DNA of 35,140 nt from positions 1-35,140 of IMG/VR virus record IMGVR_UViG_3300031703_000026. One strand, 5' to 3'. Position numbers and translations under genes: made by a program. The number at the start of each line of letters is the position of its first letter. Within the stretch, counting starts at the first letter, position 1. Below are positions 1-35,140 of this stretch, piece after piece. This DNA comes from a virus. The notes beneath the pieces were generated by a model. It had not been told where the DNA came from. It searched no databases and was given only the letters and a program-made list of their open reading frames with translations.

Positions 1-430
1 GCCGACTCGGGATTGAGGGCGTATGTGAACCATACGTTCGGACAAGTTGGGTGAACTCCGACACTGCTTCTCGTTAACCACAAAATTGTTTACAACACAA
101 AACATCCAGTACTCTAAAGGTACGTGGGTGACTAGTATTTACCGTACAGAAATGTACACACCGCTGATAGATATATTACTATCGACTTTGATTAAATTTT
201 GTTCTATGTGGATTAATCAAGGTGCCGTTGAGACGCAAGTCGCAATACTAAGTTAAGAGGGAATCGTCAACCGACCTCGCCATTACTAGTGGCTAACTTA
301 GACATAGAAGTCTGATGAACTAAACAAGTTTTTGCTCATTTTACACGTTGTCCTTCTAGGAGGGCAATTGTGTCTTCCAAACCAACAAGTAATTAAAAGA
401 TATATGGTATTATAATATTATTAATAATAT
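1..430. other. Hairpin-rich stretch without a convincing gene; possible structured RNA
   Basis: No reading frame here has a credible start, ribosome site and composition. The frame open from base 1 ends at a TGA at 52-54, so a partial 3' gene end cannot be excluded, but its codons (AGG, TCG, GCC) are unlike the AT-rich phage genes. A frame at 47-256 would need a TTG start without a ribosome site. Bases 1-62 are richer in G+C than the rest and fold into adjacent hairpins: 20-25 with 31-36 (CGTATG/CATACG) and 38-42 with 57-61 (TCGGA/TCCGA). Further inverted pairs lie near 258-280, 299-316 and 349-368. This resembles a structured RNA or the edge of a group I intron, but I found no diagnostic core sequence of a known class. 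Confidence 0.3.
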
Positions 431-466
431 GTTTGGAAGAGAATTAAATGACGAAATAAATCTTCT

Positions 467-495
467 TTGAGTGGAAACGAAAAGAAATTTATAAG
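467..495 (+). promoter_or_regulatory. Sigma70-like promoter before the GIY-YIG gene
   Basis: TTGAGT at 467-472 and TATAAG at 490-495 are separated by 17 nt. A 6-bp palindromic hairpin (TAGGTC-TTTA-GACCTA, about 500-515) overlaps the expected transcription start and could be an operator or a leader hairpin. The promoter lies about 70 nt upstream of the GIY-YIG gene. The assignment rests on motif match only. Confidence 0.45.
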
Positions 496-563
496 TTATT
501 AGGTCTTTAGACCTATTAGTATAACTATATATGAGAGATATGATTAATGGCGAGTGATAGTAA

Positions 564-998
564 ATGAGTTGGACGTATAACAATATAGTAGTGAATGAAT
601 TACCTGAAGATGCTGAGGGATTTGTGTATCTGATTACCAATCTTTCTAATGACCGCAAATACGTAGGTAAAAAACTTGCGAGATTTAAGACTACTAAACC
701 TCCACTTAAAGGAAGAAAGAACAAAAGACGTGGTACTAAAGAAAGTGATTGGAGAACCTATTGGGGATCATCGGATCACTTGAATGCGGACGTGTTAGAA
801 TTCGGCGAAGATAACTTCACTAGAGAAATTTTGTGTTATTGTCCGAGTAGAGGAATACTAAGTTACATGGAAGCGAAAGAACAGTTTGACCGTAAAGTAT
901 TAGAAACTGACGAATACTATAATGGTATTATTAACGTAAGAATAGGAAGTTCAAAATTACTTTCTGAACATCTACAGAACCTTAACCAAAAAATATAG
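564..998 (+). CDS. GIY-YIG family endonuclease-like protein
   Basis: A 144-residue protein with a GIY-YIG nuclease pattern. The first half-motif is VYLI at residues 21-24 and the second is YVG at 33-35, followed by the lysine-rich loop and a W..YWGSS segment at about 63-70 that is typical of free-standing phage GIY-YIG proteins. E103 in the YMEAKEQF helix is the likely metal-binding glutamate. Such proteins are common in T4-like phages as selfish or homing nucleases that nick or cut DNA; the target here is unknown. There is no DNA-binding tail like that of I-TevI, so this is essentially a bare catalytic domain. The ribosome site is weak. The 3' end overlaps the converging small membrane gene by 17 nt. 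The family call is fairly sure; the homing role is inference. Confidence 0.75.
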   Translation: MSWTYNNIVVNELPEDAEGFVYLITNLSNDRKYVGKKLARFKTTKPPLKGRKNKRRGTKESDWRTYWGSSDHLNADVLEFGEDNFTREILCYCPSRGILSYMEAKEQFDRKVLETDEYYNGIINVRIGSSKLLSEHLQNLNQKI

Positions 999-1227
999 GC
1001 CCCAAGAGCCATTGGTATATTCCCAGTATATCAATTCCCAAGAAAAACAAATTCTGTACAATCATAGGTTTATCTTTTACTTTGATGAAAGCATAAAGTA
1101 TGATACAGTGTCCCATCGCAAATAATGGAAACGCATATTTAGATTCAGGTATATTAAACGATATCAACACACCTGCACATACAAACATTGCTGTCGCAAT
1201 CCACTTCATCTTATCAATAGTAATCAT
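982..1227 (-). CDS. Small three-segment membrane protein
   Basis: An 81-residue, very hydrophobic protein with three probable membrane helices at about residues 8-24, 31-49 and 57-80. The last contains an aromatic GIYQWLLG segment that recalls half-sized PnuC or SWEET-type transporters, but the match is by eye and weak. It would sit in the host inner membrane. The start has a GAGAG ribosome site a few bases upstream. The gene lies just downstream of the strong terminator at 1269-1298, so it probably has its own promoter; a TAAATA-containing box (1252-1259, minus) is a candidate. Its end overlaps the GIY-YIG gene tail to tail. Function unknown. Confidence 0.6.
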   Translation of the reverse strand: MITIDKMKWIATAMFVCAGVLISFNIPESKYAFPLFAMGHCIILYAFIKVKDKPMIVQNLFFLGIDILGIYQWLLGPIFFG

Positions 1228-1251
1228 GTTACACTCTCTTTGTTATGTTAT

Positions 1252-1259
1252 TATTTAGT
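1252..1259 (-). promoter_or_regulatory. Weak late-promoter-like box before the membrane gene
   Basis: The minus strand reads ACTAAATA, sharing six of eight bases with the T4 late consensus TATAAATA, about 25-30 nt upstream of the start at 1227. It is listed because the gene is cut off from upstream transcription by a terminator and needs a promoter. Tentative. Confidence 0.25.
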
Positions 1260-1264
1260 CACCC

Positions 1265-1421
1265 AAAAAAAAGCCCAACAAGAGTATGTCGGGCTTTTCT
1301 GTCGTACTCTCTATCAACATGGAGGTACTTTATTTTAGTGTGGTACTCTCTTGTTGTATAGAGTTATTAATGAAACTAGTGCCTGTGAGAGAGGTTTAGA
1401 GGAGACAAAAGTATCATCAAT
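1265..1421 (-). ncRNA. Candidate small RNA between a promoter and a terminator
   Basis: On the minus strand a good sigma70-like promoter (1428-1456) is followed about 150 nt later by an intrinsic terminator (1269-1298 with its T-run to 1265). The only ATG frame in this interval is about 13 codons without a ribosome site. The interval contains short inverted pairs, such as GTAC with GTAC and CTCT with GAGAG. The arrangement is the one expected of an independently transcribed phage small RNA. It could also be an unneeded second promoter with the terminator serving the upstream operon only. The RNA itself is inferred. Confidence 0.45.
1269..1298 (-). terminator. Intrinsic terminator
   Basis: The perfect 8-bp stem AAAAGCCC (1269-1276) with GGGCTTTT (1291-1298) closes a 14-nt loop. 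Read on the minus strand it ends in a run of eight T (1265-1272), so it should stop transcription from the sigma/recombination operon and from the 1428-1456 promoter. In the plus direction it ends in TTTT-C and is weaker. Confidence 0.85.
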
Positions 1422-1427
1422 GTAGAT

Positions 1428-1456
1428 ATCATAACATAAAGAAATGATAAAGTCAA
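1428..1456 (-). promoter_or_regulatory. Sigma70-like promoter for a short transcript
   Basis: On the minus strand TTGACT (1451-1456), a 17-nt spacer and TATGAT (1428-1433). The -35 hexamer is identical to those of the promoters at 5935-5964 and 30921-30949. It lies just inside or after the end of the histone-like gene and points at the terminator, with no convincing gene between. Confidence 0.6.
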
Positions 1457-1461
1457 GCTTT

Positions 1462-1641
1462 TTACATATTATTTTTCTTATCTTGAATTTCTGCTCTACG
1501 GACCTTAGTAAGTTTACCAATGTCGCCTAATGCTTTTCGGGCACGAGCGGCTGATGCTTTCACACCTTTTTCTTCAAACTTGGTTGCTTCTGCTAAGTAC
1601 TCTTCTACTGCGTTTAAAATATCCTGATGTACATTACTCAT
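1462..1641 (-). CDS. Histone H1-like (Hc1-type) small basic protein
   Basis: A 59-residue protein rich in K, A and E, with the pattern FxEKGxKAxxxRARKALGxIxKxxKxxRxEIQ. This is the small Hc1/histone-H1-like family seen in bacteria and T4-like phages, thought to bind DNA. The start at 1641 is preferred over the upstream in-frame start at 1704 because AGGAGT lies 6 nt before it, the family begins here, and the longer form would run into gp46. It is the last gene of the minus-strand operon, 10 nt after gp46. Its place beside the recombination nuclease suggests binding or bending phage or host DNA; the precise role is unknown. Confidence 0.65.
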   Translation of the reverse strand: MSNVHQDILNAVEEYLAEATKFEEKGVKASAARARKALGDIGKLTKVRRAEIQDKKNNM

Positions 1642-1651
1642 TGTATTACTC

Positions 1652-3430
1652 CTAAGTGTTATTAATGGCGCTTTCCTCTTCATGAGAAAAACTTGTGAAA
1701 CCATTTTCTTTTATTACATTAAGGACACTTGAAACGCGCCCTTGTAATTCGTCTTTGTGTGATATCAAATACACACTTCTATTTCCATCTCTTACCATCT
1801 TTTTAAGAATAGCAAGTGATGACTCGACACCGTTCGTGTCCATTCCGCTATCTATCAATTCATCGACAAACAACACGTTAATTGTGCTGTATAATGACTC
1901 GAATATGTCACGGAAACTCCAACTTAAACCTAATATAAGTCGGTTTCTTTCACCCCTAGATAAGTTATCGAAGTCTAAGTCTCTGCCAAGTTCAGTAATT
2001 TCTACTGACAAATCGCTTTGAAATACAACATCGTGTGGTAATCCCAACTTATCTAAGTAATATGCTAGACGGGAATTCAAGTAACTTAAATTCTGGTCTA
2101 TAATCTTCTTACGAATGAAACTATCTTTGTTAGTTAGTAATTTCATCAAAAACTCTTGATGGTCACGTAAAGAAACTAACGAAGCCATATGTCCGTAATC
2201 TATTTCTTCAAGTGCGCCTTCTCTCATATCATTGATTTGGTCAGTGTATGGGTCTTCAGTGTTCTTATTGCTTTCTACCTGCTCTATCAACTTCGCTACA
2301 GAATTTTGATGCTCATACGCATCGGATAATGTATCGTAGAATGTCACTGGTTTAGTACCAGTTTCGCCGATTGATTCAATTAAAGAATTATGTTCTAAAA
2401 GAGAAGTGCTATTAGTAAGTACTTGTGATTCTGCTTCATGTTTCTGTTCGTTTTTAGTACCAAGAATTTCTTCTTGTTTAGAATCGTGAATATCTTGACC
2501 ACAACTGTGACACTTATGATCTTCAATAGACTTGATTTCTTTCTCAAGACGATTGATTAGTGTAACTTGTTTCTTACTATCTGCTTCGATACTTGTTATC
2601 CAAGTATTTGCTTGTTTGATACTCGCTACGTTTTCAGAATAAGTTGCCAATAGAGTATGATTCTTCAATTCAGATTCAATATCAACGTGAGACAATGCCG
2701 ACACACCTGCTTCTAATGTTTCTAAGTCTAATGTTTGTTTATTAGTCCAAACACGCTGTCTGCGTTCGATGTCTTTAATACTTTTTAGTATACGTGCGTT
2801 AGTATCTTCAGATGCCTTTAACGTATACTCTTCTTCTTTTATCTGTTCTTTAGTATTCTTTGTTATCTCTTTTAACGTTTCTGCTTTACGAGATAACTCA
2901 GTGATTCCTAATAACTCTTCGATCAGTTCTCTTTGGTCATTAGCACGTAATGATAAGAATGGTTCAGTGTATGTATTAAGAGCAACGATGTGCTTAAACA
3001 TAGCGTGAGAAACACCGATGATGTTCTCTACTTCAACTTGAGTCTGTCGCATTTCACCTTGAGATGCGTTAATTACTTCGTTAAGTTCTGAACCATCTCT
3101 TAGAAAATGAAATACATTTGGTCTACGACCACGTTCAATGCGATAATCATGTCCGTTGAAAGTAAAGTCAACAGTGACCATCATACCTTTAGAGTTCGTT
3201 TTGTTAATTAAGTTATCTTTACGAATGTTAGTTAATGCGGTTCCGTATAATCCATAACTTAATGCGTTGATGATGGTAGTCTTACCTGTTCCATTACGAG
3301 AACCATCGCCGCCTAAGTCTATGTTGTTACCTAGAACTAATGTTAAATCTTCTTGGTCTAATTTCACAGCCTGAGTAACATTACCCACGCTCATGAAATT
3401 ACGAATTGTTATATTTTTGATTACTAACAA
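1652..3430 (-). CDS. 46: Recombination endonuclease subunit gp46 (Rad50/SbcC-like ATPase)
   Basis: A 592-residue SMC-type ATPase, close to the 560 residues of T4 gp46. Walker A is GSRNGTGKTT (residues 43-52). A long coiled-coil region (about 165-440) is split by a zinc hook, C307-H-S-C310. The ABC signature is LSRGER (490-495) and Walker B is INVLFVDE (517-524), followed by a D-loop and SHKDEL. With gp47 it resects DNA ends for recombination-dependent replication and helps degrade host DNA. The start is a TTG at 3428-3430 with GAGAGG 7 nt upstream, 2 nt after the dehydrogenase stop. The next in-frame ATG would remove the first beta-strand of the ATPase head. Confident. Confidence 0.93.
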   Translation of the reverse strand: MLVIKNITIRNFMSVGNVTQAVKLDQEDLTLVLGNNIDLGGDGSRNGTGKTTIINALSYGLYGTALTNIRKDNLINKTNSKGMMVTVDFTFNGHDYRIERGRRPNVFHFLRDGSELNEVINASQGEMRQTQVEVENIIGVSHAMFKHIVALNTYTEPFLSLRANDQRELIEELLGITELSRKAETLKEITKNTKEQIKEEEYTLKASEDTNARILKSIKDIERRQRVWTNKQTLDLETLEAGVSALSHVDIESELKNHTLLATYSENVASIKQANTWITSIEADSKKQVTLINRLEKEIKSIEDHKCHSCGQDIHDSKQEEILGTKNEQKHEAESQVLTNSTSLLEHNSLIESIGETGTKPVTFYDTLSDAYEHQNSVAKLIEQVESNKNTEDPYTDQINDMREGALEEIDYGHMASLVSLRDHQEFLMKLLTNKDSFIRKKIIDQNLSYLNSRLAYYLDKLGLPHDVVFQSDLSVEITELGRDLDFDNLSRGERNRLILGLSWSFRDIFESLYSTINVLFVDELIDSGMDTNGVESSLAILKKMVRDGNRSVYLISHKDELQGRVSSVLNVIKENGFTSFSHEEESAINNT

Positions 3431-3432
3431 AC

Positions 3433-4032
3433 TTATGCCTCTCTTGCAAAACTGCCATATTGAATAGGATCAATTGACACTTCGTTAACGTTAATGTACT
3501 CTGGTTGATTAAGAACCCATAGTACTACCTCTGCTACATACTCTACATCGATAAGTTTTCTATCTGGATGTTTCTTCATAACACTAGGTGTAGTTAAACT
3601 ACCTGGTGATATTAATGTTGTTTTAATATTACTGCCGCCCATTGCCATATAAGTTAAATCTCTATTATATGCTTTGAGGGCTTTCTTTTCTGTTGGATAT
3701 CTCCAAGTTCTTCCTTTGACACCAGTATCAGCAGTTGAGCCAATACTTATAATATGTGCGTTCTTTCTAGAATCTTCTTCAATTGCAGTGAATACACTTT
3801 CTAGAATTAATGTCTGGTGAAACTTCCAAATAGCAGAGTTGTTAATAAAGATATCGAAATCTCCATCAACATAGTAGTTCGCTAGTTTAGTATGTGCTTC
3901 AGTATTATCTAAATTATAACCGTTACTTCTACTTGCTGTTTCGTATTCTATATCTGGAATAGTATCGAATAAATCACATATTGCTTTGCACAAGCCATAG
4001 TTACGACTTCCAGTAATTAGTATTTTTTTCAT
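3433..4032 (-). CDS. Short-chain dehydrogenase/reductase family protein
   Basis: A 199-residue single-domain Rossmann protein. TGSRNYGL at residues 7-14 is the dinucleotide-binding loop, though the usual last glycine is C15. NNSA at 64-67 corresponds to the NNAG motif. The catalytic set is serine in the ISIGST strand (S97 or S99), Y112 and K116 (YxxxK), with PG at 143-144 after the ISPGSL strand. It is shorter than the usual 250 residues but keeps the triad, so it is probably an active NAD(P)H enzyme; the substrate is unknown. The start overlaps the gp47 stop (ATGA, 4029-4032) and the end lies 2 nt before gp46, so it is translated inside the gp47-gp46 pair. It looks like an acquired metabolic gene. 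Confidence 0.8.
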   Translation of the reverse strand: MKKILITGSRNYGLCKAICDLFDTIPDIEYETASRSNGYNLDNTEAHTKLANYYVDGDFDIFINNSAIWKFHQTLILESVFTAIEEDSRKNAHIISIGSTADTGVKGRTWRYPTEKKALKAYNRDLTYMAMGGSNIKTTLISPGSLTTPSVMKKHPDRKLIDVEYVAEVVLWVLNQPEYINVNEVSIDPIQYGSFAREA

Positions 4033-5048
4033 AGATTATTGTAAATTTCAATCAGTACTTTTTTGTCAAAACTTCCATCAGTTGCTAATGAAGACAATTG
4101 AGCGATAACAATTTCGTCAATAGTTTCAAAGTGAATTTCAGCACCAGTATCATTTTCATGTTCAGTATTCTTAACTTGAACAAGAGTAACATCACGTAAG
4201 TCGTATGTTTCTACAAATGTATCTTTGATAAAGTTTGCTTCCTCATACGATATATCGATATCTAATGTTATCTTTACTGCTGTCTTAGGTAATAGATACT
4301 CGTCTGGAGCGTCAAGTAACTTAGACAATGCAATTGACTTATACTTCGGTGCATCTGGCCATGTAAAGAATTCTGGATCTTTGTCCCATTCTAAAAACAT
4401 CCAACCTCGATCATCGTCCCATACATCTGAGAAGTTATGTGGGAACGCATTGCCAATATAGATTACATTATCTTTTACTTGGCGTTTATGAAAGTGACCA
4501 GTAAATACATAGTCTTGATTCTTAAACATACTACCTTTCAATCCACCATGGTCAGGCATTTCAATCATAGCATTAAGTTTGAATGTGGGTAGTTCTAAGT
4601 GACTAAAGATATACTTTGTTTTTAGTTTTGGTACCTTCTTCCATTCATCTCCTACTAACCAGGGAACAATAGCAACATCGCCTTCTACTAATGTATCTCT
4701 TACAAGAATTATATTAGGAAGGTCGTCAATGAATTCCATAGAGTTTACATCTCGGCTCTCACGATAAAACAAATCATGATTTCCTAGAATAACATAAACT
4801 TTTTCGAATGCTTTGCTCAATCTTCTCAAGCCAGCAATGCTATATTTCATAGTTGATATATTAAGACTAGACCTATTATGGTGCCAGTCTCCTAGAAATA
4901 TACATGTCTCACAATCTCTTTCTTTAGCATCTGCAATAAACCAATCAATGAAATCTAAACAATCTTCATTATGTTGCTTGGCGTTATTTTTAAGACCCCA
5001 ATGAATATCTGTAAAACATGCTGCCTTCTTAAATAAGTTTTTACTCAT
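4029..5048 (-). CDS. 47: Recombination endonuclease subunit gp47 (Mre11/SbcD-like nuclease)
   Basis: A 339-residue calcineurin-type phosphoesterase, the same size as T4 gp47. Metal-binding motifs appear in order: D14-x-H16, G53-D54-x-x-H57, G89-N-H-D92, H150 in FSHLE, and G184-H185-F-H187. It is the nuclease partner of the gp46 ATPase. The start at 5048 (MSKNLF) is preferred to an upstream in-frame start at 5093: the shorter form starts directly at the first strand, and its ATG overlaps the sigma-gene stop by 8 nt, giving translational coupling. Its own stop overlaps the dehydrogenase start. Confidence 0.93.
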   Translation of the reverse strand: MSKNLFKKAACFTDIHWGLKNNAKQHNEDCLDFIDWFIADAKERDCETCIFLGDWHHNRSSLNISTMKYSIAGLRRLSKAFEKVYVILGNHDLFYRESRDVNSMEFIDDLPNIILVRDTLVEGDVAIVPWLVGDEWKKVPKLKTKYIFSHLELPTFKLNAMIEMPDHGGLKGSMFKNQDYVFTGHFHKRQVKDNVIYIGNAFPHNFSDVWDDDRGWMFLEWDKDPEFFTWPDAPKYKSIALSKLLDAPDEYLLPKTAVKITLDIDISYEEANFIKDTFVETYDLRDVTLVQVKNTEHENDTGAEIHFETIDEIVIAQLSSLATDGSFDKKVLIEIYNNL

Positions 5049-5910
5049 CGTCAGCGTAAATCTCTTTGATAGTTTCTGTAGGGACAGCATCATCGGTTAT
5101 TTTAGTTTTGATGATTTGCTGCCAGCGTTCTTGTGACTTCATTTCGTGTGCTAACTGTCTAGTCCAACTAGGCGCTTGTCCTGCCTTCTCTAATAAGTCA
5201 TCACGAATACCTTGATTCTTCTTTTCGATGTTTAATACACGAGTGAAAGAGTTATTCACTACAGTTGTATAGTATGCGAATGGATTATCACTCTTATCTT
5301 CGTTGAACTGTAGTCCAATCTGTGCTAATTGTAACAATGCTTGTCCACGCATTTCGTCAATGTAAGTGTAACCACGCCAGTTTGATCGTTGTGAATATCG
5401 TTCTACTAACTTGATATACATCGTTGCCAAAATAGCAGTAATCTTACCACCATTCAAATCAAATTCTTTATTCTTATTGTAATGTGATAGTCCAACTTCA
5501 CGGACAACTTCATTTACATAAGTATAATGTTTGAATGCTGGAAATTGTAATTTAACTTTATGATCTGCGACTGTTTTTGGATTCGCCTTTCTGCCTGGTT
5601 CATCAGGTATATGATCAAATCCCATTACACGGAATACTATTCCTTCTTCATCGAATGTATCTGGGTCAATTTCGAAATCAACCTGCTTTTTCTTTTTGTC
5701 GTCATTGGCATCCCATGCTAGTTTTTGAAGACGCTTTGCTTTGTGCTTTCTAGCATCTTCAACCGCACCTGGAATATCATCAGTTGTATATAAAATACTA
5801 TCGTACTGATTATGTGTATCTCTATCTTCAAACCAACAATAGTTAGATTTGGAAATATGAATTTGTTTCAACATATCTTTGTTGTTTAGATAGTTCTGTC
5901 TTCTTGCCAT
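5041..5910 (-). CDS. 55: RNA polymerase sigma factor for late transcription, gp55-like
   Basis: A 289-residue protein with a sigma region-2-like core. Residues about 160-240 contain the helices with WRGYTYIDEMRGQAL and NPFAYYTTVVNNSFTRVL, the gp55 pattern for binding core polymerase and reading the late TATAAATA box. It is longer than T4 gp55 (185 residues), mainly through a charged N-terminal portion at about residues 20-130. The start at 5910 (MARRQ) is chosen because AGGAGA lies 8 nt before it; an in-frame start at 5946 has none and would sit inside the promoter. It is the first gene of the minus operon behind TTGACT-18-TATAAT. Late boxes in front of the structural operons are its expected targets. 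Confidence 0.9.
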   Translation of the reverse strand: MARRQNYLNNKDMLKQIHISKSNYCWFEDRDTHNQYDSILYTTDDIPGAVEDARKHKAKRLQKLAWDANDDKKKKQVDFEIDPDTFDEEGIVFRVMGFDHIPDEPGRKANPKTVADHKVKLQFPAFKHYTYVNEVVREVGLSHYNKNKEFDLNGGKITAILATMYIKLVERYSQRSNWRGYTYIDEMRGQALLQLAQIGLQFNEDKSDNPFAYYTTVVNNSFTRVLNIEKKNQGIRDDLLEKAGQAPSWTRQLAHEMKSQERWQQIIKTKITDDAVPTETIKEIYADDE

Positions 5911-5934
5911 TGTTATTTCTCCTGTATAAGTCCC

Positions 5935-5964
5935 ATTATAGCACATCTAATGTACTAAAGTCAA
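5935..5964 (-). promoter_or_regulatory. Sigma70-like promoter of the sigma/recombination operon
   Basis: On the minus strand TTGACT (5959-5964), an 18-nt spacer and a perfect TATAAT (5935-5940), ending 25 nt before the gp55-like start codon. It would be read by unmodified host polymerase, consistent with early or middle expression of the sigma and recombination genes. It is divergent from the late box at 6025-6032. Confidence 0.75.
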
Positions 5965-6024
5965 CTACTTTATGCTAATATACGTGAAAACCACTATATC
6001 TCAAAACTTCGAATATTATAGGAC

Positions 6025-6032
6025 GATAAATA
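6025..6032 (+). promoter_or_regulatory. T4-type late promoter box of the first baseplate operon
   Basis: GATAAATA, one base from the T4 late consensus TATAAATA, 27 nt upstream of the start at 6059. It has no -35 partner, as expected for gp55-directed promoters. The same octamer precedes 14728 and 28316, which supports it as a real recurring element. Confidence 0.7.
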
Positions 6033-6058
6033 CTGTTATAATTTTAGGAGTAACAATT

Positions 6059-6694
6059 ATGGCGACACCATATAAAACAAAACAACCAGTATATTTGAAA
6101 GAACCAAGTGGCAGATTACAGAATATACTGGATCCAAAATATGAGTCAACTGGTGGTGGACGTACATCTCAAATCGCCACTCCGACTATACTTAATTTTC
6201 CGTTTACTCCTACAATATCGGTTATTCAGAGTGCGAATTATTCATCATATGATTTAACTCATACAAACTTTCAACAACGTGCGTTTGATAGTTCTACTAA
6301 CATGGACCTTAACATAACGGCACCGATGATTGTGAGAAACGAGGAAGAGGCACTATACGTGTATAACGCGGCATTATTCATTAGAGCATCAATGAAAATG
6401 TCATTTGGCCAAGATGATAATCCTGGTATGCCACCTCCAGTATTGCGATTTTATTCTCATGGTATATATGAAAACGTGCCATGTATGATTCGTGACTTTA
6501 CGTGGAACTTAGATTCAGACATAGATTATGTAGAAATAACTGACCCTAATAATAGCAAAAAAATTATAAGAATTCCAGTAATGAACATGTTTGTTTTGTC
6601 ATTATCAACTACTTACTCTCCTAAAGATGTAAGAGAAAAATTTAGTGTAAAACACTATCTTCAAGGCAACTTAAAGGATCAAGGTTATGTATAA
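6059..6694 (+). CDS. Baseplate tail-tube cap/initiator-like protein (gp48/gp54 type)
   Basis: A 211-residue protein, first gene of the baseplate operon. The C-terminal half has the tube-fold pattern PPVLRFYSHGIYENVPCMI-DFTW followed by D-DYVEI and a final IPVMN-FVLSLS strand, which recalls the gp48/gp54 tube-cap family that joins baseplate hub and tail tube. The start at 6059 has AGGAG 8 nt upstream; an in-frame start at 5972 would lie upstream of the late promoter. The stop overlaps gp53 by 8 nt. Which T4 gene it corresponds to is uncertain, since only one such protein is visible here. Confidence 0.6.
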   Translation: MATPYKTKQPVYLKEPSGRLQNILDPKYESTGGGRTSQIATPTILNFPFTPTISVIQSANYSSYDLTHTNFQQRAFDSSTNMDLNITAPMIVRNEEEALYVYNAALFIRASMKMSFGQDDNPGMPPPVLRFYSHGIYENVPCMIRDFTWNLDSDIDYVEITDPNNSKKIIRIPVMNMFVLSLSTTYSPKDVREKFSVKHYLQGNLKDQGYV

Positions 6695-6977
6695 AGCAAA
6701 TTCTCCTTGGAATAGAACTCCAGTGATTGACGACACAATATTAGATATAATGAAAAAGAGATTTATCTACAAAGATCCGTATGACGAGGAATATACAATA
6801 CCTCAACAGTTTGACGAACGTCCAGATTTGTGTAGTTACGAATTTTATGGTACTGCGAAGTATTGGTGGATATTTGCTCAACGAAACTCAGATATCATAA
6901 TAGATCCAATTAGAGGATTTACAACGGGAACTGTCATCAGAATTCCTAGTAAAGAAAATATTAGCAAGATGGTGTAA
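6687..6977 (+). CDS. 53: Baseplate wedge protein gp53
   Basis: A 96-residue protein with the gp53 core: a YEFYGTAKYWWIFAQRN segment (about residues 52-68), then DPI-GF-TGTVIRIPS near the C-terminus, a LysM-like end. gp53 joins wedges to each other and to the hub during baseplate assembly. T4 gp53 is about twice as long, so this is a core-only version, common in marine relatives. It overlaps the preceding gene by 8 nt and lies 4 nt before the large hub-like gene, so co-translation is likely. Confidence 0.85.
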   Translation: MYKANSPWNRTPVIDDTILDIMKKRFIYKDPYDEEYTIPQQFDERPDLCSYEFYGTAKYWWIFAQRNSDIIIDPIRGFTTGTVIRIPSKENISKMV

Positions 6978-6981
6978 ATAA

Positions 6982-9900
6982 ATGAACAATTCTCAGCCAA
7001 ACAGTTTAAGTGCTATCGTTGACGCCCAGACGTTTATTGATAATCCACTTGATATATACGAAAATTATACTTACAACTTAGAGTTGTTTGTAGTTGACAG
7101 GATTGCCGACCGTAAATTTCAGATACAAGAAGGTCATATGATCAAAGATATTGTTAATAACAATTGGCCAGGTCCAGCAGATAACAGTATCACAATAGCA
7201 AAAACGGGCGTTACCACTGAATTCAATATAACAGATTTAGAGGTACAATCTAACAGTGTGGGTAATTCAACAAATAGTAAAATAGCAGGCACCGCAACAA
7301 CATTGAGTATTACTATCACACAGGTGGGTGAAACGAGTTTAGCAGATAATGTACATAACGCATTTGCATTATGTGGATTTGAAACCATGAGTGGTAATAA
7401 TTTTTATATTAAAATTAATTTTCTAGGTTATAACGGTGATGGATTACCAATTAGTATTCCTAATAGTACAAAAGTTATACCGTTTAATAACACCTCGTGG
7501 AAAGATATGCAAACGCAAACAGATTCTAGAGGAACGACTACTACTATTACGGGAAGTATCCCACAAGATAGAACAGTAAGTAAAGATGCGCTTAGTGTAA
7601 CTGAAACTGGATTTACGTATAAGATAGGAAAAACATTAAAAGATACATTAGACAATTTTATAGAAGAATTGAATAATAGTAATACAGTGAATCATCCTAC
7701 ATTATCAAAAGTTCTACAAAATACATACAAGTATTCGTTTTCAGATAATTTCAAAAAGAAATATCTTATGTCTAATATGCAAGATAATGCATTCAATTTC
7801 ACTGGTACTCAAAATATGGTTCAAACTGGACCACCAGGCGGAGCAGAGTTTGTAGGAACAGTAACACCCATGATGAGCATATACACTGTATTAGAAGAAA
7901 TATGTCTAAACTCATCTAACATGAAAAAAGAATTGATTAAAGCCAATTTCGGTACATCAGATACATTAAAGATTTCGCCATATATGGTCATTAAAGAAGG
8001 TGGATATAATCCGGTAAAATCAACTAATGTATATGAAGTAGAATATTTCATCGATTATGAACAAGCAATAATAGTTCAAAATCCAGCAAACGCAGCCGAA
8101 CAAGCATTGAATAGTAAAAAAATAACAGAAGGATACTTTAAAGCAAATCGTGTTAATAAGTTATACAATTATTTGTTTACTGGAAAAAATGACCAGATAT
8201 TAGATTTTAATATTTCATTAGATAGACAATTAGCAAAAACATACTCACCCCCGACTGATGCGTATAGGTTAGAACATTTTATGAGACCCACTACTGCTGA
8301 AGGAGAATATTTAAGTAAACAAAGTAGAGCGTATATCACTGCGATTGAAAGTGATATAAAGAAACTAACTGCAATATCAGATGCCACAGAAACTAGATCT
8401 GTTGAAAGTTTACAAGTCTTTAAGAAAGGAACAGATAGTATACGAACAAAGATAATGGCACAAATAAAGGCTTCATCTGGTATGCCACCGAATCTTAGAA
8501 ATGATATATTTGCTGGAAAGACTGAAGCAGAATTCACGAGTATGATGGAAAACAACGAGTATAAAGATTTATTTACACCCGAGATGAAAGAGAATAGAGC
8601 AAGTTGGCTAAAGGCAATAGATAATGCTAAGAGAGAACATACTAACTCTTCTAGAAGAACAAACGCCGCATTGGTTCGAAAGGGTATATACTTAGATGAC
8701 GCACATGCATCGGTGTTACAAGCATCTATGTTCTCGTCCTCAGCATCTAATGAAACATTTAGTAAGTTGAATCTTGGACCTAGACGAACTGGTAATCATC
8801 AGAGAAAGATAGTATTAGTCGAGGAACTAGATAATGATGTTCTAACTAAGATGTCTAATGAAGACTTCGGAGTTATAATGAGGTCACATGCTCTTAATCC
8901 TACTGAATTTAAACCACTAGTGTCTACGCTGGAAGGCGCAAATAAAACAAATTCAATGAAATCAACAGATGTAGAAAATATTGACCTTGTTAGAGAAAAG
9001 TATTACGAATCAAAAAATAATCAGGATGCAAGTATGATTAATGCAACCATGAGTATTAAAGGTGATCCTTTTTGGATCGAGGGTTACATGTCTCCCGCAA
9101 ATGCAAAGACAAGATTCGCAGATGCTGGTGCATTATTAGTAGAGAATGAGATAACACCTATAAATGGACCAAATGCGGTAGTGATAGTGTCTGGAGCATC
9201 TGATGGCGTTGATTTACATGATAACGTACTTATAAGAAATCTTATTACACATCTATATACCGTTACTGACGTTGTTAGTACTTTTAGTGGAGGAAGATTT
9301 ATTCAAACACTAAAAATGGTAAGAATCATTGGCGCTGAAGAAATGATAGACAGTCTAATAAAAGAAGGACAAAAAATAGACGAAGTGCCTGCCGAAATAG
9401 TTGCAGACACGCTACGTCTTATTCCAGGAAACATCATAACTAATGGGAAGAAAGGATATTTCCCACCCGGATATATCGGACCCACTACTACACTTGAGAA
9501 CGGTGTTTATGTTACTAGAAATAGTGCAGGCGATATCATCACTAGTAACGCCGCGAATGCATCGGGAACAATAGTTGAAGGAGACGGAGACGGAGACGGA
9601 GACGGAGACGGAGATAGTGTTGCAGTAGTTAGAGTTCATCCAAGAGTGGAAGCGATGAAACAGAAGCAGTTTGAAGACCGCATGGCGACTGTGATGGCAT
9701 CGTATCAACCAAGAAACGCAGTCAGTGTTGCACCAGCGAACACTTTGGTTGAACACACAGCGGAATACGTAGAAGAATTTGAAGAGAACACAGACTTAGC
9801 AGTGTCGTTACAAGAAGCCGCAGTGGATACTGCTGTACCCGAATCTCCGACTGGCGCTGCCCTTAGAAAAACAAATGCGGCTATGTATCTAAATGATCTA

Positions 9901-11835
9901 CCAATGCTAACACGCATATGTAGATCTGAAAAGAAAAGAGGACAACTGCCGTTCGCAAGTTGTGATGCGATCAAGGCACATGATGACAAAGTTCTAGAAA
10001 TATTCGAAACTACTCCCGGAGTGACTCCAACGATAACAGAGATAAATGCGTATCTAAACAATAATAGCGTAGATACACATCCACAGGACGGTGGTCCCGT
10101 AACTACTTCTTCGAGTGATACAGTGGACTATAATGTTATCACAGATATAGACGATGGTACTGGCACGATTGTAAGAGATCGCGGAGAAATAACAACAACT
10201 GCGGCAATAAACACGGAGTATTCAGATTTAGAAATAGCACAGTTTCAAATTGCCGCTGGTGGTGTACTAACTGTTGACGGTCATGACCCAGCAGATATAG
10301 AAAAAATAGTTAGAAAAGCATCGTTGGCGAAAACACCAGAGATTATTCTTGAGAACCAAGCAAATGGTATTGACTCTTCTGAACTTAGCAATGAGAAACA
10401 TTTGGGCGCTGTCGTTGATAATAAAATCTTAGATACTACTATACCTCTGGTTGTCGAAGCAACGAAAGAAGTAGTAATAAATGCTCCAATAACTCCACCG
10501 AAAACTGAAGAAGAATTTAAATTAGATTATGATGCCATTAGAGCAGATACATCTTGTGTCGGTGATTGTCGTGCTAGGAAATTAATGTTATTGTCCGTCG
10601 AAATGAACGACACAACAAAGGAACAATATTACCTTGATAAGAAAGTTGAAACAATTATAAACGAGGCAAAGGTTGCATCACAGATCGATATAAAAACAAG
10701 AAAACTCATAATTCCGGGATTTACTGCAAATACTCATACACAAATGGAACACGAAGACCGAGTTGTATTAACTAATGGCATTAACGCTATTCTGGAAAAT
10801 AATACATTAACTTCTGATGAAGTAGTCAAAAAAGAATCATTGATTCGTTCAGCAGTAGATGTACTGGATGCTGATATAAAAGATAATGATCTAATTATAT
10901 CTGATACAGATAGGGCTGAAACAGTAATACAGATAGTAGAAAAGGTTTCTACTGAAGCGACACTAAATGCAGTGTCAGACAAAGAGTATGACACGATTAC
11001 GTCATACGCAGGTGCAATCGAATTGATTAACGACCGTGCAAAAACTGGACATCGCGCAGATTTAACAGGTGCAGTACTGACTGCTGGTAGCCTTAAAGAA
11101 GTATTGGCGTTGAGAGCGGAACATGATGAAATAACAGCCATACCATATTACTTTGACCCTATTCGCAGAGAAGCAGACAAAAAAGCACAAGCAAAACTTG
11201 AAGATGAACTTGCACTGTTGGTTCTTGCACAACCAGACGAAACTATTTCACAAATCGCAACTATAGAGACTGCAGGCATCACACGATATATTCCGATTAA
11301 AACTCCAGTTATATTACCAATTGCGGTAGAACAAGAGCCAATACTAGTTAAGTCAGTTGGATTACCAGTCAATACATACGATATTATAACACCTGGAAGT
11401 GGAAAAGATCACCTAAGTGACCTCAATTTGATAGTAACAGATAATAAATTACATCAATATGGTGAAGCGAACAAGATATATAAGATATTATTGAGTGAAG
11501 ATTATGGAAGTATGACGACTGTGACTGATGACGCCGGTGTCGAGATTGTTGTTAAAGACTATTCTATACTCCCAGCGATGACGTATATTAATGCAGATGG
11601 CGACTTGATTGATATCCCAGATCCTAGTACATATTTCGGATTGCGCACAGTTACTTATGATGATATGAATCCAAGTTATGCAAAAGACTACAATGTTCTA
11701 AAAGAGAAAATCGCCACATTGTTTCCTAACGTAAGTACAATAGATCCTAATGCACATAATGATGGCAACTCATACACCGAAGCAGGCGCTCTTAAAATCA
11801 CAATCAGTGGTAATAAATTTTACATAGAACAATAA
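6982..11835 (+). CDS. Very large baseplate hub-like structural protein
   Basis: A 1617-residue protein between gp53 and the gp5-like spike, where T4-like marine phages carry a hub-type structural protein. The N-terminus has YNLELFVVD and IKDIVNNNWPG strands typical of tail hub proteins, and residues about 765-783 hold a hub-like strand with GGRFIQTLKMVRI. I infer a gp27-like hub function up to about residue 860. There a hexanucleotide repeat encodes (GD)n (866-878), a flexible hinge. The remaining 740 residues are acidic, rich in D, E, T and I, helical in places and not recognised. They may be a host-contact or scaffolding extension. Structural role fairly sure; exact T4 counterpart uncertain. 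Confidence 0.6.
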   Translation: MNNSQPNSLSAIVDAQTFIDNPLDIYENYTYNLELFVVDRIADRKFQIQEGHMIKDIVNNNWPGPADNSITIAKTGVTTEFNITDLEVQSNSVGNSTNSKIAGTATTLSITITQVGETSLADNVHNAFALCGFETMSGNNFYIKINFLGYNGDGLPISIPNSTKVIPFNNTSWKDMQTQTDSRGTTTTITGSIPQDRTVSKDALSVTETGFTYKIGKTLKDTLDNFIEELNNSNTVNHPTLSKVLQNTYKYSFSDNFKKKYLMSNMQDNAFNFTGTQNMVQTGPPGGAEFVGTVTPMMSIYTVLEEICLNSSNMKKELIKANFGTSDTLKISPYMVIKEGGYNPVKSTNVYEVEYFIDYEQAIIVQNPANAAEQALNSKKITEGYFKANRVNKLYNYLFTGKNDQILDFNISLDRQLAKTYSPPTDAYRLEHFMRPTTAEGEYLSKQSRAYITAIESDIKKLTAISDATETRSVESLQVFKKGTDSIRTKIMAQIKASSGMPPNLRNDIFAGKTEAEFTSMMENNEYKDLFTPEMKENRASWLKAIDNAKREHTNSSRRTNAALVRKGIYLDDAHASVLQASMFSSSASNETFSKLNLGPRRTGNHQRKIVLVEELDNDVLTKMSNEDFGVIMRSHALNPTEFKPLVSTLEGANKTNSMKSTDVENIDLVREKYYESKNNQDASMINATMSIKGDPFWIEGYMSPANAKTRFADAGALLVENEITPINGPNAVVIVSGASDGVDLHDNVLIRNLITHLYTVTDVVSTFSGGRFIQTLKMVRIIGAEEMIDSLIKEGQKIDEVPAEIVADTLRLIPGNIITNGKKGYFPPGYIGPTTTLENGVYVTRNSAGDIITSNAANASGTIVEGDGDGDGDGDGDSVAVVRVHPRVEAMKQKQFEDRMATVMASYQPRNAVSVAPANTLVEHTAEYVEEFEENTDLAVSLQEAAVDTAVPESPTGAALRKTNAAMYLNDLPMLTRICRSEKKRGQLPFASCDAIKAHDDKVLEIFETTPGVTPTITEINAYLNNNSVDTHPQDGGPVTTSSSDTVDYNVITDIDDGTGTIVRDRGEITTTAAINTEYSDLEIAQFQIAAGGVLTVDGHDPADIEKIVRKASLAKTPEIILENQANGIDSSELSNEKHLGAVVDNKILDTTIPLVVEATKEVVINAPITPPKTEEEFKLDYDAIRADTSCVGDCRARKLMLLSVEMNDTTKEQYYLDKKVETIINEAKVASQIDIKTRKLIIPGFTANTHTQMEHEDRVVLTNGINAILENNTLTSDEVVKKESLIRSAVDVLDADIKDNDLIISDTDRAETVIQIVEKVSTEATLNAVSDKEYDTITSYAGAIELINDRAKTGHRADLTGAVLTAGSLKEVLALRAEHDEITAIPYYFDPIRREADKKAQAKLEDELALLVLAQPDETISQIATIETAGITRYIPIKTPVILPIAVEQEPILVKSVGLPVNTYDIITPGSGKDHLSDLNLIVTDNKLHQYGEANKIYKILLSEDYGSMTTVTDDAGVEIVVKDYSILPAMTYINADGDLIDIPDPSTYFGLRTVTYDDMNPSYAKDYNVLKEKIATLFPNVSTIDPNAHNDGNSYTEAGALKITISGNKFYIEQ
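9580..9615 (+). repeat. In-frame GGAGAC hexamer repeat encoding Gly-Asp
   Basis: About five and a half tandem copies of GGAGAC encode alternating G and D in the hub-like protein. Unit gain or loss by slippage would keep the frame and change only linker length. It marks the border between the recognisable hub part and the unrecognised C-terminal part. Confidence 0.85.
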
Positions 11836-11848
11836 CGAGGAATAATTA

Positions 11849-13168
11849 ATGGCATATTCAAAATTAGGAAGTGTTCTTAATAAAGAAACAAAACACCAAG
11901 AGTCTCCTATTGTCGAGGCACTGGGAAGGGGTATCTATAAGGCTGTAGTTGTTATTACTAATCCAACAACTAAGGAAGTGTATATTGACCCAACTGGCAG
12001 AGGCAGACTTGCCGCTTATGTGCCATCATTGGCAGGCACTGCAATTGCTCCTATATTCTTTCAACATGCGAGTAATACTGGGTCTTTTGGTGCACCAGTC
12101 AAAGAAGGAACAGTTATTTGTGTGTTCTTTAGTGACGGTGGACGAGCATCTGAGGGATATTGGTTTGCGTTAGCACAAGATGTTCCTGATATAGTGAGTG
12201 GTGGTGTTGCTGGAAAGGCACAATCAGATGGCTCTGGACAAGGTGATGGAGTGTTTGCTAATGTCCCTTCGGCAAAAGAGCCAGCCACCACAACTGGCGA
12301 AATGCTTAAACCAGCCGCAGAGCAGAAAAACTCAGACAGAAACAAAGTTACTGCGTCACAGGGAACATATAGTGACCTTCTAAGGGGTTCATCTACCGCA
12401 TCGCCTCTTCGTGATGCTACTTATGATAAGCCACAACAGCCAAAAGTTACTGGATTTAAAACTGCTGGTGGCTCGGCACTAACGATGGACGACGGAAGTA
12501 TCAGTGACACTGGCGAAATTCATCCAGAACAAATAAGAATAACAACTGCCTCGGGTGCAGCCATTATATTAGACGGCGGCAATGATTTCATCTATGTCGT
12601 CAATAGTAGTGGTTCTGGATGGGTAGAGATTGGAGCAAATGGCGAAGTCATGGTGTATGCTGAAGGCTCGTTAAATATGAGAACAGAAAAAGATTTTAAT
12701 CTTCGTGCAGACAAGAATATTAATCTGGATGCAGGTGAGAATGTAAATATTCGTAGTGCTAAGAATACTAAAATCAATGCTAATGAAGAACTACATTTGC
12801 GAAGTAAAGGAACACAGTTCTTACAAAGTGAAGCAGGAATGAATATTGATGTTGGAGTTAATTGCTTAGTGACAACTGGTGGCATATTACATTTGAATGG
12901 ACCAATTGCACAGAAGTCAGAACTTATTATAGTTGGCGAAATGGATGATATGCAGAATTCTGAAAATACTAAACTCAAAGAGACAATTGTGAAAGCAATG
13001 CCAACACATGAACCATATTTAAGACCACAAGCAAAAGACTTGTGGACAAGTACACATGCGATAGATACCGCAAGTGATGAGGGTAATACGGCTGCTGAAA
13101 ATACCAGCATGTCGCTTGGCGAATTGATTCGTTCAAGAAGAAGTAACAGTACCAAAAAAGAGGATTAA
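11849..13168 (+). CDS. 5: gp5-like baseplate spike (OB fold plus beta-helix needle), no lysozyme domain
   Basis: A 439-residue protein with two recognisable parts. Residues about 25-115 form the OB-fold of gp5/VgrG proteins (GRGRLAAYVPSLAG, then GAPVKEGTVICVFFSDG and GYWFALAQ). Residues about 190-345 are repetitive short strands with N-x-R/D spacing (NMRTEKDFNLRADKNINL and following), the trimeric beta-helix needle that punctures the outer membrane. T4 gp5 has a GH24 lysozyme between these parts; here the connection is a short low-complexity linker with no lysozyme. A lysozyme-like protein is encoded separately at 13366. The ribosome site is GAGGAA, 13 nt after the hub-like gene. Confidence 0.8.
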   Translation: MAYSKLGSVLNKETKHQESPIVEALGRGIYKAVVVITNPTTKEVYIDPTGRGRLAAYVPSLAGTAIAPIFFQHASNTGSFGAPVKEGTVICVFFSDGGRASEGYWFALAQDVPDIVSGGVAGKAQSDGSGQGDGVFANVPSAKEPATTTGEMLKPAAEQKNSDRNKVTASQGTYSDLLRGSSTASPLRDATYDKPQQPKVTGFKTAGGSALTMDDGSISDTGEIHPEQIRITTASGAAIILDGGNDFIYVVNSSGSGWVEIGANGEVMVYAEGSLNMRTEKDFNLRADKNINLDAGENVNIRSAKNTKINANEELHLRSKGTQFLQSEAGMNIDVGVNCLVTTGGILHLNGPIAQKSELIIVGEMDDMQNSENTKLKETIVKAMPTHEPYLRPQAKDLWTSTHAIDTASDEGNTAAENTSMSLGELIRSRRSNSTKKED

Positions 13169-13170
13169 TT

Positions 13171-13362
13171 ATGGTTGCAAGAAATGACTTTACGGGACAC
13201 GAGTTGCGTAGTAGAAGAGGCAAGACTAACAAGTTTGCAGATGAGTGGGAAAGACTCTTCGGCAAGAAGGATGAGGACAAAAAAGAAGATGCAATTGAGA
13301 AATCAGACACTAAGTTAGATAAAAAGGTGAAAGATAAAAAAGAGGCACCTAAGAAAGGATAG
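13171..13362 (+). CDS. Small lysine-rich protein of unknown function
   Basis: A 63-residue, highly charged protein: R-rich at the start, then K/D/E-rich from about residue 32 (KKDEDKKED, KKVKDKKEAPKKG) and probably disordered. GAGGA just upstream and its position 2 nt after the gp5 stop and 3 nt before the next gene support translation as part of the baseplate operon. No family recognised. It could be an assembly factor or a tail-tip accessory. Confidence 0.55.
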   Translation: MVARNDFTGHELRSRRGKTNKFADEWERLFGKKDEDKKEDAIEKSDTKLDKKVKDKKEAPKKG

Positions 13363-13365
13363 ACT

Positions 13366-14004
13366 ATGATTTTTGACAAACGAAAAGGTTCATTACTAAA
13401 TTACATACAATTACCATTACATGTAATAACGCCAACTGGCACGTACTTAGGAACGGGCTATGACGCAAAGAGTAAGCCAACTTACATATTATCACATGTG
13501 AAAGTAAACTTAGAGAGTGTGAACACCTTGGCGTTTTCATCAATGAGCACGGACGCTATAATTCTCGACAACAAACCAACACTTGATATTACTGATAGTG
13601 TAGTGGGTTATAAGTATAAAGTGTCTAATACTGAATCTAACTATGGATACATAACTGTTGCATCTACTCGAATAGATATTACATCTAAGAAGATAACGAA
13701 ACCAATGGCGGAATTTATTTTAGAAAAACAATTACGAAACATTGGTAATATATTAGAAAAGTTTATCAAAGTGAAAATAGCACAGCCACATTATGACGCA
13801 CTATTATATCATTTTTATAACGAAGGCACTAGTACTATAGAAAATAGTCCAGTGATTGCTCTTATAAATGTGGGCGATTGGTATTCTGTTACTGATGAAA
13901 TCCAAAAGAACATTAAAAAGAGTAATGGCACGATAGATGAACGATTGGCTCAACAGAAAATGAAAACTGCTAAGATGTTCAGTTTCGTGCCAAGTTTCTC
14001 TTAA
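13366..14004 (+). CDS. GH24 lysozyme-like protein lacking visible catalytic residues
   Basis: A 212-residue protein. Residues about 108-205 match the C-terminal lobe of phage GH24 lysozymes: [14 protein letters not shown] (like ITKDEAEKLF in T4), then [18 protein letters not shown], a short hinge, a helix with VGDW, and a closing QKMKTAKMF. The N-terminal part has a [10 protein letters not shown] stretch resembling the beta-lobe of lysozyme, but the catalytic Glu-Asp-Thr arrangement (E11, D20, T26 in T4 lysozyme) is not recognisable. It directly follows the gp5 spike that lacks a lysozyme domain. It may be a detached, possibly inactive, tail lysozyme serving as a structural plug. AAGGAT precedes the start. 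Its stop overlaps the clpP stop by 4 nt, converging. Confidence 0.55.
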
Positions 14005-14591
14005 CGAGCAGTTAAAACCTTATCTGCTAAACCAAACGCAACAGCCTCTTCGGCTGACATAAAGTTATCACGTTCCATTGCTTCTGTTAATTCATCAAAT
14101 GTCTTACCAGAAGTATTATGGTCTACATAGATTTGAGTTAATGATTTCTTCATTTTAAGAATTTCTTTAACTTGAATTTCCATATCAGTAGCCTGACCAC
14201 CAGCACCACCACTAGGTTGATGAATCATTGTGCGACTATTAGGCAATAGATGGCGCTTCCCTTTCGCTCCTGCTTGAGCAAGTAACGAACCCATTGAACA
14301 TGCTTGTCCCATTACGGTAGTCGCAACATCTGAACTGATGAATTGCATCGTATCATAAATTGCCATACCCGATGTGACTGAACCACCCGGAGAATTGATA
14401 TAGAAATGAATATCTTTATCTGGGTTTTCTGCTTCCAAGAATAATAATTGGGCGCAAATCAAATCGGCTTGATAGTCATTGACTTCGCTTGTTAGAAATA
14501 TTACTCGTTCTTTCAGTAAACGAGAGAAAATATCGTAACTGCGTTCGCCGTTTGCTGACTGGTCAACGACCATTGGTACTAAAGTTGGCAT
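14001..14591 (-). CDS. clpP: ClpP serine protease
   Basis: A 196-residue complete ClpP with the catalytic triad: S99 in [10 protein letters not shown]124 in MIHQPSGGA and D175 in MERDNFMS. It also has the [11 protein letters not shown] strand and the C-terminal GLADKVL, with the length of a bacterial mature ClpP. Cellular ClpP forms 14-mers that degrade proteins handed over by ClpX or ClpA. A phage copy could redirect host proteolysis, replace host ClpP, or act in head maturation. It lies antisense between two baseplate operons with its own TATAAATA box and an AGGA ribosome site. No Clp ATPase is visible in this window. The identification is firm; the role is inference. Confidence 0.95.
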
Positions 14592-14611
14592 AAATTGCTA
14601 TCCTTGTTGTG

Positions 14612-14640
14612 ATTATAGTGTTATTTATATACCATGATAA
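14612..14640 (-). promoter_or_regulatory. clpP promoter region: late box plus possible -10
   Basis: On the minus strand TATAAATA (14622-14629) matches the T4 late consensus exactly, 30 nt upstream of the clpP start. A TATAAT hexamer (14612-14617) with a poor -35 (TTATCA, 17 nt upstream) could add host-sigma transcription. The late box overlaps one copy of a 13-nt direct repeat. Confidence 0.65.
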
Positions 14641-14692
14641 CACGAATGAGTCTATTTGTCAATCAAAAACTGCGAAGTTTATACCATGATAA
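14628..14692. repeat. Paired 13-nt direct repeat between clpP and gp25
   Basis: TATACCATGATAA occurs at 14628-14640 and again at 14680-14692, 52 nt apart. The first copy overlaps the minus-strand late box of clpP and the second overlaps the plus-strand late box of gp25. It may be a regulator site or a duplication of a promoter segment. Confidence 0.6.
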
Positions 14693-14695
14693 ATA
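14688..14695 (+). promoter_or_regulatory. T4-type late promoter box of the gp25-gp6 operon
   Basis: GATAAATA, 33 nt upstream of the gp25 start, identical to the boxes at 6025 and 28278. It lies in the 136-nt divergent gap shared with clpP. Confidence 0.7.
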
Positions 14696-14727
14696 CATTT
14701 AGTAAATAACTTTAGAGAAAGAACATT

Positions 14728-15084
14728 ATGCCATTATTCGCTGGTTTTAGTACTAAAAATAAAAAAGCAATCAATCACGAGTTGACTGATAAAGATTTGA
14801 TTATTGAAGATCTCATGAATCATATCATGACTCGTAAAGGCGAACGTGTGATGTTACCTAATTATGGATCTATTATCCATGATATGTTATTTGAACCATT
14901 AACATCTGAAACAATTGAGTTGATTGAAGAAGATTTGACAGAAATTATAAAAGATGATCCGAGATGTAACTTCCTAAGTATTGATGTTACTGATTCTGAC
15001 CACACCATTAGCGCCGCAGTGCGCCTTGAAATTCTACCATCGAAAGAGACAGTAGAATTAAGTATAGATTTAGAGAGAGAATAA
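14728..15084 (+). CDS. 25: Baseplate wedge protein gp25
   Basis: A 118-residue protein of the GPW/gp25 family, close to T4 gp25 in length. The core RKGERVMLPNYGS--HDMLFEP (about residues 36-57) carries the conserved turn and EP end that contacts gp6 and the sheath initiator interface. gp25 nucleates sheath assembly at the baseplate and lacks lysozyme activity despite old naming. It is the first gene of this operon, with a purine-rich GAGAAAG ribosome site, and lies 1 nt before gp6. Confidence 0.92.
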   Translation: MPLFAGFSTKNKKAINHELTDKDLIIEDLMNHIMTRKGERVMLPNYGSIIHDMLFEPLTSETIELIEEDLTEIIKDDPRCNFLSIDVTDSDHTISAAVRLEILPSKETVELSIDLERE

Positions 15085-15085
15085 T

Positions 15086-18000
15086 ATGAGCCAAGAACGT
15101 ACAGACAATTTATTTGCAAGTGAGAGTTGGACAGCAGTATACACTGCATTTACCAACATCAGTCTTAAAGCATATGACTTCGATACAATTAGAGAAGCCC
15201 TGTTAGCATATACAGTTCAGACTTATCCTGATAAATTTAATGACTTCATTGCAAGTTCAGAATTCGTTGCGATTCTAGATTTGGTCGCATACATGGGACA
15301 CAGTTTAGCATTCAGACTGGACATGAACACTCGTGAGAACTTTATGGACACTGCTGAACGTAGAGCAAGTATTCTACAGATGGCAAAGACGTTGGGTTAT
15401 AATAAGACTAGGCCAATCAATGCGAAAGGTTTTATGAAGATTACTAGTATAACAACCGATGAGGGAGTTCTTGATAACGAAGGTGTTACATTGGCTGGCA
15501 AGAACGTCAACTGGAACGACAGTAATGATATAGATTGGTATGAGAACTTTATCAGTATTCTAAATGCTTCATTCTCTGGTACAACTAAGATTCAGAATCC
15601 ATCATCTACATTGACTATTTCAGACGTTGAACATTCTGTGTATAATATAAATGAAGATATTACTGCAAAAAGTGTAAACTATCCGTTCACATCTAACATC
15701 AATGGAAAGAGTAGGGGCTTTGAAGCAGTATCGGTTTCATTAGACACTGAGAACACGAAGATTAGTGAAGCAGAACCAAAAACAACAAATAAATTTACAA
15801 TAGTCAATAGAAATGATAACTTGGGTTCGGCAAGTGACAGAACTGGATTCTTTGTTTATGCAGTTGCGGGCTCACTTGAATACCAAGATTTCTCTTATGC
15901 TACCAAAATATCAAACAGAATAGAAACAATAAATGAAACTAACATATCTAACTCAGATGTGTGGGTACAGAAAATAGACTCAGCAAGATCATATGTGTCA
16001 ACAGTAACGTCAATTGATAACGATACTAGAGAGACCGCGATATATAATAGTTTACGAACTGGGTCTGGCGATATCGTGAGTATAAATTCTATAGATAATA
16101 ATGGAATTGAACTACATTATCCAGATGGCCTGTTTGGCAATGCCGCCGTCGGCAACTACAGAACATGGTACAGAAAAGTTGATAATGACAATTTCTCTGT
16201 AAACTCTAATGACATTATTAACAAAATTATAACAATTCCGTATATTGGAACTGATGGCAGAACTTACAGACTTTCACTAACAATGTCAAGCACAATTGAC
16301 TTTGGTGAAAACTTTGCTGGTGAAACATATACAAGTGTACGCAGAATTGCTCCAAGAAATTATTATTCACAAGATAGAATGGTCAATGCACAAGATTATA
16401 ATGTGTATCCATTATCGTTGGGAAACAATGTAGTTACTAAAGTAAAATCAGTAAATACTTCTTTCGCTGGTAACTCTCGCTTTTATGAAATGGACGATGT
16501 ACTTGGGCATCACTCTAACTTGAGTGTGACTGGTTCAGACGGAAGTCTATTTGTTGAAAATGATAATGTCTCAATCTCCTTGAGTTATAATAAACTACAA
16601 GGAAGCAGTGATAACTTTATACGAAACGAATTGACTAAAGCATTAAAGCATCCAAGTTTATTGAATAGTTACTTCCACAAGTACAATGGCGACTCTAGTG
16701 TAGTTAGGACACCGTCATCGGGATATTCAATTACTGGTAACGGAACAAAAATTTTATTACCAGTCGCATTGGCAGTGACAGATGAAGCACTAGAAGGTGA
16801 CTATGTTGAATTACTAATGACTAATTCTCAAAAATCTATATGGGCAGAGGTTAAAACAGTATCGACTGATAAACTTACTATTACATTAAGTAAATTTATT
16901 CCAGAAGTTGGAACAGTTATAAAAGTGGTAAGGGGATTTAGAACTAAATTTACGCCAACAGAAATTACGGATATTAAGACAGTAGTTGATAGTAACGCAG
17001 AACAGAAATTTGTACTAAAATGGGCATTAAAGACTGGCGAAACAAACAAACGAGAATGGCAAAGACATACAACTATAGATGTCCCTGTAGAAGTCCATAT
17101 TACATTTAATTATAATTCTGGCATTAGAGACAATGAATCAGAATATACTGCTACATTTACTGGTAAAAAGGTAGCATTCGAAAGTAGAGACCAAGTTAAG
17201 TTTTTCTATGGTAACAAAACTAGTATAATTGACAATGAGACTAATCTAAAGACTCAAGATACTATTCATCTCAATTATCTAAAAGAGGGTGGCACGCCAG
17301 TTGATGGAACGGCTACAGAAGATCCAGATAAGAAAGTCACAGTTGGACAAGTTCAGATATCATCACCTCAGGCGGGCAATGGCACAAATGGTGCACCAGT
17401 TGGGGGCGCAATTTTTGATGCCGAATTTATACATAGTGGCGCACCAACTACTTATGCGTTCGTAGAAGACAACGATTATGGTGATAATGTGAAATATAAA
17501 CATCATCTAGTGTCTCCCGATGGAATTCAATATCTACTCACTAGTAATCTTGCTGAACGAACCGCTTTATTTACTTATCCTGTGAACCATAATGATAAAA
17601 TTATAGGCACAACAGGTGAGTATAAACTCTCAATGCCAATAGATGACCTAACGATATACACTCCTTCGTTATCGACTCCAATTACAGGTGGAACGGATGT
17701 CGAGGTAGTTGTTTCGTCAATATTTCAAAAATCTACAGACCGCGTTTTGTTTTTAGAGGGATACACTGGTAATGTTGGTGCTTCTAATCCATCTCATTCG
17801 ACACAAACATCTAGTCAACTATTTGATATCGGATTCAAGGGTGAGTCATCGTTGTCTTACTTTGGTTCTGCTGGTGATAAATTCAAATGGTTAGATGAAA
17901 GTGATGCACTATCAGTAGCAGGGTACACAGAAACAACTGAGTTTGTTACTACTGGAGATGACACAGGATATATATTTACTATGTCAACTGCCGCATCCGC

Positions 18001-19360
18001 TAAGTACAATGATTTAGATACTGATATTTACTTTAAGCAATATGCTTACTCAGAATTTACAATACCAAGCCCAACTACTCCACTTACTGTTGATAATATA
18101 GTACTTCGAGATAGTAATAATGTCATACTTGATAATAAGCATATAACAGTTGATGTCGTGCCTAGTACTACTAATTATAAAGTTGTTTTCTGGACATTAA
18201 ACGTGTCAGTCGGAGCACTTATTGATGTGTTTATAGGCAGCACAATTGTAGATGTGAGTTCAATTGCAGATTTCTCTATCAGAGTAACAGCCACATTTGG
18301 TCTATCAGTTGGCTCAACATCAACGAGTACTACATACGGTACGTCCTCATCTTATGTGTACGATGACTACGTGACTAACGAAGGATACACTGATAATACA
18401 AAAGTTAAACTATTGACTTCTGATACCAATGATAATCCATTTGCTATGCTTGATATTATTCGCACAGACGAAAAGATTGTAATGGAACGATACACTGTTA
18501 ATAATGTAAAATATGAAAAGGCTTCATCAGTTGCCGTTGCCGCCACGGGACCAACTGGAGTACCACCAAGTGCAACAATATACTATAATACAACTACTTC
18601 TAATTGGTGGATACGTGAAGCCGGGGGATGGAGTTTACTAGAAGGATATGTAGACCAATCTACTGTAACGCCACTATTGAATCAAATGAGTTACAACAGT
18701 ATTCAGTACCGAGTAATAGATGGTATTACATTTGTTAAAGATGAGTTTACAAGTTTTAGATGGGACCATTACGCTGACTTAAACAAGCGAATCGATCCTA
18801 GTACTAGTAATATCATAGATATGTATGTTTTGAGTTCTGATTATGTTAGAAAAGTAAACGAATGGGTAGCAAACGATTTCTTGACTACAACTCCAGTTGC
18901 TCCTAATAATTTCGAATTAACAAAGATAATGAATAGCATCGAACCAAAGGGTTCAATTGCTGACCATATTGCTTATATTCCAGTACAGTTTAAGTATCTA
19001 TTTGGTTCATATGCAAGTAATGAGAATCAAGCAATATTTAAAATCATTAAAAAGTTGGGAACTGGATATACTGATAGTGAAATTAAAACAGCAGTATCTT
19101 CTAAAGTAAATGAATACTTTGCAATCAACAACTGGGACTTCGGTGCAACATTCTATTTCTCAGAACTGGCAGCGTTCTTGCATAAAGAACTTGGCGATTA
19201 TATTTCAAGTGTAATTATTACTCCGAAATATGCTAATGGCAACTACAAAGATCTGTTAAGTATATCATGTGCATTGAACGAAATATTCATGGCAGTGACG
19301 ACATCTAATGATGTAAAAATAATAACACAATTAGCGCAATCTGAATTGGTAGGCAAATAA
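15086..19360 (+). CDS. 6: Baseplate wedge protein gp6, enlarged
   Basis: A 1424-residue protein, more than twice the 660 of T4 gp6. The N-terminus carries the gp6/baseplate-J signature: FDTIREALLAYTVQTYP, then FVAILDLVAYMGHSLAFRLDMN and ERRASILQMAKTLGY (about residues 30-120). The extreme C-terminus has conserved helices (FYFSELAAFLHKELGDYISSV). gp6 forms the ring that holds the wedges and changes shape on contraction. The middle, roughly residues 650-1130, is T/S/D-rich and beta-like and probably represents inserted surface domains. It starts 1 nt after gp25 with GAGAGAA upstream and ends 1 nt before the giant gene. Confidence 0.88.
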   Translation: MSQERTDNLFASESWTAVYTAFTNISLKAYDFDTIREALLAYTVQTYPDKFNDFIASSEFVAILDLVAYMGHSLAFRLDMNTRENFMDTAERRASILQMAKTLGYNKTRPINAKGFMKITSITTDEGVLDNEGVTLAGKNVNWNDSNDIDWYENFISILNASFSGTTKIQNPSSTLTISDVEHSVYNINEDITAKSVNYPFTSNINGKSRGFEAVSVSLDTENTKISEAEPKTTNKFTIVNRNDNLGSASDRTGFFVYAVAGSLEYQDFSYATKISNRIETINETNISNSDVWVQKIDSARSYVSTVTSIDNDTRETAIYNSLRTGSGDIVSINSIDNNGIELHYPDGLFGNAAVGNYRTWYRKVDNDNFSVNSNDIINKIITIPYIGTDGRTYRLSLTMSSTIDFGENFAGETYTSVRRIAPRNYYSQDRMVNAQDYNVYPLSLGNNVVTKVKSVNTSFAGNSRFYEMDDVLGHHSNLSVTGSDGSLFVENDNVSISLSYNKLQGSSDNFIRNELTKALKHPSLLNSYFHKYNGDSSVVRTPSSGYSITGNGTKILLPVALAVTDEALEGDYVELLMTNSQKSIWAEVKTVSTDKLTITLSKFIPEVGTVIKVVRGFRTKFTPTEITDIKTVVDSNAEQKFVLKWALKTGETNKREWQRHTTIDVPVEVHITFNYNSGIRDNESEYTATFTGKKVAFESRDQVKFFYGNKTSIIDNETNLKTQDTIHLNYLKEGGTPVDGTATEDPDKKVTVGQVQISSPQAGNGTNGAPVGGAIFDAEFIHSGAPTTYAFVEDNDYGDNVKYKHHLVSPDGIQYLLTSNLAERTALFTYPVNHNDKIIGTTGEYKLSMPIDDLTIYTPSLSTPITGGTDVEVVVSSIFQKSTDRVLFLEGYTGNVGASNPSHSTQTSSQLFDIGFKGESSLSYFGSAGDKFKWLDESDALSVAGYTETTEFVTTGDDTGYIFTMSTAASAKYNDLDTDIYFKQYAYSEFTIPSPTTPLTVDNIVLRDSNNVILDNKHITVDVVPSTTNYKVVFWTLNVSVGALIDVFIGSTIVDVSSIADFSIRVTATFGLSVGSTSTSTTYGTSSSYVYDDYVTNEGYTDNTKVKLLTSDTNDNPFAMLDIIRTDEKIVMERYTVNNVKYEKASSVAVAATGPTGVPPSATIYYNTTTSNWWIREAGGWSLLEGYVDQSTVTPLLNQMSYNSIQYRVIDGITFVKDEFTSFRWDHYADLNKRIDPSTSNIIDMYVLSSDYVRKVNEWVANDFLTTTPVAPNNFELTKIMNSIEPKGSIADHIAYIPVQFKYLFGSYASNENQAIFKIIKKLGTGYTDSEIKTAVSSKVNEYFAINNWDFGATFYFSELAAFLHKELGDYISSVIITPKYANGNYKDLLSISCALNEIFMAVTTSNDVKIITQLAQSELVGK

Positions 19361-19361
19361 T

Positions 19362-22300
19362 ATGGCAAAGAAGATTTATGACTTTTTACCGAGTCATCTA
19401 AAGAACGATGAGTTAGAAACGATATTCGAAACTACACTCGACCGAGTGTTCTCTACTGGTGAAATGGAGAAGACAAAAGCATTTGTTGGCAGAAAGGAAA
19501 AGGGAATATATAACAGCAATGATATATATCTATCATATCCGGAACAGGCGTACGCAAGAGATAATTATGGCCTTGAACCAACATTCTCAAATCAAGATGC
19601 AACCGATAATGTATTCTATGATGATTTACTTAATGCAATGTATAATAAAGGCGCATTAACCAATGACCATAGAAGATTATTCAAGAGTACATTAGATACC
19701 GTAAGTTTACCAATAGACATAGATAAGTTTGTCAACTACAGTATGTATTACTGGATTGAGCCTGGATTTACTACTGATACAAGTAAGCAGATGTCAACAA
19801 AAAAACATTACATTACTATCGATAAGGGTAATGATGATTTTTGGAGTTCTAATAATTCTTGGTACCACCACGATGATATTAAGAATTTAATCGCCAATGG
19901 CGATTCTGCTTTTATGTCTCAAGCACTAAGACCTATTATTGAATTTGATAAGAACATCGAGTTAAGTACTACTAGTGTCGCGACCACAGTGGCATCTTCG
20001 TTTACTGTTCCTACATTTAAGTCATATGACTCTACTGGAACAACCCAACTTGCCGACATAAAAATATTTCATTATGTAACAAGTACCAACTATGCGCTAG
20101 ACAGTGTATTAGTATTTCCAATGGAAAATCTTGAGCCCGTCGGACCAAAGAAAATGACAGGAGATTATCAAAGTGAATTTGTATTTAAGATAGATTTGAA
20201 CGAAACTTCAACGTACTTGTATGATAATGTAACATACAAGAAGTTGTATATCAAATCAACATTTGATTATCGTAACCTTCGCCAAGAAATAGGCGATAGT
20301 ATAGCACTGACAGATATTGAATTACTTCAATCAGCAAAAAATCTTAACACAATTGATTTATACGTTGACGGACAAAAACAAATAAACAACTACGTATATA
20401 ATAGTAATACGAATATTATATCAATGGACGAATCAGTCAGTGGCAACGTATATGTTGATTATTGCACTGCGTTGCCAGTAGTGTACGATGGGGCGACCGT
20501 GTTTCAGCGTATCAATCCAGCAGTTGAATATAATGTAGATAACAAGCCATATTATAGTACGGAAGAAAATCCAGTAGATCTGCCATACTCTCTCGTCTAT
20601 GAGCATCTTGTTCGTATACTTGAGACCGTGCCAGCGTTAACTGGCAGCCCAATATCAAATAATAATTACAGAACTAGTGGAACAAATACAGATAAACTAA
20701 GACACGCGAATCAAGGAAGTGTACTTATTCGTAACACAGTTGATGTTAAAGAGGCATATTTTGCACTAACACGAGATGACTACGACCCAATTAAAGCAAC
20801 AGAATTTTTATCTGGTGCATACAGTGGTTATAAAAATAAATTATTAACTACGATTATTGCTATATTGGAATCAAGTACTAATGATACAAAAACTGATTTA
20901 CAACTTTTAGATGAAGCGATTAGTATTATTTCTCTAGGAAAACATAAGAGTGTGAGTATCTTCAGAGATAGTGGAATGATGAATTTTGGCGAGAATCAAT
21001 CTCATTACGAAACACTTGACATCATTGTCACAGTCGGCGCGACAGAACAACGCATGCCATCGTTTATCAATACAATATTAAACGACAAAGATATTGTTGT
21101 TATTCTAAACGGTATCACAAAAAAATTACGGGTAGACTATACTTTATCATCGGGCGCAACAGAAATAACTTTTAAATCAGTATTAACTGCCGCAGATAAG
21201 TTGACTATCAGACACTATACTAATATAAAAGAAACATATATACCACCGAGTGCAACTTCGTTGGGAATTGCCCCAGTTTATATCCCACGTATTATAACAG
21301 ATACAGAATATAGTTCTCCTGTTTCATTTATTCAAGGACATGATGGCTCATTGGTACCTACGTTCGGCACCCGAATTGATAATATTCTTCTTACGTTTGA
21401 GACTTTAATATTTAACAATTTACCAGACAATAACAGTACTAAAGTATCTAGTATGAATTACGGATTATACGGCACTGCTATCACTGAGTATTCGAACGTT
21501 GAAAAGAAGTATATCATGTATCCATTCTTTAAGAAATGGATGATGAGAAATAGCATTGACAATCTAGACAACACCGAATTTGATGATGTCGATTATAAGA
21601 CGTGGAACTACAGAGCAAAAGACGAAACTATTAGTGGACACTGGAGAGGACAACTAATAAATGCGTACGGCACAGATAGACCAATACAAGAACCTTGGAA
21701 AGCATTAAAATTATCTCAGAAGCCAACGGGATTTGATACAACCTATGGCACAGATTACACTTTAGTTTCGTTCTGGACAACATTGATATCAACTAATTTT
21801 TTAGATTGTCCAGTGCCAGTGTGGGATATCAGTAACGCTCCTACTACAGCAGATATTGGAAAACTAAAATCGCCAAGTGATTTATTCTTTAACAGTTCTA
21901 TCCCATCAAGTGACACCACAATGAGCCAAGCATGGGAATTTGGAGATAATTCTCCAGTAGAACTTGCGTGGACAAGAAGTAGTGAATTTGCTTTTGCTGA
22001 ATTTACATTAATGTTGTTGTCTAGTCCTTTCGAAGTGATGTACAATTATAATACAGAGATAAAAGAAATTATCAAGTATTCTAATAAAAATGAAGGCATC
22101 GACACTGATGTTGTTCTTGCTGATAAAGACAAGTATTCATTCAAGTTGGGCTCTAAGTTAGGCGGATTTGTTAATAATTTCAAACTACAATCAGAAAACA
22201 ATTCATTATCGAATAGTAGATTTTCTGAAATACCAACAGACAACTATGATTTAATTGTTCACGCTGGCGTACCAAATAGAAGTGAATTCTTTAGTGCTAT

Positions 22301-25300
22301 CGTACTAGAAAAGGTATCATTAGATTCACCATATCCTGTTTATAGTCATGCAACCGCAGTACATTCAACAAAGTTTTATGTTAAGGACGATATTGTACTA
22401 AACACTGGCGATAGCAAATACTATAAAAGAAAAACAACAGGCATTTCTACAAAAGAATCTGCCGGCATAATCACATTTGATTACAGCAGTTGGACACTTA
22501 TATCACAACCAAAGACTAGTAAATTCGGATTTCAAGTACACGGATACGATGAAATCAATCCAACATTCTATTCAATGGGTTGGGACAAATCAAGTGGCAA
22601 GAAAGTATTTTCAACAGCAGGTGAAAAACTTGCTCTAAAACAATGGCAGTCTGGTGAATATTATAGACTAGATTCGTATGTATTATGGAACGATACTCCT
22701 TATGTGTGTCTTACTAATCACACTGCAACTTCGTTATTTGACGATAACGTTAAAGATTGGAAAGCAGTAGTAGAATGGCCAACAACAAATAAAACAAACG
22801 CAAATGGTTATAAAGAATTAGTAGATGATACTATAAAGAATTATAATTATGGCGATATCTTAGAAACAGTAGATGACGTTGCTCATTTAATTATGGGTTA
22901 CCAACATTACTTAAAATTGGTAGGGTGGGAATTCACAGACACAGAACAAAGCGGTGATATCATAGATTGGGAAAATCTGTTGTACAAGTTCTTAGATTGG
23001 CAGACTGAACAACATTCTGTTGGAGACTTTATTACATTGACTCCGTTGTTGACGGGTGGTAGTTTCAATGCCACTTATGGTGTTGCGAGTGTAGCCACTG
23101 AAACATTCAAGAATTTTTACAGAGTAGTAGACTCATCGGGTAGACTTATTCCGAGTACTGAACTTGATTTTCATACAGACGGTGCCAAATTATCGTTCAC
23201 TAGTAATGTTTCTATCTATGGAATGAAAATAGACGTAAGAGACATTGAACATGCATTTGTTGTTGATAGAATCGATAGTTACGATGATGTTATATATGAT
23301 CCACATACTCACACTCGTAATCTTCGTATGCAAATTGATTGTAACCGAACAGTAGATTGGGATGGAACTATGTCTGTTGATGGATATCTGATACACGACA
23401 ACAAGTTAATACCAAACTTTGACACAATGATTGAAGAAACTCGTCATTATCGAAATACAATTGTCGACCAAGGATTGTCGATTGTTAACAAATTAAAATC
23501 GAATCATATGGGATATACGACTAGATCGTACTTGTCTAATCATGGAATTGAAAGAGAATCGCAACTAGAATTCTATAAAGGATTCTTATCTCACAAAGGA
23601 ACAAATTCAAGTATTAATAGAATTGTTAATAAAAACAGTAACTTCAAAGATATCAAGCATTCTGATATTTGGGCAGTTAAGTTAAGTGATTATGGACATG
23701 AATCAACAAATCTTGTAATGACAAAAGATGTAGTAGTCAACGATATGATTAGTGATCCATTCTTAATAGAATACGAGAATATAACAAAAACATTTGTTAC
23801 TGAAACTTCAAAACCCACGATAGCAATTAAGACCGCGGGATATGTTGATGCTACTGACGTGAACTACATAACTAACACTCAGAGTGATTTAGTGAATTTA
23901 TCAACATCAACCAATACTCTTTACGAGGGAGATACGGCATGGGTCCAGTTCGATCCAGACCGAGATTGGGATGTGGTACGATTAAGTGAAGTAGCAGAGA
24001 TAAGTTACGTTGGAGAAACGGCTGACAATCAATTATACATTGGAATGATTAATGAGATAGAGTCAACTTTCATTGATAAAGCAATTTATCTAAAGATTTC
24101 AGGCGCTGAAATAGACCCAACAATAGATGGATATTATTTACTTGCTGCCAATGGAACAAAAACAGTGAGTAGTAGTACTATTTACGAATACTTAGTATAT
24201 GAAGAAGATTTTGAGCCAGTAATTGTTGAAATAGATTCTTCAACTACTAATAGTATCTTTGTTCCGACGAATGCGGATTCGGGAATTGAAGCAATTGGTT
24301 CGGTAAGCAACCCTGTATTCACTAATAGTGACATACTAGTTGTTGATGGAACGAGTTTCACTTACACACCAGCATCTGCTTCAACCTCTGGAATCTCGAT
24401 ACTAGGAACAGTTGCAAATCCAACAGTATCAGAGGGAGAACAAGCAAGATTTGTTATTTACAATAACGGTGGATTAGTAGAGAACGCACAGACTACCGTA
24501 ACATTTACGGGCACAGTTGCACCAACTACATCTGTGTTTGCTGGATTATATAATGACCAAGTAACGATCGACGGCACGACTTTAACAGTAGACTATAGTT
24601 CTTCTGCTGGAATTTCATTAACTTCAAGTGCTACAAAAAGTTCAACACTTACTACGGGAAATACTGTTGCAATAGATGGAACAACAAAGACAGTAGCACC
24701 GTTGACTTTGACTGGAACAGTAACAGCGCCAGTAATGACAGCAACAAAACCATTATCAATTAATGGACAAGTTGTTACACTTACTAATGGAGATACTCTT
24801 GCTGAAATTATTACAGCAATTAATGGGACATCTACTATCGTACTTGCTAGTAACTCTGGAACTAATGAACTAGTTCTAACTACTTCATCGCCAGAATTAA
24901 ATATGTCCGGCAGTGCTTTACAAGACTTGGGATTATCTACTACTACATTGTACTATGATTCAAAACTAGACAATCTAGTATCTGAACTTAATACTATAAG
25001 TAATATTATTTGCTTGATTAGTGGTAGTAATATGACCATAACCAGTTCTGGTACTTCAATGATTATCTCTGGAACAGCATTATCTGAACTGGGCATTACA
25101 GCAGGCTCTTATGAAGCGAATTCTAGTCCAACCACAACAAGTGTTGTTTCTCAGATAAACGCACTAAATATATTGGGCGTATCCGCCGCAGTTGTAACTG
25201 GTACAATTAAAATAACAAGTACAAACCATAACTTAGATATAGTTGAAGTAACTGTAGGCGCGATGGGGAGATTGGGATACGCTACTACTACAGTGGCAGT

Positions 25301-28235
25301 AAATGCTACAGATAACATTATAAGTGATTTAAACTCTCAGGTATTCGCATCATCATCGTCTACTGCGACCAAATCTGATAGACAGATATTAATAACAAGT
25401 TCTGAAAGTAGTATAGTTGCCAGTAATATCATAGGAAATTCTCTATCTGATATTGGAATAACTGTTGGTACATATTCAAATACATCAGTATTAAGTTCTT
25501 CTGCTATCGCCTTCGCAGGACAAATTACAGATTCGGTCAACAACACGACTGGTCTTTCTGTCAATTTATCAAGTGATGGCAGAATGATATTCACTCACAC
25601 TGGGGTAAGTATGTCGTTTTCAGGCTCAAGTGAATTGGTATTAACTAAGATAGGACTTGTAAGGGATTACTCGAACGTAACGAGTAGTGCTAATTACAAA
25701 GCAATGCTTTGGAAATCTATTAGATACACTCCGGGATTTAACGGTAATACATTTACTGAATTCTACACTAATCTAGGATTGAACAGTGCGAGTAAATTAT
25801 GGGCAGATGATTACGAGGACAGAGGTTGGGCGGTGCTTAATAGAAGTGTCAGTCCAACAACAGTTACCGTTTTCGCTAGACAGTCAAAAGTCATTGACAC
25901 CAATTTAACAAAAAGATTAATAGTAAAAGATGGCGACAACTTCATTAATCATCAAATATATGATCCACTTAACTTAAAAATGCCAGGCTCTATTGTTTCT
26001 AAATTAGATTACGTAATATGGACTGATCCTGCGAGTTACGACACTGTTACTAGTTCTGATATCTGGTTAGATGAGAAGTTGGGCAAAATATGGTGGGACA
26101 CAGACTTAGCAAGATTCTATAGATACAACGACTATGGTGATAAGGATGGAAATTTAAACATCAATTACGTGAAGAGACACTGGGGATTATTAGTGCAAAA
26201 CTCAACAGTAGTTATAAAGAAATGGACAAAATCTAGAATCTTGCCAATCGAAACACCAATATATAATACTAAGAAATATTACGATGATGCCGCGGGTAAA
26301 GTAGTTACAGACTATTTCTATTGGTCATCGACTAGTGCTGATGTCATTGAACTTGTGATGTTGATTTCTGCTGGCGGCACTAAGAATAAATTTATACCAG
26401 TTGGTCCATCGAGTGTTCTTATTAGTAATAATGCTACTTCATATAACAGCGAGACAATACATACGACATTACATTATCAACAAGAGACTGGAATCCGTAA
26501 GGCTCACACTGATTGGGAAATGTTAGCAGAGAATTCAGATACAACTGTACCAGTCACATTCTTGAATGATATGATCGATTCTGTATCTAATCTTACAATT
26601 GAAGAGACACACACAAGTAAACTTACTGATTCTGAACTAGGCAAGGGTGTTTCGCCAGTCGGTGATGTCAACCATGCAAAAATTCTTATTTCGTGGATTG
26701 CAGGACTAGATATCGATAGTATAGTAGTTACGCTTGATAGTAACACAGTAAAAGCGAGTCATTTAAGTATCGCCGGTTCAATCTTAAAGATATCACAATC
26801 ACACTCTATGGTGAAAGGCGATGTACTGCGAGTGTATAAGATAGGAACTAAGACAGATAACTGGTTTACAAACAATACAAGTGCTAGGGGCAATTTCACT
26901 TCGGTTGTAAATACTGCGATGAGTAGTCAGTTGCTAGTAAGTGAGTATCCTAAGTACGCAGAGTATATAAACACAGATGATATTATCTTTAAACTAAGTG
27001 ATTGGTATCTAAATGACAATTACAAAACAATAGATTCATTCTCGTATGTATCGACTACTAGAAATTTTGATATGGATCTGGAGTATAAAAATGGAATAAA
27101 ATCATTTAAGTTAACACTTCCACTAGATTCAGAAAATGGCATCCCAGCACATGATGAATATTTCTTTGAAGAAGATAACATATTAAAATTGGTTAACAAA
27201 AGTGATAGTGCGTTGAATGTATCACTTGATGATATAGTGTATCCAGAACAATCATATAATGTCTATTATAATAATGCAGTCGGAATTCAAATTCAAGAAT
27301 TAATGAATATGATCAAGGATTATTCTACTACTTCTTTTATTAATAGTATATTCTTTTCTATGATAGATTATCTCTACACCGAAAAGACTTATCCTGCTTG
27401 GTTGTTTAAAACAAGTTATATAGATTTGAATTTGTATAATCGAGATCTTAAACAACATGCAGTGTATCAACGAGATAGCGAAGAAGATATATTAGAATAT
27501 ATCAGAGAAGCAAAGCCATATCATGTTAAAGTGCGAGAAATTACTCGGACTACTGCAACTAGTGATAAAGCAATACTGGCTGCAACGGTAGATGAAAAGA
27601 TGCATCTTACCTTGGGATTTGGTGAACATAGCAGATATGAAGAAACATTGTATGATGGCAATACAAGTGGCACAGCGGATACAACAGATGATATTTTTTG
27701 GGGCAACACTGGAGACCTCGACCAGGGATCACTTCTAAGATACCGACCAACACATACTGCATCTTCAACCGGATTTGATACTGGGTTCGTAAGATTTGAT
27801 GGATTGGAATCAACGATACTGAAGTTAGAAACGTACTCTGATATTATCTTTGATCGAACAACTGGTGCACCATTGTCACACTCTGAAAATATTGTTGACA
27901 CCTTATTGTATGTTTATGATATTCACGGACGAGGATATAGTATCAAAGCCACACCAGCAGGAACTATTTCAGCGTTTAATGGAACAACTCTCACTGTATC
28001 TAATCCAGGTGATTTTGATGAAACAGTGTCGAATGCTGATAAGAAAATGATAGCCCTACAAAAAGCCAATAGTTCAGACATGGAATTCATGTTATACGAG
28101 AATTTCGATTTTGCGAGTGAAGTGATGACAATCAGTGATAGAATGTTATACAACAACACAGTGCATGAATTTGTAGACGGAAGTATAGTATATGTACTTG
28201 ATACTCCTTCACCAATAGTTTTACAAGACTTATAG
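19362..28235 (+). CDS. Giant baseplate wedge/structural protein in the gp7 position
   Basis: A 2957-residue protein directly after gp6, where T4 has gp7 (1032 residues). The N-terminus (YDFLPSHLKNDELE, FSTGEMEKTKAFVGRKEKG, NDIYLSYPEQ) and the C-terminal block PAWLFKTSYIDL followed by YIREAKPYHVKVRE are patterns I associate with the large post-gp6 structural proteins of marine T4-like phages. Residues about 1640-2100 form a S/T-rich repeated region: first strands around GT-V-P and IDGTT, then tandem units resembling the flagellar hook 'IN' motif. No protease or enzyme motif was seen. It probably forms wedge arms and baseplate periphery. Equivalence with gp7 is by position and uncertain in sequence. 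Confidence 0.7.
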   Translation: MAKKIYDFLPSHLKNDELETIFETTLDRVFSTGEMEKTKAFVGRKEKGIYNSNDIYLSYPEQAYARDNYGLEPTFSNQDATDNVFYDDLLNAMYNKGALTNDHRRLFKSTLDTVSLPIDIDKFVNYSMYYWIEPGFTTDTSKQMSTKKHYITIDKGNDDFWSSNNSWYHHDDIKNLIANGDSAFMSQALRPIIEFDKNIELSTTSVATTVASSFTVPTFKSYDSTGTTQLADIKIFHYVTSTNYALDSVLVFPMENLEPVGPKKMTGDYQSEFVFKIDLNETSTYLYDNVTYKKLYIKSTFDYRNLRQEIGDSIALTDIELLQSAKNLNTIDLYVDGQKQINNYVYNSNTNIISMDESVSGNVYVDYCTALPVVYDGATVFQRINPAVEYNVDNKPYYSTEENPVDLPYSLVYEHLVRILETVPALTGSPISNNNYRTSGTNTDKLRHANQGSVLIRNTVDVKEAYFALTRDDYDPIKATEFLSGAYSGYKNKLLTTIIAILESSTNDTKTDLQLLDEAISIISLGKHKSVSIFRDSGMMNFGENQSHYETLDIIVTVGATEQRMPSFINTILNDKDIVVILNGITKKLRVDYTLSSGATEITFKSVLTAADKLTIRHYTNIKETYIPPSATSLGIAPVYIPRIITDTEYSSPVSFIQGHDGSLVPTFGTRIDNILLTFETLIFNNLPDNNSTKVSSMNYGLYGTAITEYSNVEKKYIMYPFFKKWMMRNSIDNLDNTEFDDVDYKTWNYRAKDETISGHWRGQLINAYGTDRPIQEPWKALKLSQKPTGFDTTYGTDYTLVSFWTTLISTNFLDCPVPVWDISNAPTTADIGKLKSPSDLFFNSSIPSSDTTMSQAWEFGDNSPVELAWTRSSEFAFAEFTLMLLSSPFEVMYNYNTEIKEIIKYSNKNEGIDTDVVLADKDKYSFKLGSKLGGFVNNFKLQSENNSLSNSRFSEIPTDNYDLIVHAGVPNRSEFFSAIVLEKVSLDSPYPVYSHATAVHSTKFYVKDDIVLNTGDSKYYKRKTTGISTKESAGIITFDYSSWTLISQPKTSKFGFQVHGYDEINPTFYSMGWDKSSGKKVFSTAGEKLALKQWQSGEYYRLDSYVLWNDTPYVCLTNHTATSLFDDNVKDWKAVVEWPTTNKTNANGYKELVDDTIKNYNYGDILETVDDVAHLIMGYQHYLKLVGWEFTDTEQSGDIIDWENLLYKFLDWQTEQHSVGDFITLTPLLTGGSFNATYGVASVATETFKNFYRVVDSSGRLIPSTELDFHTDGAKLSFTSNVSIYGMKIDVRDIEHAFVVDRIDSYDDVIYDPHTHTRNLRMQIDCNRTVDWDGTMSVDGYLIHDNKLIPNFDTMIEETRHYRNTIVDQGLSIVNKLKSNHMGYTTRSYLSNHGIERESQLEFYKGFLSHKGTNSSINRIVNKNSNFKDIKHSDIWAVKLSDYGHESTNLVMTKDVVVNDMISDPFLIEYENITKTFVTETSKPTIAIKTAGYVDATDVNYITNTQSDLVNLSTSTNTLYEGDTAWVQFDPDRDWDVVRLSEVAEISYVGETADNQLYIGMINEIESTFIDKAIYLKISGAEIDPTIDGYYLLAANGTKTVSSSTIYEYLVYEEDFEPVIVEIDSSTTNSIFVPTNADSGIEAIGSVSNPVFTNSDILVVDGTSFTYTPASASTSGISILGTVANPTVSEGEQARFVIYNNGGLVENAQTTVTFTGTVAPTTSVFAGLYNDQVTIDGTTLTVDYSSSAGISLTSSATKSSTLTTGNTVAIDGTTKTVAPLTLTGTVTAPVMTATKPLSINGQVVTLTNGDTLAEIITAINGTSTIVLASNSGTNELVLTTSSPELNMSGSALQDLGLSTTTLYYDSKLDNLVSELNTISNIICLISGSNMTITSSGTSMIISGTALSELGITAGSYEANSSPTTTSVVSQINALNILGVSAAVVTGTIKITSTNHNLDIVEVTVGAMGRLGYATTTVAVNATDNIISDLNSQVFASSSSTATKSDRQILITSSESSIVASNIIGNSLSDIGITVGTYSNTSVLSSSAIAFAGQITDSVNNTTGLSVNLSSDGRMIFTHTGVSMSFSGSSELVLTKIGLVRDYSNVTSSANYKAMLWKSIRYTPGFNGNTFTEFYTNLGLNSASKLWADDYEDRGWAVLNRSVSPTTVTVFARQSKVIDTNLTKRLIVKDGDNFINHQIYDPLNLKMPGSIVSKLDYVIWTDPASYDTVTSSDIWLDEKLGKIWWDTDLARFYRYNDYGDKDGNLNINYVKRHWGLLVQNSTVVIKKWTKSRILPIETPIYNTKKYYDDAAGKVVTDYFYWSSTSADVIELVMLISAGGTKNKFIPVGPSSVLISNNATSYNSETIHTTLHYQQETGIRKAHTDWEMLAENSDTTVPVTFLNDMIDSVSNLTIEETHTSKLTDSELGKGVSPVGDVNHAKILISWIAGLDIDSIVVTLDSNTVKASHLSIAGSILKISQSHSMVKGDVLRVYKIGTKTDNWFTNNTSARGNFTSVVNTAMSSQLLVSEYPKYAEYINTDDIIFKLSDWYLNDNYKTIDSFSYVSTTRNFDMDLEYKNGIKSFKLTLPLDSENGIPAHDEYFFEEDNILKLVNKSDSALNVSLDDIVYPEQSYNVYYNNAVGIQIQELMNMIKDYSTTSFINSIFFSMIDYLYTEKTYPAWLFKTSYIDLNLYNRDLKQHAVYQRDSEEDILEYIREAKPYHVKVREITRTTATSDKAILAATVDEKMHLTLGFGEHSRYEETLYDGNTSGTADTTDDIFWGNTGDLDQGSLLRYRPTHTASSTGFDTGFVRFDGLESTILKLETYSDIIFDRTTGAPLSHSENIVDTLLYVYDIHGRGYSIKATPAGTISAFNGTTLTVSNPGDFDETVSNADKKMIALQKANSSDMEFMLYENFDFASEVMTISDRMLYNNTVHEFVDGSIVYVLDTPSPIVLQDL
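24290..25670 (+). repeat. Diverged protein repeats with flagellar hook-like IN motif inside the giant gene
   Basis: Residues about 1640-2100 of the giant protein contain several diverged tandem units, best seen from about residue 1800. Each has a pattern like V-EIITAIN----I-LAS-----LVLTTSS-ELNMSG-ALQDLGL-T, repeated with SALSELGIT, MGRLGYATT, SLSDIGITVGTY and VLTKIGL endings. The order 'DLGIT, linker, helix with IN, strand, ITS strand' is that of the Flagellin_IN motif of FliD/FlgL. Nucleotide identity between units is low, so duplication is old. Surrounding sequence is not repetitive. Confidence 0.55.
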
Positions 28236-28261
28236 TGTAACTTATCATCTTTGATGAAAAG

Positions 28262-28285
28262 CATAAATACAATGTAAGATAAATA
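28262..28285 (+). promoter_or_regulatory. Tandem late promoter boxes before the fibre-like genes
   Basis: GATAAATA (28278-28285) lies 31 nt before the start at 28316, with a second close match, CATAAATA, at 28262-28269. They lie in the 80-nt gap after the giant gene, just past a weak TCATC-TTT-GATGA hairpin (28245-28257). They probably drive a separate late transcript for the three structural genes that follow. Confidence 0.65.
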
Positions 28286-28315
28286 TAATAAAGACTCAAC
28301 CAAAGAGACGAATAA

Positions 28316-28996
28316 ATGTTTAATGACAAAATAGACTCACAAGTAATCGGTACACTGAAAATCTACGATAAAGATAGTGGAGAAATGCTTGTGCAAAAGA
28401 AAAATGCAATACACCCTGGAAACATGGCGTATGTTCTTGCATCGGCACTTGCAGGCACGCCAACAAGTGTGAATAGTGCTGGTACTACTGGACCAAGTAT
28501 CAATTGGATGGCGTTTGGTAACGGAGGAAGTGTATCTACTACTACACTTTCATATAAGTCACCAAGAGTATCTACAATATATGATACTCAATCGATAATA
28601 GCGAGTAGTTCGTCATTATATTCGCCGAAGTATGAACAAGAGATATTAGCAGTTGGTAAAACTGTATCTTATCCAGGGCAGCCGTTAGACGGTGACCTAA
28701 AAGTGCCAAACAACACAGCAAAAGTGAAATTTAGTGTGGAAGTATCTCACGCAAAATACGCCGCCGATGCACGTCAAGGTAGCGAACTTATACCAGCGAG
28801 TGATAGTTCGACTGATACCACCGCAGTAGCCGCTTTTACCTTCGATGAAATTGGATTATTATCTGGTGTCACTAATGCGGGTGTATTAGAAAAAGAAAAA
28901 ACATTAATGTTAACACATGTGACTTTCCATCCTGTGTTGTTGGCAGCAAATCGAACGATTGTAATTGACTACACGATTACAATTCAAATTAGTTAA
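28316..28996 (+). CDS. Virion structural protein, probable baseplate/fibre attachment protein
   Basis: A 226-residue protein opening with LKIYDKDSGEMLVQKKNAIHPGNM, a strand-rich start, and closing with FDEIGLLSG, then KTLMLTHVTFHPVLLAANRTIVIDYTITIQ. That closing block is a recurrent end of short tail-fibre or baseplate decoration proteins in marine T4-like phages. It lies where T4 has the gp8-gp12 peripheral baseplate genes, but it does not resemble T4 gp8. It has its own late boxes and precedes two fibre-like genes. A structural role is likely; the specific function is unknown. Confidence 0.55.
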   Translation: MFNDKIDSQVIGTLKIYDKDSGEMLVQKKNAIHPGNMAYVLASALAGTPTSVNSAGTTGPSINWMAFGNGGSVSTTTLSYKSPRVSTIYDTQSIIASSSSLYSPKYEQEILAVGKTVSYPGQPLDGDLKVPNNTAKVKFSVEVSHAKYAADARQGSELIPASDSSTDTTAVAAFTFDEIGLLSGVTNAGVLEKEKTLMLTHVTFHPVLLAANRTIVIDYTITIQIS

Positions 28997-29013
28997 AATT
29001 TAGGAGTATAACA

Positions 29014-29925
29014 ATGGCTTCAGGCTCAACAATACATAACGCGGATTTAAGCAGTCTTCGTAACAAGATGAATACAATACTGAACGGGACTGGAGTACTG
29101 GGTGGTTATAACCAATCACACTCTGTCGCGGCAAACCCGGTATCAGGTGCATTAATTGATGATTCGTACTTAGATTCACTTCATAGTGCGGCTACAAAGA
29201 TAGCAAATTTTTACAACATATCAAATCCATTCACTGCGGTAAACGCAGGAACAGTGGTAAACTGGTCACATTACGGAAGTAGTGCAGCCTCATTTGAATC
29301 TTCAATCAACTCAAGATTCGTTGCGCCATGGTCATATGCGACTGGATGGGACACTAGTGTTCAGAATGAAACATCTCAAACTGTATCTAACTGGAACGGT
29401 TCGCGCATACAAATAGTACGCACTACATTTACTTCAACAGCAGTTATGGACGCATGGTTCGCCGCGGGTGGCGAAATTCGAGTTTCAGCATCACATAGTG
29501 ATACAACTTCTAATCAACAAGGAACTTCTTGGGAACAACTTGCTAGTGAAATGGGAACATATAAAATCTCAGCAAACGCTACAGTAACTAATACAGATAC
29601 ATCTACTAATAAAAAGTATTCAGATTTAACTGGCAGTTACGTACTTGTCAAGCGCGAATATGCAAATGACTCTGATTACAGTGCTAACCAAATTACAATC
29701 CATGCATACAAGTCTGGTACATCTATTTACGTGAAGACTACATTAAACGATGCTCACGTGGCTCGTACAGGTGGTGGCTCAGGTTATAATGGTGCATGGT
29801 CGTGGACTGGTACTGACTCTGTTCCTGGAACATCAACAGTAACAGTTGCGTCACTTAGAATGACGAACCCTGCTGGTTCTGTTAGTATTGCAAATCCATC
29901 ATTTACTGTAACAGACAATCTATAA
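29014..29925 (+). CDS. Fibre-like virion structural protein, first of a paralogous pair
   Basis: A 303-residue protein rich in S, T, N and aromatic residues, with no enzyme motif. It has a short helical N-terminal part (LSSLRNKMNTILNG) and a beta-rich body. A central WFAAGGEIRVSAS block (about residues 149-161) followed by TSWEQLASEMGTYK is repeated in the next gene as FFNAGGEIRFDAV and VDWQTLLSDIATVK. The C-terminus ends in strands with W-WTGTDSVPGTSTVTVASL, also echoed in the neighbour. AGGAG precedes the start. I infer a tail or baseplate fibre, possibly receptor-facing. Confidence 0.55.
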   Translation: MASGSTIHNADLSSLRNKMNTILNGTGVLGGYNQSHSVAANPVSGALIDDSYLDSLHSAATKIANFYNISNPFTAVNAGTVVNWSHYGSSAASFESSINSRFVAPWSYATGWDTSVQNETSQTVSNWNGSRIQIVRTTFTSTAVMDAWFAAGGEIRVSASHSDTTSNQQGTSWEQLASEMGTYKISANATVTNTDTSTNKKYSDLTGSYVLVKREYANDSDYSANQITIHAYKSGTSIYVKTTLNDAHVARTGGGSGYNGAWSWTGTDSVPGTSTVTVASLRMTNPAGSVSIANPSFTVTDNL

Positions 29926-29945
29926 TCTGTGTTAGCGAGAGATAG

Positions 29946-30917
29946 ATGTCTATACCGCAAAGCTATAATTTAGGAGGTAAAATTCGTGCTTCGGATTTTA
30001 ATCTCTTTGCTAACGATATAAATGACATTGTAGGTACTGGCACAAACGATTCGGGTTATGGTCAAGGTCATCTCGTTGTTACCAACGCTGTAGTAGGCGC
30101 ATCAGTAACAGCATCATTGTGGGATGAACTCTTGACTTCAATCAAGTATGTTGCCAGACACCAAGGAACATCAATAACAACTCCAACTAACACATCAGAT
30201 GCTAGTTGGCCATCGCCTACTCGGCTCATTGAAATATTCCCAACACTTACGGCTGATATAGCAACTATTGTATCTAATAAATTGAATAGCAGTTTATCGT
30301 ATATGACCATAAATGCTAATAAGATTTCATCATCAGAGACTTACATAGATCCACTTGATGGCATTCCTAACTGGACATCAGCATCTCAAGTGTTCTACGA
30401 AGCAAATATAACATACCCAAATGCCAATGCACGTAGACACTTTTTTAATGCGGGTGGCGAAATAAGATTTGATGCTGTGCTTAGTGGGGTAGATGGCTCT
30501 CATGCACAGAGTGTAGATTGGCAAACATTGTTGAGTGACATCGCCACTGTAAAAATGGGACATACTGCAACTGAGAGTTCAGCAAGTGTCGGCACTCCTG
30601 GTGTAGGATTCAATAATCTTACTACAAGTTATACATTAGTATATACAAAGGGTGGCACTGGAAATTATTCTGGCAACCAATTGAACGTTCACGCAAAACT
30701 TAATGGCACTACGGGCATTGACTTTAAACTCGCTTTCGATGAAATTTATCCCGCCGCAACTGGAACATGGAGTAACCCACCTGATAGTGGACCTTGGACT
30801 GGCACGGACTATGTTGCTGGATTACTAACTGTCACATTAGATGAACTTAGTCCGTCTGATTCACCGGATGGAGTGTCTCTTCCATCACCAACTTATTCAC
30901 ACATTTCTCAACTATAA
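29946..30917 (+). CDS. Fibre-like virion structural protein, second of a paralogous pair
   Basis: A 323-residue paralogue of the preceding protein. They share the N-terminal layout (SDFNLFANDINDIVGTG in the helical start), the central FFNAGGEIRF block (residues about 166-175), the W-LLSDIAT helix, and a C-terminal GPWTGTDYVAGLLTVTL end. The region between is diverged, as expected if the two evolved different surfaces. A purine-rich GAGAGATAG is the ribosome site, 20 nt after the previous stop. It is the last gene before the sigma70-like promoter at 30921. A structural fibre function is inferred from composition and position. Confidence 0.55.
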   Translation: MSIPQSYNLGGKIRASDFNLFANDINDIVGTGTNDSGYGQGHLVVTNAVVGASVTASLWDELLTSIKYVARHQGTSITTPTNTSDASWPSPTRLIEIFPTLTADIATIVSNKLNSSLSYMTINANKISSSETYIDPLDGIPNWTSASQVFYEANITYPNANARRHFFNAGGEIRFDAVLSGVDGSHAQSVDWQTLLSDIATVKMGHTATESSASVGTPGVGFNNLTTSYTLVYTKGGTGNYSGNQLNVHAKLNGTTGIDFKLAFDEIYPAATGTWSNPPDSGPWTGTDYVAGLLTVTLDELSPSDSPDGVSLPSPTYSHISQL

Positions 30918-30920
30918 GAC

Positions 30921-30949
30921 TTGACTTTTAGGGCATTTTGCTGTATTAT
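30921..30949 (+). promoter_or_regulatory. Sigma70-like promoter of the glycosyltransferase cassette
   Basis: TTGACT (30921-30926), a 17-nt spacer and TATTAT (30944-30949), in the 55-nt gap before the start at 30973. The -35 matches the promoters at 1428-1456 and 5935-5964 exactly. No T4 late box is present. This suggests expression with the host-sigma class, not with the structural genes upstream. Confidence 0.65.
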
Positions 30950-30972
30950 TAATACTAATATAGGAGAAAACC

Positions 30973-31368
30973 ATGACAGTCATTACCAACGAAGCAGGCG
31001 TTATACAGCCTTCAGATGAAGATTTAAAACGACTAGAGAAAGCGTTAGACTTTTCTAACACTATGAAGACGTTTAATCTATCAAAAAACAACCTCAAAGT
31101 TAAAACACAAAACTTACTTAGTTACAGTACTTCAGGTGGCTCGTTCTCCGTTGACCAATCATTAATATCTTTTATGAACTTTGTGGTTTCAAGTGGTAAA
31201 ACTGAAATCTCATTGCTTGATAAAAATGATATCCCAATTCGCATAGAAGATACTGAAAAGTTTCTAGATGAAGTCTCAAGTTTATATTTTGAAGTAGTGA
31301 ATGATTACTACAATGAATATCAACAACTCCGTAGTTCACGCAAAATAGAAAAAGTCTTAGAGATTTAA
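30973..31368 (+). CDS. Conserved-looking protein of unknown function
   Basis: A 131-residue soluble protein with no recognised domain. The N-terminus (about residues 13-40) is helical and charged, the middle has a S/T/G-rich strand region, and residues about 75-131 form a strand plus two helices (KFLDEVSSLYFEVVNDYYNEYQQLRSS). AGGAG 5 nt before the ATG supports the start. It is the first gene behind the sigma70-like promoter and ends 2 nt before the first glycosyltransferase, so it is probably co-expressed with the modification genes, perhaps as an adaptor. Function unknown. Confidence 0.6.
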   Translation: MTVITNEAGVIQPSDEDLKRLEKALDFSNTMKTFNLSKNNLKVKTQNLLSYSTSGGSFSVDQSLISFMNFVVSSGKTEISLLDKNDIPIRIEDTEKFLDEVSSLYFEVVNDYYNEYQQLRSSRKIEKVLEI

Positions 31369-31370
31369 AT

Positions 31371-32243
31371 ATGAGTAAGGGTATAATAATATTTGCTCAA
31401 AATAATGAGTACGTTAACTATGCTGAAACTGCCTGCGCGTGTGCAGGTTTTGCCAGAAAGAATCTTTCGTTGTTTGATGAAATTTGTCTAATCACTAATA
31501 CTGAAACATTAGAGCAAAATGAAACATTAATCAATGAATATTTTGACAGAATAATTGTTACTGATTCTTTTCAACCTGACAATATAAGACTGTTTAAAGA
31601 CACTCCAGATAAGACAGAATACGCATCCTTCAAGAACATGTCTAGGTCCGAAGTATACGAACTCTCACCGTATGATGAGACATTGGTCATCGATGGCGAT
31701 TACTTCATCATGAATGATGTATTGGACCAAGTATGGAATAGTGTCAATGATGTTATGATTAATTGTCATTATCGAGATGTATCTGGGAGACACGCAGAGC
31801 ATATAGAATACATTGATAACTTTAGTATTCCAATGTATTGGGCAACTGTTGTATATTTTAAAAAATCTGATTACGCGGCAAGTCTATTCACGCTAATAAG
31901 TCACATAAAACATAATTACAAGTATTACTATTACCTGTATAACTGTAGTGGTTCATTGTATCGTAATGACTTTGCATTCTCGATGGCACTTCATATACTA
32001 AATGGTAGTGTGGCATTTGATGTACCTGCGTTGCCAATTACATATCTCAACAACAGTTTTGACATTGATGATATCTTTCGAGTTAATTCTCATAACGATA
32101 TTATAATGTATTGCGCGGACGCAGAAAGAATTACAGATCATATTCTAACAAGATTCACAAATACTGATTTGCATATTATGAACAAGAAGGCGATAGCACG
32201 ATTTATTGATGACTTCTTATTGTACGGAGAAAAAGTAAAATGA
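31371..32243 (+). CDS. GT-A fold glycosyltransferase-like protein, copy 1
   Basis: A 290-residue protein with a nucleotide-sugar transferase layout: an N-terminal strand-turn MSKGIIIFAQNNEYVNYAE, a strand ending at LITNTET, then VIDGDYFI with the metal-binding D108-x-D110 (DxD), preceded by SPYDETL. It is a paralogue of the next protein, which shares MSKG-I-IAQN, the YDET-DxD block and the NFT/VVYFKKS strand. The family resembles GT8-like or other GT-A enzymes; donor and acceptor are unknown. No signal peptide or membrane anchor, so cytoplasmic. Its stop overlaps the next start (ATGA). The GDY in place of the SDM of its paralogue suggests divergence. Confidence 0.65.
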   Translation: MSKGIIIFAQNNEYVNYAETACACAGFARKNLSLFDEICLITNTETLEQNETLINEYFDRIIVTDSFQPDNIRLFKDTPDKTEYASFKNMSRSEVYELSPYDETLVIDGDYFIMNDVLDQVWNSVNDVMINCHYRDVSGRHAEHIEYIDNFSIPMYWATVVYFKKSDYAASLFTLISHIKHNYKYYYYLYNCSGSLYRNDFAFSMALHILNGSVAFDVPALPITYLNNSFDIDDIFRVNSHNDIIMYCADAERITDHILTRFTNTDLHIMNKKAIARFIDDFLLYGEKVK

Positions 32244-33094
32244 GCAAAGGATATATAACTATCGCACAAAATAGTGGAGATACCGATTATTTGGAAATGT
32301 CTTACGCACTTGCTCTCAGTCTAAAAGCAACACAAGAGAACAGTAATCTTTGTGTATGCGTAGATGAAGAAACTAAGAAACTGATTACAGACAAGCATGT
32401 ACAAGCATTCGATAAGATTGTTGATATTCCCTGGAACGATGATGCTATCGGAGACAAGTGGAAGATTCACAATAAGTGGAAATATCCACATATGACTCCG
32501 TATGATGAAACTATTATACTTGATAGCGACATGTTATTCACTACTAGCGTAGATCATTGGTGGCAGTATCTTGCTAAGAGAGATGTATGGTGTTGTACTA
32601 ATGTCAAAACTTTTAGAAACGAAGATGTAACAAGTGACTATTACCGAAAGAAGTTCACACAATTAAATCTTCCAAACGTGTATAGTAACTTCACTTACTT
32701 TAAGAAGTCAGAGTTAACATTCGAGTTCTTTAAGATGGTCGAGTTGATTATGACTCATTGGAATGTATACTTCGATAAGTTTCTAAATGGAGTAGGACAA
32801 AATTGGATGAGCGCCGATGTTGCTTATGCGTTAGCAATTCAACTGTTAGATATCGAAGAAGAGACATGCGACTATACTATTAAAGATGTTCCTACGTTTG
32901 TTCATATGAAAAGTATGATTCAAAATGTACCAGTAAATCAAATAGAAAGTAACTGGACGAAAAGTATCACTAGTGAACTAAGCGATGACTTACAAGTTAA
33001 GATTGGCAATTTTACTCAAACATTACCATTACATTACGTTGAGAAAGATTGGATGGATGACAGTAAGATTGTACAACTTGAGAGGGCACAATAA
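32240..33094 (+). CDS. GT-A fold glycosyltransferase-like protein, copy 2
   Basis: A 284-residue paralogue of the preceding gene. D95-S-D97 in TIILDSDMLF is a canonical DxD motif for Mn-dependent sugar transfer. An upstream KWKIHNKWKYPHMTPYDET block and downstream NVYSNFTYFKKSEL match the fold order. H-rich segments near the end (PTFVHMKS, LPLHYVEK) could supply the third metal ligand. Cytoplasmic, with no membrane segment. It starts within the previous stop (ATGA) with GGAG upstream, and its stop overlaps the next start by 1 nt (TAATG), so the three are translationally coupled. Target unknown: host glycans, phage proteins and phage DNA are all possible. Confidence 0.7.
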   Translation: MSKGYITIAQNSGDTDYLEMSYALALSLKATQENSNLCVCVDEETKKLITDKHVQAFDKIVDIPWNDDAIGDKWKIHNKWKYPHMTPYDETIILDSDMLFTTSVDHWWQYLAKRDVWCCTNVKTFRNEDVTSDYYRKKFTQLNLPNVYSNFTYFKKSELTFEFFKMVELIMTHWNVYFDKFLNGVGQNWMSADVAYALAIQLLDIEEETCDYTIKDVPTFVHMKSMIQNVPVNQIESNWTKSITSELSDDLQVKIGNFTQTLPLHYVEKDWMDDSKIVQLERAQ

Positions 33095-33666
33095 TGTTAA
33101 GTGTTATAGAAAAAACTGATTCATGTCGTGCTGTGTATTTCGACAGCATCAGTAAGATCACTCAGATAACAAATCAAATTCAAGATACAAAAGATTTATT
33201 TGCATATTTCGAGTTTGAAACAATCAAGCCATTCCTTGAAGGCACACTCAAGTTCTCTGACCACATAGTCACTCGAACAGCAAATCCATTGATATATGAA
33301 ATTATAAAAACAAAAGTTGATATTAATCGAAGAAATAAAGACAATCAACTGCACAAAATAACAACAACAAGTGGTGCTGATATTTTATTATACATCGAAA
33401 ATGATGAGTTAGTATTTGAAGCAAGTGAAAGTTTAAAGAAAAGTATCGGAATTGATCCGAATCAAGTAGTGACAGTAGCGGGAAAAACAGAACACGTATT
33501 TTTTGTTACGTACAAAGATAAGCCAGAGTTCTTAATCAAGACTGTTCTAGTTCCATTTTCTGAATTGCTCTCTACTGGAAAAAGAGTTAAGTACGAAGAG
33601 AATAAATACAGTATAAGCGTGTATACGCAAAAGTATTTTGATAAGTATTCTTGGAGAAAAGTATGA
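33094..33666 (+). CDS. Protein of unknown function within the glycosyltransferase cassette
   Basis: A 190-residue soluble protein without a recognised family. It is helical at the start (KITQITNQIQDTKDLFAYFEFETIK), has an alternating K/D/E middle (about residues 65-110), and a strand-rich C-terminal half ending in KYSISVYTQKYFDKYSW. The ribosome site is AGAGGG. Overlap by 1 nt with the upstream glycosyltransferase and by 4 nt with the downstream one shows that it belongs to the unit. It may be an accessory or target-recognition protein; that is inference from coupling only. Confidence 0.6.
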   Translation: MLSVIEKTDSCRAVYFDSISKITQITNQIQDTKDLFAYFEFETIKPFLEGTLKFSDHIVTRTANPLIYEIIKTKVDINRRNKDNQLHKITTTSGADILLYIENDELVFEASESLKKSIGIDPNQVVTVAGKTEHVFFVTYKDKPEFLIKTVLVPFSELLSTGKRVKYEENKYSISVYTQKYFDKYSWRKV

Positions 33667-34646
33667 AAACAACAGAAGTAATCATTGGCGACTTGGATGT
33701 GTTTTACATCAGTTACGATGAACCAGCAAAGGAAGAACATTGGGCAAACCTAATGATGAAGTTTCCGTTTGCAAAACGAGTTGACGGAGTAAAGGGGTTT
33801 GATAACGCACACAAAGAATGTGCAAGACAAAGTGAAACGGATAGATTTATTACTATTGATGGTGATAACATCGTTGATGACAAGTTTTTTGACCTTGCCA
33901 TTGCATTTCCGCCTGACACTGACATAGAACATTCTATCATCAGTTGGAGTGCTAAAAACAGAGTAAATGGATTAGTATACGGAAACGGTGGAATCAAATG
34001 TTGGCCAGTACAACTAGTGCTAGATATGAAAACGCACGAGAACGCAGTTGACGAAACAAAGAAAGTCGATTTCTGTTGGGACTTAAACTATATTCAAATG
34101 AACAATGTGTACTCAGAAGTACTCAATGCAGGCTCACCATTCCAGGCATTCCGAGCAGGATATCGTGAAGGTGTCAAGATGGCATTAGACGAGGGCAACA
34201 CGGTACCCGTTGAAGATTTCAAGAAACGTATTTGGCCAAAGAACTACGAGCGATTGATTACATGGTGTAATGTCGGCGCAGATGTAGAGAATGGTCTATG
34301 GGCTTGCTATGGCGCACGATTGGGATGTTATGATGTAAACTTTGTTAAAGATTATAAGTTAGAAAACATTTCATCATTCGATTGGTTCAAGACGTACTTC
34401 GATGAAGAGATTGCTCCTTTAGTTGCAGGCGGCGATATGAAATGTTCTAGAACAGGATTAGTATGGGATTATGACAAACTATTTGATGAGTGTATCCGTG
34501 TTGGTGATATTCTTGTTGATAAGATTGGAATGGAAATCGCAGACCCAACGCCAGAATTGAGTGCATTCTTTAAAAGAGTTTATACCAATCCACCAAGAGT
34601 TAATAATCCACTAGCAACTGAGAAGCAAACTGGCTGGGATAGATAA
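33663..34646 (+). CDS. Third DxD glycosyltransferase-like protein
   Basis: A 327-residue protein unlike the two paralogues but also of GT-A type: RFITIDGDNIVDDKFF carries D66-x-D68, followed by SWSAKNRVNGLVYGNGGIKCWP (about residues 98-120), a conserved acceptor-side block in related phage proteins I have seen near radical SAM genes. The C-terminal half is helical and W-rich. The start at 33663 (ATG in an ATGA overlap with the previous stop, GGAG just upstream) is preferred over a TTG four codons earlier. Its stop overlaps the radical SAM start by 1 nt. Sugar donor and acceptor unknown. Confidence 0.65.
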   Translation: MKTTEVIIGDLDVFYISYDEPAKEEHWANLMMKFPFAKRVDGVKGFDNAHKECARQSETDRFITIDGDNIVDDKFFDLAIAFPPDTDIEHSIISWSAKNRVNGLVYGNGGIKCWPVQLVLDMKTHENAVDETKKVDFCWDLNYIQMNNVYSEVLNAGSPFQAFRAGYREGVKMALDEGNTVPVEDFKKRIWPKNYERLITWCNVGADVENGLWACYGARLGCYDVNFVKDYKLENISSFDWFKTYFDEEIAPLVAGGDMKCSRTGLVWDYDKLFDECIRVGDILVDKIGMEIADPTPELSAFFKRVYTNPPRVNNPLATEKQTGWDR

Positions 34647-35140
34647 TGGCAAATTACGATGATGATGCGGCAGTAACAAGGGGCGAACTTAATAAGTTGT
34701 CTCCATCAATGTGTATGGCAAAATGGCTCCAAGTGAGTTTACATTTACCACAAGGACGCACACATAGTTGTTACCATCCACCTACTCATCCGATTCCTTT
34801 AGAGGAGTTAAAAAAGAACAAGAACGCACTACATAACACGCAGTTCAAGTTACAAGAACGGAAAGAAATGAAAGAGGGCATTCGTCCAGAAGGATGCCAG
34901 TATTGTTGGAATGTTGAAGACGCCCCAAATCCACCAGCAGTAGTTGGCGGACCAGAACCAGAACCTAGGCTTAGTGATAGACATTATCGCTCAAGTGAAT
35001 GGTGGGTCAAAGAAGCATGGGAAGAAGTAGTAGACAATGCATGGGACCACGATATTGCTCCAAGATATGTTGAAGTAAATTTCAACCAAGCGTGTAATTT
35101 CAAGTGTGCTTACTGTTCACCACATTTATCTACAGCGTGG
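34646..35140 (+). CDS. Radical SAM enzyme, twitch/SPASM-like, cut by the window end
   Basis: The first 165 residues of a longer protein; the reading frame is still open at the window edge. C150-x3-C154-x2-C157 (CNFKCAYC) is the canonical radical SAM motif that binds a 4Fe-4S cluster. Upstream are further cysteine positions, C23, C42 (HSCYHPPTHPIP), C84 and C87 (CQYCW), spaced like an auxiliary cluster-binding 'twitch' module placed N-terminal to the barrel. The enzyme would cleave S-adenosylmethionine to start a radical modification of a peptide, sugar or nucleotide. It starts in a TAATG overlap with the glycosyltransferase-like gene, with GGGAT as ribosome site. Substrate unknown. Confidence 0.85.
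   Translation, partial: MANYDDDAAVTRGELNKLSPSMCMAKWLQVSLHLPQGRTHSCYHPPTHPIPLEELKKNKNALHNTQFKLQERKEMKEGIRPEGCQYCWNVEDAPNPPAVVGGPEPEPRLSDRHYRSSEWWVKEAWEEVVDNAWDHDIAPRYVEVNFNQACNFKCAYCSPHLSTAW

Follow-up and report, generated by a model that had tools for sequence, protein, structure and literature searches.

A gene group that recurs directly behind tail-fibre genes suggests that large uncultured aquatic phages coat either their own fibres or the surface of the host with unusual sugars. The window, i.e. the whole stretch of 35,140 nt analyzed here (IMG/VR record IMGVR_UViG_3300031703_000026), ends in six tightly packed ORFs, g1 to g6 (30973-35140), all on the plus strand and located behind three tail-fibre-type genes. 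In IMG/VR the genes keep the order fibre-g1-g2-g3-g4-g5 almost without exception, and no publication was found that defines a function for this combination, in line with the preliminary description of this DNA.

Genes of the cassette and their predicted products

Positions 30921-30972 are intergenic. From g1 onwards the spacings are +2, -4, -1, -4 and -1 nt, which bears out the initial report of six coupled genes with overlaps of 1-4 nt or a 2-nt gap. The start of g5 was placed at the ATG at 33663, because it shares an ATGA with the g4 stop and is preceded at short distance by a GGAG; the TTG at 33651 chosen by the ORF caller was dropped. No T4-type late promoter (TATAAATA) was found on the plus strand, sigma-70-like sites were not commoner than in shuffled sequences, and neither Rfam families nor tRNAs gave a match in the window.

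As judged from sequence profiles, g2 (31371-32243, 290 aa) and g3 (32240-33094, 284 aa) look like paralogous GT8-like (glycogenin-like) glycosyltransferases. The paralogy noted earlier for two DxD transferases is confirmed by profile-profile comparison (probability 99.8, E 6e-28), with the DxD motif invariant in g2 (D108, D110) and largely conserved in g3. The g3 profile matches glycogenin-1/2 (GT8) over residues 3-108 only, the DxD region included (E 1e-5), leaving its C-terminal half unmatched, and the g2 profile alone gives a weak glycogenin match (E 0.25). PF11051 (Mannosyl_trans3) was matched by two g3 members. Since none of 61 members (30 g2 and 31 g3) matched the curated Pfam GT8 model at E up to 0.01, we term both proteins GT8-like and do not file them as GT8.

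The product of g5 (33663-34646, 327 aa) belongs to a family without a Pfam name and with an invariant DxDN motif (D62, D64 and N65 in 32 sequences, numbered from window position 33675). Its predicted structure (AF2 pLDDT 90, pTM 0.87) has a GT-A fold in the N-terminal domain. The fold matches mostly glycosyltransferases (best Z 9.9 over 139 residues at 3.3 Å), although the best Foldseek E value is only 3e-3 and nucleotidyltransferases (MobA, IspD) fit nearly as well. From this model and the motif g5 is predicted to be a GT-A glycosyltransferase, with nucleotide-sugar-dependent transfer as its putative activity. The earlier assignment of the DxD proteins to glycosyltransferases is supported by the glycogenin match of g3 and the GT-A structure matches of g5. 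Virus-encoded GT-A folds like that of g5 include the chlorovirus PBCV-1 glycosyltransferase (2p73, 2p72, 2p6w), whose structure titles name the major capsid as its target, and mimivirus R699 (9dyt); the likeness is one of fold only (Z 8.4-8.8, about 10% identity), and many GT-A and nucleotidyltransferase structures reach such Z scores. Profile comparison gave no support for an origin of g5 as a distant copy of g2/g3 (E 0.23).

Two further proteins accompany the transferases: g1 (30973-31368, 131 aa), small and conserved, and g4 (33094-33666, 190 aa), mostly beta-stranded and occupying the slot between transferases. The g1 profile gave no convincing match in PDB, and a MutL-like hit (E 0.005, over part of the domain only) was taken as chance. 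The AF2 model of g4 (pLDDT 87, pTM 0.65) had no significant match in a PDB fold search and, in BFVD, significant matches to uncharacterised phage proteins only; a search of PDB with the g4 profile found nothing.

The last gene, g6 (34646-35140), encodes an N-terminal-twitch radical SAM enzyme, of which the contig end leaves 165 of approximately 526 aa, a full length taken from full-length relatives. The fragment matches NCBIfam NF033640 (N_Twi_rSAM) with E 1e-34 and, because the gene is cut, reaches 120.1 bits (model positions 1-136) against a curated cut-off of 170, a value that a full-length orthologue (L019:10001-11815) exceeds with 302.8 bits. Among 86 unique orthologues the radical SAM CX3CX2C triplet (C150/C154/C157) is 100% conserved. 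The extra cysteines already noticed in this protein correspond to the twitch positions C23, C42, C84 and C87, each 98% conserved in the same set and predicted to be ligands of an auxiliary Fe-S cluster.

Fibre linkage, distribution and downstream islands

The fibre module upstream is headed by a gene for a VrlC-like virion structural protein (19362-28235, plus strand, 2957 aa; PHROG 10938, E 2e-192), in a place equivalent to that of an 11.6-kb virion structural gene of PA5oct whose product was detected by MS. It is followed on the same strand by f1 (28316-28996), encoding a virion-associated protein (phrog_11259, E 7e-32) homologous to PA5oct gp357 (BLASTP E 3e-28), and by two paralogous fibre-family genes with 25-29% identity in cross-matches, f2 (29014-29925), the seed of our iterated fibre HMM, and f3 (29946-30917). 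The latter lies immediately 5' of the cassette, is a homologue of PA5oct gp360 (29% identity, E 1e-14) and is a candidate acceptor; gp357 and gp360 were both detected by ESI-MS/MS.

PA5oct-type jumbo phages share the wedge-fibre backbone of the window, and comparison of gp55 and f1 places the nearest cultured genomes among jumbo phages of the PA5oct/RaK2/SCTP-2 type. The source is therefore not a standard marine T4 relative; the first reading had counted it among T4-like phages. Nor were single members of the cassette, which the first reading placed in marine phages, seen in the sequenced phage records searched: a tblastn search with g1-g6 of INPHARED (50,697 phage records, from which very near records may be left out) gave no match, and distant g5 members gave none at E up to 0.01. 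As gp55, used as positive control, matched 372 records, this absence is not a failure of the tool.

Among g2-anchored IMG/VR loci, g1 was found upstream in 71 of 73, g3 in 61/61, g4 in 58/61 and g5 in 60/61. Of 141 distinct cassettes, 137 have a fibre-family gene no more than two ORFs upstream of g1, and in 130 it is the immediate neighbour. The distance between g1 and g2 does not exceed 10 nt in 307 of 308 cases, redundant loci included. Recurrence of the arrangement in more than 140 distinct cassettes, together with its tight spacing, shows that it is not due to chance and that the genes do travel together. Divergence of g1, g2 and g5 covaries strongly (Spearman 0.83-0.88). The looser companion is g6, present near 39 of 61 g2-anchored cassettes and missing near about a third, with a divergence that follows the core poorly (0.21 against g5); the g6 HMM does not separate the twitch-type radical SAM paralogues, all of which enter its counts, and the matched test used only the g5-adjacent gene. 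The conserved unit is accordingly g1-g5 behind a fibre gene, and sugar transfer and the radical reaction, for which a single pathway was proposed earlier from tight coupling, do not form one obligate pathway.

Two further comparisons concern the fibre. Fibre-core co-divergence exceeds that of f1 on unmatched pairs but not clearly on the matched set (fibre vs. core 0.46-0.57, f1 vs. core 0.38-0.58), and is therefore not used in favour of the linkage. Ser/Thr richness as a mark of a glycosylated fibre does not discriminate, with a median Ser+Thr of 22.5% in cassette-adjacent fibres vs. 22.2% in the cassette-free PA5oct gp360.

In relatives the cassette is followed by an island, with as many as 20 Radical_SAM matches on one contig, and the downstream gene content varies strongly between loci. 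In two relatives, read beyond the point at which the window ends, the islands encode UDP-glucose dehydrogenases, a dehydratase/epimerase, a DegT aminotransferase, C- and O-methyltransferases, carbamoyltransferases and a cytidylyltransferase-like protein. No membrane segments are predicted in the six window proteins. A Kyte-Doolittle scan of 198 ORFs from 11 loci around cassette and island found even one marginal hydrophobic stretch in only 6 and no multi-pass protein; hence neither a flippase nor a polymerase encoded by the phage was apparent.

In pelagimyophages a similar variable region, the host recognition cluster between VrlC and gp14, adjoins tail-fibre genes behind a VrlC-type protein and contains radical SAM cassettes as well as glycosyltransferases, among which GT8 is most represented (PMC7029224). 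That cluster is described as non-syntenic, whereas here a fixed fibre-g1-g5 core precedes the variable part, in relatives of PA5oct-type jumbo phages. Twelve radical SAM genes of unexplained role occur in TARA_ERS488813_N000010, a T4-like environmental marine myovirus genome; the passages of PMC5332604 concerned with them treat them as Fe-S proteins, unlinked to fibres or glycosyltransferases.

Candidate targets of the proposed glycosylation module

With a confidence close to even, we interpret g1-g5 as a cytoplasmic glycosylation module serving the virion tail fibres, to which radical SAM enzymes would add exchangeable tailoring functions. The soluble g2/g3 pair and the GT-A enzyme g5 would act in sequence, using nucleotide sugars to glycosylate a virion protein, most probably the product of one of the fibre genes next to the cassette (f3 or f2), while g1 and g4 may act as non-catalytic adaptors or chaperones uniting fibre and transferases. 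The radical SAM enzyme g6 and other twitch enzymes downstream would modify the sugar, its donor or the acceptor, e.g. by dehydrogenation, epimerisation or deoxygenation; these enzymes would be exchangeable between phages, leaving the outer glycan changeable and the core fixed. We infer the catalysis, the acceptor, the step order and the g1/g4 roles; the genes and their order, the glycosyltransferase-type profiles or folds, the association with fibre genes, the twitch identity and the relatives' nucleotide-sugar genes are observed. Fibre modification is the best reading of the fibre adjacency, the MS-detected homologues of f1 and f3, the near-invariant g1-g5 order, the g1/g2/g5 covariation, the transferase profiles and folds, the lack of a visible phage flippase or polymerase, and the island sugar genes. 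There is also a precedent in different phages, the glycans carried by mycobacteriophage virions (Freeman et al. 2023, as cited in PMC10568470). Counting against fibre modification are the unraised Ser+Thr content of the fibres, a fibre-core covariation not clearly above that of f1, and the pairing of g5 with twitch radical SAM genes in Bdellovibrionia chromosomes.

Relatives of g5 occur in chromosomal stretches of Bdellovibrionia and Photorhabdus, some with GT2 genes. In five Bdellovibrionia genomes a g5-g5' tandem has twitch radical SAM genes nearby; no phage gene, fibre gene or g1-g4 was seen in the stretches read, indicating that g5 together with twitch radical SAM genes needs no virion acceptor. 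A search for g2 in Bdellovibrionia, run without positive control, found it in 0 of 144 genomes. These chromosomal relatives lend weight to a serious rival, to which we assign an appreciable, if clearly smaller than even, likelihood: that the transferases and sugar-making genes alter LPS or capsule of the infected host, which would keep competitors from superinfecting it or progeny from re-adsorbing to debris. Such decoration of the host surface is the published reading of the mainly GT8 glycosyltransferases in the pelagimyophage cluster (PMC7029224) and of LPS gene clusters in jumbo phages (PMC13282480), and the nucleotide-sugar genes of the islands are of O-antigen type. On the other hand, surface-modifying genes have no obvious need for the position behind fibre genes that the core keeps. 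Of the components of an O-antigen/LPS cluster, nucleotide-sugar genes are present (in the two relatives), and an own flippase, polymerase and initiating membrane transferase were not found; this lowers membership in such a cluster and is not decisive against action on the host surface, as the host could supply the export functions.

A mere cargo hot spot behind the fibre operon, with g1-g5 and g6 as unrelated neighbouring pathways, is improbable as an account of the whole. It may hold for g6, given its frequent absence and a divergence that barely follows that of g5, and agrees with the variable downstream content; it hardly holds for g1-g5, whose order and coupling persist even between highly diverged loci, and the pairing of g5 with twitch radical SAM genes in Bdellovibrionia also speaks against it. 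Least likely of all is counter-defence by glycosylation or hypermodification of phage DNA or host proteins, with the place beside fibre genes serving expression timing only: phage glycosyltransferases can act on DNA (PMC7029224) and genes co-expressed with structural genes could modify it before packaging, but the transferases match glycogenin-like and GT-A enzymes, with no DNA glucosyltransferase among the matches listed, and DNA, one of the targets first suggested, is a possible target without support in this analysis.

Implications for aquatic jumbo phages

Receptor-binding fibres determine the host of a phage. If modification of the fibres is correct, a conserved sugar core tied to fibre genes, combined with a changeable radical SAM part, would allow fibre variation or masking by means other than a change of protein sequence, and some of the many radical SAM genes that lack an explanation in aquatic viruses would gain a function. 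A more far-reaching proposal, which we regard as rather doubtful, is that a large group of uncultured aquatic jumbo phages makes an elaborate fibre glycan of their own, with sugars unlike those of the host, from the fixed g1-g5 and a variable nucleotide-sugar/twitch set, as a phage counterpart of the chlorovirus and mimivirus glycan factories. The g5 family offers a defined target for enzymology. Should the host surface be the target, the module would still show how jumbo phages could remodel it.

Organization and conservation of the cassette

The 35,140-base record stops within the cassette, whose six genes, g1 to g6, occupy the plus strand at 30973-35140 with successive spacings of +2, -4, -1, -4 and -1 nt, taking the ATG at 33663 as the start of g5. 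The cassette is preceded by f1 (a virion-associated protein), the paralogous fibre-family genes f2 and f3 and then a VrlC-like structural gene (2957 aa), with baseplate wedge genes further upstream. On the opposite strand, the baseplate region contains a gene for a ClpP-like head-maturation protease (14001-14591, minus). The 144-aa protein encoded at 564-998 (plus) matches homing endonuclease families as well as a PHROG labelled NAD synthetase (4e-36), a label that may be mistaken.

Relatives were gathered from IMG/VR with g6, g5 and g3 queries and a broader g5 scan, and the order f1-f2-f3-g1-g2-g3-g4-g5-g6 recurs repeatedly among them. To lower bias, a new scan was anchored on g2 alone; as each scan comprises the best 80 loci, the counts are samples rather than a census. 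In the g2-anchored loci g1 is found upstream in 71 of 73, and g3, g4 and g5 downstream in 61, 58 and 60 of 61, respectively, whereas g6, the radical SAM gene, follows in only 39 of 61. Several loci lacking g6 have a second g5-like gene, then opposite-strand genes. Loci L324, L347, L369 and similar ones have no radical SAM gene nearby and an extra g5-like gene after g5, the first opposite-strand gene being thyX-like by eye. With near-duplicates removed, a fibre-family gene lies at most two ORFs upstream of g1 in 137 of 141 cassettes, directly adjoining it in 130. In 39 matched cassettes that have a full-length g6 alongside, g1, g2 and g5 co-vary in identity at 0.83-0.88, and g6 with the others at 0.16-0.48. 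The preliminary description had argued for one pathway of all six genes; travelling together holds for g1-g5, which are a single unit, and less strictly for g6, a looser member.

Glycosyltransferases and cassettes of radical SAM genes have already been reported for this region of marine myophages (PMC7029224); the fixed five-gene core is the feature found here. A genome in which radical SAM genes number about a dozen has likewise been reported (PMC5332604). In the open-licence literature we found no description of a fixed five-gene core behind a fibre gene, of the unnamed GT-A family g5 or of the looseness of g6.

Predicted transferases and the radical SAM island

Profile comparison indicates that g2 and g3 are paralogues. 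The g3 profile matched glycogenin (residues 3-108, E about 1e-5) and two g3 relatives matched PF11051; the pair is called GT8-like only, because the g2 and g3 members searched matched no curated GT8 model. Sequence searches with g5 gave no useful match, and no relation to g3 was seen at profile level. Residues 1-168 of its predicted structure (pLDDT 90) match GT-A proteins, mostly glycosyltransferases, with Z up to 9.9, though nucleotidyltransferases sharing the fold score almost as high and Foldseek by itself was weak (best E 3e-3). Fold, neighbours and the invariant motif D62-x-D64-N65 jointly make g5 a predicted transferase. The earlier view of the DxD proteins as glycosyltransferases is thus supported by the g3 profile and the g5 model.

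The g6 protein was assigned to the N-terminal twitch radical SAM subfamily. Across 18 large records, Radical_SAM matches range from 1 to 20 per record (top counts 20, 19, 18 and 17). Virus contigs G011, G002, G006 and G001 (the IMG/VR records of L076, L019, L035 and L031) have 17-20 each, many grouped downstream of the cassette. The 72 proteins of such islands in two records include 23 Radical_SAM and 23 N_Twi_rSAM matches, together with UDP-glucose dehydrogenases, carbamoyltransferases, TylF and C-methyltransferases, a DegT aminotransferase, GDP-mannose dehydratase-type and epimerase proteins and a cytidylyltransferase-like protein. The NodU-like carbamoyltransferase genes in phage islands (L294:7086-8591 and L296:14955-15929) are unusual for phages. 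A Kyte-Doolittle scan, a crude method, found a single marginal hydrophobic stretch in only 6 of 198 ORFs.

Phage relatives and cellular homologues

The window encodes a gp55-type late sigma factor, SbcCD (gp46/47)-type genes and T4-type wedge subunits. Among cultured phages, this virus is closest by gp55 to PA5oct-type Pseudomonas and Erwinia/Serratia jumbo phages, and by f1 to Salicola phage SCTP-2, PA5oct and RaK2; contigs with the cassette reach 342-457 kb, which fits jumbo genomes. At G013:C1:18056-18916 a gp55-like gene matched in two pieces within a single open frame, which suggests an insertion relative to the gp55 of the window. PA5oct shares the wedge, a giant structural protein, an f1 homologue, tail fibres and the f3 homologue gp360, backbone proteins annotated as ESI-MS/MS-detected. 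Opposite-strand genes come immediately after this backbone, so that the cassette of the aquatic relatives sits at the end of this fibre operon.

Scanning bacterial genomes with g5 yielded both contigs with the phage cassette, L178-L184 among them, and chromosomal loci. Contigs L178-L184 and L197, which carry the fibre-GT cassette and are filed in Rickettsiales, Neomarinimicrobiota, Pacearchaeota and other bacterial or archaeal MAGs, are probably of phage origin and were grouped with cells during binning. In Bdellovibrionia, g5 occurs in 11 of 144 genomes, five of them with a tandem g5-g5'; several have a twitch radical SAM gene beside g5, and one locus also holds GT2, radical SAM and amidotransferase-like genes. 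This gene neighbourhood supports the idea that twitch radical SAM enzymes and g5 are functionally connected in a way that does not require a virion. In Photorhabdus (L202 and L201) a g5 relative lies in a chromosomal cluster with, by eye, transferase-like genes, an IPP isomerase and an ABC transporter; the cluster may make a surface glycan or a natural product.

Candidate target of the cassette

Dedicated glycosylation of the fibres is, tentatively, the likeliest reading because of the near-obligatory place behind fibre genes, the soluble enzymes, the sugar-making genes and two possible adaptor proteins. Decoration of the host surface, the published reading for such genes (PMC7029224; PMC13282480), is less likely but still a strong alternative; Ser/Thr content and co-divergence of the core with the fibre are neutral between the two. 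In fibre glycosylation the small proteins g1 and g4 could act as adaptors, and the radical SAM enzymes, judging from their subfamily, may tailor the sugar or its donor.
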